Positions 1 to 64,000 of a DNA stretch of 64,000 bases are shown here, piece by piece. Below the pieces are notes generated by a model, which worked only from the letters and a program-made list of their open reading frames with translations, had not been told where the DNA came from and did no database searches. Both the position numbers and the translations under genes were made by a program. Within the stretch, counting starts at the first letter, position 1. Every line of letters starts with the position of its first letter. The DNA is from Acidobacteriota bacterium (GTDB lineage: Bacteria > Acidobacteriota > Vicinamibacteria > Vicinamibacterales > UBA8438): contig VXRJ01000018.1 in assembly GCA_009838525.1 (NCBI GenBank), forward strand, positions 397,087-461,086. Reading direction: 5' to 3'.

Positions 1-707
1 CCCGCCATGTCTTCCAGCCGGCCGATCCGGCCCAGTGGACACGCGTCGACGATGTTCCGACCGTAGGCTTCCAGAATGCCCGCGGTCATCTTGCTTTCGA
101 AGAAGCCCGGGGCGACCGCGTTCACGGTGATTCGGCGAGGACCCAGCTCGACCGCGAGCGTCTTCGTCAGATGATGCACCGCCGCCTTGCTCGCGGAGTA
201 GGCGAACGTGCCCGCTTCGAGCAGTTGCGGCACATGAATGCCGTCGATGGAGCCGACGACGATGACCCGGGCGGGGTCGTTGTCCGTCGCCGCCTGCTCC
301 AGCAGAGGTGTCAGGTCGCGGGTCAAAAGAAACGGCGCCTTCACGTTGAGATCCAGCAACTTGTCGAACGCCGACTCGGGATACTCGGCGTACGGCGCGC
401 CCCACGCGGCGCCGGCGTTGTTGATCAGGATGTGGAGACGATCCTCACGTGCACGGAACGCTTCGAGCAGGGCGGCGCGGCCGTCGGCGGTGGCCACGTT
501 CGCCGGGAGCGCTTCGCACCGGCCGAGGGGAGACAACGCCGCTGCCGTACGCTCGCACGGGCCGGACTTTCGCGCCGTGAGATAGACCGACGCGCCAGCG
601 CGAAGCAGGCCTTCCGCCATCATCCGGCCGATCCCTCGGGACCCACCGGTCACCAGCGCTACTTTGCCGTCGAGAGAGAAGAGCGAGGAGAGAGCCAACT
701 CCGACAT
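1..707 (-). CDS. SDR-family oxidoreductase, 3' end outside window
   Basis: A short-chain dehydrogenase/reductase that uses NAD(P)H to oxidise or reduce an unknown alcohol or ketone. The frame reads without a stop from ATG at 707 to the window edge, about 235 residues, so perhaps 20 C-terminal residues are missing. Visible are the Rossmann glycine motif GGSRGIG near residue 22, NNAG, a serine-containing VVGSIDG strand and the catalytic YSASK. These are all expected of classical SDRs. The extension PGFFESKM after the active site is typical of the 3-oxoacyl-reductase-like branch. It is divergent from the exported CMD protein, with about 110 bp between starts. The substrate cannot be told from sequence. 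Confidence 0.88.
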   Translation of the reverse strand, partial: MSELALSSLFSLDGKVALVTGGSRGIGRMMAEGLLRAGASVYLTARKSGPCERTAAALSPLGRCEALPANVATADGRAALLEAFRAREDRLHILINNAGAAWGAPYAEYPESAFDKLLDLNVKAPFLLTRDLTPLLEQAATDNDPARVIVVGSIDGIHVPQLLEAGTFAYSASKAAVHHLTKTLAVELGPRRITVNAVAPGFFESKMTAGILEAYGRNIVDACPLGRIGRLEDMA

Positions 708-816
708 CGGGAAGGCTGATTCTAGCAGCCCACGGGCCGCGGTCAGCCCATGGACGACTCGTGCGGACCCCGGTCGGCCGGCGGTGCGTCCCGCCGGAGC
801 GGCGTATCATGGGTCC

Positions 817-2040
817 GTGTCAAGAAGCGCAATCGTTGTGGCAGGCGCCCTTCTGACTTTCCTGACGCTGGCCGGCACGGTGGCCGGGCAGGGCCGGGTT
901 ACGCCGATCGGACCCGACGACGACGCGTGGACGGAGGATGTCCGTGCCGGCATAGAGACCTGGGGCGTCCATCCGGACGAGGCAACCCTGTTGCTCCGGA
1001 AGCTGGCACAGCATCCGCCGGCGCTCCACGGTCTCGGACCACTCGCTCGCTACCTGCGTCAGCGCTCGACGGTGCCCGTAGTGGATGGGCTCCTGATCGG
1101 GCTGCGGCTGGCGTGGCTCTGCCAATCGGAGGCTCTGTGGGCGGAACTGGCGGCCGAGGCGCGAACCTACGGCCTGGGAGACGCCGACCTGCGCCGTGTC
1201 GCGGAAGGGACGGACGCCGGATGGGGGGTCTGGGACGGCGCCATGCTTCGCGTGGCGGATCAGATCTACCGCTACGCCATGCTTCAGGATGACACCTGGG
1301 CGGTGCTGGCCGATCGGTACAACACGCAGCAGATGATCGACGTGATCTTTACTGCCGCGGAGTACATCCTGCTGTCGATGCTTGCCAACAGTCTCGGGGT
1401 GGAACCGGACGAACGGTTCGGCGACCGGCTCCCCACTGGCGTGCGCCGCGCCATGGAGCCGGCGGGGCCGCCTCCGTCGCCGCTTGCCGAGCCTCGCTTC
1501 GACCCGATGCCGCGTAGCGAGTGGAGCGAAGAGGTGCGTGAGCTGCTCGACCCGCGAAGCGAAGGTGGTCCGGTCCTCAACTTGTATGCGACGCTGGCGC
1601 GGCATCCGGTTTTCTACCGGCCGCGCGCCGTGCAGTCGGCCTACATCCGGCTCGGCGCGACACTGACGCCGCGCGCCCGCGAGATCCTGATTCTCCGGAT
1701 CGGTTGGCTCTGCGGCTCCGAGTACGAGTGGTCGCAGCACGTCCGTGTGGCGCGCCGCATCGGTATGAGCGACGACGAGATCCGGCGCATTGCGGTGGGG
1801 GCCGATGCGCCAGGCTGGGATCCACTGGAGGCGGCGCTGATCCGCGCGACGGATGAGCTGCACCGCGACGACACCATCAGTAACCGCACCTGGCAGGAGT
1901 TGTCCGATGACTACGGCATTCCCGAGTTGATCGATGTCGTGATCACGGTGGCGGGCTACCGGATGGTCTCCATTGCGCTCAACTCGCTTGGCATCCAGCT
2001 TGAGCCGGACCGGCCGCGTTTTCCTGACGTGGCGCGCTAG
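817..2040 (+). CDS. exported tandem carboxymuconolactone decarboxylase (CMD)-like protein
   Basis: A 407-residue protein starting at GTG 817. That start leaves an N-terminal hydrophobic stretch ending in VAGQG that looks like a Sec signal peptide; upstream in-frame starts would bury it. Two CMD/AhpD-like helical domains follow. The C-terminal copy keeps the family signature (REILILRIGWLCGSEYEW then H). The N-terminal copy is degenerate (LRLAWLCQSEALWAEL), with the downstream His missing. CMD proteins are usually cytoplasmic decarboxylases or AhpD-like thiol peroxidases, so an exported double-domain form is less usual. I infer a periplasmic role; the substrate is unknown. Confidence 0.8.
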   Translation: MSRSAIVVAGALLTFLTLAGTVAGQGRVTPIGPDDDAWTEDVRAGIETWGVHPDEATLLLRKLAQHPPALHGLGPLARYLRQRSTVPVVDGLLIGLRLAWLCQSEALWAELAAEARTYGLGDADLRRVAEGTDAGWGVWDGAMLRVADQIYRYAMLQDDTWAVLADRYNTQQMIDVIFTAAEYILLSMLANSLGVEPDERFGDRLPTGVRRAMEPAGPPPSPLAEPRFDPMPRSEWSEEVRELLDPRSEGGPVLNLYATLARHPVFYRPRAVQSAYIRLGATLTPRAREILILRIGWLCGSEYEWSQHVRVARRIGMSDDEIRRIAVGADAPGWDPLEAALIRATDELHRDDTISNRTWQELSDDYGIPELIDVVITVAGYRMVSIALNSLGIQLEPDRPRFPDVAR

Positions 2041-2099
2041 CGGATCCGGCCCACGCGCGATGTCGTCGGGGCAGCCCCGTGGCGTCTTGGAGCTGCCGT

Positions 2100-2387
2100 T
2101 TACGCCTTCGGATATATCTGCCGGGTTTCGACGACATCGTAGTGATCGAATACTCCGTTCGTCACGTACGGATCGCGCCCGAAGGTCTCCTTTGCCGCTT
2201 CGAGATCTTCCGCTTCAAGGATGATCAGGCTGCCCACTACTTCCGTATTCTCGTTCAGGAGCGGTCCGCCATACCGGACGCGCCGGGCTGCTTCAAGACC
2301 GTCCATATGTTGGATGTGCGCGGGGCGTATCTCCCGGCGCCGTTCCAGATCAGGAAGGTCACGGGCAATCAGGGCAAAGAGCGGCAT
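2100..2387 (-). CDS. YciI-like family protein
   Basis: A 95-residue protein of the YCII/dimeric alpha-beta barrel type. It begins MPLFALIARD and has a conserved GPLLNE segment, then a glycine and a long helix (EDLEAAKETFGRDPYVTNGVF), which is the usual YciI pattern. Members are small dimeric enzymes of mostly unknown function; some are hydrolases or dehalogenase-related. A good ribosome-binding site (GGAGG, 9 bases upstream) supports ATG 2387. It is divergent from the transporter that follows, with only about 37 bp between starts, so the two probably share a promoter region. Confidence 0.8.
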   Translation of the reverse strand: MPLFALIARDLPDLERRREIRPAHIQHMDGLEAARRVRYGGPLLNENTEVVGSLIILEAEDLEAAKETFGRDPYVTNGVFDHYDVVETRQIYPKA

Positions 2388-2424
2388 GGTTTGATTCCTC
2401 CGGTTGGCCTTATCTTATTGGAAC

Positions 2425-3753
2425 GTGACTTCCTCGACCCCGCCGCCATCGCCACCGGGCGCGCCGCCTGCCCAACCCCTCGAGGCTCCGGAGCCCGCCA
2501 GCCGCGCAACAGTCTGGTCCTGGTGTCTCTACGACTGGGCCAACTCCGCGTTCACGACCCTGGTCGTCACTTTCATCTATTCCGCCTACTTCACTGCCGC
2601 GTTCGCGGACGACCCGGGCCGGGGCACTGCCCTGTGGTCGCGGGCCATCATGGTGAGCGCCATCGCCATCGCGCTGCTGGCGCCGATTGCGGGCGCGCTG
2701 GCCGACCGGGGCGGCCGGAGGAAGTACCTCATTCTCTGTTCGCTCGTCTGCGTCGTCACTACCGCGGCGCTCACGTTCGTGACGCCCGGAATGGCGAACA
2801 GCGTTCTGATTGCCCTCGGCGTCTTCGTCCTCGCCAATGTCGCTTTCGAGCTGGGGCTGGTCTTCTACAACGCCTTCCTGCCTTCGATCGCGCCGGCTGA
2901 CCGCATCGGGCGGATCTCCGGTTACGGGTGGGGCCTCGGATACGGGGGGGGCCTGATGGCCTTGGTTGCGGCGCTCGTCGTCTTTGTCCCGGAGACGCCA
3001 CTCTTCGGCATTTCGACCGAGCAGGGCTTCAACCTGCGCGCCACGAACCTCCTCGTCGCCGGTTGGTTTCTGCTGTTCAGCATTCCGGCGTTCGTCTTCC
3101 TGAAGGACGACTGGACCCCGGGTGGCGTCAGCATCGTCCGGGCCTTCAGCGATCTGGCCGTCACCGCGCGCCACATGCGGCGGTATCGGCAGGTCGTGAT
3201 GTTCCTGCTGGCGCGTCTCTTCTACAACGACGGCCTGGTGACGATCTTCGCGTTCGGGGGAATCTACGCGGTCGGGACGTTTGGGTTCACGTTCACCGAG
3301 CTCGTGACCTTCGGGATCGTGATCAACGTCGGAGCCGGCCTGGGCGCCCTCGCCTTCGGCTTTCTCGACGACTGGATCGGCGGTCGCGCGACGATCGCGC
3401 TCAGCGTGCTCGCGCTGGCGATTGCGACCATCGTGGCTGCCGTCGCCCCCAACCAGACGTGGTTCTGGGTGGCCGCGGTGCTCGTCGGCGTCTTTGCCGG
3501 CCCGAACCAGTCCGCCAGCAGGTCGCTCATGGCGCGCTTCGTGCCGTCCAGGCACGAGTCGGAGTTCTTCGGATTCTTCGCGTTCTCAGGCAAGGTGACG
3601 TCGTTTCTCGGGCCGGCGCTCCTCGGGGTGCTGAGCGACCTTTACAGCCAACGGGTTGGGGTAGCCAGCCTGCTCGTGTTCTTCGTGGTGGGTGGTCTGC
3701 TGCTTTGGCGAGTCGACGAGCGCCAAGCCATCGCGGATGCGCGCTCGGCCTAG
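2425..3753 (+). CDS. MFS transporter, Atg22/UMF1 type
   Basis: A 442-residue inner-membrane carrier with about 12 hydrophobic helices. The first segment WCLYDWANSAF is the hallmark of the Atg22/UMF1 branch of the major facilitator superfamily. The loop ADRGGRRKYL between helices 2 and 3 is the MFS signature, and SASRSLMARFVPS in the second half also fits UMF1 proteins. I chose GTG 2425 because it removes an odd N-terminal extension; TTG 2404 is possible. The N-terminus is rich in proline. Fungal members export amino acids from the vacuole; bacterial substrates are unknown. It ends 17 bp from the oppositely oriented permease remnant. Confidence 0.85.
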   Translation: MTSSTPPPSPPGAPPAQPLEAPEPASRATVWSWCLYDWANSAFTTLVVTFIYSAYFTAAFADDPGRGTALWSRAIMVSAIAIALLAPIAGALADRGGRRKYLILCSLVCVVTTAALTFVTPGMANSVLIALGVFVLANVAFELGLVFYNAFLPSIAPADRIGRISGYGWGLGYGGGLMALVAALVVFVPETPLFGISTEQGFNLRATNLLVAGWFLLFSIPAFVFLKDDWTPGGVSIVRAFSDLAVTARHMRRYRQVVMFLLARLFYNDGLVTIFAFGGIYAVGTFGFTFTELVTFGIVINVGAGLGALAFGFLDDWIGGRATIALSVLALAIATIVAAVAPNQTWFWVAAVLVGVFAGPNQSASRSLMARFVPSRHESEFFGFFAFSGKVTSFLGPALLGVLSDLYSQRVGVASLLVFFVVGGLLLWRVDERQAIADARSA

Positions 3754-3770
3754 CAGCCCCGCGCCGGGAG

Positions 3771-5902
3771 TCATTCGCGTCGAAGCGCGGAGGCGGTGTC
3801 CAGGTGCGCCGCTCGCCGCGCCGGCACGTCGCAGGCCAAGCCGCCAGTCAGCAGCAGGCCAATCAGGCTCACCCCCAGCGTCGTGATGTCGTGCGGGGCG
3901 ATCCCGTACAGCTGGCTTGCCAGCAATCTCATTAGTGGAACGGTGGCAGCCAGACCGAGCAGCGCGCCGGCGGCCATGAGCCGCATCCCCTGGGTCAGTA
4001 CCATCCAGCGTATGGAAGTCTCACGGGCGCCGAGCGCCACCCGGATGGCCAGTTCGCGCGTCCGTCGCGCAATCGCCAGCATCAGGACGCCGTACAGCCG
4101 TAGCGTACGTCGTCCACGACGCCGATCACGGTCCGATCCCTTCCACTCCGAGGAAACGTGAGCACGCGTCCGACCGCCGGGCGACCCGGCCAGAGACGTT
4201 CCGCCAACGAGCGATTGACCACGGCGACGGGCGTGGATTCGGCATGATCTTCCGAAGTGAACTCCCGGCCCTCCAGCACGGCAATGCCGAGCGTGCCGAA
4301 GTAGTCCGCGGAGACCACGTTCCCGGAAACCTCCGTTGAGGTTTCCGGGGTCTCCACCGCGACGGACAGTTGAAAGATGCTGAGCGGGCTATGCCACCCG
4401 AGTGCCGCCGACGTGACCAGTCCGCTGTTCCGCAGCTCGGCGAGGAGTCGCCGATAAAAGACATGCCCCTCGGCTTCCGAATAGTCGGCGGTATGCAGTT
4501 GTGCGGTCAGGACGTTCTCCGGGGCGAATCCGGACGGCGTCGAGGCGACGCCGTGGGCGCTGCGCAGCAGAAGCGCCGCGGCGACGACCAGGACACAGGA
4601 CACCGTTACCTGCCCGGCCACCAGCGCAGACTGGCGACGGCCACGGCCCGTCACTCTGGCGTCCGGTGCTCCTGGGAATGAGGGTAGCCGAACCGCCGTC
4701 ATCAGCAGCAAGCCAAGGCAGACGAGCACGCATGTCGCGCCGGCGACGGCCAGCATCCAGAGCAGGACGCCAGGTTGCAGGGCCCCTGACGGTCCCAGCG
4801 GCGCAAGTTGCGGCAACGCCGAGACGGCCAGCCCCACCCACCGCAACAACATCAAGGCCGCGAGCACGCTGGCGCCCACGAGTATCAGCAGCTCGGCGGC
4901 GAGCGGACGAATGAGGGCGAAGCGCGATGCCCCCAGGGCGCGCCGCACTGCCAGATCATGCGCCTGTTCGGCGCCGCGCGTCAGCAGCAACAGGACCAGG
5001 TTGGAGCAGGTGGCAAGGAGAAAAACCCCCGCGATCAGCGCGAGGAAGGTGAGGAACCGGGCAGCCTCCCGGTGATACCCGGGCCCGAGGCGAGCGTGAT
5101 TGATCGACCGGGCGACGAACCGCCAGTTCTCGGTTCGTGCGGCGGCCACGTCGGCCGGCAAACGCTCCTTGGCAAGCGCTGCCAGCACCGAGGCGTCACT
5201 GCGCGACGTGGACGGGCGCAACCGGCCGGCCGTGTACAGCCAGCGCGCTGCCGGGCCGAGGAGCATGGCGGCACTGTCGGGCAGGAGTTGGGGCAAAGCT
5301 GACAGGGGGACCCAGAAGTCCGGCTCGTGAGCCGGACCCGAGAGCGGATTCGCGGCAATGCCGACGACGGTGAATGCACGTGGCCCCAGGCGAACGGTGC
5401 GGCCGACGAGGTCGGGATCCCGGCCGAATCGCGTCGTCCAGGCGCGTTGAGACATCACGGCCACGGCCGCGGCGCCTGGGTCGTGGTCGGGCGGGGCCAG
5501 CGGGCGGCCGTACACCGGGGCCACGCTCAACAGGGAGAAGAAGTTGTCGGACACCAGCGCGACGTTCGCCCGCGTCGGCGCGCCACCGGCGACGAGCGTG
5601 AAATCGAACTGCCCAAAGGTCGCGAGGAAGAACGCCTCCGTTCCCACGTCGCGCAACTGCACGTACTCGGGGTGGCTGAGGGGCGAGAAGCGGCCGTCGT
5701 CGACCTGGATCTGCAGGGTGAAAAGCCGCTCCGATTGGGTCGGGTCCAGCGGGCGCCAGAAATGCCGATCAAATGTCGCCAGCACGACGGCGGGGATGCC
5801 GAAGGCGAGCGCCAGCGTCAACACCATGGTCGCGGAGAAGGCACGGTGGCGGACCAGCGAACCCAGTGCGCGGCGGAAACCACCCGGCGTACTCATCGAC
5901 AA
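3771..5902 (-). pseudogene. broken ADOP/MacB-type ABC transporter permease
   Basis: Remnant of a large FtsX-like permease of the acidobacterial ADOP type, normally about 800 residues. The 5' piece (5902 down to 4082, 606 codons) carries the N-terminal membrane helix, a MacB-like periplasmic core, a first FtsX block with the motif AVRRALGASR, and the start of the second periplasmic domain to VVDDVRYG. A frameshift stop follows at once. The next frame (to 3771) resumes at LYGVLMLAIARRTREL, the middle of the second FtsX block, and runs to the normal C-terminus. The roughly 150-residue segment normally lying between these two points is absent, so the gene has suffered an internal out-of-frame deletion. 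The join lies in a GCCGTA direct repeat at 4089-4102. Confidence 0.85.
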
Positions 5903-6026
5903 TGGCGGCCTGCATGATTGCCGAACCGCGGATGTTCGGCAACTTCAGTCACTGCCGGACCCGACGGATTCAAATCTGCCGATAAGTGGTGGTAGAGTAG
6001 CGCCGATACCGAATCGGAGGAATCCG

Positions 6027-6830
6027 ATGGAGGTTGTCATGAGAAGAAGAACGATTCGGCGGATCGTGGCTGCAGGTGTTGCGATGGCTGTCGCGGTGTT
6101 GCTTCTGGCGGGCCTTCCGTCGGGGATCGACGCCCAGGAAGCGGAAGTCTGGCCGTGGATGCGCGTCGACATCGTGCAGGTACTTCCCCGTGAGTTGGAT
6201 GAGTACATAGAAATCCAGCTGGAGGAGGTTAACCCGGGCCTCCGGCGCGCGGGGGTTCCGTGGCGCTCGGCGTGGAGCACGGCCGAATTCGGCAACACCT
6301 ACGAGCGGCATTTCGTGACACCGATCGGCAGCATGGGCGAGTACGACACCGGGGGACCACTCGCGCGCGCCATGGATCCGGATCGCCTGGCGCGGATCCG
6401 TGATCGCGTGCGCCGGACTCTGGCCAGCCGGCAGAGTTACGCTATCCAGTACCATCCCGAACTGAGTGTCGAGTCGGACGATGTGAGCGGACTGTCGCTT
6501 GCGCGCGTCACGACGGTGCAGGTGGCGCCGGGGCGGGTCAGCGACTGGAGGAGTTTCCTCCTGGACAATGTGCCGCAGTTCGAGGCCGCCAACGTCGTCT
6601 TCGGTGTCTATGAGCGCTACTTTGGCCCCGGCCCATCCACTTGGCAGATCGTCGAGAACCACGCCAGTTTCGCTGAACTGGACGAGCCGGGAATCCTTGC
6701 CCGCACGTTCGGTGAGCGCGTGGACGAAGTGGCGTCGCAGTTGTCGGGCATGCTCCTTTCCGTGGAGCGGACCGTCCTGCGGTATGACCCGGAATTGAGC
6801 TTCTCCGCGGCGGCGGGCGGCTCGCAGTAG
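6027..6830 (+). CDS. exported protein of unknown function
   Basis: A 267-residue protein that I do not recognise. ATG 6027 has GGAGG six bases upstream; a second in-frame ATG at 6039 also has one and gives a cleaner signal peptide (MRRRTIRR, hydrophobic run, cleavage near IDAQE). The mature part is mostly polar and alpha/beta, with two similar halves each containing a YER(H/Y)F-like segment (NTYERHF; GVYERYF). This suggests an internal duplication, perhaps of a dimeric alpha-beta barrel (NIPSNAP/EthD-like) fold; that is inference. It lies 19 bp upstream of the small membrane protein in the same direction and may be cotranscribed. Confidence 0.75.
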   Translation: MEVVMRRRTIRRIVAAGVAMAVAVLLLAGLPSGIDAQEAEVWPWMRVDIVQVLPRELDEYIEIQLEEVNPGLRRAGVPWRSAWSTAEFGNTYERHFVTPIGSMGEYDTGGPLARAMDPDRLARIRDRVRRTLASRQSYAIQYHPELSVESDDVSGLSLARVTTVQVAPGRVSDWRSFLLDNVPQFEAANVVFGVYERYFGPGPSTWQIVENHASFAELDEPGILARTFGERVDEVASQLSGMLLSVERTVLRYDPELSFSAAAGGSQ

Positions 6831-6849
6831 AAGGAGTCGCGGTCGCGGC

Positions 6850-7188
6850 ATGTATCTCTGGTTCGTCGTCTTTCACATCGCTGCGGCGATGTTCCTCGTG
6901 GGAGCCTCCTACGCCGCGCTCGCGGCGCCGCTACCGGAACACCGGCGCCCCCTCCTCATGCGGTCGGGCATCATGGCCCTGATCGTCTTCGTCAGCGGCT
7001 TCGGCATCCACGGCATGCAGCGCATGCCATGGGAAGGATGGGTGATCGTGAAGATCGCCTGCTGGGTCGTACTGGCGATGATCGTGCCGCTTGCGTTTCG
7101 CCGGCCCGGGAACGTCGCGGCGCTGCGCTGGATCACGGCCGGAGCCGTCGCGGTGGCCGTGATCATGGCGATCATCCGGCCGTTCTGA
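6850..7188 (+). CDS. small integral membrane protein
   Basis: A 112-residue protein with about four hydrophobic helices and almost no soluble part. It begins MYLWFVVFHIAAAM, has a short basic loop (PEHRRPLLMRSG), then IMALIVFVSGFGIHGMQRMPW, and ends in AVAVIMAIIRPF. The central GFGIHGMQ and the WVIVKIACW helix resemble small uncharacterised SirB/DUF-type membrane proteins, but I cannot assign a family. It follows the exported protein at 6027 by 19 bp, so the pair probably forms one transcript, and it converges on the LarA-like gene. Function unknown. Confidence 0.75.
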   Translation: MYLWFVVFHIAAAMFLVGASYAALAAPLPEHRRPLLMRSGIMALIVFVSGFGIHGMQRMPWEGWVIVKIACWVVLAMIVPLAFRRPGNVAALRWITAGAVAVAVIMAIIRPF

Positions 7189-7221
7189 CGTCCGGGAAGC
7201 ACCCGCGACCCGCAGCGCCAG

Positions 7222-8529
7222 TCAGCCGGCGAGATAGGGAATCGTCTGCGGCCCCTCCGGCAGCACGCAGAGCCGCGCGTCCGGTCCGGCCCTTTCGAGT
7301 TGCTCGCGCGCCGTCGCCTCCACGTTGTTGGTCGGCGTGAGGTGCGCCGCGCGGACATCGTTGGCGGACAGACCGTCGGCCTTCAGGAAGACCCGGGCGC
7401 GTTGCTGTATCTGCGCCTGGATCTGCACTTCCCACTGATCGTGCCGGTTGTGGCCCGGGGCGCAGATCATCTCGAGTAGCGCCTCGGGAGAGTCACGCGC
7501 CTCGAGGATCGACTTGTACTCCCCGTGCGACGGCAGCCCGTCAGCGCACTCGGCGGCGCAGACGATCGCACCGCCCGTCCTGACCACCTGGGCGGCGGCC
7601 GACATCCCCTTGACGCTTTGGTAGAGGTTCTGATCGAGCGGGTAGCCGCTGTTGGTCGTGACGACGACGTCGAACGGTGCGTCGAACCCCTGCATGGCGC
7701 TCCGGCGCACGCGTTCCGCCATTGCCTTGTGGACGGCAAAGATCTCGCCGGCCGCGACGCTCGTAATCTGCCGGTCGCGGTTGATCGCAACATCGACGCT
7801 GAAGTGGACGCCAACCTTGGCGGCGATCCGTCGGATCGCGTCATGAATGGGGTTTCCGACGGTGACCCCCCATCGTGCGTTCGGGCTGGCGATCATCTCC
7901 GCGTCGTGCAAACGCATCGTCGTCCGGAAGCCGGCCAACCCGGGGGCAACCAGCTTCGGTCCGCCGCTGAAGCCCGCGAAGAAATGCGGTTCGACGAAGC
8001 CGGTGGTGATTCGGATGTCCGCATCGACCCAGTGGCGATTGAGCCAGACCGGCACCCGGGGAGGCACTTCCCCCAGATGAACCAACATGTCCTCGTCGAA
8101 GGCGCTGTGGTTGACGATGGGGTAGCGGTCGACGATCGGCGCGCCCAGCATCTCAACCAGTTCGTCGCGCGTGTTCGCGCGGTGCGTGCCGGCCGCGATG
8201 AGGATGACGATCTGCTCGTCGGGCACGTGTGACAGTTCATCGAGCAGCACCGGCAGCAGCCGCTCGCTCGGCATCGGGCGCGTGATGTCGCAGACCGAGA
8301 TCGCGACCGTCTGGTCGGACTTGACGAGGGAGTCGAGCGGTGGCTTGCCGGTCGGCATTCGGAGTGCGCGGCGGATGGCGCCTGCCTCGTCCGGCAGCCC
8401 GTCCACGTAGGACGGTTCGATGACCGTCGTTCGGTCGCCAGGAAGATCGACCGGCATCCGCCCGCGGCCGTAGGCGAGTTCGACCCTCACGGCGGCATCA
8501 TACCGCGCGTTGGGATCGGGTGTGGCCAC
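7222..8529 (-). CDS. LarA-like nickel-pincer racemase family protein
   Basis: A 435-residue protein of the LarA (lactate racemase) family, whose known members use a nickel-pincer nucleotide to racemise or epimerise 2-hydroxy acids. Family marks seen: CDITRP at 80-85, AAGTHR at 112-117, and the cofactor-binding region FVEPHFFAGFSGGPK at 178-192, with the His and Lys that in LarA contact and covalently hold the cofactor. The substrate is unknown, as most paralogues are not lactate racemases. Start GTG 8529 is the longest; GTG 8490 gives the usual family N-terminus (VRVELAYGRG). No larB, larC or larE gene is in the window, so the cofactor must be made elsewhere. Confidence 0.85.
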   Translation of the reverse strand: MATPDPNARYDAAVRVELAYGRGRMPVDLPGDRTTVIEPSYVDGLPDEAGAIRRALRMPTGKPPLDSLVKSDQTVAISVCDITRPMPSERLLPVLLDELSHVPDEQIVILIAAGTHRANTRDELVEMLGAPIVDRYPIVNHSAFDEDMLVHLGEVPPRVPVWLNRHWVDADIRITTGFVEPHFFAGFSGGPKLVAPGLAGFRTTMRLHDAEMIASPNARWGVTVGNPIHDAIRRIAAKVGVHFSVDVAINRDRQITSVAAGEIFAVHKAMAERVRRSAMQGFDAPFDVVVTTNSGYPLDQNLYQSVKGMSAAAQVVRTGGAIVCAAECADGLPSHGEYKSILEARDSPEALLEMICAPGHNRHDQWEVQIQAQIQQRARVFLKADGLSANDVRAAHLTPTNNVEATAREQLERAGPDARLCVLPEGPQTIPYLAG

Positions 8530-8600
8530 GCTTGATCGGGACTCGTAGCCTCAAAGGTCCTACACATGCATAGCAATAGTGATGTATCATTCATTCATTC

Positions 8601-8813
8601 ATGAAGCGCTTGCAGATCATGATCGACGAGGAACTGGACGAGGCGCTGGAGCGTCAAGCCCGCGAGGAGGGTTCCTCGAAGGCCGCGCTCATCCGTCGTT
8701 TCGTGCGGAGCAACGTCAGCTCTTTGCCGGCTTTGGAGGATGATCCTCTGGGTCGCTGGATTGGCGGAGATAGCTTCGATCCCGAGCCGGTGGACGAGGT
8801 CGTCTATCGGTGA
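8601..8813 (+). CDS. vapB: ribbon-helix-helix antitoxin, VapB/CopG type
   Basis: A 70-residue protein with a CopG-like ribbon-helix-helix fold: beta strand KRLQIMID, then helices ELDEALERQAREEG and SKAALIRRFV. Residues 50-70 (LGRWIGGDSFDPEPVDEVVY) form the acidic tail that wraps the partner toxin in such pairs. It binds its own promoter and neutralises the PIN toxin encoded next. The toxin start GTG overlaps its stop by four bases, so translation is coupled. Four direct ATTC repeats lie immediately before the start ATG. It sits between two minus-strand genes and reads against both, as a mobile toxin-antitoxin cassette would. Confidence 0.88.
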   Translation: MKRLQIMIDEELDEALERQAREEGSSKAALIRRFVRSNVSSLPALEDDPLGRWIGGDSFDPEPVDEVVYR

Positions 8814-9208
8814 TCTTCGTCGATACCTCGTTCTGGGTCGCCTTGCGCAACACGCGTGATGGCCATCACGACACGGCAAGGCAACTTGCCGCCCTCTATG
8901 CTGACGGCAACCTCGTGACGTCAAACCAGGTTCGGGGCGAGACCTGGACCTTTCTGCGTCGCAAGGCGGGGCATCGTGCTGCGGTGACGTTCCTGGACAT
9001 GCTCGATGCAAGTTCCAGGGTACAGATCGCCTGGATTGACAAGGAGACCGAGGAAACTGCCATCCGATGGTTGCGCCGTCACGACGAGCGTGAATTCTCG
9101 ATCGTAGACGCCACTAGCTTCGCGTTCATGAGAGCCAACCGCATCGGTAGGGTGCTCGCCTTCGATGGTGACTTCCAAGCCGCAGGTTTCGTCGAACTTC
9201 GACCGTAG
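8810..9208 (+). CDS. vapC: PIN-domain ribonuclease toxin, VapC type
   Basis: A 132-residue PIN-domain toxin that would cleave RNA in a magnesium-dependent way when free of its antitoxin. The acidic residues of the PIN active site are all seen: D5 in IFVDTSFW, E44 in VRGETW, D100 in SIVDATSFAFM and D119 or D121 in LAFDGDF. Length is normal for VapC. The GTG start overlaps the stop of vapB (GTGA). Known VapC targets are initiator tRNA or the 23S sarcin-ricin loop; the target here cannot be read from sequence. The toxin looks intact. Confidence 0.9.
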   Translation: MIFVDTSFWVALRNTRDGHHDTARQLAALYADGNLVTSNQVRGETWTFLRRKAGHRAAVTFLDMLDASSRVQIAWIDKETEETAIRWLRRHDEREFSIVDATSFAFMRANRIGRVLAFDGDFQAAGFVELRP

Positions 9209-9246
9209 CGATTGAGCTGGTGTGCTCGCCGTCGGGCGCCGTTCGG

Positions 9247-9795
9247 TCAACGGGCAAGGACGCGACGGGCGCCGCTTGCCGCCTCGGCAGCGCGAGCCGC
9301 GATTTGTTCATCCGTTAGCGTGCTGAGCGGGTGAGTGATGGCCACCGGCTCGAGGCGCTCGGCCCCGAGCGCGGTTCGCTGCACGTCAGCTTCGTGAAGA
9401 AAGGCGTCGGTGACCACGACAGCGGTGGGAACGCCCCGTCTCTCCAACCCGACCGCGTCGTGCAGACTGCACGACGTGCAGGACCCTCAATCGCCTATCG
9501 CGGTGATGACCGCATCGGTCTCCCGCGCTATCCGGTCAAGCAACTCCGGATCCGCGGTGCGCGAGAAGCTCTCCTTCGCGTAGCGTCTGATCTCCGCGAA
9601 GTTGGTGTCTTCCTGCAGCCGCGTGACCGTCTCGCGGAGCAACTGCGAAGCGTTCCACTTCGTGTTGTCGAGGACGCCCAGGCGGATGCCGGCGAGCGAC
9701 TCGAGGCGCGGCGCAAGCGCCTGGGGCTCTGCCGTCACCGTCCCGCGCGGGTCGTAGACGATACGGCCGTCCGGGCGGCGTCTTTCAGTCGCCAT
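9247..9795 (-). CDS. UGSC-family protein read through an in-frame UGA (probable selenoprotein)
   Basis: The frame from ATG 9795 (alternative 9840) runs to TAA-free UGA at 9489-9487 and continues in the same frame for 79 more codons to a stop at 9247. Reading that UGA as selenocysteine (U103) gives TAIGDUGSCTSCSLHDAVGL, the signature that names the UGSC family, a group of small predicted selenoproteins. The part after UGA is essential to the fold (RGVPTAVVVTDAF, then a helix), so this is not a short protein with a random tail. The family has a thiol/selenol redox-type site (U, two Cys) but no proven reaction. A hairpin directly follows the UGA. An upstream in-frame YDPRG segment matches family N-termini. 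A sense codon after a sequencing error is the alternative, but a second such gene at 32967 argues against it. Confidence 0.85.
9456..9489 (-). promoter_or_regulatory. UGA codon with SECIS-like hairpin, UGSC gene 1
   Basis: On the minus strand the UGA (9489-9487) is followed after 10 bases by a perfect 9-bp stem, CGTCGTGCA, loop GUC, UGCACGACG (9476-9456). The loop GUC occupies positions 20-22 after the UGA. As I recall the Escherichia coli fdhF element, its GGUC loop lies at 19-22 and is also flanked by GCA and UGC. Bacterial SelB binds such an element inside the coding region to recode UGA. Seen: the stem and register. Inferred: SelB binding. Confidence 0.75.
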
Positions 9796-9868
9796 CAGTC
9801 GGTAGGGAACTGCCGAGGCGACGCGCTCAAGTCGCGGCACTCACTTCGTTCCGTTCGCCTTCGCCTCA

Positions 9869-12800
9869 TCACCGGCCATGGACTGCCTGATAGTGCTCGA
9901 TTTCAAGCTCACGCTGCTTCCGCCCGCCCATTATCTCAGCACCTCGTTCTCCGATCTGCACAATGCGCCGATCGACGTCATTGAGCAGTGTCTCGAACGC
10001 CCGTTGCCATTCTGCCCACATTTCGCTCATGGGTCCGGACCAGGAATAGGAACGTCCCAGGGCGGCATAGACGATGTCGTCGACTGAATAGCCCTTTCCG
10101 AGAGCAAGCAGGGCCCTTCCGCGCCAGGTCTTGCACGGTTTGCCGGCAAGCGGAGCGAGGTGGCATTCGGCAAGCTCGCGCCTATCGAGCAATTCTCGAT
10201 ACAGATCAACGTCGGTGGCCACAAGCTCCTTCACCAACTTCTCGGCACGACAGCCCGAACGCAGTTCTGCCAGTACCCTGGCCCGCTGCGGAGCATCCAA
10301 TACAGGCACGAGCTTGACTGCGATTCCCTCCAGCCTCCACGAGCCGTTGCCATCGTCACGCCGACCGAACTTCGAGACCAGCCACTCTTCCGCCAAACGC
10401 GTGTTCCTTGACAGAATCTCGCCTAGCCAGTACTCGTCGTGCTGAGAGATCTGGCCCTCATCTGCTGGCGCTCGGAGAATCGCCTGTCGCCAACTGTCAT
10501 AAAGTTTACGGCCGCGTTCAAGCCCACCATCCGCAAAACGGTGTTTCTTGTACTCCTCCATGTTCACAATGCGCAGGCACATGCAACACACGGCCGCTTC
10601 AGCCACAACCTCGGCGCCGCAATACGAGCATGTTTTCTTCGGCTCGTCGCCTGCACGTCGAATGGCGTGCCCGCACCAATGTCCGATGGCTGCCGCGACG
10701 GCGAGCCGAGCATCCGCGGAACAGAACATCTGAAGGAGCGTCGCCCGGGGTACTTCCTTCCTAAGGCACCACGTGTCGACACTCCTCGCGTAGTCTCCCG
10801 CCGCACCCAGAGCAATCGAAAGAAGCTCCGGTGGTGGTTCGGGGTGCGTGGTCGTAGCGTAGAGTCCGAGCCCACGAAGGCTGTCATCATCGAGGCAGCG
10901 ACGAAGGATTGCCTCCCACCGTGGCTGGGCCGCATTGGCCGCCCGAAGGACGAATGGTCCGACCAGGTCGGCAGGCAGCCCACCTTCCATAAATCTCTCG
11001 GCCACCGCTGCGGGGTCGCGAACACGTTTGGCGAGTCGCGCGCACAGATACGGCGACCAGCGAGGGTAGCTGATGCTCGCAAGATCCGCCTCTGACTCGA
11101 TCCACGCAAGCCTCCTTGTCATTTCCTCAACGGGTCTGCGCTCCCAAGGCTCCAGAATGCTGTCTGGTGGACCGTCCGTCATCATCTTCATCTCGTCATC
11201 GACTTCAAGGTTCTGATGCAGCGCCTCGAACTCGGGATCGAGAGTCACGTCGATGTTCAACCCGGCTAGCTCCGCGGTTCCCTTCAGTTCGTGTTGAAGA
11301 CCGGGATGCTCGCTGGAGATGTCGGCGAGATCCTGGATCAACCGCTGCGCGAAAGTCAGCACGTCGTTTCGTACGTTGTCCGGGATGCCTAGGAGATGAT
11401 CGAACGGGTAGTGCACCCAGGCAGAAACGAGGCTCAGCAAGTCGTGCCATGGGGTCTCAGAGTCGTCCAAGTCACGCAGGACACTGAGCATCGATTCCCA
11501 CAATGCCGTCAAGTCTTCAACATGACGGTGACCGAGAGTTCCGAAGTGGAGACGGATTCTTCGCCCACGACCTGGATCGGTCGTCGCGAATTCAGACTTG
11601 GGGTTGAGCGCGATGCACATTGCACGAAGCGCGGTTCTTGCATCTCCACCATCGCGGCGCCAAAGATCTGCTACGCGGGACAACGCGGATCTCCGATAGG
11701 ACCAGTCTTCTCGGGTCGGAGACAGCCGAGTCGCCCATTTCGCCAGAACGTCCAGCGGGTCTCTTGACAAAAGGTCTTCGGGACGCGAGCCGTCCATTCT
11801 GCTCACTTGGTCGAGCAGCAACGGGATCGCCGTCTCCGGTGCCTGTTCGAGAACATCTTCGGCGACTTCCAGAAGCCGGTGCGGGCGGCGGTCAATCACG
11901 TCTCGCGCTTCCGCCGGCCCAAGGGATGCGTATTCGGCCCAGAGCCGCGACGATTCGTCCACCGGCAGCCGCGCATCCGCTCGCTCCAGTCGCTCTGCGA
12001 GGTCGGGAATCGAGGCGCCCCGCGAACGAGCACCAATCAACGTATCCAAAGCGTCCGCCTCGTTGCTGACGATCTCCAGAAACTGATCGAGCGGCAAAGG
12101 GGCAACACTTCCGAAGAACACGCGTTGCACTAGTACCCACCGCATCGGCGATGGGTCCACGGACACGCCGACGCGCGTCTTCCTGACCGGTGTGCCATCA
12201 TCCCCGGTTTCGAGGATTGACGTTCGCGATTCCTGAACGATCCCGGCTGCCGCCAATTGCGTAAGGTCGTTGCTCAACTCTATGAGCGACGTCCCAAGTG
12301 CTTCTGCAACGGTCTGCGCTGGGGCGCCGGCATTGCCACCGAGTGCGAACGGCGCCAGGAGTTTCTGTGTACGGAAACCTACCAAGCGGTCTAGCTGCGA
12401 GACCAATTGATCGACCAGTTCGTCCCCGCTTACGACTCGCCGGATATCGCCCGCGAGACAGAGATGCGCTAGCGTTGCTGCAAGCCCGGGTCGTCCCGCC
12501 GCCTGTTGACGAATCACGCGGAGCAGGTCGTCCGGTCCGCCAATCCCCACCGATTTGATGATCTCAATCATCGTGTCGGCATCGATCAACTCGAGATTCA
12601 GGACCTCGGAGTCCGGAACCTGCAACGCGTGCTGGACGGCAACGGCCTCGCCGGGCCAGCTCGTCGCGATGATGCGGACATCAGAACCCACTTCCTGCCG
12701 GATCTGGATGAATCGCACAATCGCGTCGGGATCGACGTGCGCGTCGTCAATGATCACGGCCGGTGGCTTAAGGGTCCGGAGGTCGTTCGCGATTTGCTCT

Positions 12801-13648
12801 CGGTCATCATCAACCTTGAACAGTGCCTGGCCCTGCAAGACCAAGGCACGCAGCAGGAACGTCTTGCCCGATCCCGGTGCGCCCACCAGAAGGCGGTCAC
12901 CTGGTTGCTCCTGAAGCCAGCGCGTTTCGCGCTCGCGTCCGAGGATCCGATCGCCAAGGACCGGCCGTCGAGTGATAGGGAAAGGACTCAATGCGCGCGG
13001 CCGCCCCGTTAGTCGGAGTAGGCGTTTACACCAAACAGGTTCCGCATAGAGGCGTTGAGCAAACCAGTCCTGCTCGTAGATCTGCAAGAGCTTCACGCCG
13101 ATCTCGCCCGCCGTCGCGCGCAGCTTCTGGCGCATGTGCGACGTCACCCGTCTGGAGGTCGCGAATAGCGCGCGATCCAACGTTGCCTGCTTGCGTTGTG
13201 CCCGCTTCAGATTCTCACGGAGATTCCCGGTCAGGTTCCTCGCGGTCGTGACAACGAGCGGGAAGGGCTCTTCGCTGGCGCCATCCGCAACTGCACCGTC
13301 AAACCCGTCGTCTCCACCGCCGGCGACCGGCACAACGCGCGGCCAGTCGCGTCTGAGGAGGTCCACGGCACACGTTTCGAAGACACTCGGGTCCAATGCT
13401 CCATTCAGTGCGTCGACGATTGCTCCGTGGTGTGGATCGAGCACGACACCAAGCGGACGCGAGACCGCCCTGCCCGATGAGCCTGACCGTGCAGCAGCAT
13501 CCAAACGCTCGGCCGCCCAGCCGGGGATGCCGAGCTCGCCTCGCTCCCAGCGAGCGAGCGTGTTCGGCACAACGCCGACGGCTTCTGCGAGTGCCGCCTG
13601 CGTGAAGCCAAGGCGAGAGCGCAACGACTTCAGTTCTGCATTTGTCAT
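9869..13648 (-). CDS. HTH, nuclease-like, STAND NTPase and zinc-ribbon defence protein
   Basis: A 1259-residue multidomain protein. Residues 1-55 are an XRE-type helix-turn-helix (GFTQAALAEAVGV, then NTLARWERGE). Residues 65-180 look like a PD-(D/E)xK nuclease-related domain: E91, then GGDDGFDGAV (113-120) and the strand PLVVTTA (130-136). The expected ExK is not clear there, so activity is uncertain. Walker A GAPGSGKT (256-263) and Walker B VIIDDAH (298-304) start a STAND-type ATPase, followed by some 650 mainly helical residues with WD-rich stretches. A CxxC...CxxC zinc ribbon (CSYCGAE, CCMCLRIV) lies near 1005-1025. Such proteins typically sense phage components and fire a nuclease. It is divergent from the helicase operon, and the HTH may control both. 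I know no named system with exactly this order. Confidence 0.75.
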   Translation of the reverse strand: MTNAELKSLRSRLGFTQAALAEAVGVVPNTLARWERGELGIPGWAAERLDAAARSGSSGRAVSRPLGVVLDPHHGAIVDALNGALDPSVFETCAVDLLRRDWPRVVPVAGGGDDGFDGAVADGASEEPFPLVVTTARNLTGNLRENLKRAQRKQATLDRALFATSRRVTSHMRQKLRATAGEIGVKLLQIYEQDWFAQRLYAEPVWCKRLLRLTGRPRALSPFPITRRPVLGDRILGRERETRWLQEQPGDRLLVGAPGSGKTFLLRALVLQGQALFKVDDDREQIANDLRTLKPPAVIIDDAHVDPDAIVRFIQIRQEVGSDVRIIATSWPGEAVAVQHALQVPDSEVLNLELIDADTMIEIIKSVGIGGPDDLLRVIRQQAAGRPGLAATLAHLCLAGDIRRVVSGDELVDQLVSQLDRLVGFRTQKLLAPFALGGNAGAPAQTVAEALGTSLIELSNDLTQLAAAGIVQESRTSILETGDDGTPVRKTRVGVSVDPSPMRWVLVQRVFFGSVAPLPLDQFLEIVSNEADALDTLIGARSRGASIPDLAERLERADARLPVDESSRLWAEYASLGPAEARDVIDRRPHRLLEVAEDVLEQAPETAIPLLLDQVSRMDGSRPEDLLSRDPLDVLAKWATRLSPTREDWSYRRSALSRVADLWRRDGGDARTALRAMCIALNPKSEFATTDPGRGRRIRLHFGTLGHRHVEDLTALWESMLSVLRDLDDSETPWHDLLSLVSAWVHYPFDHLLGIPDNVRNDVLTFAQRLIQDLADISSEHPGLQHELKGTAELAGLNIDVTLDPEFEALHQNLEVDDEMKMMTDGPPDSILEPWERRPVEEMTRRLAWIESEADLASISYPRWSPYLCARLAKRVRDPAAVAERFMEGGLPADLVGPFVLRAANAAQPRWEAILRRCLDDDSLRGLGLYATTTHPEPPPELLSIALGAAGDYARSVDTWCLRKEVPRATLLQMFCSADARLAVAAAIGHWCGHAIRRAGDEPKKTCSYCGAEVVAEAAVCCMCLRIVNMEEYKKHRFADGGLERGRKLYDSWRQAILRAPADEGQISQHDEYWLGEILSRNTRLAEEWLVSKFGRRDDGNGSWRLEGIAVKLVPVLDAPQRARVLAELRSGCRAEKLVKELVATDVDLYRELLDRRELAECHLAPLAGKPCKTWRGRALLALGKGYSVDDIVYAALGRSYSWSGPMSEMWAEWQRAFETLLNDVDRRIVQIGERGAEIMGGRKQRELEIEHYQAVHGR

Positions 13649-13700
13649 ATCCTTGGTATCCCTAAAAAGCTATACTATGCGTATATCATATATCCCGTAC
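13649..13700. promoter_or_regulatory. divergent AT-rich promoter region with candidate operator
   Basis: The 218 bp between the divergent STAND gene (start 13648) and the helicase (start 13867) contain an AT-rich block, unlike the surrounding DNA, at 13649-13696. Inside it lies the inverted repeat TATAC-TATGC-GTATA (13671-13685). Such a 15-bp dyad beside an XRE-domain gene is a natural operator for that HTH protein, and it also fits the minus 10 element of a rightward or leftward promoter. Seen: the dyad and AT-richness. Inferred: repressor binding. Confidence 0.5.
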
Positions 13701-13866
13701 GTGCCGACAAGGAGCGACCGGCCAGGCCCTGCAGGACTCGCCTCCGGGGAGCCATACACAGACGGGTACAGTCGAGCATGCGCGGGCGGCACCGACCGCC
13801 GTGAAGGCGACCGGGTGGTACAGTACAGGCCACGAACGAGCGAATGGCGCGCACGTGCCGCTTCCC

Positions 13867-16800
13867 ATGAGTCCCCCGGCGATCCCGTCCGAAGGCCAGA
13901 TCCTGACCGGCCCGCTTTTCAACGAGCCGATGCGCGTGGAAACCGCTTCGGAGACGGGATTAGGCAGTTGGACGCTCGGTCTGGTCGGTACGCAGACGGA
14001 GCGATTTCGGAGGGTCTCGCTCGGGACCGCCGACCTGGCCGGCCTTACAGTTCTTGACAGTGGCTTCCGATACGACGGCGACGGAGCGCTGCTCCGATTG
14101 GGACTTCAGGCCCACGCGCTCGGCCTCGCCTGGGAGTTCGATCCGTACTTCGGGCTGTCGATCTCGCGCGTCGATCCGCTGCCGCACCAGTTGGAGGCGG
14201 TTTACGACCACTTGCTGAAGCTGGCACGCGTGCGATTCCTTCTGGCTGACGATGCTGGGGCAGGCAAGACGATCATGGCCGGTCTGCTGCTCCGCGAGTT
14301 GCAGTTGCGGGGCCTCGCCGAACGCATCCTGATCGTCGCCCCGTCGAACCTCGCGTTCCAATGGCAGCGAGAACTTAAGGAGAAATTCGACGAGACGTTC
14401 CTAGTGATGAAGGGCAGCGACCTGCGCGCCCAGTTCGGCGTGAACCAGTGGATGCAACAGGCGAAGGTGGTGACCTCACTTGATTTGGCCAAGCGTGAGG
14501 ATATCTTGCCCGGATTGCGCCAGACGCACTGGGATCTGGTCATCGTCGACGAGGCGCACCGGATGTCGGCCCGCGACGAGTCCCACAAGAGTCAGCGTTA
14601 CCGGCTGGGTGAGTTGCTGCGGGATTCGTCGGACCACATGCTGCTGCTGACCGCCACGCCGCACAAGGGGGACCCCGACAATTTCTCGCTGTTCCTCCAG
14701 CTCCTCGACCGCGACGCCTACGCCGACGTGCGCTCGATCCGAGAGGCGATGGATGATGGCCGGGCTCCGTTCTACCTGCGGCGCACGAAGGAGGCGATGG
14801 TCTACTTCCCCGAGCGCGACGGTGACGGGAGGTGGACGGCCCGGAAGATCTTCACCAAGCGCATCCCCCGCACGGTGGACTTCGCCATCGACGGCCCCGA
14901 GTTCGAGCTGTACAGCGAGGTGTCGCGGTTCGTGAAGCGCCAGAGCGCCAGGGCTGCGGCTGCGGGCGACACGCCACGCGCGCGCGCCGTTGGCTTCCTG
15001 ATGGCGCTCTACCAGCGGCGTCTGGCCTCCAGCGCCAGGGCCATGGGCCGGAGCCTCGCGAACCGGGCCGTCCGCTTGGAACGCGGGCTCGCCCAGGCGC
15101 AGGATCTCGCCCGCGCTGCGCCCCCGGACCTGCCGACCTCCGACGAGTTGGAGGAGATGGAGGAACACGACCGCGAACGGCTGGAGCGGCTGCTGGACGC
15201 GGTCACGCTGGCGAGCAACGCCGAGATGGTGAGCGAGGAGATCGCCGAGTTGCAGGCGCTGGCCGCCCGGGCGCGGGCGGTCGAGCAGGCTGGCGACGAG
15301 GCGAAGCTCTCCAAGCTCGAAGACTTGCTGCGGGACGAGGGCTTCGTCGATCGGCCGGAACAAAGGCTCGTGCTCTTCACCGAGTTCAAGGACACGCTCG
15401 ACTACCTCGTCGAGACGCTCGAAGCGTGGGGCTTCAGGGTCACGAGCATCCACGGCGGCATGAAACCCGGCAGCCGCGACGAGCCGGGAACGAGGCTTCA
15501 CGCCGAGCAGCAGTTCCGCGACGGCGCGGTCCAGGTGCTCGTCGCCACCGAGGCGGCCGGCGAGGGGATCAACCTCCAGGTCTGCAACGTCCTGTTCAAC
15601 TACGACATCCCGTGGAACCCAAACCGTCTCGAACAGCGGATGGGGCGTATTCACCGCTACGGTCAGGAGAAGGACTGCCTGATCTTTAACTTCGTCGCCA
15701 CGAACACTATTGAAGGGCACGTGCTACAGCGGCTGCTCGACAAGCTTCAGGAGATCCGCGACGCACTGGATGACGATGCTGTATTCAATGTCGTCGGTGA
15801 GGTGCTGCCGTCCGCCCATGTCGAGCGCGTATTGCGCGACTACTACGCCGGCCGGCTCGGCAGCGAGGATCTGGAGGAGCGCCTGCTCCGAGATGTCGAC
15901 GAGGGACGGTTCCGCAACATCTGCCGGAACGCCCTGGAGGGATTGGCGTCGAAGAAGCTGAATCTGGAGATGCTGGTCGAGCGCCGCGCTCGCGCCCGCG
16001 AGCGCCGGGTAGTGCCCGAGACCATCGCCCGCTTTTTGCGGGAAGCGGCGCCGCTCGTCCCTCTGAAGCTCGACTTCATAGGTGGTCTGCCGCACACCTT
16101 CGAGCCGGGCCGCACCCCGTCCTCGTTGCGCCGCCACGAGCGCCAGCCCGACTGGCGCCTCCCCGAGCTGGCCGCCCGTTATCCGCGGTGCAGCACTGAT
16201 CGCGACGCGGCGCAGGAGCACGCTCTCGAATGGGTCACGCCGGGCCATCCGCTATTCGAAGCGGTCCGCCGTCATACCCGCGAGCGGGCGAGCGATCCGC
16301 TCGCCACGGGGGCGACGTACCACTCGCTCGCGCACGATGCGCCAACGCGCATCGACTTCTATCGCGCCCGTGTGGTCGACGGACTCGGCCATGTCGTTCA
16401 CGAGAAGCTCTTCGCTCTGGAATCGGGCGGCGACGGCGACCCGCGAGCGTGTGAGCCGGGCGTTCTCGGCAACCTGACGCCGGCTCCCACGCCGGACGTA
16501 CTGCCGGAAGCCGCGAGGCGGCCGGAGCCGACGGCATGGCTCCAGGAGCACATCCTGACGCCGTTTCTCGAAGACACACGCGCCGATCGACTCGCGGAGG
16601 TTGAGCGTGTCGCGAAGCACGTCGAGTTGTCGCTCACCGAACTGTTGTCGGGGACGGACGAGGAGATCGGACGCGCTGCGGGCGACGTGGAGGCGGGGCG
16701 CCAGGGCGCGGAAGGCCGGCTGGCAATGGCCGAGGCACGGCATGGCGAGTTGCAGGTCCGCCGCGACCGTCGCCGCGAGGAGTTGGGGCGGCAGCGGGCG

Positions 16801-17262
16801 CTCACGCTCCAGGCGGTTGAACGTAGTACCAGCGTGCTGGTGCTGCCGCACCCCGATCGCGCTGCAGCCGAGGTGAAGCGCCACCAGCCCGATCCGGCGA
16901 CCGAGGCGACGGCGATGCGCGTGGTCATCGCGCACGAGGAGTCTCGTGCACGCCGCGTGGAGGACGTGAGCGCCAAGAACGTCGGCTACGACGTGACAAG
17001 CCTCGACCCGGCGTCCGGCGATCTGCGGCTGATCGAAGTCAAGGGACTCGCCGCGCCCACGGGCACGATTCTCCTGACGCCGAACGAGCGCCGTATGGCT
17101 GAGGACCGCCCCGACTGCTACTGGCTGTACGTCGTCACCGATTGTGCCCGGACGCCGGTGCTGAATGAACCGATCCCCGATCCGGCCCGGTTGCCATGGC
17201 ACGAGGTGTCGAAGGTGCAGCACTACTATTTGAACACCGAAGCCATGCTGCGGGGCGAGTAG
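13867..17262 (+). CDS. SNF2-type helicase with C-terminal NOV (DUF3883) domain
   Basis: An 1131-residue SF2/SNF2-like translocase. The start at ATG 13867 fits family N-termini (EGQILTGPLFNEPMRVE); GTG 13801 is the longer option. Walker A is DDAGAGKT near 128-135, motif II DEAH near 228-231, motif III LLTATPHKGD, and the RecA2 motifs (VATEAAGEGINLQ, QRMGRIHRYGQ) near 560-600. A coiled helical insert lies between. Residues about 1025-1095 are the NO VEIN/DUF3883 domain with GYDV and IEVKG, a D...ExK arrangement that could be nuclease-like. DrmD of DISARM and related defence helicases have this plan. It is the first gene of the rightward run with SIR2, DUF1156 and DUF499 and probably moves on phage or modified DNA. 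Confidence 0.88.
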   Translation: MSPPAIPSEGQILTGPLFNEPMRVETASETGLGSWTLGLVGTQTERFRRVSLGTADLAGLTVLDSGFRYDGDGALLRLGLQAHALGLAWEFDPYFGLSISRVDPLPHQLEAVYDHLLKLARVRFLLADDAGAGKTIMAGLLLRELQLRGLAERILIVAPSNLAFQWQRELKEKFDETFLVMKGSDLRAQFGVNQWMQQAKVVTSLDLAKREDILPGLRQTHWDLVIVDEAHRMSARDESHKSQRYRLGELLRDSSDHMLLLTATPHKGDPDNFSLFLQLLDRDAYADVRSIREAMDDGRAPFYLRRTKEAMVYFPERDGDGRWTARKIFTKRIPRTVDFAIDGPEFELYSEVSRFVKRQSARAAAAGDTPRARAVGFLMALYQRRLASSARAMGRSLANRAVRLERGLAQAQDLARAAPPDLPTSDELEEMEEHDRERLERLLDAVTLASNAEMVSEEIAELQALAARARAVEQAGDEAKLSKLEDLLRDEGFVDRPEQRLVLFTEFKDTLDYLVETLEAWGFRVTSIHGGMKPGSRDEPGTRLHAEQQFRDGAVQVLVATEAAGEGINLQVCNVLFNYDIPWNPNRLEQRMGRIHRYGQEKDCLIFNFVATNTIEGHVLQRLLDKLQEIRDALDDDAVFNVVGEVLPSAHVERVLRDYYAGRLGSEDLEERLLRDVDEGRFRNICRNALEGLASKKLNLEMLVERRARARERRVVPETIARFLREAAPLVPLKLDFIGGLPHTFEPGRTPSSLRRHERQPDWRLPELAARYPRCSTDRDAAQEHALEWVTPGHPLFEAVRRHTRERASDPLATGATYHSLAHDAPTRIDFYRARVVDGLGHVVHEKLFALESGGDGDPRACEPGVLGNLTPAPTPDVLPEAARRPEPTAWLQEHILTPFLEDTRADRLAEVERVAKHVELSLTELLSGTDEEIGRAAGDVEAGRQGAEGRLAMAEARHGELQVRRDRRREELGRQRALTLQAVERSTSVLVLPHPDRAAAEVKRHQPDPATEATAMRVVIAHEESRARRVEDVSAKNVGYDVTSLDPASGDLRLIEVKGLAAPTGTILLTPNERRMAEDRPDCYWLYVVTDCARTPVLNEPIPDPARLPWHEVSKVQHYYLNTEAMLRGE

Positions 17263-17362
17263 CTCGACTGCCAAGCTGCTACGACATGAGTGTCCAGGAT
17301 TCAGTGGGTCGGGTCCGGTCGAACGGGCAACTGAGCCCCCGCTGTCCGCGGTCGTTCGCCGC

Positions 17363-19111
17363 ATGATCAATTCAACGGAGTCGCTTGCATTCTCGATGCA
17401 CGCCAATCCCGGCATTTATGCCGTCTTGGCCGGCTCCGGCTTGTCACGGGCGGCCAAGATCCCCACCGGTTGGGAAATCACGCTGGACTTGGTGCGCAAG
17501 CTGGCAGCCGTCCGCCACGAGACGTGCGAACCAGATCCGGAACAGTGGTACCGAAGCACTTTTGACAAAGAGGCGGACTACTCCGACTTGCTGGACAAAC
17601 TGTGTAGGACGTCGGCAGAACGACAGCAGTTGTTGAGGGGCTACATCGAACCGAGCGCGGACGACCGTGAGGAGGGTGCCAAACAGCCGACTGCAGCGCA
17701 CCGAGCTATCGCCGCCCTCGCCGCGAAGGGCTTCATTCGGGTGATCCTCACGACCAACTTCGACCGCCTGATCGAGACAGCATTGGACGACACGGGCGTG
17801 ACGCCGACAGTGCTAACCACGCCGGATCAGTTGCAGGGCGCTCTGCCGCTAATTCACACGCGCTGCTGCGTTGTCAAGTTGCACGGCGACTACCTCGACA
17901 CACGTATCAGGAACACTCAAGCGGAGCTCGATTCGTATTCCGTGGAGTTCGACCACCTGTTGGCTCGCGTCTTCGACGAATTCGGTCTTGTCGTCTGCGG
18001 CTGGTCGGCGGCTTGGGACGGAGCCCTGCGCCAAGCGCTCTACCGTGCACCATCGCGCCGCTTCTCCACGTATTGGACCGTTCGTGGGGAGATCGAAGAC
18101 GAGGCACGGCGCTTGATCGAACACCGCTCGGCCGAGGCGATTACGATCGAGGATGCTGACGAGTTCTTCGGCACCGTTCAGCAACACGTCGAGTCCCTTC
18201 GGGAGTTCACACGACCGCACCCGCTGTCCACCGAAGCGGCTGTGGCGAGCTTGAAGCGCTACTTGTCGGAATCACGGCATCGGATTCGGTTGTCGGATCT
18301 AGTCGACGGCGTTGTTGAGCAAGTCATCTCAGCGACTTCTGGAGAAGGTTTCGCAGCGGACCGTCCGGTACCGAACGGCACAACGGTTACGACGCGCGTC
18401 CGCCGCTACGACGCCGCTGCGGCGACTTTGCTGGCATTGGCGCCGGTCGGCGGCTTCTGGGCGGAGGACGACCATATCTTGTTTTGGCAACGAGCATTGA
18501 GCCGGCTTGGTGCTATGCGAGCGAGCGCCGGTCAGGTGTTCACAATCTGGGAAGCCTTGAAGCGATATCCAGCAACTCTGTTGTTATGCGCGCTGGGAAT
18601 CGGGGCGGTGGAGGCGAATCGGTTGGAGTTCCTAGGGCGTCTCTTGAAGGTCACTCTTCCTGATGAACATCGCGAAGACAAGACAGCCGTACAGCTGTTT
18701 CCCCCATCTCTACTTGCCGATGGAAACGTACAGGAGATGCGGCTACTCAAGGGGATGGAGGGTCATCGCGTGCCGATGAGCGACTGGTTGCACGACGCGC
18801 TACGAACGCCCGTTGCGAGAATCATCCCTGACGACGGTCGGTACACGTTCGTCTTCGACAAACTCGAAATCCTTCTGGCGCTCGGTTACCTCCACGTGGA
18901 ACCAGAGCGCGAATGGGCTCCGGTCGGCGCGTTTTGCTACCGAGACGAAAACAGAAACCGCATCCTGCAGGAGATCGAAGGATCATTGTCTAGGACGCGA
19001 GACAATTCTGAGTTCGTCAGGTGTGGCATCTTTGGCGAAACCGCAGACATGTGCAACCGCCGACTGGCGGCATTGCAGACAACCATTCGCCAATCTCGCA
19101 TGAGGGGTTAG
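17363..19111 (+). CDS. SIR2-domain protein, probable NADase effector
   Basis: A 582-residue protein with an N-terminal SIR2-like domain (about 1-270) and an unassigned, mostly helical C-terminal half. Catalytic-site motifs seen: glycine motif AGSGLSRAAK near 22-31, TTNFD near 130-134 with the NAD-contacting Asn, and KLHGDY near 172 with the active-site His. Defence SIR2 domains hydrolyse NAD+ and kill or stall the infected cell. It lies 100 bp after the helicase and 26 bp before the methylase, all on one strand, so it is embedded in that operon. The C-terminal half may be the sensor or partner-binding part. Codon choice is visibly less GC-biased than in the chromosomal genes around the island. 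Confidence 0.85.
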   Translation: MINSTESLAFSMHANPGIYAVLAGSGLSRAAKIPTGWEITLDLVRKLAAVRHETCEPDPEQWYRSTFDKEADYSDLLDKLCRTSAERQQLLRGYIEPSADDREEGAKQPTAAHRAIAALAAKGFIRVILTTNFDRLIETALDDTGVTPTVLTTPDQLQGALPLIHTRCCVVKLHGDYLDTRIRNTQAELDSYSVEFDHLLARVFDEFGLVVCGWSAAWDGALRQALYRAPSRRFSTYWTVRGEIEDEARRLIEHRSAEAITIEDADEFFGTVQQHVESLREFTRPHPLSTEAAVASLKRYLSESRHRIRLSDLVDGVVEQVISATSGEGFAADRPVPNGTTVTTRVRRYDAAAATLLALAPVGGFWAEDDHILFWQRALSRLGAMRASAGQVFTIWEALKRYPATLLLCALGIGAVEANRLEFLGRLLKVTLPDEHREDKTAVQLFPPSLLADGNVQEMRLLKGMEGHRVPMSDWLHDALRTPVARIIPDDGRYTFVFDKLEILLALGYLHVEPEREWAPVGAFCYRDENRNRILQEIEGSLSRTRDNSEFVRCGIFGETADMCNRRLAALQTTIRQSRMRG

Positions 19112-19137
19112 CAGTCTGCCGGATTGAAAGAAGAGAT

Positions 19138-22100
19138 GTGATTCCTAAAACGTGCAAGCGCCTCGCTGAAGTGGACTTTCCCGTCGCGGTCGTTTCGAAG
19201 CACGCGGCGCGGGAGAAGTCGATCCGCCACGGTCATCCCTCGACGTTGCACCTGTGGTGGGCGCGACGCCCGCTGGCGTCAAGTCGCGCCGTGTTGCTGG
19301 CGCTGTTGCTGCCGGATCCGTGCGATCGGCACTGTCCAGAGGACTTTCTTCGAGTCGCTGCCGACGAGCTCCGGGGGCTCGCCGAACATCTCGTCAAGAC
19401 CAAGGCCGGATCTGAATTGCTGATCGCGGATTTGAAGTCAAACTTGAAGAGCAAGAGGCCGGGAATAAGGGAAGAGGCGGAACGAGAGGCTGAACGTAGA
19501 GCGAGAGTTTGGAACGACCTGTCGTCGGAGAAGGAGCCTTGGCCGCTGATACGGGTTCGCCGCGCGCTGCTGCATCTTCTGGCCCAGGGGGCGGCGTGGG
19601 AGTGGTCTGTTGCCGACCCGTTCCTTAACGTGTCACGCAAACTCGTTAAGGCAGCGCACGGGGAGCACGCTCCACTTGTCGTCGATCCGTTCGCGGGCGG
19701 GGGTTCAATCCCGCTGGAGGCGTTGCGGATGGGGTGTGAAGCGTTCGCCAGCGACCTGAATCCGGTGGCGTGCCTAATCCTCAAAGCTATGCTGGAGGAC
19801 ATCCCCCGCCGCGGTTCTGCCTTGGCCGATGAGCTTCGGAGAGTTGGGGGCGAGATCAAAGCGGTCGCCGAGAAGGAACTGTCTGATCTCTACCCGCCGG
19901 ATCCGGACGGCGCAACGCCCATCGCATACCTGTGGGCGCGGACTGTGCGGTGCGAGGCGCCGAACTGCGGGGCGGAGATCCCGTTGATACGCTCAATGTG
20001 GCTGTGCAAGAAGTTGCGGCGCAAGCGGGCGCTGCGTCTCAGCGTGCAGCGCGACGAGGTCGAGTCGCCGCGGGTCGAGTTCGAGATCTTCGAGCCCAGC
20101 GCGGACAAGGATGTGCGGGCCGGGACCGTGGCACGTGCGAAGGCTGCCTGCGTCTGTTGCGGGTCGGTGCTTCCGCCGGAGCGCGTGCGGGCGCAGCTCG
20201 CGGCTCAACGTGGCGGCGCGGACGTCATCTTCGACGAGCAGGGATGTCGCTCAGGCGGAGCGTTTCTCTTAGCTGTGGTCACGCTCAAGCCGGGCGAGAA
20301 AGGCCGACACTACCGACTGCCGACCGTGCGGGACTACGCGGCTGTGCGCCGGGCTCGGGACCGCGTCGCCAGGATTATCGACGACTGGGAGCGGCGAGGT
20401 CGGAAAGGGCCGTGCCCCGTTCCGGATGAGCCGATATCGCTGAACGAAGTGCGGCGCATCAGTGTGCCGATCTATGGCATGCACACGTGGGGCGACCTGT
20501 TCACATTGCGGCAGAAGGCGGCGCTAGTGGAGCTATGTCGACTGGTTCGTCGACACGATTCGTCAGCACCATCCGCGCTATTACTGGCGTTGAGCGTCAG
20601 TCGCTTTGCGGATATCGCCAACTCCCTTTGTCAATGGGAGAACACAAAGCACCAGGTTCGGCATCTCTTTACTAGGCAGTCAGTTCCGATGCTCTGGGAC
20701 TTTGCAGAAGCCAGTTTTGTCGGCGGACAGGCCGGAGACCACGCTACGACGTTGCGGACGATGGCTCGTGTGGTCGAGCGGTTTTCGGAGAGTCGTGAGC
20801 CAACGCAAGTCCATGGTGCGGATGCAGCTGCCCACCCGCTTCCAGATCAGGCCGCCAACGTCTGGTTTACCGACCCGCCATACTACGATGCGGTGCCGTA
20901 CGCACACCTCGCGGACTTCTTTTTTGTTTGGCTCAGGCGCATAATTCCTGACGATCCCCTGCTTCGCAACTCGTTCGAGTCGAGCAGCTGCACGACACCC
21001 AAAGTGCGCGAAATCGTCGTTGATCGGCCGCATCGCATGAGTACATCCGAGAAAGACGCGGAATCGTACGAACAGGGAATGGCGCGAGCTTTCGCCGAAG
21101 GGCGGCGGGTGCTTCGGGATGACGGCATCGGATCTGTGGTCTTCGCTCACAAGACCACCGAGGGCTGGGAAGCGCTCCTCTCGGGCATGATTAAGGGAGG
21201 CTGGACGCTCACCGGTTCGTGGCCAATCGCCACGGAGATGGATACCCGGCCCAATGCACGAGAAACCGCTTCTCTGGCCACCAGCGTCCACCTAATCTGT
21301 CGTCCCCGCCCAGACAACGCCTTGGTAGGCGATTGGGCCGTCGTCTTGCACGAACTTCCCCGGCGCGTCGGCGAATGGATGGAACGTCTGCAGGGTGAAG
21401 GGATTCGTGGCGCCGATCTCGTCTTCGCCTGCATCGGCCCGGCGCTGGAGATCTTCAGCCGGTACGAGAGAGTTGAGACGGCTGACGGACATGAGATCGG
21501 ACTTCCCAAGTATCTGGAGAAGGTCTGGGAGGTAGTCGGCCGCACCGCGCTGGAGAACGTCCTCGGAGCGGCGGAGGCGCAAGCCCGGAACGGGCTGGCG
21601 GGCGCCCTGGAAGAAGATGCGCGGCTGACTGCACTCTTCCTGTGGACACTCCAGGCGACCAACGGCGAGACGGGCCGAGACGTTGGCGGCAGACCGGTCG
21701 ATGTGGCGGACGACGAGGGAGTGGTAAGCGGCGGGTCCACGAGCTACTCCCTTGTCTTCGACGTGGTGCGCCGCTTCGCACAGCCTCTGGGTATCGACCT
21801 GCCGAGGTGGGAGAACCACACTATTGAAACCGAGAAGGGCATGGTTCGTCTGATTCCGGTCGCCGAGCGTGCCGAGAGACTCTTCGGCGAGCGAGGGGCA
21901 GCTGCTGTCGCCGCATGGCTGGAACAGGAGGTCAATAGCGGTGCGGATGTACTTCAGGGCGTCCTCTTTCCGGACTATGAGGAAGCACCGACCATTGGAC
22001 GGGTGCACAAGAGTGGGGTCGGAGAAACCGCTGAAGTCTCTGCTGTGAAACCCGGCGCCACGACCCTCGACCGCGTCCATACCGGTATGCTCCTCCAGGC

Positions 22101-22257
22101 CGGTGGGCAGACTAGCGCGTTGCGGGCACTGGTGAAGGCCGAGCGCGAGCGCGGCCCGGATTTTCTGCGCCTGTCGAATGCACTGTCCGCACTCTATCCG
22201 GCGGGTAGCGAGGAAAAGCGGCTGCTTGATGCGATGCTCTTGACACTCCCGAAGTAA
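19138..22257 (+). CDS. DUF1156 DNA methylase (anti-phage associated)
   Basis: A 1039-residue putative DNA amino-methyltransferase. GTG 19138 is preferred because it has a purine-rich ribosome site and begins just before the conserved KRLAEVDFP start; the GTG at 19021 would overlap SIR2 by 90 bases. Conserved family block: HGHPSTLHLWWARRPLASSR, residues about 30-50. SAM motif I is DPFAGGGSIPLEAL near 183, and the catalytic motif IV is DPPYYDAVPY near 579. Two Cys pairs (CEAPNCG; CVCCG) suggest a zinc ribbon in the middle. NCBI names many such proteins anti-phage-associated DUF1156. It would mark host DNA so that the helicase complex spares it. It precedes the DUF499 ATPase by 167 bp. Confidence 0.88.
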   Translation: MIPKTCKRLAEVDFPVAVVSKHAAREKSIRHGHPSTLHLWWARRPLASSRAVLLALLLPDPCDRHCPEDFLRVAADELRGLAEHLVKTKAGSELLIADLKSNLKSKRPGIREEAEREAERRARVWNDLSSEKEPWPLIRVRRALLHLLAQGAAWEWSVADPFLNVSRKLVKAAHGEHAPLVVDPFAGGGSIPLEALRMGCEAFASDLNPVACLILKAMLEDIPRRGSALADELRRVGGEIKAVAEKELSDLYPPDPDGATPIAYLWARTVRCEAPNCGAEIPLIRSMWLCKKLRRKRALRLSVQRDEVESPRVEFEIFEPSADKDVRAGTVARAKAACVCCGSVLPPERVRAQLAAQRGGADVIFDEQGCRSGGAFLLAVVTLKPGEKGRHYRLPTVRDYAAVRRARDRVARIIDDWERRGRKGPCPVPDEPISLNEVRRISVPIYGMHTWGDLFTLRQKAALVELCRLVRRHDSSAPSALLLALSVSRFADIANSLCQWENTKHQVRHLFTRQSVPMLWDFAEASFVGGQAGDHATTLRTMARVVERFSESREPTQVHGADAAAHPLPDQAANVWFTDPPYYDAVPYAHLADFFFVWLRRIIPDDPLLRNSFESSSCTTPKVREIVVDRPHRMSTSEKDAESYEQGMARAFAEGRRVLRDDGIGSVVFAHKTTEGWEALLSGMIKGGWTLTGSWPIATEMDTRPNARETASLATSVHLICRPRPDNALVGDWAVVLHELPRRVGEWMERLQGEGIRGADLVFACIGPALEIFSRYERVETADGHEIGLPKYLEKVWEVVGRTALENVLGAAEAQARNGLAGALEEDARLTALFLWTLQATNGETGRDVGGRPVDVADDEGVVSGGSTSYSLVFDVVRRFAQPLGIDLPRWENHTIETEKGMVRLIPVAERAERLFGERGAAAVAAWLEQEVNSGADVLQGVLFPDYEEAPTIGRVHKSGVGETAEVSAVKPGATTLDRVHTGMLLQAGGQTSALRALVKAERERGPDFLRLSNALSALYPAGSEEKRLLDAMLLTLPK

Positions 22258-22424
22258 GTGATCAGGCAGTGAGACGAAGAGATCTCCAGCGGGATTTCAA
22301 GAACAGGAACTTGATTGACGGTCCACGCGGAAAGGTCTGCTCGACGCACTTGGGTGGACAGACGACGACAGGCAACGACGCATGCTGGGGAACAGGCGTC
22401 TCTGCCGGAGGTAGTACGTAGATC

Positions 22425-25229
22425 ATGACACTTGAGCCCTGGTACAAGGTGGTGCTTCCGCGCCGGGAGGTGCGCGAAGGACGCTCGTTCAATCCCGACG
22501 AGTTCGCTATCGCCCTGGAACAGGTAGTCGCCGGTACGGCGCCGTCGGACTATCGCGATCCTGAGGCGTTTTTCGACCGCACTTGCTTCACCCGGGCATT
22601 GCGCGACCACACGGGCATGGTTCTGCGACGTTTAGCTGGAGAGACCGCAAACACGGCACCGGTGATGACGCTGGTGACGCAGTTCGGCGGCGGCAAGACC
22701 CATACGCTAACGGCGCTCTATCACCTGGTCACGGCGAGCGACCTGCTAGAAGACCGGGAGGAGGTGAGGTCGTTGTTGCACGAGGCGGAGCTCTCGGCCG
22801 TGCCGGCCGCTCGGGTAGCGGTGTTCGTCGGCAACGCATGGGATCCGAGCGAGGGACGCGAGGCTCCTTGGATCGATGTCGCCCGCCAGCTCGCTGGTGA
22901 TCGAGGCGTCGAGCTACTCGGGGCGCAGGCGGCAACGACGCCGCCAGGGACCGAAGCCCTTGGGCGGGTGTTCGCGGCAGCAGGCGCTCCGGTGTTGGTG
23001 CTCTTCGACGAGGTGCTCAATTTCGTCAATCGCTATCGTCCGATGGCCGACGCTTTCCATGCGTTCATCCAGAACCTGACAGTGGCCATGACCGGCAGGA
23101 CTCAAGGGGCGGCCGTCATCAGCTTGCCGCGCAGCGAAGTCGAGATGTCCGACTTCGATCTGGCGTGGCAGGACAAGATCACCAAGGTCGTCCGCCGCGT
23201 CGCCAAGGATCTGTTGGCGAACGACGAGACGGAGGTGAGCGAAGTGGTCCGGCGGCGCCTGTTCGACGATATTGGTCGGGACGGCCTTCGAACAAGAGTC
23301 TCGAAGGCGTACGCGGATTGGTGCTTCGAACGCCGGGAGCGGCTTCCGCCGGAATGGACGCTGGTGGACAGCGCCGCTACCGAGGCTAAGGCGAGAGAGC
23401 ATCTGCGGGCGCGCTTTGAAGCCTGCTATCCCTTTCATCCGGCCACACTGTCGGTCTTTCAGCGGAAGTGGCGGGCGCTGCCCCAGTTCCAGCAGACGCG
23501 CGGGACATTGGCGATGCTGGCTCAGTGGATCTCGTGGGCGCATCGTGACGGCTTCACCGGTGCACGCACCGAGCCGCTGATCACCCTCGGCTCTGCGCCG
23601 TTGGAGGTTCCCGACTTCATCGGCGTCGTTCTCGGCCAGCTCGGCGAATCGCGCTTGTCGACAGCCATTGAGGTCGACATCGCAGGCGCTCAAGCCCACG
23701 CACGGGCACTGGACGGCGATACAAAGGCTGCTCTCCGCGACGTTCACCGCCGGGTTGGGACCTCGATGCTGTTCGAGTCCTCCGGCGGGCAGGTCGACAA
23801 GGTGGCGCATCTGCCGGAATTGCGCTTTGCGCTGGGCGAGCCGGCGGTCGACACGACCTCAGTCGACGCTGCGGCGCTGGCGCTGGAGGAACGGGCCTAC
23901 TTCCTGCGTCGCGTGGGAACGGACGGTTTTCGAATCAGCTACCGGCCGACGATCAAGAAGGTAGTCAACGACCGGCGCGCCTCGCTCGACGAGGATGACG
24001 AGATCCGGCCGTCTGTCCGTAGCTTGGTCAGGGACGACTTCGACAGAGGCGCGAGCATTCCGCGAGTGCATTTCCCGGCCGACTCGGCGTCGATTCCGGA
24101 CACGCCCAAGCTGACGTTGGTGGTGGTGGGTCCTGAAGTGGAATGGACGGGCACCGCCGGAGACGTGCGTGAGCGGATCGCAGAATGGACACGAACCCGC
24201 GGCGCATCGCCCCGGCGGTATCCGGGAGCGCTCGTTTGGGCCGTCCGGAAGCCCGGCCGCGGATTGCAGGACAAGGTGGAGCAGTGGCTTGCGTGGAAGC
24301 GTGTCGCTAGAGAGGTCTCCGCGGGGGCGCTTGGGAGTGAGCTTGATACGGCGGACCGAGCCGAGATCGGAGGAAAGGTACGCGAGGCCGTCGAGGCCGC
24401 CCGAGAGGAGGTGTGGGGTGACTATCGCTTCATCGTCTTCGCCGACGCCTCGACGGCGGACGGACTGGAGGTCATCGACCTCGGAGCCGGTCACTCCAGC
24501 AGCGCGGAGAGTCTCTGCAGTCGCGTCATTGGGGCGCTCAAGTCGAGCGCTCGTCTCAACGAATCGGTCGGTGCAGGATACATAGAACGTAACTGGCCAC
24601 CAGCGTTCAAGGATGGTGGGACGTGGCCGCTGGACAGCCTGCGCCAGAGCTTTCTCGATGGCTCGCTGACACGCCTCGTGGACCCTGACGCCGTGCTGCG
24701 CAGGAAGGTCGTCGAGTGGGTGGCCAACGGAGACTTCGGGCTCGGCTCCGGCCTGCACACCGACCGGCCCGAACGGGTGTGGTTCCGGCAGGCGGTTGCC
24801 TCGGAAGAAGTGTCCTTCGATTCGGGTGTTTGCCTGTTGACCAAGGGTCGAGCTGGAGTATTGAAGGCTCCGCCAGCACCCAAGGGGGAAACACCGGTCG
24901 AACCGGCCCCCGGCAAGCAAGATCCGTCCGGCGCCACTGCGGATTCGGAGCCTGCACCGGGAACGTCGCCCGAACCACAGCCGCCTGAACCGCCCGAGCC
25001 AAGGGTCGCGACGCTTCGTTTGCATGGCTACATTCCGGCGGAGATCTGGAACCGCGTCGGCACCCGGTTGATCCCGAAGCTCAGGGCTAGCTCCAGTGAT
25101 GGCCTGAGAGTAAACGTGGCGTTCGAGTTGACCACGAGCGAACGGGGAGCTGATGCGCTGCTGACCGAAGTGCGTCAGATTCTCGACGATCTGCGCCTCA
25201 CCGAGCAGGTGCGCATAGATGCAGGGTAG
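22425..25229 (+). CDS. DUF499 ATPase (anti-phage associated)
   Basis: A 934-residue P-loop ATPase. Walker A is TQFGGGKTHTLTAL near 85-98, Walker B is VLVLFDEVLNFV near 190-201, and an arginine-rich segment follows, as in the DUF499 family. Residues about 815-862 form a proline-rich linker that separates the ATPase from a small C-terminal alpha/beta domain (LRLHGYIPAEIW to the end). The start ATG 22425 has GGAGG 13 bases upstream. DUF499 proteins are nearly always next to DUF1156 methylases and helicases in phage-defence islands, so it is probably the motor or clamp of that complex. The gene is intact and is the last of the four-gene run. Confidence 0.88.
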   Translation: MTLEPWYKVVLPRREVREGRSFNPDEFAIALEQVVAGTAPSDYRDPEAFFDRTCFTRALRDHTGMVLRRLAGETANTAPVMTLVTQFGGGKTHTLTALYHLVTASDLLEDREEVRSLLHEAELSAVPAARVAVFVGNAWDPSEGREAPWIDVARQLAGDRGVELLGAQAATTPPGTEALGRVFAAAGAPVLVLFDEVLNFVNRYRPMADAFHAFIQNLTVAMTGRTQGAAVISLPRSEVEMSDFDLAWQDKITKVVRRVAKDLLANDETEVSEVVRRRLFDDIGRDGLRTRVSKAYADWCFERRERLPPEWTLVDSAATEAKAREHLRARFEACYPFHPATLSVFQRKWRALPQFQQTRGTLAMLAQWISWAHRDGFTGARTEPLITLGSAPLEVPDFIGVVLGQLGESRLSTAIEVDIAGAQAHARALDGDTKAALRDVHRRVGTSMLFESSGGQVDKVAHLPELRFALGEPAVDTTSVDAAALALEERAYFLRRVGTDGFRISYRPTIKKVVNDRRASLDEDDEIRPSVRSLVRDDFDRGASIPRVHFPADSASIPDTPKLTLVVVGPEVEWTGTAGDVRERIAEWTRTRGASPRRYPGALVWAVRKPGRGLQDKVEQWLAWKRVAREVSAGALGSELDTADRAEIGGKVREAVEAAREEVWGDYRFIVFADASTADGLEVIDLGAGHSSSAESLCSRVIGALKSSARLNESVGAGYIERNWPPAFKDGGTWPLDSLRQSFLDGSLTRLVDPDAVLRRKVVEWVANGDFGLGSGLHTDRPERVWFRQAVASEEVSFDSGVCLLTKGRAGVLKAPPAPKGETPVEPAPGKQDPSGATADSEPAPGTSPEPQPPEPPEPRVATLRLHGYIPAEIWNRVGTRLIPKLRASSSDGLRVNVAFELTTSERGADALLTEVRQILDDLRLTEQVRIDAG

Positions 25230-25315
25230 CCGAACAACGGTACCCGGTTCCCGCCATCAAGCCTAGGCGGTACTCCTGTGCGAAGAAGCCACCGACGCGG
25301 TTAGGGCGTCCCGGC

Positions 25316-25749
25316 GTTGCGTGCGTGGATTGCTACGAAGCTCGCTCTCGAAGTCCTGGCGTTAACGGCAGTGCGGTCTGGCGAAGTCCCGCTCGCGACT
25401 GTGGGGATGAAGTCGATGCGAGGGTTTGGGACCTTAACGTCGGAATCGATCTGGGTGTTCCCGAGTCGTCGCGGGAAGGCACTCTCGGACATGACGCTCT
25501 CGAGGTTGGTCAAGGAACTGGGTATCGGTGCCGCACGGCTCGCGGTCGATCTGTTGCGACTGTGCGGCGGAGCTAATTGGACATCCGTGCGAGGTGGTCG
25601 AAGCCGCTCTCGTGCATGTCGTGGCGAGTAGGGTTGAGGCAGCCTACGCCCGATCGGGCCTGTTCGAGTGACAACGGCCGCTGATGGACGACGCATGGCG
25701 GGTCGCTCTGAGCCACCGTCGGACCCGGCCGGCGATGAAGAGTATCTAG
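25316..25749 (+). pseudogene. decayed tyrosine recombinase (P4-type integrase), C-terminal part
   Basis: Fragments of the catalytic domain of a P4-like integrase spread over three frames. The stretch TKLALEVLALTAVRSGEV (from about 25335) carries the first catalytic Arg. DEVDARVWDL appears in another frame, then WVFPSRRGKALSDMTLSRLV. Next, in a further frame, come HGSRSI (canonical HGFRS), CEVVEAALVHVVASRVEAAY with the C-terminal tyrosine, and finally a TGA inside LFE-QRPLMDD. At least two frameshifts and one stop, and the missing N-terminal half, make it non-functional. It ends at TAG 25747-25749, touching the neighbouring minus-strand gene. It marks the right side of the helicase operon and suggests arrival by site-specific integration. 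Confidence 0.85.
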
Positions 25750-26475
25750 TCACTGCCTTCTACGGAGAAGGTAACGTGCAGCCGCAGTTGCGGTGTGCAA
25801 CCGGAATCGGGCTTCTTCTTCGTTTGTAAGTCCGGCGTGGGGGCCGTTGTCCTGTGCACCGGCCCAGAGCCCTCTGAGGAGCCGGCTCTCCGCTTCGTCC
25901 AACGATCCCACTCTTCGGAGATGCACCACCGCGGCATCGGCCCCTACGTTGGTCTGCGCGCCGGCCGATACTCCCAAGGCTTGGAAAAGCGCCTCCAAGA
26001 AGGAACGAAGCTGTCCATTGGCGGCCTCAAAATTGCCATCAACGAAATTGTCGACCGCCTGCCGGTAGTGAGTTGCCGCCACTCTTAGCTCGGGGCGGTC
26101 GAGGTCGCTCTCGAGGGCACTCACCTCCGGAGCGGGTTGCGCTGGAAGGGGCATCGAGGGAACTAAGCGGTCCAACCCCCATTCGAAGCCATCGGCGGCC
26201 AGCGAGGCCAGCAAAGCGGTGTGCCGCTCGCGCGCGTACTCGCTGTCCAGCACGCGGTTCGAAAGGTCGACGAGTGCTTCGTCCGTCGCGATCTCCGCGT
26301 GACCTGCTTCGATGGCCCTAACAAGTTCACGGCTCCGCGTGAGCTTGTTAGGGCCATCGCCGGGGTCACTAGCGTCTACAGAGAACTCGAAGTAGAGGTT
26401 CGAGATGTAAGCATGGCTGAACTGGTCGGCGACTGCTTCCGCTAGTCGTGTCAGTGTTCTGCGAGTCAACGGCAA
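25750..26475 (-). CDS. Abi-like hypothetical protein
   Basis: A 241-residue, largely helical, cytoplasmic protein without signal or membrane segment. The C-terminal third (YRQAVDNFVDGNFEAANGQL, then LLRGLWAGAQDNGPHAGLT) resembles the C-terminal region of abortive-infection or HEPN-like proteins. The expected RxxxxH of HEPN ribonucleases is replaced by AQDNGPH, so catalysis is doubtful. The start used, TTG 26475, has GGAG upstream; no ATG is close by. The segment encoding DGPNKLTRSRELVRAIE is an almost perfect inverted repeat in DNA (see the repeat entry). It lies between the integrase remnant and DUF262 and is read towards the island. Function unproven. Confidence 0.6.
   Translation of the reverse strand: MPLTRRTLTRLAEAVADQFSHAYISNLYFEFSVDASDPGDGPNKLTRSRELVRAIEAGHAEIATDEALVDLSNRVLDSEYARERHTALLASLAADGFEWGLDRLVPSMPLPAQPAPEVSALESDLDRPELRVAATHYRQAVDNFVDGNFEAANGQLRSFLEALFQALGVSAGAQTNVGADAAVVHLRRVGSLDEAESRLLRGLWAGAQDNGPHAGLTNEEEARFRLHTATAAARYLLRRRQ
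26310..26359. repeat. long inverted repeat inside a coding region
   Basis: Two 16-base arms, CGATGGCCCTAACAAG at 26310-26325 and its exact reverse complement at 26344-26359. They are separated by 18 bases that themselves pair for 5 further base pairs after one mismatch, leaving a 6-base loop. The resulting 22-bp stem lies wholly within the Abi-like gene and is translated. A stem of this length is unusual in an ordinary coding sequence. It may be a recombinase or transposon end, or an RNA structure. Confidence 0.85.
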
Positions 26476-27120
26476 CTCAAGATCTCCAGTACAGCGGCGT
26501 GAATCTTCTCGCGAGACCGCGAATCAGTCAACTCGCGCGTGCCACACCGCTGCGTGACGAGGCCCGCACAGTCGACACGCCATCATGACCAAGTCACGAA
26601 CCGACCTGCATCCCGGGGTCGATCACATGGTTCCCGCAGACCGCTCAGGCGCGAACTACAACGCCGACAGACATTGAGCACGGGGCAACGGAGTCGATCA
26701 CGGGGCAGAAAGATGATACGGCGCGAGGGATCCGGACGGAAATTGCCTTTACAGACTGTGACTGGCTGTAGGTCCCATATCACAGGAGGGCACAGGGTCC
26801 CGTCACTCCTGCTGCCCCGGGTCGCTCCCCTCGGGATCTTCCTTCTTGGAAGGAGATCACGCCTGCGGCCTCAGTCCCACGGTCGACTTGCGGCCGTCGA
26901 TTGGCCGGCGGGTCAGCAGCGCGGCCCGGCGACCGCACCTGCCCCTCCGACGCCTACAGTCCGGCGGGCTTGATCGTCCCCTGCTGAACCGACACAATGA
27001 GCCGCTGCCTGTCGAGCCCAACCCGAACACACCGGGCGGCAAGACTGACGCCGCCCTAGGGTCATTAGAGTTCCTCCGGCGACAGACCGGCGTCGAGGGA
27101 CGAATCATCCGAGGATAGGA
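26476..27120. other. 645-bp stretch with no convincing gene
   Basis: Between the minus-strand Abi-like gene and DUF262 no frame on either strand shows a recognisable domain. The overlapping ORFs here are arginine-rich shadows. It holds a near-palindrome (about 26836-26859, GATCTTCC to GGAGATC), two copies of CACGGGGCA (near 26677 and 26699), and, just before 27121, the leader of DUF262 with GAGG near the start. It probably contains the divergent promoters, and may be eroded mobile-element DNA. Confidence 0.5.
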
Positions 27121-28944
27121 ATGAGTACGTTCGACAGCACGAAGGCTTCGCTGAGCGATCTTCTTCAGCAGATCAAGGAGGGTCGGATCCAGTTGCCGGA
27201 CTTCCAGCGGGGCTGGATCTGGGACGACGACCATATTCACAGCCTACTCGTGAGCATCGCTCGTTCCTTCCCGATCGGCGCCGTGATGCTCCTTGAGGCC
27301 GGAGGCGAAGTCCGCTTTCAGACACGACCGGTGGAGGGTTTGGAGGCGAGAGTTCCGGAAGATCGCGTGCCCGAGAAGCTGATTCTCGACGGGCAGCAGC
27401 GCCTCACGACGTTAGTCCAAGCTCTCTCGCTTGACGAGCCGGTGCGTACGCAGACCGCGAAACGCAAGAAGATCAAGCGCTACTACTATTTTGACATTCA
27501 GCAGGCGCTGGCCGCACCGAACTCCTTGGACGACGCCGTTGTGGCCGTGGACGAGAATCGACAGGTGCGAAGCGATTTCGGCCGGCGAGTGGATCTCGAC
27601 CTGTCAACGATCGAGTTGGAGTGCCAGCGCTTGCACTTCCCGTGCAATCAGATCATGGTTTCGGATGACTGGGAGGCCACTCTGTACCGCGTGGCACCTG
27701 AACGGTTCGCTACCTACATGGAGTTTCGCGGCCAGGTTCTCGCCGCTTTTCGTACCTACCAGATCCCTGTCATCGAGCTACAGAAGGAAACCTCCAAAGA
27801 GGCGGTCTGTTTGGTCTTCGAGAAGGTGAACACCGGCGGTGTACGTCTTTCGGTGTTCGAGTTAATCACGGCCACCTACGCGGCGGACGGCTACAACCTC
27901 CGCGACGATTGGTTCGGGTCAGGGGCGCGCAACGTCGAATCCCGCAAGGAGCGCATTGGTCGGGACGCACTCCTTGAAGGGATCGAGGCCACAGAGTTCC
28001 TCCAAGGAGTCAGCCTGCTGCGTACACACGAACTCCGACGGGCGGACCTCGCCAGCGGCAAGATTGGAAAGCAGGTACGACCGGTCAGCGCCAAGCGCGC
28101 CGACATCCTCCAACTGCCACTCGGCGCTTGGAAACGGTGGGCGGATGAGCTGGAGGCGGGGTTTCGCAACGTCGCGCGCTTCCTGCGTAAGCAGTACTTC
28201 TACAGCCAGCGGGAGCTGCCCTATCGCACGCAACTGGTCCCGCTGGCAGCGGTGCTCACTCGCCTGGGTGACCGTTGGCTCGAGCCTCGAATCTACGACA
28301 AGTTGACGCGCTGGTTCTGGTGCGGCGTACTCGGTGAGCTGTACGGCGGTGCCGTCGAGACTCGCATGGCCAACGACTATGAGGAGCTTCTTGGCTGGTT
28401 CGAAGACGACGATGCCGTGCCGCGAACAGTGCGCGAGGCTAGCTTCCAGCCGGATCGCTTCGACACTCTGCGCTCGCGGCTGAGCGCGGCGTACAAGGGC
28501 ATTAACGTGCTCGTCCTTCGCGAAGGTTCTAGGGACTGGTACTGGAAGGCTGCGATTCGGGAGCTAGATGCCGACGAGATCGCTCTCGACATCCACCACA
28601 TTTTCCCGCGGGACTGGTGCGAAGGGCAGAGGCCGAAAAAAATCGAGAGGAATCGCTACGACAGCATTCTCAACAAGACTCCCATCTCCTACAAGGCGAA
28701 CCGCAAGATAGGCGGCGAAGCCCCGTCCCGTTACCTGCCGAAGCTCCAGAGCGAGAAACACGTCCGTCTGAACGACGGTGAGATGGACGAGTTGTTGGCC
28801 AGCCACGCGCTCGCGCCAGATCTGCTGCGGCGGGACGCGTTCGATGAATTCGTCGATGACCGTCGTAGGCGACTCAGCCGACTTGTCGAGATGGCAATGG
28901 GAAAGCCGGTTGTTCACGTGTCCGACACGGCGGCCTACGACTAG
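27121..28944 (+). CDS. DUF262 protein with C-terminal HNH-like nuclease domain (GmrSD/BrxU-like)
   Basis: A 607-residue protein. The N-terminal DUF262 (ParB-like NTPase) domain shows LPDFQRGWIWDDDHI near 25-39 and the hallmark ILDGQQRLTTLV near 88-99. The C-terminal half has a His-Asn nuclease pattern, DIHHIFPRDWC near 490 followed by ILNKTPISYKANRKIGG near 514-530. This is the DUF1524/HNH layout of type IV modification-dependent enzymes such as GmrSD and BrxU. Such enzymes cut phage DNA with modified bases using NTP hydrolysis. It follows the gene-free stretch and has its own leader, so it is probably a separate defence unit. It converges on the unknown protein: both stops use the same CTAG, overlapping by four bases. 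Confidence 0.85.
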   Translation: MSTFDSTKASLSDLLQQIKEGRIQLPDFQRGWIWDDDHIHSLLVSIARSFPIGAVMLLEAGGEVRFQTRPVEGLEARVPEDRVPEKLILDGQQRLTTLVQALSLDEPVRTQTAKRKKIKRYYYFDIQQALAAPNSLDDAVVAVDENRQVRSDFGRRVDLDLSTIELECQRLHFPCNQIMVSDDWEATLYRVAPERFATYMEFRGQVLAAFRTYQIPVIELQKETSKEAVCLVFEKVNTGGVRLSVFELITATYAADGYNLRDDWFGSGARNVESRKERIGRDALLEGIEATEFLQGVSLLRTHELRRADLASGKIGKQVRPVSAKRADILQLPLGAWKRWADELEAGFRNVARFLRKQYFYSQRELPYRTQLVPLAAVLTRLGDRWLEPRIYDKLTRWFWCGVLGELYGGAVETRMANDYEELLGWFEDDDAVPRTVREASFQPDRFDTLRSRLSAAYKGINVLVLREGSRDWYWKAAIRELDADEIALDIHHIFPRDWCEGQRPKKIERNRYDSILNKTPISYKANRKIGGEAPSRYLPKLQSEKHVRLNDGEMDELLASHALAPDLLRRDAFDEFVDDRRRRLSRLVEMAMGKPVVHVSDTAAYD

Positions 28945-29564
28945 CGTCGTCGTTGCGCGCCAAGAGACGTGTTCCGTTGGCGTTGTTCCGCGACGAGCAG
29001 CGGTTGCTCGCCGAGAAGCCGGTCCAGATCCATGCCTTGATCTTGGACAAAGTCCGGTGCGGAACAAACCGGGTGCTTCCGAAAGTACAGAATCCACGAG
29101 GCCTGGCGGATCGCCCGTTGTAGTTCCGGATGCGGATGCTGCTCCTCCGTCAACATGCCTGCCCAGAACGGCATGTAGCAGAGGTTCCAGCCAGCGGTGA
29201 ATGCATCGGGATCCCAGGGGTGCCCCCAAATGTGCCGCACGGTGTAGCCGGAACCACGCTCGAGCGAGCGTCCCGTGTACCGAGCCCACGCTTGTTGCGC
29301 GTATGTGTTGTCACCCAAGGTCACGGGTCGGCCGTCTCCCGCCCAAGACGATCGTTTGCCTCTGGAGAGGCCGGGGTAGTGCTCCTTGCTCGTTCGGACG
29401 CGATCCGGATACCAGACTGGTCGTTCATAGACGCGGTCGGGATGGACGAAGTATGAACGCTCGAAAGCTGCACGAACTATGGAAGTTCCACCCTCTCGGA
29501 AGTACTCATCCAAGGCGCGAATTGGCGATTTGATGCTGCCGTCATGAACCTGTAGGCGGAGCAT
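28941..29564 (-). CDS. unknown protein converging on DUF262
   Basis: A 207-residue protein that I do not recognise. It lacks a signal peptide and is rich in Trp and aromatic residues. The central part has RHIWGHPWDPDAFTAGWN and CYMPFWAGMLTEEQ, with a His and a downstream GWN that could be an HNH-type or inactive nuclease site; this is speculation. It also contains a PVCSAPDF segment. The start is ATG 29564. The stop TAG is the reverse complement of the DUF262 stop (palindromic CTAG at 28941-28944). Its position at the island's right edge suggests a defence or mobile-element link, but no function can be assigned. Confidence 0.55.
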   Translation of the reverse strand: MLRLQVHDGSIKSPIRALDEYFREGGTSIVRAAFERSYFVHPDRVYERPVWYPDRVRTSKEHYPGLSRGKRSSWAGDGRPVTLGDNTYAQQAWARYTGRSLERGSGYTVRHIWGHPWDPDAFTAGWNLCYMPFWAGMLTEEQHPHPELQRAIRQASWILYFRKHPVCSAPDFVQDQGMDLDRLLGEQPLLVAEQRQRNTSLGAQRRR

Positions 29565-29640
29565 GTCGTCAGTTAGGCGCTGTTTGCTTTACTTGCCGCT
29601 GACCGACGGGTGAAGAGGCGATCGGCCGGGCCGCCGGATG

Positions 29641-30768
29641 TCACAGCGAGCAGGTGCCGTCCTCGCACTCGCCGCTCACCGGTGGACGACCATCAATCGA
29701 ACGTAACACAGGTGACGTCATGTGTCCCCAACCGGGAAGAAAGGCCGAGAACCGACCGGAGTCGCCGCCGGCGACGAAGAGATGGATGTTGTCGGGTGAG
29801 GGGACGACCGGGGTCCGCGCTCCCGGTTCACGCGGATACTCGGCCGGCAGGTTGCGGTTGTAGATCTTCCCGTAGCGGTCATTGAACGTCAGCGCTTCCC
29901 ACAGGTTGCGGGCCGCGTGCCAGAGGTAGTCCCGCACGTCGTTCTTCGTCCAGCTCCGGGCGGCGATTGTCGCGGCATGCTCCGGGCCGATGACGACGGC
30001 GCACGATCCACTGCTGACGGCGTTGTTGTGGGCGATGGTGCTCATCGCCGACGCGACGCTGTCGAGGATGCCCTCAGGGTCGTTGGCCACGTGATTGGTG
30101 ACGCTGTGGGGACCTTCCGCGGCGATGCAGAAGACGGTGCTGTCCTCGGCACGGTAGCCATGCTCGACGTGGTACGGCGTCCAGGGGCTCGCCTCCTCGT
30201 TCTCGGCGATACAGAACGTGTACTTCCCGGGATGGCCCAGCGTGCTCTTGTCGAGGTCGCCCGGCCATGCGCCGCCGACATTGAGCAGCACGAGGCGGAT
30301 GGCGCGGCCGATGGTCGCGTTGGCTCGGCATCCGGAGCCGAAGACGTTGGCGCCGGGGTTGAGTCCGATCTCATGACGGACCGGCCCGTTTACCACCGCC
30401 AGCGGCGCCGCCATATGGGTCGTCGCCTGCACGCCGTGCAGATTGAAAGCGCCGCTGGTGAGGGCGAGAAGCGCGGCCCGGACCACCGGCGCGTAGTCGG
30501 GACGGCAGCCGGCGAGCACCAGATTGATCGCGAGCACCTCGCGGGTCAGGTTCCCCCAGCGGGGCGGAATGCGCGCTTCCAGGCGATCCGGATCGCCGCC
30601 CAGCGCGCCGACCATCGCTTCGACGGTGGCGGGGGTCGGAGGGACGACGGGCAGGCCGTCGGTCCAGCCCTGCTCGAAGTACCACTCGACGAGGTCGGCG
30701 CCGGCGTCAACCGGCGCGGGGGACTCTTCGTCCTCGGCACCGCGGCCGGACCCGCCGGGCGTGGTCAT
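29641..30768 (-). CDS. DGLPVVPP-family protein (UGSC/FadJ operon)
   Basis: A 375-residue soluble protein. ATG 30768 overlaps the stop of the FadJ-like gene by four bases (ATGA), a strong sign of translational coupling. Features: GWTDGLPVVPPT near 35-45, AGCRPDYAPVV, FNLHGVQ, NGPVRHEIGLNPGANVFG, RANATIGRA, CIAENEE and a C-terminal CEDGTCSL with two cysteines. The fold is not known to me, and no catalytic residue can be assigned with certainty. A second copy, fused to a thioredoxin-like domain, is at 36081. Cooccurrence with UGSC proteins and an acyl-CoA enzyme suggests a redox or acyl-thioester role, which is inference. It is the last gene of the three-gene minus-strand operon. Confidence 0.8.
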   Translation of the reverse strand: MTTPGGSGRGAEDEESPAPVDAGADLVEWYFEQGWTDGLPVVPPTPATVEAMVGALGGDPDRLEARIPPRWGNLTREVLAINLVLAGCRPDYAPVVRAALLALTSGAFNLHGVQATTHMAAPLAVVNGPVRHEIGLNPGANVFGSGCRANATIGRAIRLVLLNVGGAWPGDLDKSTLGHPGKYTFCIAENEEASPWTPYHVEHGYRAEDSTVFCIAAEGPHSVTNHVANDPEGILDSVASAMSTIAHNNAVSSGSCAVVIGPEHAATIAARSWTKNDVRDYLWHAARNLWEALTFNDRYGKIYNRNLPAEYPREPGARTPVVPSPDNIHLFVAGGDSGRFSAFLPGWGHMTSPVLRSIDGRPPVSGECEDGTCSL

Positions 30769-32882
30769 GACCCCTGCCGGTCCAGATCGGCAAATGTCCG
30801 GCCTTCGCGGGCGAGCCGTTCCAGAAGCGGCGCAGGCTTCAGCCACTCGCCGTGTTCGTCGTGCAGGCGCTGCATCGTCTCGTGGATCGTGCCGAGGCCC
30901 ACGAGGTCGGCCCAGAACATTGGGCCGCCACGGTACCTCGGAAAGCCGTAGCCGAGCATCCAGATCACGTCGATGTCACTGGCGCGCAGGACCAGGCCCT
31001 CGTCGAGGATCTTCGCTCCCTCGTTGACCAGCGGATAGAAGCACCGCGGCACGATCTCGTTGTCGTGCACTCTGCGCCGCTCGATTCCGAGATCCGCCGA
31101 GACCTGTGCGATCACTTCGTCGATCGCCGGATCCGGAATCGGGGTCCGGTGCCCGGGGTCGTAGCGGTACCAGCCGGCATGGGTCTTCTGGCCAAACCGG
31201 CCCGCCTCGCAGATCCGATCGGCGATTGGGGAGTACCGCAGGTGCGCGGGCCGGTCGGCCGCCTGTCGTTGCCGGATTCGCCAGCTCACGTCGAGACCCG
31301 CGAGATCCGCCATCTCGTACGGCCCCATGGGCAGGCCGAACTCACGGACGGCTCGGTCCACCTGCTGCGGCGAGGCCCCCTCTTCGAGGAGAAAGTCGGC
31401 CTGGCGGCGATAGGCGTACAGCATCCGGTTGCCGACGAAGCTGTCGCAGTTGCCGACCAGCACCGCCACCTTGCCGATCCGCTTGGCGAGCGCCATCGAG
31501 GTCGCAATGGTCTCGGGCGAGGTTGCGGCGCCGCGGACCGTTTCGACCAGGCGCATCACATGGGCGGGGCTGAAGAAGTGCGTCCCGATCACCTGCTCCG
31601 GGCGCGACGTGACGCCGGCGATGGCATCGACGTCCAGGGACGACGTGTTGGTGGCGAGGACGGCGTTTGGCTTCGCGGTGGCGTCAATAGTCCGGAACAC
31701 CTCCTGCTTGAGCGGCATTTCCTCGAAGACCGCTTCAATCACGATGTCGGCTCCGGCCATCGCGTCCATGTCGAGTGTAGGCGTAATGCGTGCGACGCGC
31801 TCCTGCATCCCGGCCTCGGTCATCCGCCCGCGGCGCACGGTCCGTGAGTAGTTCCTGCGGACGGTTTCCATCCCGCGGTCGAGGGCTTCCGGCGACGACT
31901 CGATCACCGTCACCGGGATGCCGGCGTTGGCCAGGCTCATGGCGATGCCGCCCCCCATGGTCCCGCAGCCGATGACGGCCGCGCCGTCGATGGCGCGCAC
32001 CGGTGTTTGCTTCGGAACGTCCGGGATGCGCGCGACCTCGCGCTCGGCGAAGAAGGCGTGGCGCTGGGCCTTCGACTGATCGGAGTCGCGCAAACGGGAG
32101 AACACTGCCCGTTCGTGCTTTAGTGCATCGGGGTAGGGGAAGTGGAGCGCCGTCTCTACGCAGTCGACCGCGGCGTACGGCGCCTCAAAGCCGCGCGTCC
32201 GATGGTCCATCCGGTCACGGTAGTGCTTAAAGAAATCCGGCTGGTCGCGCACCGCGTCCAGATGCTCCTCGAGGGTGGAGGCGCGGCGCAGCGGCAGGCT
32301 GTCGTTGGCGAGCTGCCGGGCGCGGCCGACGGCGGCGGCTACGAGGTCGCCGTCGATACGTTCGTCGACGAAGCCGTACTCCACCGCACGCTCGACAGGA
32401 TGGAGTTTTCCACCCACGATTATGTCGAGTGCCGCCTGGACGCCGATCAGCCGCGGCAACCGTTGCGTTCCCCCCGCGCCCGGGATGATGCCCAGCGTGA
32501 CTTCGGTCAGGCCCAGGCGCGTACCGGGCGCCGCGAGCCGCACGTGGCAGGCCAGCGCCAGCTCCAGGCCACCGCCGGCGGCGACGGAGTGGATGGCGGC
32601 AACGACCGGTTTCGGCGAAGCCTCGATCTGATCGAGGACGGCGGGAAGGTTCGGGGCATTCGGCGGCGGGGGATCGTTGAACTCCCGTATGTCGGCGCCG
32701 CCGCAGAACATCCGTCCGGCACCCGCAATGACGATGGCGCGGACCGTGTCGTCGGCCAACATGGTGGCGATGCGCTCGCCGAGCAGCCCCCGCATGGCCC
32801 AGCTGAGACCATTGACGGGCGGGTTGTCGAGACGGAGGATGGCGACGTCGCCGTGATGTTCGACGTTGATGGTCCCGGGCAT
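30765..32882 (-). CDS. fadJ: bifunctional enoyl-CoA hydratase / 3-hydroxyacyl-CoA dehydrogenase
   Basis: A 705-residue fatty-acid beta-oxidation enzyme of the FadB/FadJ or peroxisomal bifunctional type. Residues 1-200 are a crotonase domain with the oxyanion-hole region (CGGADIREF; GGGLELALACHV) and GIIPGAGGTQRLPR. From about 300 comes the NAD-binding Rossmann domain (VIGCGTMGGGIAMSLA), followed by the C-terminal dehydrogenase domains with ATNTSSLDVDAIA, GTHFFSPAHVM and the YGFPRYRGGP motif. It would convert enoyl-CoA to 3-ketoacyl-CoA in two steps. It lies 84 bp after the UGSC gene and overlaps the DGLPVVPP gene, so the three are cotranscribed. No partner thiolase is in the window. Confidence 0.92.
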   Translation of the reverse strand: MPGTINVEHHGDVAILRLDNPPVNGLSWAMRGLLGERIATMLADDTVRAIVIAGAGRMFCGGADIREFNDPPPPNAPNLPAVLDQIEASPKPVVAAIHSVAAGGGLELALACHVRLAAPGTRLGLTEVTLGIIPGAGGTQRLPRLIGVQAALDIIVGGKLHPVERAVEYGFVDERIDGDLVAAAVGRARQLANDSLPLRRASTLEEHLDAVRDQPDFFKHYRDRMDHRTRGFEAPYAAVDCVETALHFPYPDALKHERAVFSRLRDSDQSKAQRHAFFAEREVARIPDVPKQTPVRAIDGAAVIGCGTMGGGIAMSLANAGIPVTVIESSPEALDRGMETVRRNYSRTVRRGRMTEAGMQERVARITPTLDMDAMAGADIVIEAVFEEMPLKQEVFRTIDATAKPNAVLATNTSSLDVDAIAGVTSRPEQVIGTHFFSPAHVMRLVETVRGAATSPETIATSMALAKRIGKVAVLVGNCDSFVGNRMLYAYRRQADFLLEEGASPQQVDRAVREFGLPMGPYEMADLAGLDVSWRIRQRQAADRPAHLRYSPIADRICEAGRFGQKTHAGWYRYDPGHRTPIPDPAIDEVIAQVSADLGIERRRVHDNEIVPRCFYPLVNEGAKILDEGLVLRASDIDVIWMLGYGFPRYRGGPMFWADLVGLGTIHETMQRLHDEHGEWLKPAPLLERLAREGRTFADLDRQGS

Positions 32883-32966
32883 GACTAGCTGCGTTCCCTG
32901 TCGCGCGGCGCTATCCGGCAGCGCGGCCGCTCGTGCCGTGCGGACAGACGATGCCCGGATCCGGTG

Positions 32967-33500
32967 TCACGTTGTGACGGCGCCGAGGATCGCGTCGAAG
33001 GCCGCGCGCGCCTTCGCACGCATCTCGTCGTCGGTCGCGTCCTGAATGGGGTGCGGCACGTAGACTGCCCGCGCCGCAATGTCCGGCATTCCGAGCGCGT
33101 TCGACTGCAGTTCGGCGGCCGAGACGAACTCGGACGAGGCCACCATCACGGTCGGAATTCCCCGCGCCTCGTAGTCGACCAGGTCGTGCACACTGCACGA
33201 CGTGCATGAGCCTCAATCGGCCAGCGCCTGGATGACCGTCCTGCACTTCTCGGCTACTTCCTCCCGCAGGTTTGCCGGCGCCGGTCGGGTGAACGTGGGC
33301 TTTCGGAGTCGAATCACCTCCATTCCGGGGGTTTGTTTCCGGAGCAGAGTTTCCAGCTCGTCACAGAAGACGTCGCCACGAGGTTTGGATATGTCAACAA
33401 TTCCCACCGGCCCGGCAAGCGCAGGCGGGCGTCCCGCCAACCGCCGCGCCAAGGGTTCCCGCTCGTCCGTCGGGTCGAGAATGACAATGGACTCGTCCAT
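32967..33500 (-). CDS. UGSC-family protein read through an in-frame UGA (probable selenoprotein), copy 2
   Basis: From ATG 33500 the frame reaches UGA at 33215-33213 and continues in the same frame for 82 codons to the stop at 32967. With U96 the junction reads QALADUGSCTSCSVHDLVDY, matching the copy at 9247 in the motif and in the downstream GIPTV(M/A)V strand and (A/S)(A/E)LQ helix. ATG 33500 gives the expected family start DESIVILDPTDEREP. Length 177 residues. It is the first gene of the minus-strand operon with FadJ and DGLPVVPP. Two hairpins precede it. Paralogues with the same UGA make a sequencing error most unlikely. A role in thiol/selenol redox or in protecting acyl-CoA intermediates is inference. 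Confidence 0.87.
33183..33215 (-). promoter_or_regulatory. UGA codon with SECIS-like hairpin, UGSC gene 2
   Basis: After UGA (33215-33213) comes a perfect 8-bp stem: GTCGTGCA, loop GUG, UGCACGAC (33201-33183). The loop again occupies positions 20-22 after the UGA. Stem bases are the same as in the copy at 9456, including all eight third-codon positions in the codons TGC ACG TCG TGC AGT, NTG, CAC, GAC, although the flanking genes have diverged. This supports an RNA element rather than only protein conservation. Confidence 0.75.
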
Positions 33501-33538
33501 CCGGATGTCCTCGCGTTTTAGCAGCTTGCGCCGTAGAA

Positions 33539-33580
33539 GTTTCGCGCCCGCGAAACTCCCAACGCGCCCGCAAGGGCGCG
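33539..33580 (-). promoter_or_regulatory. two adjacent stem-loops in the UGSC operon leader
   Basis: Read on the minus strand, first comes CGCGCCC-UUGC-GGGCGCG (33580-33563), then GUUUCGCG-GG-CGCGAAAC (33556-33539), 39 bases before the UGSC start. Both stems are perfect (7 and 8 bp). No U-run follows, so a simple intrinsic terminator for the upstream cobQ is not obvious. They may shape the leader RNA of the UGSC-fadJ operon or end the cobQ transcript. Confidence 0.6.
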
Positions 33581-33612
33581 CGGCCACTGTAGCACACCGT
33601 CCACGGGGTCGG

Positions 33613-35094
33613 TCATTCCAGGCCGGCATCCCGGAACAGTGCGTCGACATCAACCGCGGCTGCGATTCCATCCGCCAGTTCGTCGAGCGCGCTCTCTATC
33701 ACATGGTCCCAGACGAGCGGTGATCCGGTTCCGGTGCGTGCCCGCTCCAGCCACGCGCTGCGGAACCGGTCGTTACTGAAGAGTCCGTGCAAGTAGGTTC
33801 CCTCGATCCGCCCTGTGGCATCGGTCGCGCCGTCCGGACCGCTTGCCAGTTGCGCGAACGGCCGCGCATCGGCGTCAGGTCCCTTTGTGGTCCCCATGTG
33901 GATTTCGTAACCCGTGATCGGAGTGCTTCCGTGCACGCAGGTGCCGAACGCGGGTCGAACCGTCTTCTCCGTCGACATCACGGTCTCGACGTCCAGCAGG
34001 CCGAGACCAGCCGCGTCGCCGGAACCACCGTCGCTTCCGGCGGGATCCCGCACTGCTCGGCCGAGCATCTGGTAGCCCCCGCAGAGTCCGAGCACCCGTC
34101 CGCCGGTGCGTCCATGCGAGATGATGTCGTGGTCCCACCCCTGCGTCCGGAGGAAGGCAAGTTCCGCCAGCGTCGACTTCGTGCCGGGCAGCAGCACGAC
34201 ATCGGCGTCGCGCGGAATCGGCTCACCCGGAGGGATGAACGCGAAGTCGACGCCGGGCTCCGCCCGGAGGGGATCGATGTCGTCGAAGTTCGCAATGCGC
34301 GATAACGTGGGAGCCACGATACGAAGTGAACGCTTCCGCTCACCAGTGACCGGCGCGGCGGCGCTCTCCAGCGAGGCGGCATCTTCGCGCGGCAGTCGCT
34401 GCGCGGCTTCAAGCCAGGGAATGACACCGCGGCAGGGCCATCCGGTTCGCCCCTCGATCTCCCGCACCCCGTCATTGAAGAGCGTCGGATCACCTCGAAA
34501 GCGGTTGATCAGAAAACTGGTCACCAGCGCGGTGTCGGCCGGGTTCAGAACCGCTCGCGTGCCGGCGACCGCCGCGATGACGCCTCCCCGGTGGATGTCT
34601 GCCAGCAGGCAGACCGGAGCCTCCACGGCGCGCGCGAAACCCATGTTCGCGATGTCCCCGGCACGCAGGTTCGTCTCCGCCGCGCTGCCAGCGCCTTCCA
34701 CCAGAATCAGGTCGGCGTCAGCCCTCAGCCGTTCGAAACTCTCGAGGACCGGCGCAAGCAGCGGGCCTCGATCCGTCCGGTAGGCAGCCGCATCCTGCAT
34801 TCCGACCGCGCGCCCGTGCACGACGAGCTGCGCTCCGCGATCCGATTGCGGCTTGAGGAGGATCGGGTTCATGTCGACGGTCGCCTGGCGTCCGGCGGCC
34901 CGGGCCTGCAGCGCCTGCGCGCGCCCGATCTCGCCGCCATCCAAGCAGACAGCGGCGTTGTTGGACATGTTCTGCGGCTTGAAGGGTGCGACGGAGAGGC
35001 CCCGTCGCCGGGCCAGGCGACAGAGCCCGGCCACAACCGTCGACTTGCCGGCATCCGATCCGGTCCCCTGAATCATCAGGATCCCGGATGTCAT
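33613..35094 (-). CDS. cobQ: cobyric acid synthase
   Basis: A 493-residue glutamine-dependent amidotransferase of cobalamin synthesis that amidates adenosylcobyrinic acid a,c-diamide at four carboxyls. The N-terminal DethioB-synthetase-like ATPase shows MIQGTGSDAGKST near residue 5-18 and FKPQNMSNNA. The C-terminal class-I glutaminase has the nucleophile Cys in LGLCGGYQMLG and His in GTYLHGLFSND. ATG 35094 is the natural start because it begins directly before the ATPase P-loop. No other cobalamin gene is adjacent, so this is a lone pathway gene here. It may read through into the UGSC operon. Confidence 0.95.
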   Translation of the reverse strand: MTSGILMIQGTGSDAGKSTVVAGLCRLARRRGLSVAPFKPQNMSNNAAVCLDGGEIGRAQALQARAAGRQATVDMNPILLKPQSDRGAQLVVHGRAVGMQDAAAYRTDRGPLLAPVLESFERLRADADLILVEGAGSAAETNLRAGDIANMGFARAVEAPVCLLADIHRGGVIAAVAGTRAVLNPADTALVTSFLINRFRGDPTLFNDGVREIEGRTGWPCRGVIPWLEAAQRLPREDAASLESAAAPVTGERKRSLRIVAPTLSRIANFDDIDPLRAEPGVDFAFIPPGEPIPRDADVVLLPGTKSTLAELAFLRTQGWDHDIISHGRTGGRVLGLCGGYQMLGRAVRDPAGSDGGSGDAAGLGLLDVETVMSTEKTVRPAFGTCVHGSTPITGYEIHMGTTKGPDADARPFAQLASGPDGATDATGRIEGTYLHGLFSNDRFRSAWLERARTGTGSPLVWDHVIESALDELADGIAAAVDVDALFRDAGLE

Positions 35095-35172
35095 TTGCCC
35101 TCCATCCGCACGCACCAAGGAGAGCATAGAATCACGAGATTCGAAACCCGCACCGGCGATCCTGGGGTCCAC

Positions 35173-36057
35173 ATGACCAGACTTGAACGAATCGTCGTCA
35201 TTCCCGCGATCCTGATCGGCGCGGCCGCCGGCGCGTGCGCAACGCCACCGCCAGCGGAAGAGCCGCCGCCACCGCCGCCGGAGGCCGCGACGGCGGCCTC
35301 GTCGCTCAAACTCTACGTCTTCGACTGCGGCCGCATCCGGATCGACACCCTGGAGCGCTTCAGCATCGAGGACGACGAGACGGACGTGCGTCAACTGGTC
35401 GTGCCCTGCTATGTCGTGGAGCATCCCGACGGCCGGATGCTATGGGATGGCGGGCTTCCCTCGTCCATTGCCGAGGCGGACGGCTGGGAGGGTACGACCA
35501 GGCTGGATCAGACGCTGGCCAGTCAGTTGGCCGAGCTCGATCTCGGCTTCGATCTCCGCTCGCTCGACTACGTTGCGTTCTCACACATGCACTACGACCA
35601 CGTCGGAGTGGCCAACGAGATCGAGGGCGCCATGTGGCTGGTGCAGGGTCCGGAGTACGAGGCGATGTTCGGCGAGTCGCTCGACGTGCCGGCGGCGCAG
35701 CCGGAACTCTACGAGAACCTGCGCGACGCCGAGCGCATCATCCTGGACGGCGATCATGACGTCTTTGGCGATGGCCGGGTGCGGATCCTCTCCGCGCCGG
35801 GGCACACGCCGGGTCATCAGGTGTTGTTCCTCGATCTGGTCGAGACCGGTCCGCTGGTGCTGTCGGGGGATCTCTACCACTTCCGCCTGAGCCGCGCGGA
35901 CCGCCGCGTGCCCACCTTCAACGTCGACCGCGACATGACGTTGGCGTCGATGGAGCGGATCGAGGCCTTTGTCGAGGACGTGGGGGCGACTTTCTGGATC
36001 GAACACGATCTGGCGCTTTTCGAGGAGCTCGACACGGCGCCCGCCTACTACGAATAG
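35173..36057 (+). CDS. lipoprotein metallo-beta-lactamase-fold hydrolase, AHL-lactonase-like
   Basis: A 294-residue exported lipoprotein (lipobox around GAAAGAC) followed by a proline- and alanine-rich linker and a metallo-beta-lactamase fold. The zinc-binding HxHxDH motif is SHMHYDHVG near residue 140, with later His in APGHTPGHQ and an acid in LSGDLYHF, then a final His in IEHD. This layout resembles AttM/AiiA-type N-acyl homoserine lactonases, so lactone or ester hydrolysis in the periplasm is likely, but the substrate is not shown. It is divergent from cobQ. ATG 35173 starts immediately before the signal peptide. Confidence 0.85.
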   Translation: MTRLERIVVIPAILIGAAAGACATPPPAEEPPPPPPEAATAASSLKLYVFDCGRIRIDTLERFSIEDDETDVRQLVVPCYVVEHPDGRMLWDGGLPSSIAEADGWEGTTRLDQTLASQLAELDLGFDLRSLDYVAFSHMHYDHVGVANEIEGAMWLVQGPEYEAMFGESLDVPAAQPELYENLRDAERIILDGDHDVFGDGRVRILSAPGHTPGHQVLFLDLVETGPLVLSGDLYHFRLSRADRRVPTFNVDRDMTLASMERIEAFVEDVGATFWIEHDLALFEELDTAPAYYE

Positions 36058-36080
36058 CGCGGCGGCGCCGGGGTGTCGTT

Positions 36081-37730
36081 CTATTCGCGGATCGCTACCG
36101 TGACCGCCCTGGACCCGAGGCCGCCGCTGGCCCAGCCCCCCACGGCGGCGGAGAACTTGCCGGCCGTGCCGCCGGCCACCGCGATCAGGATGTGGTCGGG
36201 GGACAGGAACTTGGGGAGAGGATTGTCGAGAGCCTCCGGAAGTGGCCGGCCGTCTTCGTCGAGCCAGTCCTTCGGGATGTTCCTCGGGATCATCCCCTTC
36301 TGGCATTCGTCGGTCGGGAGCAGTTCGCGGAGCGGCCTCGACGTGACTTCCTGGATGCGCTCTCGAAGTTGCTGCTTGGAGTAGCCGTCTCTCTCGAACG
36401 TCGTGACATGTTCCGGCGAGACGACGAGCAGCGCCTGGTCCATGCGGTGCAGCTTCAGGTGCGCGATCGCCTCCATCGACATTCCCATGCTGGTAGCGAG
36501 GGATCGCGCATTACGCGAGAGCTGATCGCGAATGGCGCGCGGTGCCTCGGCCGCGAATACCGTCACGGTACTCTGGTCGCGGTCGAAGCCACGCTCGACG
36601 TGCAGCGGTTCCCAGCAACTGCGCTCTTCGTTCTCCGCGATGCAGGCGGTGAATTTCCCGGGCTGGCCGAGGGTCGACATGTCCACTTCGCCGGGGCGGC
36701 CGCCGCCGACGTTGCGGACGACCAACTGCAAGGCACGGCCGATGGTGGCGTTCGCGCGCGAGCCCTGGCCGAAGACGTTGCGGCCGGAGTTCAGGCCGAT
36801 GCGGTGCCGGATCGGACCGTTGACAATGATCATCGGACCGACGAAATAGGTCGTGGCCAGAACCCCGTGGAGGTTGAACGCGTCGGTGCAGGCCGCCTCG
36901 ACCGCGGCGATCACGACCGGCAGGTAGTCGGGGCGGCAGCCCGCCATGACGGCGTTGACGGCAATCTTCTCGACGGTCGCCGGAACGAGGTTCGGGGGCA
37001 CGTCCGCCACGATGTCGCCGGGCCCTCGCGTGGTTCCTTCCAGCATCCGTGCGACACGTTCCTCGGTCGGCGGCACTACCGGAAGCCCGTCCGTCAACCC
37101 TTGTTCATCGAGGAATTCGAACACGTCAAGGCCGGACGGGACGCGGACTCGGCGTGCCGCCAGCGCCTTCCCGCCCCGCCTGGCCGCCAGCCGCCGCGCG
37201 ACGTCCGGATCGTGGACGCGAGAGCCGCAACCGGGGCGCATCGCCGGGAGCGGCGCGGCATCCGGTGGCTCGATCGCGGGCGGATCGATGTCGCATCGCT
37301 CGGCCGCCCGCGCCGCCAGGTCGGTGAATTCGGCCTTGGACCAGCCCTCGCTGCTTGCCAGCACCGCCCCGTCTGCACCGGCCAGCACGAGTGCCGGCAC
37401 CGCGTCAAAGCCGTAGGCTTCGGACACTGCAAGGTCCGAGTCGAGGGCACAGGGAAATGTCAGACCGTGACGCTCGGCGAAGTTTCTGGTGAGCCGCGGG
37501 TCATCCTGCGAGACGCCGATCAGGCGTAGCCCCGCGGTCGACAGTCCACGCTGGACGCGCTCGACCACCGGGGCCGTCAGATCGCAGGTTGCGCAGTCGT
37601 GTTTGAAGAAGAACAACAGTGTCGCGGGCGCCGCGTCCGGGTTGGAGGCGGAAAACACATGCGTCGCGCCGGCAGCGTCGTTCAGCGTGAACGGAGGTGC
37701 GGTCGCGCCGGCGCCTGGCAGGTCGGACAT
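36081..37730 (-). CDS. thioredoxin-like domain fused to DGLPVVPP domain
   Basis: A 549-residue protein in two parts. Residues 1-150 are an AhpC/TSA or thioredoxin-like fold with a CATC redox motif at 46-49 (HDCATCDL), preceded by strand ATLLFFFK and followed by DAVPALVLAGADG with the cis-proline region. Residues about 205-549 are a DGLPVVPP domain (DGLPVVPPT at 214) that shares AGCRPDY, FNLHG, NGPIRHRIGLN, RANATIGRA and CIAENEE with the stand-alone protein at 29641. Fusion with a redox domain links this family to dithiol chemistry. A GCGSR motif near 168 lies in the linker. Start ATG 37730 lies 26 bp from the divergent outer-membrane gene. Confidence 0.85.
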   Translation of the reverse strand: MSDLPGAGATAPPFTLNDAAGATHVFSASNPDAAPATLLFFFKHDCATCDLTAPVVERVQRGLSTAGLRLIGVSQDDPRLTRNFAERHGLTFPCALDSDLAVSEAYGFDAVPALVLAGADGAVLASSEGWSKAEFTDLAARAAERCDIDPPAIEPPDAAPLPAMRPGCGSRVHDPDVARRLAARRGGKALAARRVRVPSGLDVFEFLDEQGLTDGLPVVPPTEERVARMLEGTTRGPGDIVADVPPNLVPATVEKIAVNAVMAGCRPDYLPVVIAAVEAACTDAFNLHGVLATTYFVGPMIIVNGPIRHRIGLNSGRNVFGQGSRANATIGRALQLVVRNVGGGRPGEVDMSTLGQPGKFTACIAENEERSCWEPLHVERGFDRDQSTVTVFAAEAPRAIRDQLSRNARSLATSMGMSMEAIAHLKLHRMDQALLVVSPEHVTTFERDGYSKQQLRERIQEVTSRPLRELLPTDECQKGMIPRNIPKDWLDEDGRPLPEALDNPLPKFLSPDHILIAVAGGTAGKFSAAVGGWASGGLGSRAVTVAIRE

Positions 37731-37756
37731 TCCGGGAATAGTACAATGCCGGATTC

Positions 37757-39118
37757 ATGCGCCTTACGGCGGGCCGTCCCATCGTCGCGCCTCTTGTCTG
37801 GTTCCTCGGCGCCCTGCTTCTCACCGCCGCCGGTCCGGCAACTGCCCGCGCTGCGCAGTCGACCGCGTCCGCCGAAGCAACGGAGCAGATCAGACGGAAC
37901 GGCGCGGACATCCTCCGGGTCTTTCTCGACTGCGGTCCCTGTGACGACGACTACCTCCGCCGAGAGATCACGTTCGTCAACTACGTCCGCGATCTCCCCG
38001 ACGCGCACGTGCATGTGCTGGTTACGCGCGAGTTCACCGGCGGCGGTGGCCGGGCCTGGACGATGGACTTCTACGGCCTGGATCAGTTCGAAGGACTGGA
38101 CGATCAGATCGTCTTCTTCACGACCCAGGACGATACCGATGACAGCGAGCGGCAGACCCTGGCGCAGATGTTGAGCCTGGGCCTCGTTCGCTATGCGGCG
38201 CAAACGCCACTCGCGCAGCAATTGCAGGTTTCCGCCGCGCCGAGCGGGGGGCCGCTCGGTGCGCGCCGGGGAGTGGTGACGGCGCAACCGGAAGACGACC
38301 CGTGGGACTTCTGGGTCTTTCGCGCGCGGGTGGACGGGCGCTGGGATGCGGAGGAGCGCCAGTCGAGGCGGTCGATCAGCAGCTCGTTCTCGGCCAACCG
38401 CGACACGGAAGAATGGCGGATGCGCTTCGGTGTCTTCTCGAACTACCGCACCGACCGATTCACGCTGACGGATTCCACGTTCACGAACGTCCAGAGCAAC
38501 ACGTCGCTCGACGTGCGTTTCATCAAGAGCCTGGGCGATCACATGGGTGTCGGCGTCGGCGGGTCGGCCGTCAACAGTACGTTCCGTAACCAGGAGTTGT
38601 CGCTGCGCGCCGCCCCGGCCTTTCAGTACAACTTCTTCCCGTACTCCGAATCGACGCGCCGGCAGTTCACCGTGCTGTACACCGCCGGCTACAACGCGCT
38701 CAACTACATCGAGCCGACCATCTTCGACGTGATGGACGAGCGCCGTCTGAACCACGCCGTGCAGACGTCGTACGAGGTGAACGAACCATGGGGCGAGAGC
38801 GAACTGACGCTCGAGTTCTCACAGTTTCTCGACGCGCCGGATCAGCGTCGGGTCGTGGCGTTCGGATCGCTGGATATCCGGCTCTTCCGCGGCTTCTTTC
38901 TGACCTTGCGGGCTGACAGCTCGCTCATCCGTGATCAGATCTACCTGCCGCGCGAGGCGGCGTCCGATCAGGAGATCCTGGTGCGCCAGCGGCAGCTTGC
39001 CACCGACTACGAGTGGCAGTTCCGGGTCGGCTTCAGCTACTCGTTCGGGTCGATCTTCAATAACGTCGTGAACTCGCGGTTCGGGGGATCGAGCGGAGGT
39101 TTCACGCGGACGTTCTGA
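37757..39118 (+). CDS. exported beta-barrel outer-membrane protein
   Basis: A 453-residue exported protein: a signal peptide (about 1-34), then an N-terminal alpha/beta domain (about 45-150) with DCGPCDDDY and a pattern of alternating strands and helices. The remaining part is rich in aromatic and charged beta strands, and the last residues are GGFTRTF, the terminal Phe typical of outer-membrane barrels. It would insert in the outer membrane through the Bam machinery. The specific function is unknown; the CxxC-like DCGPCDDD suggests that the N-terminal domain may form a disulphide. Such proteins are common in Acidobacteriota. It is divergent from the thioredoxin-DGLPVVPP gene, the starts being only 26 bp apart. 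Confidence 0.8.
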   Translation: MRLTAGRPIVAPLVWFLGALLLTAAGPATARAAQSTASAEATEQIRRNGADILRVFLDCGPCDDDYLRREITFVNYVRDLPDAHVHVLVTREFTGGGGRAWTMDFYGLDQFEGLDDQIVFFTTQDDTDDSERQTLAQMLSLGLVRYAAQTPLAQQLQVSAAPSGGPLGARRGVVTAQPEDDPWDFWVFRARVDGRWDAEERQSRRSISSSFSANRDTEEWRMRFGVFSNYRTDRFTLTDSTFTNVQSNTSLDVRFIKSLGDHMGVGVGGSAVNSTFRNQELSLRAAPAFQYNFFPYSESTRRQFTVLYTAGYNALNYIEPTIFDVMDERRLNHAVQTSYEVNEPWGESELTLEFSQFLDAPDQRRVVAFGSLDIRLFRGFFLTLRADSSLIRDQIYLPREAASDQEILVRQRQLATDYEWQFRVGFSYSFGSIFNNVVNSRFGGSSGGFTRTF

Positions 39119-39140
39119 CGAAATCCCGGGCGGCCGGGAA

Positions 39141-39163
39141 GCCGGTCTGGAGACCGGCGCACC
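39141..39163. repeat. palindromic intergenic repeat, copy 1
   Basis: A perfect 8-bp stem of arms GCCGGTCT and AGACCGGC around GG, followed by GCACC. The same 23-base unit on the other strand occurs at 56645-56667 with a paired T-to-C and A-to-G change, so the stem is preserved. It lies in the gap before the hydrolase gene. It resembles a REP-like intergenic element; it may also act as a transcription terminator of the outer-membrane gene. Confidence 0.75.
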
Positions 39164-39187
39164 GGGCGGCGCGGCTGGAGGTGAGTG

Positions 39188-41212
39188 ATGTGGTTCCGAC
39201 GCTATCTGTTGACGGTCGTACTGGGTATCGGGCTGGCCGGATGCCAGGGGGCAGGTGCGCCTGTCGCAGAGGAATCCGCATCGCCTTCGCTCGCACACTC
39301 GCGCGTCACCCGGCTCGACGTCACGAGCCGTGAGGCGGCATTCGGCGGACGGTCGTTCGGCGAGGTTGGCGCCTACGAGATTCTGCTCGGCACGGCCACG
39401 GCCGTAGCTGATCCGAATGCCCCGCAGAACGCCGGGATCGTGGATCTCCAGAATGCCCCGCGCAATGCGGACGGCCTGGTCGAGTACACCTTTGAAGTCG
39501 ACATCCTCAAGCCGGTCGACATCACAAGGGGTAACGGTGTCCTGGTGTACGAGATCAACAACCGCGGCCGCAACATCGTCCTCGGCTACTTTCACGAGGC
39601 GGGGCCGGGCTACGCGGCCGACAACGCCGGTAGCGCGTTCCTGATGGACCAGGGCTACACGTATGTATCGAGCGGCTGGTTGCACGGCGCGCCGGGCGCC
39701 GGCAGTCCGCGTCCAGTGCTGGCGACTTTTCCGCTCGCCACGGACAACGGCCAGACGATCACCGGCACGTCGATGGAGGAGTGGCAGGACCCGGACGGCG
39801 CCGCGTTCGGGCGGTTAACGTATCCGGCAGTGACCCTCGAAAAGACCGCCGCGACACTCACGCATCGCCAGCTCCAGGACGATCCGCGCCAAACGGTTCC
39901 GGCCGACCAGTGGCACTACGTCGACGACAGGACGGTCGCGGTCACGCCCCCTGCGGGAACCGACGCGGGGACCATCTACGAGTTCGTCTACGAGGCTCGG
40001 GATCCGATCGTGCACGGCCTGGGGTTCGGCGCCATGCGCGACTGGGTCTCGTTCGCGCGCTACAGCCCCACCGACGATCAGGGCGCTCCCAACCCGCTCT
40101 TTGTGGACGGCATGCCGGTGCTCGACCACGTGGTGGCGGTCGGGTCGTCGCAGAGCGGCCGGATGGCCAGGGACTTCGTCTACCAGGGTTTCAACGAGGA
40201 TTCCGAGGGCCGGCGCGTCTTCGACGGCATGACGCCGTATGTCGCCGGCGCCCGCCGGATGTTCGTCAACGCCCGTTTCGCGCAGCCGGGTCGCTATACG
40301 CGCCAGCACGAAGACCACAACTACCCGATGGACGAGTTCCCGTTCACATTCGCGACGACGACGGATCCGCTGACGGGCAGGACCGATGGGCTGCTGGCCG
40401 CCTGCACGGCCTCGAGCACTTGCCCGAACATCATCCAGGTGGACGCCGACTCCGAGTTCTACGGCGCCCATGCCTCGCTCATCGTCACCGACACGAGCGG
40501 CCAGGCGCTGGAGTTGCCGCCCAGCGTGCGCTACTGGATGCTGGCGACCGCCCATCTGCAGGGCGACGCCGGATGCCGCGACCCGGCGAACCCGATACGG
40601 CCGTGGCCGTACTACCGCGCGGCGTTCGACGCGACCGTACAGTGGGTGCGGGACGGGGTCGAGCCACCGGCGACGCGCGCGCCGTCGGTGGCCGACGGGA
40701 CGGCGGTGACCGTTGAAGAGCAGGGCGAGCAGTATCCAACCATCCCGGACCGGCCGTACAACTCTGCGATCAGCGAACTCGGCGTGCGTGATTTCTCCGT
40801 CTGGCCACCGCAGGAGAGCGAAGAGAAGTACCCGCTGTTCATGCCGAGCCTCGACGAAGACGGCAATCTGACGGCTGGCGTCATCGTGCCGGAAGTGGCG
40901 GCGCCGCTTTCGACGATGGGCAAGGCGGTGCGCGCCGCGGGTTTCGCGGAAGGAGACTTGTGCGGCGTGAACGGCTCCACGATCGCCTTCCCGCGCACCG
41001 AGGAGGAGCGTATGGAACTCGGCGATTCGCGACTCTCCCTGGAGGAGCGCTATCCCGGTGGCGAGGCGGAGTACGTGAGGCGCTACAGTGAAGCGGCGGA
41101 CGCGCTCGTCGCCGAGCGCTATCTGCTGCCCGCCGACGCGGAGACGCTCAAGGAGTCCGCCGCCGCGGCGTGGAGGGCGGCCTGGCGCTCCACGGATCCC
41201 ACTGACCAATAG
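39188..41212 (+). CDS. alpha/beta-hydrolase-domain lipoprotein
   Basis: A 674-residue exported lipoprotein (lipobox IGLAGC, Cys near 20). It matches the large uncharacterised alpha/beta-hydrolase domain family (Abhydrolase_10-like): VTRLDVTSREAAF, then a jelly-like N-terminal region, the nucleophile elbow VAVGSSQSGRMARDFVYQG with Ser in GSSQSG, and a wide C-terminal part. Likely an esterase or amidase of an unknown substrate in the periplasm or on the membrane surface. ATG 39188 follows GGAGG by 6 bases; GTG 39185 lies directly before it. Located in a run of exported hydrolases on this side of the window. Confidence 0.8.
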   Translation: MWFRRYLLTVVLGIGLAGCQGAGAPVAEESASPSLAHSRVTRLDVTSREAAFGGRSFGEVGAYEILLGTATAVADPNAPQNAGIVDLQNAPRNADGLVEYTFEVDILKPVDITRGNGVLVYEINNRGRNIVLGYFHEAGPGYAADNAGSAFLMDQGYTYVSSGWLHGAPGAGSPRPVLATFPLATDNGQTITGTSMEEWQDPDGAAFGRLTYPAVTLEKTAATLTHRQLQDDPRQTVPADQWHYVDDRTVAVTPPAGTDAGTIYEFVYEARDPIVHGLGFGAMRDWVSFARYSPTDDQGAPNPLFVDGMPVLDHVVAVGSSQSGRMARDFVYQGFNEDSEGRRVFDGMTPYVAGARRMFVNARFAQPGRYTRQHEDHNYPMDEFPFTFATTTDPLTGRTDGLLAACTASSTCPNIIQVDADSEFYGAHASLIVTDTSGQALELPPSVRYWMLATAHLQGDAGCRDPANPIRPWPYYRAAFDATVQWVRDGVEPPATRAPSVADGTAVTVEEQGEQYPTIPDRPYNSAISELGVRDFSVWPPQESEEKYPLFMPSLDEDGNLTAGVIVPEVAAPLSTMGKAVRAAGFAEGDLCGVNGSTIAFPRTEEERMELGDSRLSLEERYPGGEAEYVRRYSEAADALVAERYLLPADAETLKESAAAAWRAAWRSTDPTDQ

Positions 41213-41264
41213 GGGAAACTGGCGCGCGGCGGCCTTCGAGACGGGCGCACGCGGCCGTGCTCCG

Positions 41265-41639
41265 TTAGCCGGACTTCCGGGAGTTCTTCAGTTCGACGGG
41301 CTTGCCATGCGGCGTATGCCGGTAGGCGTCCGCCCATGCTTCCTTGCGGTCGAGCAGTGCGGCCACGTCCGTCAGGCTCTTTCGGGTGGCGAGCCGTTCT
41401 AGCGCCGCGACCCAGTGATGGTAATACCGAGATCCGTCGTCCGGCTCGCCGCGATCGGCCGCTCCCTGGAGCTCGGCGGCCAGCGTCTCCGCCCACTCCT
41501 TCCAGGTGAAATGACCCGCTTCGGACAGCTTGACCGCGAGAGCGAACGCCTGGGCCTGCCACGGCGCCTCGAAGACGGGCCCCTCCTCGTCTCGCGGGAG
41601 CGGCGGGAGGGCCGCGAGCCGGCCGGAGTCGACCGGCAT
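41265..41639 (-). CDS. nitrile hydratase accessory protein (activator)
   Basis: A 124-residue homologue of the beta-subunit N-terminus that acts as the metallochaperone or activator needed to load the metal into nitrile hydratase. Conserved parts: EGPVFEAPWQAQAFALAV, then TWKEWAETLAAEL and YYHHWVAALERL. Start ATG 41639 lies 16 bp after the beta stop with GGAAGG upstream. It is the third gene of the alpha-beta-accessory operon, which is the classic gene order. A cobalt-type alpha subunit would normally need a cobalt-specific activator such as this. Confidence 0.85.
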   Translation of the reverse strand: MPVDSGRLAALPPLPRDEEGPVFEAPWQAQAFALAVKLSEAGHFTWKEWAETLAAELQGAADRGEPDDGSRYYHHWVAALERLATRKSLTDVAALLDRKEAWADAYRHTPHGKPVELKNSRKSG

Positions 41640-41655
41640 CGCCGGCGCCTTCCGA

Positions 41656-42315
41656 TCACGCTGGTTCAAGGTACTCCTCCCACAGGTCCACGTAGACCGA
41701 ATCCCTCGCGGTGGCGCGATCGCCCCACAGCTCCTGCGCATCGAATCTAACGGTATAGACGTGCTGCGGAGTGTTGCCGAGCCGCTGGCCCTGTTCGTCG
41801 GTGTCCTGCAAGGCGTAGACACCGTTGTCGCGGATGACCACGCCGCGGCGGCCGCGGGTGTAGCGCGGCATGCGCGTGTGTCCGCGGGGATGCATGTTAC
41901 GTCCCCGCACCGGATCGTCGACGTTGAAGCGCGCGTTCACCGCGGTGTCCAGAAGACCCGAGCCGGGTGACGCGGCTTCGGCTTCGCTCGCCGGCAACTC
42001 TTCCGGAGGCGCCGCATCCGGGTCCGCGTACCCGCTGTCGAGTTCCTCCCGGGTGACGAGGTCGCTTGACAGCAGCCGGTTGACGTGGACGGTGAACCAA
42101 CGCTCGTAGTACGACATGCGCAGGTAGTCGGCCGGCGGCAGGCTCTCGAGAGCGAACCGGAAGCTGCCCCAGTTGCGGCCGCGTCCCCAGCGGCCGATGG
42201 CGCGGCCCAGGCCGTAGACACGACCCTCCCAGGGTTCGTGGAAGACCGGCTCGTTTTCTTCGCGGGCCACCGAGCCCATCCCGTCCATGCCGCCCATGTC
42301 GTGGATGCCGTTCAT
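41656..42315 (-). CDS. nthB: nitrile hydratase beta subunit
   Basis: A 219-residue beta subunit of nitrile hydratase, which hydrates nitriles to amides and lines the substrate channel of the alpha-beta heterodimer. It begins MNGIHDMGGMDG, the family start, and has EPVFHEPWEGRVYG, NWGSFRFALE, PADYLRMSYYERW, HTRMPRYTRG and the C-terminal YVDLWEEYLEP. It follows alpha by 18 bp. A second beta-like gene lies at 61303 and is about as similar in these motifs. The protein has no signal peptide, so if alpha is exported through Tat, beta would travel as its bound partner. Confidence 0.92.
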   Translation of the reverse strand: MNGIHDMGGMDGMGSVAREENEPVFHEPWEGRVYGLGRAIGRWGRGRNWGSFRFALESLPPADYLRMSYYERWFTVHVNRLLSSDLVTREELDSGYADPDAAPPEELPASEAEAASPGSGLLDTAVNARFNVDDPVRGRNMHPRGHTRMPRYTRGRRGVVIRDNGVYALQDTDEQGQRLGNTPQHVYTVRFDAQELWGDRATARDSVYVDLWEEYLEPA

Positions 42316-42333
42316 CTGCAGCCTCCGCGTGTG

Positions 42334-43050
42334 CTACGGCGCCGCCACCCTCGCGACACCGATCATGGAGTCGCGCGTGACAAGTTCTACGAGCTGTTCC
42401 TCGGTCATTCCCTCCGTGCCGGCCGGACGCTCCGGCAGCACGAGGTACCGCATCTCGGCGGTGCTGTCCCAGACCCGCACCTCGACGTCGTCGGGCACGT
42501 CGAGCCCGAACTCCCGAAGGACGGCACGGGGTTCGATGACCGCGCGTGAACGGTATGCGGAGGACTTGTACCAGACTGGCGGCAATCCGAGTGTCGGCCA
42601 CGGGTAGCAGGAACAGAGCGTGCATACCACGAGGTTGTGGACGTCCGGCGTGTTCTCCACCACCACCATGTGCTCGCCCTGCGCCCCGAGATACCCCATC
42701 TCGCCGATCGCCGCGGTGCCGTCCGCCAGCAGCCGTGCCCTGAAGTCGGGATCCGTCCACGCGCGCGCCACCACCTGCGCGCCGTTGCGCGGCCCGATCC
42801 GGTTCTCGTAGGCGTCGACGACCTCATCGAGGCCGGCCGGGTCGATCATGTTCTTCTCGATAAGGATCGATTCGAGCGCCCGCACGCGTAGCGCAATGTC
42901 ATCGGGAACCACCTGGTGATCGTGATCGTGGGTCTCCGGCGGCTGCGCGGCGGCAGCGCCGGCTCCACCCGCCATTCCTGCGGCGCCCGCCGCGGAGGTC
43001 TTCAGGAACTGGCGGCGACCAACCTCTTCGGGCTCGCGTGTGTCCGTCAT
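42334..43050 (-). CDS. nthA: nitrile hydratase alpha subunit with Tat signal
   Basis: A 238-residue catalytic alpha subunit. The metal-binding motif VCTLCSCY (C143, C146, S147, C148) is the cobalt-type form, whose two outer cysteines become oxidised. Before the core is a 35-residue extension with [12 protein letters not shown], a clean twin-arginine motif, an alanine/glycine-rich hydrophobic run and an AAAQP cleavage-like site, then HDHDH. Known nitrile hydratases are cytosolic, so predicted Tat export is unusual. ATG 43050 has GGAGG nine bases upstream. First of the alpha-beta-accessory operon; the PQQ dehydrogenase upstream on the same strand ends 59 bp before this start. Confidence 0.9.
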
Positions 43051-43108
43051 TGACGTTCCTCCAGTGCCTTCCCGGCGTTTCGGCATTCGGTCGCCGGAGG
43101 CCGCACGG

Positions 43109-45178
43109 TTACTGCGGCAGCGCGAGGGCGATGAGTTCCGGGACGCGCCCGCCACCCACCGTCAGGGCGATGTACTGCTGGTCGTCGAGCATGTAGGTCA
43201 TTGGCGTGCCGATGGCGCCGCCTGGCAGATCCACCGAGGCCAGCTCGTCGCCGGTTGCCTTGTCGAGCGCCACGAGCCGCGGGCCGTCGTTCGTGCCGCC
43301 GGTAGTCAGGGCGTAGATCAGGAGGCCCGGCGTCAGCAGGGGACCGGCGCGGCTGGCGTCGCCGCCGAGCGGCGGCAGATCGAGGTCGCGCAGCAGCGGG
43401 TGGTTACGGATCCGGTCGCCATTGCCGGTCGGCTTCATCCAGACGTGCTCACCCGAGTTCAGATCAATCGCGGTCAGCCGGGAGTAGGGAGGTTTGAACA
43501 AAGGAAGTCCCTGCGGCATCTGCGGCCGGGTTACACCCTCGCCGCGTCGCTCGATGACGGCGAGAGTCGCCGCCTCGCCCGTCCTCGGCTCCCGGTACTG
43601 GCGGACGGAATAGGCGTTGCGCGAGGGTACATACAGGATCCCGGTCGCCGGATCGAACGCGGCCCCGGACCAGTTGGCGCCGCCGCCGCTGCTGGGCCGC
43701 TGTATCGTTCCTTCCCACATCTGAGGTGTGAAGATCGGTCCCAGCCGGTAGCCGTCGACCGCTTCGATGGCCATCTCCCGAATCTCGGGTGTGAAATCCA
43801 CAAGGTCGTCGATCACGGCGCCTTGGTATTCGAATGGCGCGGGCCGTGTGGGAAACGGCTGGGTAGGCGACGGACGCTCGCCGGGGATGTCGGTATCCGT
43901 GGGGACCGGCCGCTCCTCGATCGGCCAGATGGGCTCGCCCGTTTCCCGGTTGAAGACGTACGTGAAGCCCTGCTTGCTCACCTGGGCGAGCGCCTTCACC
44001 GTCTGGCCGTCGACGATAATGTCGACCAGGTTGGGTGCGGCGGGGAAGTCCCAGTCCCAGAGGCCGTGGTGCACTGCCTGGAAGTGCCACTCGCGCTCGC
44101 CGGTTTCGATATCGACGGCGACGATGCTCTCGGCGAACAGGTTGTCGCCCAGGCGGTGGCCACCGTAGTAGTCGGGTGCAGGCGTGTTGGTGGGCAGGTA
44201 GATGAGGCCCAGTTCCGGGTCCGCGCTCATCAGGGTCCAGACGCCCACCTTGCCGGTCACGCGCCAGGAATCGCCTTCCCAGGTGTCGTTGCCGAACTCG
44301 TCCCCCTGCGGGATGGTGCGGAACATCCACTTCATCTGCCCGCTGCGCGGGTCGAAGCCGCGCATCCACCCGGGCGGCGCCTCGCGCGTGATGTTGTAGG
44401 ACGAGATCGAAGACGGCGTGACGATCGTGTCGCCGACGACGAGCGGAGGCGATTGCACGGAGTAAAGAAGGGCATTGAGCCAGTCGCGGTCTCCACGCGT
44501 GGCGCGGGGGATTCCCTCCGTCAGGTCGACCCAGCCGCCGTCGCCGAAGTCGGCGCACGGCTCGCCCGTCCTGGCGTCGACGCAGATCAGGTAGCCATTG
44601 CCCGTGCCGGCGAAGATCCGCTCGTCCTCGCGCTCCGGCCCGTCGGACCAATACGCGACGCCACGCTGATTCCAGCGGGCGGTCATCGTCGTCGTACCTT
44701 CCTCGTAGGTCTTCGGGTTGTATACCCAGAGCGTCTCGCCGGTTGCCGCGTCAATCGACGCGATCTGAGACGTCGGCATGTTGATGAACAGCCGGCCGCC
44801 CACCATCAACGGTGTTGCCTTCAGGTTGGTGATGTAGGGCGGTTGCGAGTCGCGCCAGCGATCGGGGTCGCGACGGAGGAGTTCCTCGAAGATGGTGGCG
44901 GAATCGGCCCACCACTCGCCGCCGTCCGGCGTGTCGATACTGAGGAAGGCGTCGGCGGAGAGCCACCGCCACGCAATCTCGAGGTCGCCGAAGTTTTCCC
45001 CGTCGATCTGCGTCAGCGGTGAGTACTTCGTCCCACCCAGGTCGCCACCGTACGTAGGCCACTCGCCATTGGCGGGAGCGCCCTGCTGGGCTGCCGCGGG
45101 CGGAGCAGCGGCAGCGGCGGCCGTGAGGGCAATTGCTGCAAACAGAACCGGCAGGCGGAGATGGGTGCGACCAGGCAT
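43109..45178 (-). CDS. PQQ-dependent dehydrogenase (quinoprotein)
   Basis: A 689-residue exported quinoprotein with a signal peptide ending AAAQQGA. It shows the eight-bladed propeller features of PQQ dehydrogenases: the first blade [17 protein letters not shown], tryptophan-rich repeats with (A/D)ATGE(T/R)LW, and [19 protein letters not shown]. No C-terminal cytochrome c domain is present. It probably oxidises an alcohol or sugar in the periplasm. A TTG three bases upstream of ATG 45178 is a poorer start. It is in line with the nitrile hydratase operon, ending 59 bp before alpha, and so may be cotranscribed. A second, shorter PQQ protein sits at 59506 next to the orphan beta subunit. Confidence 0.9.
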
Positions 45179-45259
45179 CAACGACCTCGCTCTCGTGACG
45201 GGATTTGTCCGCGGCCATCATACCGCGAGGCTCGAGCAGGCTCCTGCTAGAATGCGGCC

Positions 45260-46045
45260 ATGGACCGCAACCGCGCGCTCCGCCGGCTCGCGGCAATGCG
45301 TCAGCCCCTGGCGTCGCCGGCCTGGTTTCCGGCAACTGTGGTCGCTGCCGCGGTGGTCGCTGCCGTCGTTGCGGTCGGGGCGGCAGCGCCAGCCGGACAG
45401 CAGGTTCCCTCTCAACAGCCGCCGGATTTGTACCACTGGGTGCTGCCTGCCGATTCGCCAGGCGTTGAAGTAGCCACGCTGCACCCGAACGATTGCTACG
45501 TGGTGCGTCAGGCGACCGGCGTCGCGTACTTCGGCTCACCCAACGCAACGCTGCGCGAAATGCAGCGGCAAGTCGATGGAGCGCGGGCGCATGCCGTCGA
45601 GATGGTGCCGAGGCTGCCTCCCAAGCCGCATCCCGAGTGCCGGCTCGGCTCCTGCCTCGACCTGGAGCTTCTGGTCTCGGTGATGGAGCGGGAAATGGCG
45701 GCGGCTAACCGGCGTGCCCTGCGGCGCGTCGACCACGACCCGTCGCCGCTGGACAACTTCTTTGGCGGCGCCTACAGCGACGTAGGCACGGAGGGCGCGG
45801 GGGTGGATGCGGAGGGGCTCGTCGTCCGGGCGCGCTACCGCAACGCGCCCGAGCAGCAGATGGTCGTCCGCCATCTCGCCACCGCGCGGCGGGGCAACTG
45901 CTACGAGGCCAAGCTGCCGCGCACGCTCACCATTCATGTGCGCGACCACGACCTGGAGCGCACCGACCGAACCGGGGTGTACCACGGCTACCTCTACATC
46001 GAGCATCATCATCCGGAGATCGCGGGCCGAGTCGTCGCGGAGTGA
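45260..46045 (+). CDS. exported protein of unknown function
   Basis: A 261-residue protein with an N-terminal region containing a long valine/alanine-rich membrane helix (about 25-45), then a proline-rich linker and a folded domain. I recognise no family. Visible features: LHPNDCYVVR, HPECRLGSCLDLELL with two cysteines that could form a disulphide, RRGNCYEAKLPRTLTIHVRDHD and a final YHGYLYIEHHHPEIAGRV. The His-rich HHH near the end and the paired cysteines may bind metal. It lies 46 bp upstream of the MBL-fold gene and divergently from the PQQ dehydrogenase. Confidence 0.7.
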   Translation: MDRNRALRRLAAMRQPLASPAWFPATVVAAAVVAAVVAVGAAAPAGQQVPSQQPPDLYHWVLPADSPGVEVATLHPNDCYVVRQATGVAYFGSPNATLREMQRQVDGARAHAVEMVPRLPPKPHPECRLGSCLDLELLVSVMEREMAAANRRALRRVDHDPSPLDNFFGGAYSDVGTEGAGVDAEGLVVRARYRNAPEQQMVVRHLATARRGNCYEAKLPRTLTIHVRDHDLERTDRTGVYHGYLYIEHHHPEIAGRVVAE

Positions 46046-46091
46046 ACGACGAGGCGGCCGTGTCGAAGAACGGGGAACAGGAGCGACAGAC

Positions 46092-47174
46092 ATGCGGAAC
46101 TGGCTGAACGGGCGGCGGGATCTGGCGCGGGTAGTAGCGCTCGGGCTGGCAATGGTGGCGGTCGTGGCGGTGGCCGCGCAGGAAACCGATCCGACGGACG
46201 GCAAACGGGCATACCGTTTCGAGGAACTAACCGACGGGGTCTGGTTCGCCACCGGCACCGGCGCGATGACGACGATGAGCAACTCGCTCGTGATCGTGAA
46301 CGACGACCACGCGATGCTGGTCGACACGAGCGTGACGCCCGCCGCGGCCCGCAAGCTGGTGGCGGAGATCGCCGACGAGATCACGGACTTGCCGATCCGT
46401 TACGTCTTCAATACGCATTTCCACTTCGACCATGCGCACGGCAACCAGATTTTCGATGACGACGTGGAGATCGTCGGTCATGACTACGTCCGGACGCAGT
46501 TCCTTGCGGACTCGCCCAACCAGCGGACCAACCGCAGCTTCACGGCAGGGACGCGACAGCAGGTGGAGCAGTTGAAGGAGCGGGTCGCGGCAGCGACGGA
46601 CGCGAGCGAGCGGTCGCAGCTCGAACTCAATCTCCGCATCACCGAGGCGCACCTGAACGCTCTGGCCGAGACCCGCGTGAAAGCGCCCAACGTCACGTAC
46701 AACGACACGATGACGATTGTGAAGGGCGACCGCGAGATTCAGCTTCACTACCCGGGCCGAGGTCATACCGCTGGCGACACGCTCGTCTTCCTGCCGGAAG
46801 AGAAGATTGTCTTCACCGGTGACTTCTTCGTCGGCAGTCCCGGCGCGAACGGCCTGCCGTACATGGGTGACGGCTTCGTCCATGAGTGGCCAGCCAGCCT
46901 CGACCGCCTGAAGGCTCTCGACTTCGACACCATCGTTCCCGGCCATGGCAATCCGTTCCAGGAGCGAGAGCAGATTGACCACCTGCAGGCCTATCTGCGC
47001 GATCTCTGGAATCAGGCGAGCAAGCTGCGGGCCGATGGCGTGTCGGCCGAGGATGCGGCAGGCCGGATCGATCTGAGCGCGCATGCCGCCCACTATGGTG
47101 ACCGTGCCCGCAGCGCGGACCCGAGAGCGGTTGTCCGGATTTACGAGGTGTTGCAGATCCTGCACCCAATGTGA
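46092..47174 (+). CDS. exported metallo-beta-lactamase-fold hydrolase
   Basis: A 360-residue exported protein with signal peptide (ending AVAAQE). It has the zinc motif NTHFHFDHAHG near 106-116, a long coiled-coil-like insert (QVEQLKERVAAATDASERSQ) and GRGHTAGD, FTGDFF, then VPGHG with the last His ligands. It belongs to the quinoprotein-relay or glyoxalase-II-like exported MBL group of unknown substrate. ATG 46092 is chosen as the start directly before the signal peptide. It follows the unknown gene by 46 bp and precedes the deacetylase by 10 bp, so the three may be one operon. Confidence 0.85.
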   Translation: MRNWLNGRRDLARVVALGLAMVAVVAVAAQETDPTDGKRAYRFEELTDGVWFATGTGAMTTMSNSLVIVNDDHAMLVDTSVTPAAARKLVAEIADEITDLPIRYVFNTHFHFDHAHGNQIFDDDVEIVGHDYVRTQFLADSPNQRTNRSFTAGTRQQVEQLKERVAAATDASERSQLELNLRITEAHLNALAETRVKAPNVTYNDTMTIVKGDREIQLHYPGRGHTAGDTLVFLPEEKIVFTGDFFVGSPGANGLPYMGDGFVHEWPASLDRLKALDFDTIVPGHGNPFQEREQIDHLQAYLRDLWNQASKLRADGVSAEDAAGRIDLSAHAAHYGDRARSADPRAVVRIYEVLQILHPM

Positions 47175-47184
47175 GGCCGGTACG

Positions 47185-48171
47185 ATGCGCCCGGACTTCA
47201 CGCGCGCCAGCCTGGCTGTAGCGGCGGCGCTGTTGCTGCTATCCGTCGCTCCGGAGTTCGACCTCCGGGCGACGGCTCGGACTCAGGCGGATCAGCCCGG
47301 CATCTACCTGAGCCTCGACGAGATCCGCGAGATCGCGGGTCGGATCCGGGCCGGCCGCAGCCTGCAGCCGGCGAGCTGGCCCAATGGCGCGCGCGTCGCC
47401 GTGCTGCTTTCATTCGACGTCGACAACGACACCATCACCATCGCCCGAAACGCGGAGCCGTCGCCGGGCGCCATGTCACAGGGCGAGTATGGCGCGCGGG
47501 TCGGCCTCCGCCGCGTGGTCGAGCTGATGGACCGTCATGAGATTCCGGCGTCGTTCTTCATTCCCGCGGTCAGTCTGGTCGTCGCTCCCGAGATGGTCGA
47601 CGTCATCCAGGCGTCGGGACGCCACGAGTTCGGCGTCCACGGCTGGATCCACGAGCTGAACAGCGCGCTTGACGCCGAAACCGAGCGCGAGCTGGTGGTT
47701 CGCGCCACGGACTACCTGGAGGAGGTGACTGGCCACCGCCCCGTCGGCTATCGCGCACCGAGTTGGAACTTCAGTCCGAACACGCTCGACATCATTCGCG
47801 GACTGGGTTTCCTCTACGACAGCTCGCTGATGGCCGACGATCGCCCGTACGAATTGCTGCAAGACGGGGAACCGACGGGGATGGTCGAGCTGCCGGTCGA
47901 GTGGATTCTCGACGACGCACCGCTCCTGAACCCGAGGGGGAACAGCTACACGTCGCCCCGTGAACTGCTCCAGGTCTACATCGACGAGTTCGACAAGGCG
48001 TACGAGGAGGGGACGATGTTCCTCCTCACCACGCATCCCCACATCATTGGCCACCGTTCCCGCATCATCATCCTCGAGGAGCTGATCGCCCACATCCAGC
48101 AGACGGACAATGTCTGGTGGGCGACGCACGAACAGGTTGCCCGCTACGTGAAGGAGCAGGCTGGCCTCTGA
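47185..48171 (+). CDS. exported polysaccharide deacetylase-like protein
   Basis: A 328-residue member of the NodB family with signal peptide. NodB motif 1 is SFDVDND (D-D of the metal site), motif 2 is GVHGWIHEL (H-x3-H), and motif 3 is YRAPSW; a later LTTHPHI supplies the catalytic His region. The family removes N-acetyl or related amide groups, and its PgdA- or allantoinase-like branches act on other substrates, so the actual one is uncertain. ATG 47185 is 10 bp after the MBL stop. It converges on the penicillin-acylase gene with 7 bp between. Confidence 0.85.
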   Translation: MRPDFTRASLAVAAALLLLSVAPEFDLRATARTQADQPGIYLSLDEIREIAGRIRAGRSLQPASWPNGARVAVLLSFDVDNDTITIARNAEPSPGAMSQGEYGARVGLRRVVELMDRHEIPASFFIPAVSLVVAPEMVDVIQASGRHEFGVHGWIHELNSALDAETERELVVRATDYLEEVTGHRPVGYRAPSWNFSPNTLDIIRGLGFLYDSSLMADDRPYELLQDGEPTGMVELPVEWILDDAPLLNPRGNSYTSPRELLQVYIDEFDKAYEEGTMFLLTTHPHIIGHRSRIIILEELIAHIQQTDNVWWATHEQVARYVKEQAGL

Positions 48172-48178
48172 CGCCGCT

Positions 48179-50512
48179 TCAACGGTCCCCGGGCAGCAGC
48201 ATCAGTCGATGGGCTGCGTGTTCCTCGACCGCGCCGCGCGTATAAAGGAGCGGGAAGTACTCGCCGTTGCCCAGGTTTTCGACCAGGTTGCCGTAGTACG
48301 GGCTGCCCGGTTGGGCAGACTGCCCCGGTGAGTTGCTTGCGACGGAGCGGTCGAGGTTCGCGAGGTCGATGATGCGGCGGAAGTTGGCCCCCGTTGCGTT
48401 GACGGCGCCGAATCCTCCCGGTCGCTCGACGGCCGGCAGGTCGAATGCCGAGGCGATCATGTGGGGCAGCTCGCTCGCGTGGACCCGCCCGTGCCGCCAC
48501 TCGTCCCGGTCGGGTCCGAGCTCCGCGGTCAGGCGATCCAGCGCCGCCGCGAGTCCCTCTTCGATCAGCGCGCGGCGTTCGTCCGCCGGCGTGGCCGGAT
48601 CCTGCGCCCGCGCGTCGAACTCGCTGTTCCAGCGTACGTAGAGCGCCGCGGCCGTGCTTTCTTTCGTGAGTCTGCCGTCCCAGTCGGCGATCAGGGCGCG
48701 CGCCCACTCGACGTCCGGATCGTCGGACGTCCACCCCTGGAACGCCGGGATGTCCCGCTCGGCCGCGAGCAGGTAGACGTCGTGCTGAATCCGCATGTGA
48801 TCCTCGACGGACAGCTGCTCGTCGGACCCGAGTATCTGGTGGAGGCGCGCGATCCGCGATGTCTCCACTCCCCTTGACGAGTGGTAGAACACGGGCCGCC
48901 CCTCGTAGCCCGGTGGGTGGACGTTGTTGTTGGCGGTGGTGATGTAGCCACGCTCCGGGTTGAACTCGCGCGGGAGATCGGTGCGGAATCCCCGCCACTC
49001 GTAGTTGCCCGTGCCGGGTACCGGAAGGCGGCCGTTCCAGCCGTCGCGGTCGGGTGTCAGCCCTGTCACCTGGAGCGCGATGTTGCCCTCGACGTCCCCG
49101 CAGATGAGGCTGTGGGTGGGCACGAGCCAGTGCATTGCGCGGTCGAAGAAATCCGCACAACTGTCGGCCTGTGCGAGCTGGAAGCTGCCCTTGTAGGCGG
49201 CGGTCCCCGGCTCCTGGACCACCGACCGCACGGCATAGGCGCGACGGTTCTCCAGGTCCTCGTAGAACACCGGACCGTGCCGGCTGAACTTCAGGACGAT
49301 GGGCTCCGGTTCCCGGCCCTTGACGGGAATCTCTTCCTCGATGAGCCGGAGCGGCTCCCAACCGTCCTGCCACCGCACGAGATCGGGATCCTCGGGGTGC
49401 AGCTCCTCGACGTAGACGTCGACCATGTCCGTGCCGGCGAACGTGAAGCCCCACGCCACGCGCTCGTTGTTTCCCGCGTCGACGCCGGCAAACGGCGGCT
49501 CGCCGCCACCGATTACGTTCCAGCCCGGCGCGACAAGCTGCACGAAGTAACGGAGGGCCGGCATCTCGATACGCCGGTGCGGATCGTTGGCGAGGATTGG
49601 CACGCCGGTCGGCGATCGTGCGCCACTCATCACCCAGTTGTTGCTCCCCTCGGTTGCGATGAGACCGGGCGAGACCTGAGTCGTTCGCACGTCGGTGATG
49701 AGCGCCCGAAACGGCTCCACGACCTCCAGGGGCGGGAGCCTTCCGGCCACGAACGGATCCCCGTCCCCGGCGCGCATCGCGTCGATGATCTCCTCGGTGA
49801 TGATGTCCACGTCGAGCCCGTCCGGGACCACCAGATCGTCCCACGGGTCCGGCGCCGCGCGCCGGTTGGCTTCCTCGACGCCATAGCGGGCGACACTCAT
49901 CGCGAGCCGCATCTCGTTGATCGCATGCCCGCGCACGCTCGGGACCGCGAGCGCCGCCCACCGCAGAACGGCCGTTCTGGCCGTCCAGGGCTCCGGCACG
50001 ATTCCCGTGAGCTGGAACTCGACGGGAAGGTTGCCCCGGTGCTGCTCGATGTAGGCATTCACGCCGTTGGCGTGCGCCGTAAAGAGGCGCTCCGCGTTGG
50101 GGTGGTAGCTCGTCCACTCGGTCTCGTCCCACGGCCCGCGGAACATCATCAGGCGCGTGCGGCGGTCATAGTCGAGCGCGTCCGGCCCGAAGACCTCCGC
50201 GAGCCGGCCTTCGCGCCACCGGCGCCACATCTCCATCTGCCAGAGCCGGTCCTGCGCCATGACGTAGCCTTGGGCGAAGAAGAGGTCGTCGTCGTTGGCG
50301 GCGTAGATGTGGGGCACTCCCCACTCGTCCCGTATGACCTCGACCGGTTCCCTCAATCCCGGGACTTCAAGCTCGCCGTCGATCCGGGCGAGCGCCCGGT
50401 CCGCGAGCGCGTCAAGCGATTCGGGTGGGTCCGGGGCGGCGGTGCAGCCGGCTACGGTTGCCGCCAGCACTCCCGTGGCCAGCCGGATGAAACGTCTTGC
50501 GTTGATGGACAT
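48179..50512 (-). CDS. penicillin acylase-family (Ntn hydrolase) lipoprotein
   Basis: A 777-residue lipoprotein (lipobox VAGC, Cys23). Penicillin acylases are made as precursors that self-cleave; the nucleophile Ser that starts the beta chain is S290 in TEGSNNWVMSG. Alpha-chain features include VIRDEWGVPHIYA and GYVMAQDRLWQMEMWRR. Beta-chain features include HRRIEMPALRYF and RHGPVF. It would cleave amide bonds of acylated amines or N-acyl homoserine lactones in the periplasm. It reads against the deacetylase and its start is 66 bp from the membrane protein on the same strand. Confidence 0.9.
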   Translation of the reverse strand: MSINARRFIRLATGVLAATVAGCTAAPDPPESLDALADRALARIDGELEVPGLREPVEVIRDEWGVPHIYAANDDDLFFAQGYVMAQDRLWQMEMWRRWREGRLAEVFGPDALDYDRRTRLMMFRGPWDETEWTSYHPNAERLFTAHANGVNAYIEQHRGNLPVEFQLTGIVPEPWTARTAVLRWAALAVPSVRGHAINEMRLAMSVARYGVEEANRRAAPDPWDDLVVPDGLDVDIITEEIIDAMRAGDGDPFVAGRLPPLEVVEPFRALITDVRTTQVSPGLIATEGSNNWVMSGARSPTGVPILANDPHRRIEMPALRYFVQLVAPGWNVIGGGEPPFAGVDAGNNERVAWGFTFAGTDMVDVYVEELHPEDPDLVRWQDGWEPLRLIEEEIPVKGREPEPIVLKFSRHGPVFYEDLENRRAYAVRSVVQEPGTAAYKGSFQLAQADSCADFFDRAMHWLVPTHSLICGDVEGNIALQVTGLTPDRDGWNGRLPVPGTGNYEWRGFRTDLPREFNPERGYITTANNNVHPPGYEGRPVFYHSSRGVETSRIARLHQILGSDEQLSVEDHMRIQHDVYLLAAERDIPAFQGWTSDDPDVEWARALIADWDGRLTKESTAAALYVRWNSEFDARAQDPATPADERRALIEEGLAAALDRLTAELGPDRDEWRHGRVHASELPHMIASAFDLPAVERPGGFGAVNATGANFRRIIDLANLDRSVASNSPGQSAQPGSPYYGNLVENLGNGEYFPLLYTRGAVEEHAAHRLMLLPGDR

Positions 50513-50578
50513 GTGGCCCCTCTCTGGCTCCGCGTTGGCACGATCCGACTAGTCCACGCGCAGGAATTGCCGGCCATC

Positions 50579-51070
50579 TTATCTGGATTCGCGCCAAGTC
50601 CAGACGAGCGCAATCAGGACGCCGACACCGAGCAGGCGCCGGGGATTGTCGACGAATACAACGGCGCCATTGGCAATCATGAAGAAGAAGATGCAGCGTA
50701 TGGCCGTGGTCCAGACCGCGGAGCGTCGCGCATGGTGGAGGGGCCAGAACTGCCACCAGGCGCCTTCAGCCACCCAGATAGTGGTGAAGGCGTAGTTGGC
50801 CCAGAGTCCGCCTCCCCAGGCGAGACTCAGGAACGCCTCGGTCCGGGCCGCCGTGTAGTCGTACGCGTCGACGTGGCTCCAGCCATGGTGGATGCCGAAG
50901 GCCGCCGCGACGTGGGCGAGGTAGACGAGCGCCCCGAGAAGCCAGATCGGCCGAGCCCACGTTGCCGGAACCCGCCGCGTTCGGCCGTACTCTCCCGCGA
51001 CGTAGAGAACGAGCGCGGTCCAGATAGTGAGTACGACCGCGGGTGCGGCCGGTATAGCCGGAGTCGCCAC
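50579..51070 (-). CDS. small multispanning membrane protein
   Basis: A 163-residue membrane protein with about five hydrophobic helices. The first is VVLTIWTALVLYVAGEY, the second begins WLLGALVYLAHVAAAFG, and later ones are AFTTIWVAEGAWWQFWP and FFFMIANGAVVFV. Histidines in GIHHGWSHVDAYDY and PLHHARR could ligate haem or metal, but I recognise no family. No signal for a partner enzyme is adjacent; it lies between the penicillin-acylase gene and the carboxylesterase. Function unknown. Confidence 0.7.
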   Translation of the reverse strand: MATPAIPAAPAVVLTIWTALVLYVAGEYGRTRRVPATWARPIWLLGALVYLAHVAAAFGIHHGWSHVDAYDYTAARTEAFLSLAWGGGLWANYAFTTIWVAEGAWWQFWPLHHARRSAVWTTAIRCIFFFMIANGAVVFVDNPRRLLGVGVLIALVWTWRESR

Positions 51071-51152
51071 CGGGCACCTTACTTCACGCAGTCTCTGAAT
51101 GTGCCGGCCGTTTTCGCGGCCGGCCCCGTGGACGGCGCTCCCGACCTGGTTG

Positions 51153-52829
51153 CTAGTTGCTCTCCCGCCGGTCGGTCTGCTGCCTGTTCCACAGCGCCGC
51201 GCCGGCGACGTCCAGCTCCGCGGCAGGGGCGGCGGCGGTGTTCAGAACCAGGTGTTCGTTCGATTCCAGGTTGAACACTGGCCAGTCCGGAAGATCAGGG
51301 CGGTTGGGATTGCCGGTTGCGGCAAACTGGATCCAGTAGCTCCTGACCGTCTCCGAGAGCCGGAAGTCCGCCTCCGTGAAGTCGCCCAGGGTGCTGAGCC
51401 CCAGGGGACGTTCGCCGCCGTCGTCGGTTCGGGTGAGCGTTCCGAAAACGTAAACCAGCTCGGCGGCGTGATGGGCGCCGAGCGTCTCTCCCCAGGCGGT
51501 CGGCGGGGCATGCGTAAAGTGATAGAGCCAGACCGGCGACATCTTCTTCGCGTGCGCCTCGGCGTGGGCGCGAACCGGTCCGGCGAAGAGCAGGTCGTGA
51601 ATCAGTTTGTCGATGCCGGCCGTCGCCGATTCGGGAGAATCGACGGCGTAGTGGGCAAGCATCTGCTCGGCGTGCTCGGGGTAGACGGCGCGGACGTACG
51701 CCTCGAATGATCCGACGTCGGCAATATCCATGTTCCGGGTGAAGAGCGAGCCCTCGTTTCCCATCAGGCCGGTGATCAACGGAACATCGTGCTGGCGCCC
51801 GCCTTCGTACATGGCAAGCGGGTCGTCGAGGATCGCCCAGCCGTCGACATTCGGCGCCCAGACATTACCCGTGTTGCGGAACGTGTTGCCAGCGTCACGG
51901 TTGGATGCCTCGAGCACCTCGCCGGCGCTGGTGGCGCGCATCGCGGCAAGTTGCTCGTCCGCGTCATCACCGCTTGCGCCGAGCGCCTCGCCGATCCGCG
52001 CGCCCTGAGCCTGAGCCGGTTCCCAGCCGCGGGCCGGCGAGTCGAGCGGACGGTCCCAGCCACGAATGTAGGTGCTCTGGGCAATCGCGCGATGGTAGAG
52101 GCCTTCCGCCTGCGGCATCAGCATCACGGCCATCACTGCTCCGCCCCCGGCCGACTCGCCGACGATCATCACGCGGTCGGGATCGCCACCGAACGTAGCG
52201 ATGTTGTCGCGGACCCACTCCAGCGCCGCCACCATGTCGAACAGCCCGTAGTTGCCGCTCGCGCCGTGCGGCGATTCATCGGAGAGCGCCGGATGGGCCA
52301 GGAAGCCGAAGACGTTCAGACGGTAGTTGATGGTCACTACCACGGCGCCGTCTCCCGCCAGTGCCGTGCCGTCGTAGAGGGCGCTCGAGCCCGAACCGCC
52401 GGTGTACCCGCCGCCATGAATCCAGAAGAGGACGGGGCGCGGTTCCGTGGTCTCGCGCGGCGCCCAGACGTTCAGGAACAGGCAGTCCTCGTCCTGGGTG
52501 ACATTCTGGCCGCCGTTCTGGACGCAGATCGGACCAGTCTCGGTTGCGTCGCGGACGCCGGTCCAGGTAACGACAGGCGCCGGTGGCTGCCAGCGCCGCT
52601 CGCCCACCGGCGGCGCCGCGAACGGTATTCCCTTGAACGCGATGACGTCGGGATTGGCGGCGGTTGCGGCGCCCTGAACATCACCCCCGGTGACGCTCAC
52701 TGGCGTGGCGGCCGACAGCGAGACAATCGGGCCGTCCGCCCCGTCGTCGGCCGCGGGCGTGCCGCACGCGGCCAGTATCGCGACGCCCGTAGCGGCCAGG
52801 ACGAACGCTACGACTCGATTCCATTCCAT
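51153..52829 (-). CDS. type-B carboxylesterase lipoprotein
   Basis: A 558-residue alpha/beta-hydrolase of the carboxylesterase/lipase type-B family, anchored as a lipoprotein (lipobox LAAC, Cys22). Motifs: FKGIPFAAPPVGERRWQPP, EDCLFLNVW, the oxyanion segment HGGGYTGGS, and the nucleophile elbow GESAGGGA with Ser. A Glu/Asp and His complete the triad later (YHFTHAPPTAWGETLGAHHAAEL holds the His region). It cleaves ester bonds of unknown substrates, perhaps in the periplasm. It is divergent from the MFS transporter, with about 92 bp between starts, suggesting a shared control region for uptake and hydrolysis. Confidence 0.92.
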   Translation of the reverse strand: MEWNRVVAFVLAATGVAILAACGTPAADDGADGPIVSLSAATPVSVTGGDVQGAATAANPDVIAFKGIPFAAPPVGERRWQPPAPVVTWTGVRDATETGPICVQNGGQNVTQDEDCLFLNVWAPRETTEPRPVLFWIHGGGYTGGSGSSALYDGTALAGDGAVVVTINYRLNVFGFLAHPALSDESPHGASGNYGLFDMVAALEWVRDNIATFGGDPDRVMIVGESAGGGAVMAVMLMPQAEGLYHRAIAQSTYIRGWDRPLDSPARGWEPAQAQGARIGEALGASGDDADEQLAAMRATSAGEVLEASNRDAGNTFRNTGNVWAPNVDGWAILDDPLAMYEGGRQHDVPLITGLMGNEGSLFTRNMDIADVGSFEAYVRAVYPEHAEQMLAHYAVDSPESATAGIDKLIHDLLFAGPVRAHAEAHAKKMSPVWLYHFTHAPPTAWGETLGAHHAAELVYVFGTLTRTDDGGERPLGLSTLGDFTEADFRLSETVRSYWIQFAATGNPNRPDLPDWPVFNLESNEHLVLNTAAAPAAELDVAGAALWNRQQTDRRESN

Positions 52830-52921
52830 TGCGGGTCTCCCTGTCTTCGCGTCTCGCCCGGAACCGCGGGCGGCGAGCTTTGATTATAGGATTGTGTAGC
52901 CGCGGCACGGCAGGCCTTCCG

Positions 52922-54310
52922 ATGGCATCCCCCCTGGACTCCGGCGACCTGCCCAACCCTCACGCCCCGGCCGCCGCAACGAGCGAACGATCCGCCGGCG
53001 CAGCTGCGCCCTCCGTACCGTGGTACCGGCAGGTAAGCGGCGTGCAGTGGAAGGCGTTCTTCGGAACGTTCCTCGGCTGGCTGCTCGACGGATTCGACTT
53101 CCTCATCATGACGTTCATCCTGATCGACATTCAGGACAGCTTCACCGTCGATCGCGCGCTCGCCGGCGCGCTCGGCACGGTCACGCTGATGTTCCGCCTG
53201 GTGGGCGGCTTCGGCGCCGGCATGATGGCGGATCGGTGGGGACGGCGGCTACCGTTGATGCTGTCGATTCTCTGGTTCTCCGTCTTTGCCTTCCTGAGTG
53301 GCTTTTCAACCTCCTACGCGATGCTCTTCGGATTCCGTGCGCTCTTTGGCATCGGGATGGGAGGCGTGTGGGCGGCGGGAATGCCGCTGGCGCTGGAGCA
53401 TTGGCCAACGCGGTTGCGCGGCCTGGCGTCGGGCCTGCTGCAGGGGGGTTGGTACTGGGGCTACATCCTGGCTGCCCTGACCTACCACACCATCTACCCG
53501 TTGTTCGAAGGCATCGCGGATCCACTCGGCGGCGGTGCCGGTTCAACGATCGGCTGGCGCGTGATGTTCTGGGTGGGCCTGCTGCCGGCGCTGCTGGTGA
53601 TCTGGATACGGCGGAGTGTCAGTGAGAGTCCGGTATGGCAGGAGCGCCAGCGTCGTCTCCGTGAGGAAGCGGCGGCCGGCGGTGCGGGCACGCTCGAGGC
53701 GGCGGAGAGCACGTCGGTGCTCCGCCTGTTCCGGCCCGAGCTGCTCTGGGCAACCGTGCAGTCATCCGTGCTGATGGGGACGTTCATGTTCTCCTACTAT
53801 TCGCTCAGCTTCTGGTATCCCACCTTTCTGATCGAAAGAGGGCACTCGACGCTCGGCTACCTCCTCCTGTTCAACCTCTCCGGCATTGTCGGCATGGCGT
53901 TGTGGGGGCGGGTCTCGGAAACGGCCCTTGGCCGGCGCGGTGCGGTGACGGTGGCAGCCTTGATCGGGGTCGTGTCGATTCCGGCGTTCCTCGGTTCCGG
54001 CGCGACGCTGTTGGCTGTCGGCGCGGTCGTCATGGGAGTATCAGGGGCCGGGATCTGGGGAGTCGCGCCGTCGTACCTGACGGAACGTTTTCCGACTGCG
54101 GTACGCGGCGTCGGTCCGGGTCTGACCTACCACGTCGGCGCGTCGCTCGGAGCGTTGACGCCGTTCGTTCTCGGACGATTGCAGGACGGCGGGATGACTA
54201 CCGGCGGTGCGATGCAGATCTGCATTGCCATCTCCGGCTTGCTGGTGGCCGCCATCATCTGGATGGGGCCGGAAACACGCGGACGCCGCTTCACGCCGAC
54301 GGAGGAGTGA
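52922..54310 (+). CDS. MFS transporter, SHS/aromatic-acid type
   Basis: A 462-residue inner-membrane carrier with 12 helices. The segment FLGWLLDGFDFLIMTF at helix 1 is typical of the sialate/lactate (SHS) or aromatic-acid H+ symporter branch, and the loop MMADRWGRRLPL is the MFS signature. The N-terminus before residue 40 is polar and proline-rich. ATG 52922 starts just before this; the longer frame from 52829 overlaps the esterase promoter. The substrate is probably a small organic acid. The next gene follows by 27 bp. Confidence 0.88.
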   Translation: MASPLDSGDLPNPHAPAAATSERSAGAAAPSVPWYRQVSGVQWKAFFGTFLGWLLDGFDFLIMTFILIDIQDSFTVDRALAGALGTVTLMFRLVGGFGAGMMADRWGRRLPLMLSILWFSVFAFLSGFSTSYAMLFGFRALFGIGMGGVWAAGMPLALEHWPTRLRGLASGLLQGGWYWGYILAALTYHTIYPLFEGIADPLGGGAGSTIGWRVMFWVGLLPALLVIWIRRSVSESPVWQERQRRLREEAAAGGAGTLEAAESTSVLRLFRPELLWATVQSSVLMGTFMFSYYSLSFWYPTFLIERGHSTLGYLLLFNLSGIVGMALWGRVSETALGRRGAVTVAALIGVVSIPAFLGSGATLLAVGAVVMGVSGAGIWGVAPSYLTERFPTAVRGVGPGLTYHVGASLGALTPFVLGRLQDGGMTTGGAMQICIAISGLLVAAIIWMGPETRGRRFTPTEE

Positions 54311-54337
54311 AGGACGCGTCCATCGGGAGCAGACGAC

Positions 54338-55120
54338 ATGCAGCAATCCGTTGAAGGGTCCTGGAACGACGAACGACACCCAGTGCGGGGGCCGCGCGCT
54401 TACCGAATGGGGCGGTGGCTGGCCGCGGCGCTGATCGGGGCGTCGTTCCTTGGTGGCTTGGCAGGCAGCCTGTTGACGAACAGCCGCGTCGAGGCCCAGG
54501 TGCCCGACGTCGTGACGACGACACAGGTGAACCTGGTGGACGGCGCCGGGAATCTCCGCGGCATCCTGGCCGGGAGCGACGAGAGCGGCCGCGCGGCGCT
54601 CACGCTCTTCGATCAAGCGGGTCAGCCGCGGAGCCTCGTTGGCGTGCAGGCGGACGGGACGCCGGTTTTGCAACTGCACGGTGCGGGTGGCGAAACCCGG
54701 CTGCTGGCCTCGGTGCAGGGCGATGACACGGTTCTGCTCGTCGGCCAGGATGGCGCCGGGCAGGCGGTGATGGCCGACGTGCAGGGAAGCCCGGTCGTGA
54801 GCCTCAGCGACCGCGGGCGAAGTCGGCTTCAACTGCAGCTGGGCGTTGATGGTTGGCCGCGCGTCGCCCTGTCGGACGCCGCCGGCAACGTAGGCGCCTC
54901 GCTCGGCGTTTCCGGAGACGACCGTCCCGAACTGCGCCTTGCCGCTGAAGGCCGGCAGCGAGCCCTGCTGACCGTGGCGCAGGGGGCGACCGTCCTCAAC
55001 CTGTCGGACACCTCCGGGATCCGGATGGTGGCGGGCGTCGCGGCCGACGGGAATCCGAGTGTGACGTTCTTGGATGCGGCGGGCGAGGTGACGGCGCAAC
55101 TGCCGCAGAGTGCACAGTAA
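54338..55120 (+). CDS. single-pass membrane protein with beta-rich 22-residue-type repeats
   Basis: A 260-residue protein with one hydrophobic helix near residue 25-45 (LAAALIGASFLGGLAGSLL) and a long repeat region after it. The repeats have a period of about 22-25 residues with the pattern L.D..G..R..L.....DG.P.L.L, for example NLRGILAGSDESGRAAL, PRSLVGVQADGTPVLQL and GASLGVSGDDRPELRL. Alternating hydrophobic residues suggest a beta-solenoid or beta-meander on the outer face of the membrane. It may be an adhesin or scaffold. No family is recognised. It lies 27 bp after the transporter. Confidence 0.75.
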   Translation: MQQSVEGSWNDERHPVRGPRAYRMGRWLAAALIGASFLGGLAGSLLTNSRVEAQVPDVVTTTQVNLVDGAGNLRGILAGSDESGRAALTLFDQAGQPRSLVGVQADGTPVLQLHGAGGETRLLASVQGDDTVLLVGQDGAGQAVMADVQGSPVVSLSDRGRSRLQLQLGVDGWPRVALSDAAGNVGASLGVSGDDRPELRLAAEGRQRALLTVAQGATVLNLSDTSGIRMVAGVAADGNPSVTFLDAAGEVTAQLPQSAQ

Positions 55121-55156
55121 GATCAAGTTGCCGCTCTGCGGCGGAAAGGACCGAGC

Positions 55157-56623
55157 ATGACGATTCCCGCTTGCCGTTCTCTTCTTCGACTCGACCGCGT
55201 GGCCGCGATCGCGATCGTCGCGGCGCTGATCCTGACGACGGGCGCCCCGCCCGCCGTGGCCCAGGACAACGGGGACCGCCCGAAACGGATCGCGCTGTGG
55301 GGTTCTTCGGTACCGAACGGAACCGGCGACGAGACGAACCGGGGAGGCTATACGGGTCGCCTGCGTGAGTTGCTGGAGCCGCGCGGCTGGGAGGTGATCA
55401 ACGTCTCCCGCGGCGGCGACAACACGGTCACCATCACGCCGCGATTCGAGCCGGAAGGCACGCCGGATCCCGATACGCGCTATCTGACTCCGGTCGATCC
55501 CGGCTACGTCGTCATTGCCCTCTCGTTGGGCAACGAGGGGATCATGCGTTGCCCGCCCGGTCAGGAATCACCGCGCTGCGCGGCGTCGCAGGAGGCGCAG
55601 GACGCGGTGGCGCGGCAGTGGGCCGACGGCATGCAGCGCCTGATTGAACGCGCCCGGGACAACGACATCGTCCCCATTGTCGGTAACACCTACGCGCGCG
55701 GCGACTTCACGGAGGCGGAATACGCCCAGACCCGCGAGATGAACCTCCTCATCAACAGCTGGGACGTACCGAGCGTCAACCTCCTCGGCGCCATCGACGA
55801 CGGTTACGGCCGGTGGGCGCGCGGCTTCTTCCCTGAGCCAATCCATCCGAACGCGGCTGGCCACACGGAGATGTTCCATGCGTTCGTGCCGACGCTGTTC
55901 GACGCGCTCGCCGCCGGCAAGCCGATCCCGCAGAAATCGGACGCGCCAGGGTTCGCCCGGATCCGCGGGAACGCGCGGTCGCCGCTCACGATGGACGTCG
56001 ATGACACGATGCGCTCGTTCGGCCTGACCTTCTCGGTACGGGCCGAGGGGGAGGGCACGGTGGCAAGTATTGGGGGCGAGACACTCGCCCACGAGGTGGA
56101 CTGGGTGACGGTACCGTTCCGCCAGGCGTCGCTGGACTTCGAGGCGATGACCCTCACGCCGACGGGCCGCCGGTTCAATGCATCGGTCGCGATTCAGAAC
56201 GGACGCTGGGTGTACGCTGCGGCCAACGGGAATTCGGTCTCGACGCTCGCGCCGAGCGCCGACGGGCAGTGGCACACGGTAACGCTCACCCATCACGTGG
56301 CGCGCGGCGCTACCCACTTCTGGGTGGACGGCCGGATGGTGGGGGCCGTCGAGGAACGGCTCCAGCCGGATCGGTTCGTCCTCGGCGGTCCCGGTCCCGA
56401 GTGGTCGACCGCAATCCCGGCGCCGGCCGATTACAGGGACTGGATGATCCACCGCGCCGGGCTCAACGGTGACGAGGTGCGCGCGCTGCACGAGGGCACC
56501 CTTCTGCAGTCGAGTCTGGAACTCTATGCGCCGCTGACGGCCGAACCGTTCGGGAACGCCGCGCAGAGTCTTTCTGAAGTGGACGCTGCGGCAGGCGCGG
56601 TGGAAGCAACGACAGAGGAGTAG
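55157..56623 (+). CDS. exported SGNH hydrolase with LamG-like domain
   Basis: A 488-residue exported protein. After the signal peptide (about 1-35) comes a GDSL/SGNH esterase domain: block I WGSSVPNGTGDE (variant GSS for GDS), block III SLGNEG and the catalytic block V with HPNAAGH. From about 265 a concanavalin-like LamG domain follows (GRWVYAAANGNSVSTL, WHTVTLTHHVARGATHFWVDG), which probably binds a carbohydrate. Esterase action on an acylated glycan would fit. Block I is atypical (GSS rather than GDS), but the Ser is kept. It lies 36 bp after the repeat protein and is in the same direction. Confidence 0.85.
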   Translation: MTIPACRSLLRLDRVAAIAIVAALILTTGAPPAVAQDNGDRPKRIALWGSSVPNGTGDETNRGGYTGRLRELLEPRGWEVINVSRGGDNTVTITPRFEPEGTPDPDTRYLTPVDPGYVVIALSLGNEGIMRCPPGQESPRCAASQEAQDAVARQWADGMQRLIERARDNDIVPIVGNTYARGDFTEAEYAQTREMNLLINSWDVPSVNLLGAIDDGYGRWARGFFPEPIHPNAAGHTEMFHAFVPTLFDALAAGKPIPQKSDAPGFARIRGNARSPLTMDVDDTMRSFGLTFSVRAEGEGTVASIGGETLAHEVDWVTVPFRQASLDFEAMTLTPTGRRFNASVAIQNGRWVYAAANGNSVSTLAPSADGQWHTVTLTHHVARGATHFWVDGRMVGAVEERLQPDRFVLGGPGPEWSTAIPAPADYRDWMIHRAGLNGDEVRALHEGTLLQSSLELYAPLTAEPFGNAAQSLSEVDAAAGAVEATTEE

Positions 56624-56644
56624 CCCCTGGCGGGAGGAGCCAGT

Positions 56645-56667
56645 GGTGCGCCGGCCTCCAGGCCGGC
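56645..56667. repeat. palindromic intergenic repeat, copy 2
   Basis: On the minus strand this is arms GCCGGCCT and AGGCCGGC around GG, then GCACC. It equals the copy at 39141 apart from one base in each arm, and those two changes keep the pairing. It sits in the gap between the SGNH and dienelactone hydrolase genes. A structure-conserving change in an intergenic unit is what dispersed REP-type elements show. Confidence 0.75.
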
Positions 56668-56713
56668 ATGACGTAGTGCCTGGCGCGCGAGCGGGAGGAA
56701 CGGAACGGGAAAG

Positions 56714-57394
56714 ATGACTATGGGCGAAATGGTGGAATTTCCGGCGAACGGAAAGCCGGCGTCGGGTTATCTGGCGGCTCCCGCGTCCGGCAGGGGCCCC
56801 GGTGTCATCGTGATTCAGGAATGGTGGGGATTGGTCGATCACGTCAAGGATGTCGTCGACCGGTTTGCCGCGGAGGGGTTCGTCGCGCTGGCGCCCGATC
56901 TCTACCATGGTGAGACGGCCACCGGTCCCGACGACGCCGGTAAGTTGATGATGGCGCTCAACATCGAACAGACGGAGCGTGATCTGCGCGGCGCGGTCGA
57001 CTGCCTGCTCGGGCGTTCGGAGACGACCGGCGAGCGGGTCGGCACGGTCGGCTTCTGCATGGGAGGGCAGCTCTCCCTCTTCGCCGCCTGCGCGAACCTC
57101 AAGGTGGGAGCGTGCGTCGACTTCTACGGCATCCATCCGAACGTGACGCCCGACCTCGCCGGCCTGCAGGCGCCGGTGCTGGGGTTCTTCGCGGAGAAGG
57201 ATGGATTCGTAACGCCGGAGGTGGCGCGCAAGCTCGAGGCAGACCTGAAGGCGGCGGGGAAGAGCGTGGACATCACCGTTTTCGAGGGTGCGGATCACGC
57301 CTTTTTCAACGACACGCGGGCGGAGGTGTATCACCCGGAGTACGCGGCCGAGTGTTGGTCGCGGGTGCTCGCCTTCTACCGGACGCACCTGTAG
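56714..57394 (+). CDS. dienelactone hydrolase-family protein
   Basis: A 226-residue alpha/beta-hydrolase. The catalytic triad is C115 in VGFCMGGQL, D163 in FFAEKDGFV and H195 in GADHAFFND; E36 in IQEWWGL is the usual activating acid. This is the dienelactone hydrolase pattern, and such enzymes open dienelactones or other lactones and esters in the cytosol. No signal peptide is present. A further start, ATG 56720, lies six bases on. It is after the SGNH gene and precedes the small DUF6116-like gene by 66 bp. The substrate is unknown. Confidence 0.9.
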   Translation: MTMGEMVEFPANGKPASGYLAAPASGRGPGVIVIQEWWGLVDHVKDVVDRFAAEGFVALAPDLYHGETATGPDDAGKLMMALNIEQTERDLRGAVDCLLGRSETTGERVGTVGFCMGGQLSLFAACANLKVGACVDFYGIHPNVTPDLAGLQAPVLGFFAEKDGFVTPEVARKLEADLKAAGKSVDITVFEGADHAFFNDTRAEVYHPEYAAECWSRVLAFYRTHL

Positions 57395-57460
57395 ACGCTC
57401 CGGGGGGCGCTCGACGTCCGAGCGCGGCACGGGCGGACGTGGAGGCAGCGGAGGTAAGTG

Positions 57461-57703
57461 ATGCGCTGGTTCGGGAGAATCCTGCTTCCGTTCCTCTACC
57501 GGCTGCAGCCCTTGTTGATGCGGCTGCGGTCGTGGCAACTCGTTGCGCTGGTGGCGGCGCTCACCCTTCTCAGTTGGATTGTCCCGGACCCCCTGCCGTT
57601 TCTGGACGAGATTCTCCTGACGATCCTGCTCATTCTGTTGACGCGATGGCGGGCCACCAAGCGGGAACCTTTCGAGGGGCAGTCCGCGCCGCCACCTGTC
57701 TAG
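57461..57703 (+). CDS. small membrane protein, DUF6116-like
   Basis: An 80-residue protein with two predicted hydrophobic helices (WQLVALVAALTLLSW and LPFLDEILLTILLILLTRW) joined by the conserved VPDPLPFLDE loop, and a basic N-terminus. It matches the small DUF6116-type membrane proteins. ATG 57461 has GGAGG upstream; GTG 57458 lies in frame before it. It stands between the dienelactone hydrolase and aroC and is followed directly by a long inverted repeat. Function unknown. Confidence 0.75.
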   Translation: MRWFGRILLPFLYRLQPLLMRLRSWQLVALVAALTLLSWIVPDPLPFLDEILLTILLILLTRWRATKREPFEGQSAPPPV

Positions 57704-57706
57704 CGG

Positions 57707-57755
57707 CCCGTGGTGAACCCCGCTACATTCGAGCGACGCAGGGTTTCACCACGGG
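57707..57755. terminator. inverted repeat, candidate transcription terminator
   Basis: Arms CCCGTGGTGAACCC (57707-57720) and GGGTTTCACCACGGG (57741-57755) pair over 14 bp with one extra T, enclosing 20 bases. They begin 4 bp after the stop at 57703. There is no run of U after the stem (GTTGCT), so it may be a weak or Rho-assisted terminator or a palindromic element. Confidence 0.5.
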
Positions 57756-57829
57756 TTGCTAAGCCCCCGCGCCGGTGGACCGAGTGTCGGTCGTCACCAC
57801 CGCCTTCGGGGAGCCGGTACAATCCGAGG

Positions 57830-58942
57830 GTGCCGGGAAACAGCTTCGGACAGGCGTTTCGCATTACTACGGCGGGAGAATCGCACGGCCCGGCGTACGT
57901 CGTCGTCGTCGATGGCTGCCCCCCGGGCCTGGCCCTGAGCGAGGACGATCTCGTTCCCGACCTTGCACGCCGTCGGCCGGGTCAGAGCACCATCGTCTCG
58001 CAGCGTGACGAGGCGGACGTGCCGGAGATCCTCTCCGGCGTGTTCGAGGGGCGGACCACCGGCACCAGCATCGGTATTCTGATCAGGAACCGCGATCAGC
58101 GCAGCCGAGACTATTCGGCGATCAAGGCGAAGTACCGTCCAGGCCATGCGGACCATGGCTACGACGCCAAGTACGGCTTCCGGGACTACCGCGGCGGCGG
58201 CCGGTCCAGCGCGCGCGAGACGACGGTCCGGGTCGCGGCGGGTGCAATCGCGAAGAAGCTGCTGGCGGAGCGATGCGGGGCGCGGATCGTCGGCTACGTC
58301 CGGCAGGTGGGTGATGTGGTTGCGGCGATTTCCGACCCGGCCGGGGTGACGCTGAACGATGTCGAGCGGTTGCCGGATGGCTCCCCCAACGTCGTTCGGT
58401 GTCCGGATGCCGAGGCGGCGGCACGGATGGTCGGCCTGATCGAGCGGATGCGGTCGCAGCAGAACTCGATAGGCGGCGTCGCCGAGGTGGCGGCTACCGG
58501 TGTGCCGGCGGGTTTGGGAGAACCGGTGTTCCACAAGCTGAAGGCGGATCTCGGCAAGGCGCTCTTCAGTCTGCCGGCCGTCCTCGGTGTGGAGTACGGC
58601 GTCGGCTTCGGTTGCGCGACCCTGACCGGCTTGGAAAACAACGACACGTTCTATGCCGCGGGCGACCGGCGAATCGCCACGCGGACCAACCGACACGGCG
58701 GGATGCTGGGCGGGATCTCGAGCGGAATGCCGATCGTGCTGCGCGCGGCGGTCAAGCCGACCAGCAGCCTGCCGCAGCCGCAGGATACCGTGACGTCGAC
58801 GGGTGAGCCGACAACGATCAGTACGAAGGGACGGCACGACCCGTGCCTGCTGCCGCGTTTCGTCCCGATGGCCGAGGCGATGGTGGCGCTCGTGCTCGCG
58901 GACCACTGGCTGCGCTGGCAGGCAACCGGCCGCGCCGACTGA
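57830..58942 (+). CDS. aroC: chorismate synthase
   Basis: A 370-residue enzyme that makes chorismate from EPSP with reduced FMN, the last common step of aromatic amino acid synthesis. Motifs: GESHGPAYVVVVDGCPPG at the start, RPGHADHGYDAKYGFRDYRGGGRSS, where the FMN-site His and Arg lie, and later QQNSIGG and FGCATLTGLENND. GTG 57830 is preferred because it gives the family N-terminus PGNSFGQAFR; the upstream frame is not conserved. It is a single, well-conserved housekeeping gene, isolated from the other aro genes here. Confidence 0.96.
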   Translation: MPGNSFGQAFRITTAGESHGPAYVVVVDGCPPGLALSEDDLVPDLARRRPGQSTIVSQRDEADVPEILSGVFEGRTTGTSIGILIRNRDQRSRDYSAIKAKYRPGHADHGYDAKYGFRDYRGGGRSSARETTVRVAAGAIAKKLLAERCGARIVGYVRQVGDVVAAISDPAGVTLNDVERLPDGSPNVVRCPDAEAAARMVGLIERMRSQQNSIGGVAEVAATGVPAGLGEPVFHKLKADLGKALFSLPAVLGVEYGVGFGCATLTGLENNDTFYAAGDRRIATRTNRHGGMLGGISSGMPIVLRAAVKPTSSLPQPQDTVTSTGEPTTISTKGRHDPCLLPRFVPMAEAMVALVLADHWLRWQATGRAD

Positions 58943-58966
58943 GTCGGCCCGGCTATAATCGCCCCC

Positions 58967-59467
58967 ATGAAGAAGGGGATTCTGCTCACCGCGCTCGCCG
59001 CTGCGGTCGCCTTGATCGGCGGCATCGGTATTGGTTGGCTGCTCGGCGCGGCCGGGGTGGGGCAGGCGGCGCCCCTAGAGTCGCTCGACGCCCGCGAACG
59101 GGCGTTCGCTGAGCGGATGCAGGACGTCGTCCTGACGGGACACTTCACGATAGAAGGGCGGGAGCGGCGCGACGGCCTGCCCGAGCGGTACGCGATCACG
59201 AGCGCGACGAAGCTCGACGGGGACCGCTGGCGCTTTGACGTGCACATGACGTACGGCAGCGTCGACGCCACGCTGCCGGTGGTTGTTCCCATCGTCTGGG
59301 CCGGCGACACGCCGATGGTGAGCATCACCGACTTCGAGATCCCTGGGTTGGGCGACGAGTTTGGGGCGCGGGTCGTCTTCTATGACAACCGCTATGCCGG
59401 CACCTGGGATCACGGCGAGTACGGCGGCATGATGTACGGCACCATCGCGTCCGCCGACGGCAACTAG
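58967..59467 (+). CDS. small exported protein of unknown function
   Basis: A 166-residue protein with an N-terminal hydrophobic helix (KKGILLTALAAAVALIGGIGIGWLLG), a likely uncleaved or cleaved signal. The mature part is beta-rich with FTIEGRERRDGLPERY and GDRWRFDVHMTYGSVDATLP and ends HGEYGGMMYGTIASADGN. I recognise no family. It lies 24 bp downstream of aroC and 38 bp before the PQQ dehydrogenase, all on one strand. The YGGMMYG end is a conserved-looking segment, but I cannot say of what. Confidence 0.7.
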   Translation: MKKGILLTALAAAVALIGGIGIGWLLGAAGVGQAAPLESLDARERAFAERMQDVVLTGHFTIEGRERRDGLPERYAITSATKLDGDRWRFDVHMTYGSVDATLPVVVPIVWAGDTPMVSITDFEIPGLGDEFGARVVFYDNRYAGTWDHGEYGGMMYGTIASADGN

Positions 59468-59505
59468 CGGCGGTCGGCACGGTGGCGCAAGGGGAGGGAG
59501 TTTCC

Positions 59506-61224
59506 ATGTCCAGGCAGATTCCATTCGCAGCAGGTGCGCTCGTCATGCTGACTGGCCTTGGCCTGGCGGGAACGTCCGGCGTGGCGCAGGTGGAGAACTA
59601 CGCGCCGGTGACCGATGCCATGCTGCAGGATCCGCCGGATGCGGACTGGCTCAGTTGGCGGCGGACTCTGGATGGCCAGGGGCACAGCCCGCTCGATCAG
59701 ATCACGGCGGACAATGTCGGCAACCTCCGTCTCGCCTGGAGCTGGAGCCTGGGGGTCGGATCGCAGCAGACGACGCCGCTGGTGCATGACGGCGTTCTCT
59801 ACATCGCCAACCCCGGTGAAGTCGTGCAGGCTCTCGACGGGGCCACCGGCGACTTCCTCTGGGAGTACCGGCGGGGAGTCGAAGCGCCGGGGAACAGCTT
59901 CGGCGGGCCGCCTCCGGGGCGCGCTCACCGCAATATCGCCATCTACGAGGACAAGATCTACCTGAACACCGCCGATGCGCACGTCATCGCGATTGACGCA
60001 CGGACCGGCGAGGTGGCATGGGACGCCGACGTGGGGGGAGGCGTGGGCTTCCAGTTCTCGAGCGGCGCCATCATTGCCGACGGGAAGGTGATTTCCGGCC
60101 TGACCGGTTGCGGCCGTTACCGCGAGGAGGCCTGCTACATCGTCGGTCTCGATGCCCGGACCGGCCGGGAACTCTGGCGCACGTCGACGATCGCGCTGCC
60201 CGGGGATCGGGGCGGCGACTCGTGGGGTGACCTGCCGGTGATGTTCCGGGCCGGAAGCGATTCCTGGATCCCGGGCAGCTACGATCCCGTCACGCGGACG
60301 CTCTTCCACGGGACGTCACAGGCGAAACCGTGGGCGCGCGCGGCGCGCGGCACCGACGGCGACGCGCTCTATACCAATTCGACACTGGCCCTGGATCCCG
60401 ATACGGGCGAGATGAAGTGGTATTACCAGCACCTGCCGGGCGAGACGCTGGACATGGACGAGGTGTTCGAGCGCATCATCGTCGAGTACGACGGGCAGCG
60501 GTCCGTCTTCACGATGGGCAAGATGGCGGTTCTCTGGGAAATGGATCTCGGGAGCGGCGCCTTCCGCAACGCGCACGACCTGGGCTACCAGACGTTCGCC
60601 GACGTCGATCCGGAGACGGGAGAGGTGACGTACCGCGAGGGCATGATTCCCGAGCTGTACAAGGAGGTCTTCTGGTGCCCGAGCACGGCCGGCTTCAAGA
60701 GCTGGCGCGCGATGTCATATCACCCCGGGCAGGAGGCCTTCTATATTCCGATCAACCTGAATTGCGAGACCGGCATCTTCGGGCCGGTCGACCGGGTGGA
60801 GGGAGGCGGCGGCACCGGGCCGGTGCGCCGTACGAACCACTTCCATCCCGATAGCCCGGGGCAACTGGGCGAGTTCCTGGCGATGGACATGCGGACGGGC
60901 GATGTCCGTTGGCGACGGCGCTTCAAGACGCCCATCAACAGCGCCGCGCTCACCACGGACGGCGGTCTGGCCTTTGCCGGCAGTTGGGACCGCTACATGT
61001 ACGCCTTCGACGTGGGGAATGGCGAAACACTCTGGCAGACGCGCCTGCCGACATCCATACAGGGCTTCCCCATCACCTACGCCGTCGACGGCCGCCAGTA
61101 CGTCGCCGTCCCGGTCGGTAGCGGGGGCGCCAGTTGGGGCGGGATGATCCCGGCCGATCTGATGCCGGAAGAGAAGCGTCCCGACGGCGGCAACGGCCTC
61201 TTCGTCTTCAGTCTGGCTGAATAG
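59506..61224 (+). CDS. PQQ-dependent dehydrogenase (quinoprotein), shorter form
   Basis: A 572-residue exported quinoprotein with signal peptide (about 1-25). The PQQ propeller features are DWLSWRRTLDGQGHSPL, DGATGDFLWEYRR, DARTGEVAWDADV, a Cys pair in SGLTGCGRYREEACY in place of the usual adjacent Cys pair, and WEMDLG. ATG 59506 has GGGAGGG seven bases upstream. It would oxidise an alcohol in the periplasm. It is followed by the orphan nitrile hydratase beta subunit with a gap of 78 bp, the same pairing as at 43109 and 42334. Substrate unknown. Confidence 0.9.
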   Translation: MSRQIPFAAGALVMLTGLGLAGTSGVAQVENYAPVTDAMLQDPPDADWLSWRRTLDGQGHSPLDQITADNVGNLRLAWSWSLGVGSQQTTPLVHDGVLYIANPGEVVQALDGATGDFLWEYRRGVEAPGNSFGGPPPGRAHRNIAIYEDKIYLNTADAHVIAIDARTGEVAWDADVGGGVGFQFSSGAIIADGKVISGLTGCGRYREEACYIVGLDARTGRELWRTSTIALPGDRGGDSWGDLPVMFRAGSDSWIPGSYDPVTRTLFHGTSQAKPWARAARGTDGDALYTNSTLALDPDTGEMKWYYQHLPGETLDMDEVFERIIVEYDGQRSVFTMGKMAVLWEMDLGSGAFRNAHDLGYQTFADVDPETGEVTYREGMIPELYKEVFWCPSTAGFKSWRAMSYHPGQEAFYIPINLNCETGIFGPVDRVEGGGGTGPVRRTNHFHPDSPGQLGEFLAMDMRTGDVRWRRRFKTPINSAALTTDGGLAFAGSWDRYMYAFDVGNGETLWQTRLPTSIQGFPITYAVDGRQYVAVPVGSGGASWGGMIPADLMPEEKRPDGGNGLFVFSLAE

Positions 61225-61302
61225 CCGGTTCGCTGATTGACCGGCGCCGCGGGATCACAAGGACGCTCGGGCCGACGCATGCCGCGGCCGGGGAAGCCGC
61301 CG

Positions 61303-61956
61303 ATGAAGGGAGCCCACGACATGGGCGGGACAGGTGGCCGGGGGCCAGTCGATCCCGAGCCGAACGAGCCCGTCTTTCACGCGCCGTGGGAGGGACGGGT
61401 CTTCGGTCTGCGCCGTCTTCTCGTCCCGTGGGGGCTGGGCGGCAACTGGGGGAGCTTCCGGTTTGCGCAAGAGCGCGTTCCGGCGGCGGACTACCTGCGC
61501 CTGTCGTACTACGAGCGGTGGTTCATCGCGCTCGTCAACGTGCTGAAGGCGCAAGGGGTCGTCACCGAGGCCGAGCTGACGAGCGGCGCCAGCGATCCGG
61601 AGGCGGCGCGGCCGCAGCGACAGGAGCGGCCGCCGCAGGCGTCGCTGGGGTTCGGGCTCCTCGCTCTCGATGTCCCGGCGCGGTTCGGCGTGGGCGATTC
61701 GGTCCGGGCGCGTAGGGTGAGTCCGCCAGGACACACCCGGCTGCCGGGTTACGCGCAAGGCAAGCACGGCACGGTCATCCGGGACAACGGTGTCTACGCG
61801 CTCCAGGACACCGACAAGCACGGGCAACAGCTCGGCGACTTCCCGCAGCACGTCTACACGGTCCGCTTCACGGGTCGGGAACTCTGGGGTGAGGGCGGCC
61901 ACGACCGCGACGCCGTCTATGTCGAGTTGTGGGAGGACTACCTCGAGCCGGCCTGA
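61303..61956 (+). CDS. orphan nitrile hydratase beta-subunit-like protein
   Basis: A 217-residue protein very like NthB: MKGAHDMGG start, NEPVFHAPWEGRVFG, NWGSFRFAQE, PAADYLRLSYYERW, HTRLPGYAQGKHG and the end YVELWEDYLEP. No alpha subunit or accessory gene lies near it, so it cannot form a nitrile hydratase by itself. It may pair with the alpha subunit at 42334 or have a new role. ATG 61303 matches the beta start at 42315; ATG 61279 adds eight residues. It lies 78 bp after the PQQ dehydrogenase. Its intact motifs argue that it is expressed and selected. Confidence 0.88.
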   Translation: MKGAHDMGGTGGRGPVDPEPNEPVFHAPWEGRVFGLRRLLVPWGLGGNWGSFRFAQERVPAADYLRLSYYERWFIALVNVLKAQGVVTEAELTSGASDPEAARPQRQERPPQASLGFGLLALDVPARFGVGDSVRARRVSPPGHTRLPGYAQGKHGTVIRDNGVYALQDTDKHGQQLGDFPQHVYTVRFTGRELWGEGGHDRDAVYVELWEDYLEPA

Positions 61957-61977
61957 GGACGAGATCGTCCTTCGTCT

Positions 61978-62571
61978 TCAGTCTGGCGGCATAGCCCGCG
62001 ATCTCAACAGGGTTGCCGCCGCCAGTTCGTGGTACGCCGCGCCCTCGGACGACAGCCGGCTCTCCATCAGGACGACGCGATCGACGGTCCACTCCGTCTG
62101 GGGCACGTCGAGGGCCTCGACCGTGCGGTTGAGCGCTCGTTCCGCGCGCCGCGCGATCCGTTTCATGCGCCCTATGGTCAGATGCGGGCGGAAGGGTCTC
62201 CGCTCTCTCCCGAATCCGATGCGCGCGAGCCGCCGCTCCACCTCCTGCTGTAGTTCGTGCAACCGGTCGGCGCCGTCGCGCACGTCGAGCCAGACGACGC
62301 GTGGCGCACCCCGTGGCGGGAAGAGGCCGGCGGCGCCGAGCGACGCCTTGAACGGAGACTGTGACCAGGCCGACATGAGCGTTTCGCGGACGGCCGCCGT
62401 GCGGTGCTCGTCCAACTCGCCGAGAAAGCGGAGCGTCAGGTGCAGGTTCGCCTCCGGTACCCATCGCACGCGCACCGCGGCGGCCGCCGGCTGATTCCGC
62501 AGCTCGTCAATCAGGGCTTCCACTCGTGCGCGCGTGGCGCCGTCCAGCGTTACCGCGATGAAGATCCGCAC
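61978..62571 (-). CDS. thpR: RNA 2',3'-cyclic phosphodiesterase
   Basis: A 197-residue member of the 2H phosphoesterase family, which opens 2',3'-cyclic phosphates on RNA ends (formerly called 2'-5' RNA ligase). The two HxTx-like motifs are HLTLRFLGE at H44 and PHLTIGR at H130, separated as expected. The best start is GTG 62571, giving VRIFIAVTLDG, the usual N-terminus. It converges on the nitrile hydratase beta-like gene, with 21 bp between stops. The C-terminal portion has the expected MESRLSSEGAAYHEL. Confidence 0.92.
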   Translation of the reverse strand: MRIFIAVTLDGATRARVEALIDELRNQPAAAAVRVRWVPEANLHLTLRFLGELDEHRTAAVRETLMSAWSQSPFKASLGAAGLFPPRGAPRVVWLDVRDGADRLHELQQEVERRLARIGFGRERRPFRPHLTIGRMKRIARRAERALNRTVEALDVPQTEWTVDRVVLMESRLSSEGAAYHELAAATLLRSRAMPPD

Positions 62572-62690
62572 CGTGGTTATGGTCACACATGCGCCGGCGT
62601 CGTATTCTTTGCAGGCTGCCGAATTGGGGCAGCCAGGCGTAGTTCTCGTCGGCGGCTTGCCGCCCGGCGGAAAGGCAAGAGGAACAACCG

Positions 62691-63164
62691 ATGACGCACG
62701 AATTCGGCACCAGGGAAATCGAAGCACAGTCGGTCGTGGGCATCCGAACGACGGCCAGAATGGACGAGATCGGGAAGGTGATGGGACCGCTCTTCGGAGA
62801 GGTATTCGGGTACATCCAGCAGCAGGGGCAGGCTCCGGTCGGGATGCCCCTCGCGCTCTATCACTCGATGGAGGGGGGAACCGTCGACCTCGAGTGCGCG
62901 ATTCCTGTTGGATCGCCCGTGGAGGGTTCGGGCCGCGTCGGGGCGGGGGAGCTTCCCGCCTGCACGGCGGCGACCGTCACGCACATGGGGCCGTACGACG
63001 AGCTCGGAAAGACCTGGGAAGCGCTGATGGCGTGGATGAAGTCGGAAGGTCTGGAGCCTGCGGGAACGCCGTGGGAGGTTTACGTCACCGATCCCGGCGC
63101 CGAGCCGGACCAGTCGAAGTGGCGTACCGACATCTACTTTCCCGTCCGCAGGAGTGGATCATGA
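62691..63164 (+). CDS. GyrI-like effector-binding protein
   Basis: A 157-residue protein of the GyrI/AraC effector-binding (SOUL-like) fold: TREIEAQSVVGIRTTARMDEIG, FGYIQQQGQ, PLALYHSMEGGTVDLECAIPV and AATVTHMGPYDELGKTWEALMAWM. Single-domain members bind small hydrophobic molecules or act as hydrolases. No DNA-binding domain is attached. Its TGA stop overlaps the ATG of the VOC gene (ATGA), so the two are translationally coupled. Ligand unknown. Confidence 0.85.
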   Translation: MTHEFGTREIEAQSVVGIRTTARMDEIGKVMGPLFGEVFGYIQQQGQAPVGMPLALYHSMEGGTVDLECAIPVGSPVEGSGRVGAGELPACTAATVTHMGPYDELGKTWEALMAWMKSEGLEPAGTPWEVYVTDPGAEPDQSKWRTDIYFPVRRSGS

Positions 63165-63649
63165 TCCACGGCATAACGCCGTGCCTGTGGTTCGACGGAA
63201 AGGCTGAAGAAGCGGCGGCGTTATATACCTCCGTTTTCGAGGAGGGTGAGATTCTCGACGTTGTCCGCTACGGCGAAAGCGCCGCGGAAGTATCGGGCCA
63301 GCCGGCCGGCAGCGTGTTGCAGGTGGATTTCCGCATCCAGGGGCAACGCTTCACCGCCTTGAACGGCGGGCCGCTGTTCGAATTGACACCCGCGATCTCC
63401 TTCGTGGTGGAGTGCGACACGCAGGCCGAGATTGACACGCTGTGGACCGGGCTTTCCGAGGGTGGAGAGGCGCAGCGCTGCGGGTGGCTGCGGGATCGGT
63501 TCGGGGTCTCATGGCAGGTCGTCCCTCGCGTGATTGACGAGCTGCGTGCGCGGGGCCACGACGAAGGCTGGGAACGGCTCATGCAGGCGATGCTGCAGAT
63601 GGACAAGCTGGATATCGCCGGCCTGCAGCGGGCGTTCGACGGTTCCTGA
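63161..63649 (+). CDS. PhnB-like VOC-family protein
   Basis: A 162-residue vicinal-oxygen-chelate protein of the PhnB/3-demethylubiquinone methyltransferase-like group: ITPCLWFDGKAEEAAALYTSVF, then VLQVDFRIQGQRFTALNGGP, PAISFVVECDTQAEIDTLW and the C-terminal RFGVSWQVVP with AMLQMDKLDIAGLQRAF. Many VOC members bind small antibiotics or metals. It starts at ATG 63161, overlapping the preceding stop by four bases. The pair with the GyrI-like gene may respond to the same compound, which is inference. Confidence 0.88.
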   Translation: MIHGITPCLWFDGKAEEAAALYTSVFEEGEILDVVRYGESAAEVSGQPAGSVLQVDFRIQGQRFTALNGGPLFELTPAISFVVECDTQAEIDTLWTGLSEGGEAQRCGWLRDRFGVSWQVVPRVIDELRARGHDEGWERLMQAMLQMDKLDIAGLQRAFDGS

Positions 63650-63656
63650 CGGCGTC

Positions 63657-64000
63657 TCATTCGGGGTCGGACCGCGGGGAACGGGCCGCCGCCCGGAGCA
63701 TCTTCCGCTCGCGCATCAACAGGAACAGTGGCAAACCGAGTGACACGCCCACCAGGCACGTGCCTGTGATGGGGAGCCAGAGCCCGGCTACGGACAGCCG
63801 CCGCCCCTCGCGGAGGACGAAGGGAATCAGCACCACCGCGGATACCAGGACGTCCGCCCACGCCAGCATCGCCATGCGCGATCGGGCGATCTCGACGACC
63901 ATCGCGGCAGGGTCGATTCCGCCGTTTTCAACCCCCCAGGCCACGAGGGCGCTGTAGGGAAGCAGAGTTCCGAGTACGCACATGACCGCATAGAAGATGA
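63657..64000 (-). CDS. DUF2834 membrane protein, 5' end at window edge
   Basis: Part of a small integral membrane protein matching DUF2834. The reading frame continues to the window edge, so the real start lies beyond 64000; the internal ATG 63983 is not the start. Three or four helices are seen: MCVLGTLLPYSALVAW, MLAWADVLVSAVVLIPF and WLPITGTCLVGVSLGLPLFLL, with the conserved EGRRL loop before the last. It converges on the VOC gene with 7 bp between stops. No function is known for the family. Confidence 0.75.
   Translation of the reverse strand, partial: IFYAVMCVLGTLLPYSALVAWGVENGGIDPAAMVVEIARSRMAMLAWADVLVSAVVLIPFVLREGRRLSVAGLWLPITGTCLVGVSLGLPLFLLMRERKMLRAAARSPRSDPE

Follow-up and report, generated by a model that had tools for sequence, protein, structure and literature searches.

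The described protein closest in fold order to the one analysed here is Avs4 (AVAST type 4; 8dgf), which consists of an Mrr-like domain, a STAND NTPase and long C-terminal repeats. Little is known of how bacteria keep lethal STAND or NLR-like sensors in check without losing readiness, and several systems offer points of comparison. In the C protein-REase fusion CR.NsoJS138I, both the regulator and the nuclease are active (PMC3850674); fusions of this type are short, catalytically active type II restriction enzymes with a partner methyltransferase, and their controller governs the promoter of the gene that encodes it. The XRE-family repressor CdxB, a separate protein of 132 aa, silences the toxic CARD-NLR-like ATPase system LypABC (PMC13236601), and RptR, a further repressor from a defence island, recognises another palindrome, one of 6 bp (PMC12255303). 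Hma (helicase-methylase-ATPase) is a known candidate system of three genes (PMC8565338).

The window, a 64,000-nucleotide stretch from a genome of Acidobacteriota, carries on its minus strand a single ORF with an ATG start (9869-13648), full-length in the genome, whose product of 1259 aa (P0001) joins an XRE helix-turn-helix (HTH), an Mrr-like PD-(D/E)xK fold, a STAND NTPase, a winged helix and a long helical solenoid. An earlier note had read the locus as one 1259-residue protein with XRE, PD-(D/E)xK-like and STAND domains; the intact ORF, relatives of 44-47% identity that align along it, Pfam matches, predicted folds and motifs all agree with that reading. The order matches no named system in Pfam, PADLOC or NCBIfam, as the same note had supposed. 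What is new is a palindrome that stands ahead of all four genes of the family with an intact HTH, those from distantly related bacteria included. We put the probability that P0001 is an Avs4-like STAND immune sensor, standing alone and regulating itself, at roughly 0.6, and viruses are probably what it acts against.

Fold order and the nuclease-like domain

Structure prediction, one of the checks that the earlier note had proposed, recovered the HTH, the Mrr-like fold, the STAND module and the solenoid. The best Foldseek match of residues 1-545 is Avs4 (E=4e-8, about 530 columns), and VIA-align places model residues 76-411 on Avs4 residues 2-400, with an rmsd of 18 over 297 residues, which reflects a different placement of the domains with respect to each other. 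The lists from both programs for the N-terminal model consist mostly of matches to the NTPase domain, and the REase-like domain was folded only within the larger model, so that it may yet belong to another nuclease family. As modelled, P0001 shares with Avs4 an N-terminal Mrr-like fold followed by a STAND NTPase and long C-terminal repeats. It differs from Avs4 in the XRE domain in front, in the loss of (D/E)xK, and in its length, which is below that of the 1534-1541-residue Avs4 chains. It also differs at the level of sequence, where Avs models fail to match it: no PADLOC Avs model matched at E<=0.1, although the same library scores the Avs2 beside one relative (L004) at E=0. No Avs chain was among the best matches when a profile of the N-terminal half was compared with PDB sequences, and PDB searches by sequence, with the single protein and with the profile, gave generic P-loop and HTH matches only.

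The STAND NTPase (residues 234-410; 12419-12949, minus strand) carries a GAPGSGKT Walker A (K262/T263), a VIIDDAH Walker B (D301/D302, in the hhhhDD pattern) and GRPGLA as its GxP motif. G256-K262-T263 and D301-D302 are invariant across the aligned members, and GRPGLA is present in most. Its predicted fold is NB-ARC-like, matching NRC4, EfAvs5 and AVAST5 at a Z of about 10 each. The winged-helix segment that completes the set of STAND features (residues 427-497; 12158-12370, minus strand) is seen in the model and in a weak HTH_Crp_2 match at 445-477. Residues 500-1255 (9884-12151, minus strand) form the presumed sensor, a HEAT-like alpha-solenoid with HEAT-repeat matches and a mean pLDDT of 79.6, most of it above 85; with such a helical repeat solenoid predicted at high confidence, P0001 resembles the Avs proteins at its C-terminus as well.

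Within the solenoid, a zinc-ribbon-like insertion (about residues 997-1041; 10526-10660, minus strand) contains the CSYC...CCMC segment from which the earlier note had derived a zinc ribbon. The segment is there, with weak Pfam support (E=0.23) and a pLDDT below 50, but no relative whose sequence extends over this region has it. As a feature of the window copy alone, it is not a defining domain, and we rejected it as a component of the system.

The Mrr-like domain (residues 72-202; 13043-13435, minus strand) has the predicted secondary structure a-b-b-b-a-b-a-b. Mrr_cat matches the isolated domain at E=0.0032 and that of the relative L025 at E=0.0022, both below the Pfam cut-off, and it matches six of the seven family domains tested; models of pAgo-associated REase-TIR proteins match as well. 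The earlier note had seen a VVTTA strand in place of ExK, and V132-T133-T134 (13247-13255, minus strand) does occupy the (D/E)xK position. Acid and lysine are missing there in all eight aligned relatives, with T134 invariant in 8/8, so the canonical nuclease motif is lost throughout, and the intact D...(D/E)xK active site of Avs4 is absent from these proteins. Because the invariant catalytic E and K are missing, the output of this domain is uncertain. D113 and D117 are invariant, and position 152 is R or K in all eight. A version of the preferred reading that departs from it in the output step alone would have D113 and D117 bind metal, with the basic residue at 152, in the following helix, replacing the lost lysine. 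The invariant aspartates, the constant basic position and the Mrr_cat and REase-TIR matches speak for such an active nuclease; it is possible but unlikely, since the domain has no invariant K at all (nor any invariant R, E or H within residues 60-215 of the eight), the acidic residue of ExK has gone too (V132 in P0001), and that of helix 1 is Q in L025. A literature search for the active sites of pAgo-associated REases returned nothing. Since the nuclease fold persists although its catalytic motif has gone, one may ask what effect the family has on phage.

A palindrome upstream of genes with an intact HTH

The XRE HTH (residues 4-52; 13493-13639, minus strand; recognition helix NTLARWERGE) is supported by Pfam HTH_31 (E=1.6e-7), by a profile alignment and by structure, the predicted fold of residues 1-57 matching 2ox6 with a Z of 9.5 and an rmsd of 1.8 over 57 residues. 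At 13671-13685, 23-37 bp upstream of the ATG, lies the candidate operator TATACTATGCGTATA (gene strand TATACGCATAGTATA), the sole exact copy of this palindrome in the 4.3 Mb genome of the window. Exact TATAC-N5-GTATA lies upstream of 4/4 genes with an intact HTH (the window gene, L002, L003 and L004), these four HTH-bearing full-length members being those on which the association rests. For L002, L004 and the window gene its distance from the start codon is 23-42 bp; the L003 copy lies farther upstream, at 385 bp, and an ORF of 67 codons separates it from the gene.

A genome-wide pattern search shows how closely operator and HTH are associated. The palindrome is single in three of the genomes with an intact HTH (G000, that of the window, G516 and G517), and the fourth, which holds L004 (G451), has two extra copies with no XRE found nearby. 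The pattern is absent from three genomes with HTH-less relatives (G384, G301 and G234) and from one in which the HTH has been lost (G518), and the reversed control pattern gave no match in any of these eight genomes. Three free-standing XRE genes with an NTVARWER helix (G080, G292 and G197) also carry TATACN5GTATA. The one in G080 stands ahead of IetA (locus L022): there a small gene of its own encodes the XRE, which has an aligned identity of 51% to the window HTH and the palindrome just upstream, and the AAA+ ATPase IetA comes next, whereas P0001 is a fusion. That this operator also precedes free-standing XREs, including the one in the IetA defence locus, points to a control module shared among systems and passed from one to another. 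The related XREs L055 and L061 are without the palindrome, as are four proteobacterial XRE matches from outside the family (L074-L077) and the other large XRE fusions found, in which an XRE with a helix of SFVTVNRWE type is joined to a helicase-like protein (L058 and L062-L069).

Because the palindrome tracks the intact HTH and also precedes free XREs with the same helix, the most likely role of the HTH is that of a genuine autoregulator, joined here to an Avs-like sensor. P0001 combines the two features expected of an XRE regulator with its own operator, an XRE-fold HTH and a conserved palindrome near its own promoter region. A consensus promoter scan of 13500-14000, which takes in the intergenic region ahead of the gene, returned neither a sigma-70 promoter nor a terminator, so that overlap of operator and promoter is presumed. 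The earlier note had proposed that the HTH would let the protein both regulate and attack. Regulation gains support from a palindrome that lies upstream of HTH-bearing and not of HTH-less members; an attack by way of the nuclease-like domain is unproven, as that domain lacks the canonical catalytic residues. Like CR.NsoJS138I-type fusions, P0001 joins an XRE-type controller to a restriction-enzyme-like domain, and by analogy its candidate operator would be the counterpart of their self-controlled promoter; unlike them it has a STAND sensor, no constant methyltransferase partner and no intact nuclease motif. The proposed control also resembles that of LypABC by CdxB, except that in P0001 the putative repressor domain belongs to the STAND protein itself.

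Context of the relatives and a proposed mode of action

Four relatives of 44-47% identity align with P0001, three of them over essentially the full length; in L005 the HTH has been lost, and the end of the contig truncates the gene. The relatives of 30-47% identity mostly adjoin other defence genes, and the neighbours change: Avs2 (L004), the KAP NTPase PDC-S20 (L002), PDC-M28B (L005), Gabija with a dCTPase (L026) and a type II R-M pair (L027). These varied defence neighbours argue for a stand-alone system. Relatives were found neither in viral contigs nor on plasmids, so there is no sign of phage or plasmid carriage. In samples of the proteobacterial class and phylum (321 and 349 genomes), the starting genomes alone matched.

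For P0001 at work we infer repression, sensing, oligomerisation and killing. At rest, two XRE domains would bind TATAC-N5-GTATA over the promoter of their own gene and hold the protein at a low level, as the conserved operator suggests. By the pattern of the Avs family, the C-terminal solenoid would bind a phage protein, and the STAND NTPase would change state with ATP and oligomerise. The output is the least certain step: clustered Mrr-like domains may act on nucleic acid and stop infection, whether as an unorthodox nuclease lacking the (D/E)xK motif or as a pseudonuclease that grips nucleic acid. A sensor with a built-in operator-binding domain would be a short, testable answer to the problem of restraint, with a 15-bp site, an HTH and an ATPase that are separately mutable. 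It is a rather doubtful further step that the triggered STAND protein, on oligomerising, takes its HTH off the operator, so that phage detection lifts the repression of further sensor synthesis and perhaps also that of the divergent Hma operon; if true, pattern recognition, effector action and transcriptional feed-forward would all be linked in a single protein.

The functional-looking HTH with its candidate operator, the absence of canonical nuclease residues from all aligned relatives and the single operator in three of the four genomes, which fits a dedicated local regulator, could also be explained by a plain XRE-STAND transcription factor of MalT or AfsR type. In such a protein ATP and a cellular ligand would control DNA binding, the nuclease-like domain would be a DNA-binding or structural relic, and there would be no immune effector. 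This is quite unlikely. Members that lack the HTH retain all other parts of the protein, and the core function is therefore not regulation; moreover, the neighbourhoods are mostly of defence genes, the fold order matches Avs4, and the sole predicted target is the gene itself.

The neighbouring Hma operon

P0001 faces a defence operon, as the earlier note had stated, and this divergent plus-strand operon is Hma. It comprises HmaA, an SNF2/DEAD helicase with a NOV_C domain (13801-17262; PADLOC HmaA E=8.5e-169, NOV_C E=7.8e-19), a SIR2-domain protein, PDC-S65 (17363-19111; E=2.8e-207), the DNA methyltransferase HmaB (19021-22257; E=3.6e-116) and the ATPase/DUF499 protein HmaC (22425-25229; E=3.8e-92). 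The note had also considered membership of P0001 in the system of this SNF2-NOV operon and had suggested a search for co-occurrence, which went against it. P0001 is not among the three genes of Hma, and its relatives lie elsewhere, with Hma beside none of them in the stretches examined. The note had named occurrence of the protein apart from the operon as grounds for refutation, and on this point that is what the relatives show. By raw count, HmaC occurs in four of 11 genomes that hold the family, and it is adjacent solely in the window. Constant co-occurrence with HmaA, HmaB and HmaC is thus lacking, and P0001 is not a fixed part of the adjoining operon.

That P0001 is a regulator or accessory of Hma, binding the shared intergenic region and switching HmaA-SIR2-HmaB-HmaC on or off, would suit the divergent genes with one operator between them, the functional-looking HTH and the 4/11 count, but it is very unlikely, given that no relative adjoins Hma and the neighbours differ each time, that HmaC lies away from the STAND gene in those other genomes, that the operator is 23 bp from the ATG of the STAND gene versus at least 115 bp from the start of HmaA, and that HTH-less relatives exist. 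On the other side of the STAND gene, a minus-strand ORF (9487-9840) lies just downstream, and further minus-strand ORFs look metabolic, such as a LarA-like one at 7222-8529, judged by eye. The defence island also includes a GmrSD-family protein (27121-28944, plus strand; GmrSD_N E=6.4e-31).

Domain architecture and the altered nuclease motif

The window gene (9869-13648, minus strand) encodes 1259 residues from its ATG and is present as a single full-length copy in its own genome. The protein opens with an XRE helix-turn-helix (HTH) at residues 4-52 (Pfam HTH_31, 1.6e-7), and the model of residues 1-57 superposes on 2ox6 with Z 9.5 and rmsd 1.8. A STAND NTPase (residues ~217-410), with plant resistosomes, EfAvs5 and AVAST5 as its top structural hits (Z ~10), is followed by a winged helix (residues ~427-497). 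Residues 500-1255 are modeled as a helical solenoid (mean pLDDT 79.6) that resembles HEAT-repeat proteins in structure comparison, where helical matches with Z below 13 may reflect a common arrangement only. The zinc ribbon, which the earlier note had counted in the domain order, turned out to be an insertion into the solenoid (residues 997-1041) of the window copy, missing from every relative that covers this region.

Between the HTH and the NTPase, residues 72-202 have the fold order a-b-b-b-a-b-a-b in the predicted model. Mrr_cat matches the isolated window domain at E=0.0032 and six of the seven family domains tested (E 0.002-0.25), none of them reaching the curated cut-off, and a pAgo-associated REase-TIR model matches the four HTH-bearing members at 8.6e-5 to 5.3e-4. 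The canonical ExK is indeed missing, as had been noticed from the sequence alone: at the (D/E)xK position, where the third core strand ends, the family carries VTT, ITT, VTS, CTI or similar. In an alignment of eight sequences T134, D113, D117 and N142 are invariant and position 152 is always basic (K or R), but residues 60-215 contain no invariant K, R, E or H; the helix-1 acid is replaced by Q in L025, a long HTH-less relative. A canonical PD-(D/E)xK nuclease is thus unlikely on sequence grounds; this Mrr-like domain may have an altered active site or serve to bind nucleic acid.

The best Foldseek match of the first 545 residues is Avs4 (8dgf, E=4e-8). VIA-align places model residues 76-411 on Avs4 2-400 with an rmsd of 18, so the model and Avs4 arrange the two domains differently in space, and the modeled match therefore rests on separate domains in order.

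A sparse family and its candidate operator

Four relatives with 44-47% identity in the alignment came from one genome scan: L002 (alphaproteobacterial MAG), L003 (gammaproteobacterial MAG), L004 (Acidobacteriota MAG from the window's own phylum, also reached as G451) and L005 (Pseudomonadales MAG). L005 has lost the HTH, and its gene is cut by a contig end, with the missing C-terminus found on a different contig of that genome. Immediately upstream of L005 9809-9968, where the HTH part is gone, lies the end of an ATPase gene (PDC-M28B). When 396 genomes of the window's phylum were searched with a profile, matches turned up in nine, including long HTH-less relatives (L025 in G384, L026 in G301, L027 in G234; ~29-31% identity). 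The family is sparse and scattered, since only the window's genome among 162 of its order holds a full-length member, proteobacterial samples (321 and 349 genomes) lack it save in the starting genomes, and none was found in the plasmids and viral contigs searched.

A single palindrome, TATAC-N5-GTATA, lies upstream of all four HTH-bearing genes: TATACGCATAGTATA in the window, TATACGATACGTATA in L002 and TATACGTTGCGTATA in L004 begin at -37, -38 and -42 relative to the start codon, and TATACGCGCCGTATA in L003 lies 385 bp upstream of the STAND gene, with a TATAAT hexamer ~12 bp after the palindrome. Between this L003 operator and the STAND gene sits a 67-codon ORF (9707-9910; MKNIKHVKFSLYLPNGKF...) not seen in other members. 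Genome-wide, the palindrome occurs once each in G000 (the window's genome), G516 and G517 and three times in G451, and nowhere in G518 (the genome of L005, HTH lost) or in G384, G301 and G234 (no HTH). A reversed control pattern occurs in none of these eight genomes. In ten further genomes (~50 Mb) there are seven palindromes versus five control sites, and four of the seven adjoin free-standing XRE genes that share an NTVARWER helix (G080, G292, G197). Because the background is roughly one site per 10-20 Mb, we estimate that four of four within 400 bp is very improbable by chance, for genes that are related and not fully independent. Spacers and flanks differ, which argues for selection acting on the half-sites.

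In G080, a free-standing 71-aa XRE (L022 1459-1700) has TATACN5GTATA directly upstream and is followed by IetA: this other defence locus appears to share the control module. The simplest interpretation is a portable XRE-operator module that, in one clade, was joined to the STAND protein; the direction, suggested by HTH-less relatives rather than a rooted tree, would be HTH gain. The related XREs L055 and L061 have no such site. An N-terminal XRE with a SFVTVNRWE/STITVHRWE helix also recurs in the phylum sample on large SNF2 helicase-like proteins (LLADDAGAGKTIM motif; L058, L062, L064, L065, L067, L068, L069), none with a TATACN5GTATA site.

Proposed action and genomic surroundings

The description that fits the window protein best is an Avs4-like STAND sensor fused to an autoregulatory XRE domain, and the protein is proposed to work like Avs4 and a C-protein fusion combined. 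The HTH would repress its own gene, the solenoid would serve detection, the STAND part switching and oligomerisation, and clustered Mrr-like domains would act on nucleic acid; every step after DNA binding we infer. There is precedent for XRE-type controller-nuclease fusions that both regulate and cut (PMC3850674) and for a toxic NLR-like system kept in check by an XRE repressor (PMC13236601). Nuclease Avs proteins recognise terminase or portal and then cut both phage and host DNA, which is how they kill (PMC12931631). The window protein is not filed under Avs, because neither its nuclease motif nor its sequence profile places it there.

Divergent from the gene lies the operon of Hma (13801-25229), which has been described as a candidate system (PMC8565338); here a SIR2 protein separates HmaA from HmaB. 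The earlier note had raised consistent co-occurrence with this operon, which it called SNF2-NOV, and this did not hold: HmaC occurs in 4 of 11 family-holding genomes (raw count) and adjoins the family gene in the window only. The surroundings of relatives vary, with Avs2 at L004, the KAP NTPase PDC-S20 at L002, PDC-M28B at L005, a dCTPase and Gabija at L026, and a type II restriction-modification pair at L027; L003 neighbours are mainly housekeeping-like, judged by eye. Because its partners change in this way, the family is read as a stand-alone system, in line with Avs proteins.

The SIR2-domain protein (PDC-S65, 17363-19111, E=2.8e-207) gives Hma an unusual four-gene layout, and the defence island continues past it with a GmrSD_N protein (27121-28944, E=6.4e-31). 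On the plus strand at 8601-9208, sequence reading suggests a VapBC-type toxin-antitoxin pair: a small ribbon-helix-helix-like ORF and, after it, a PIN-domain-like one.
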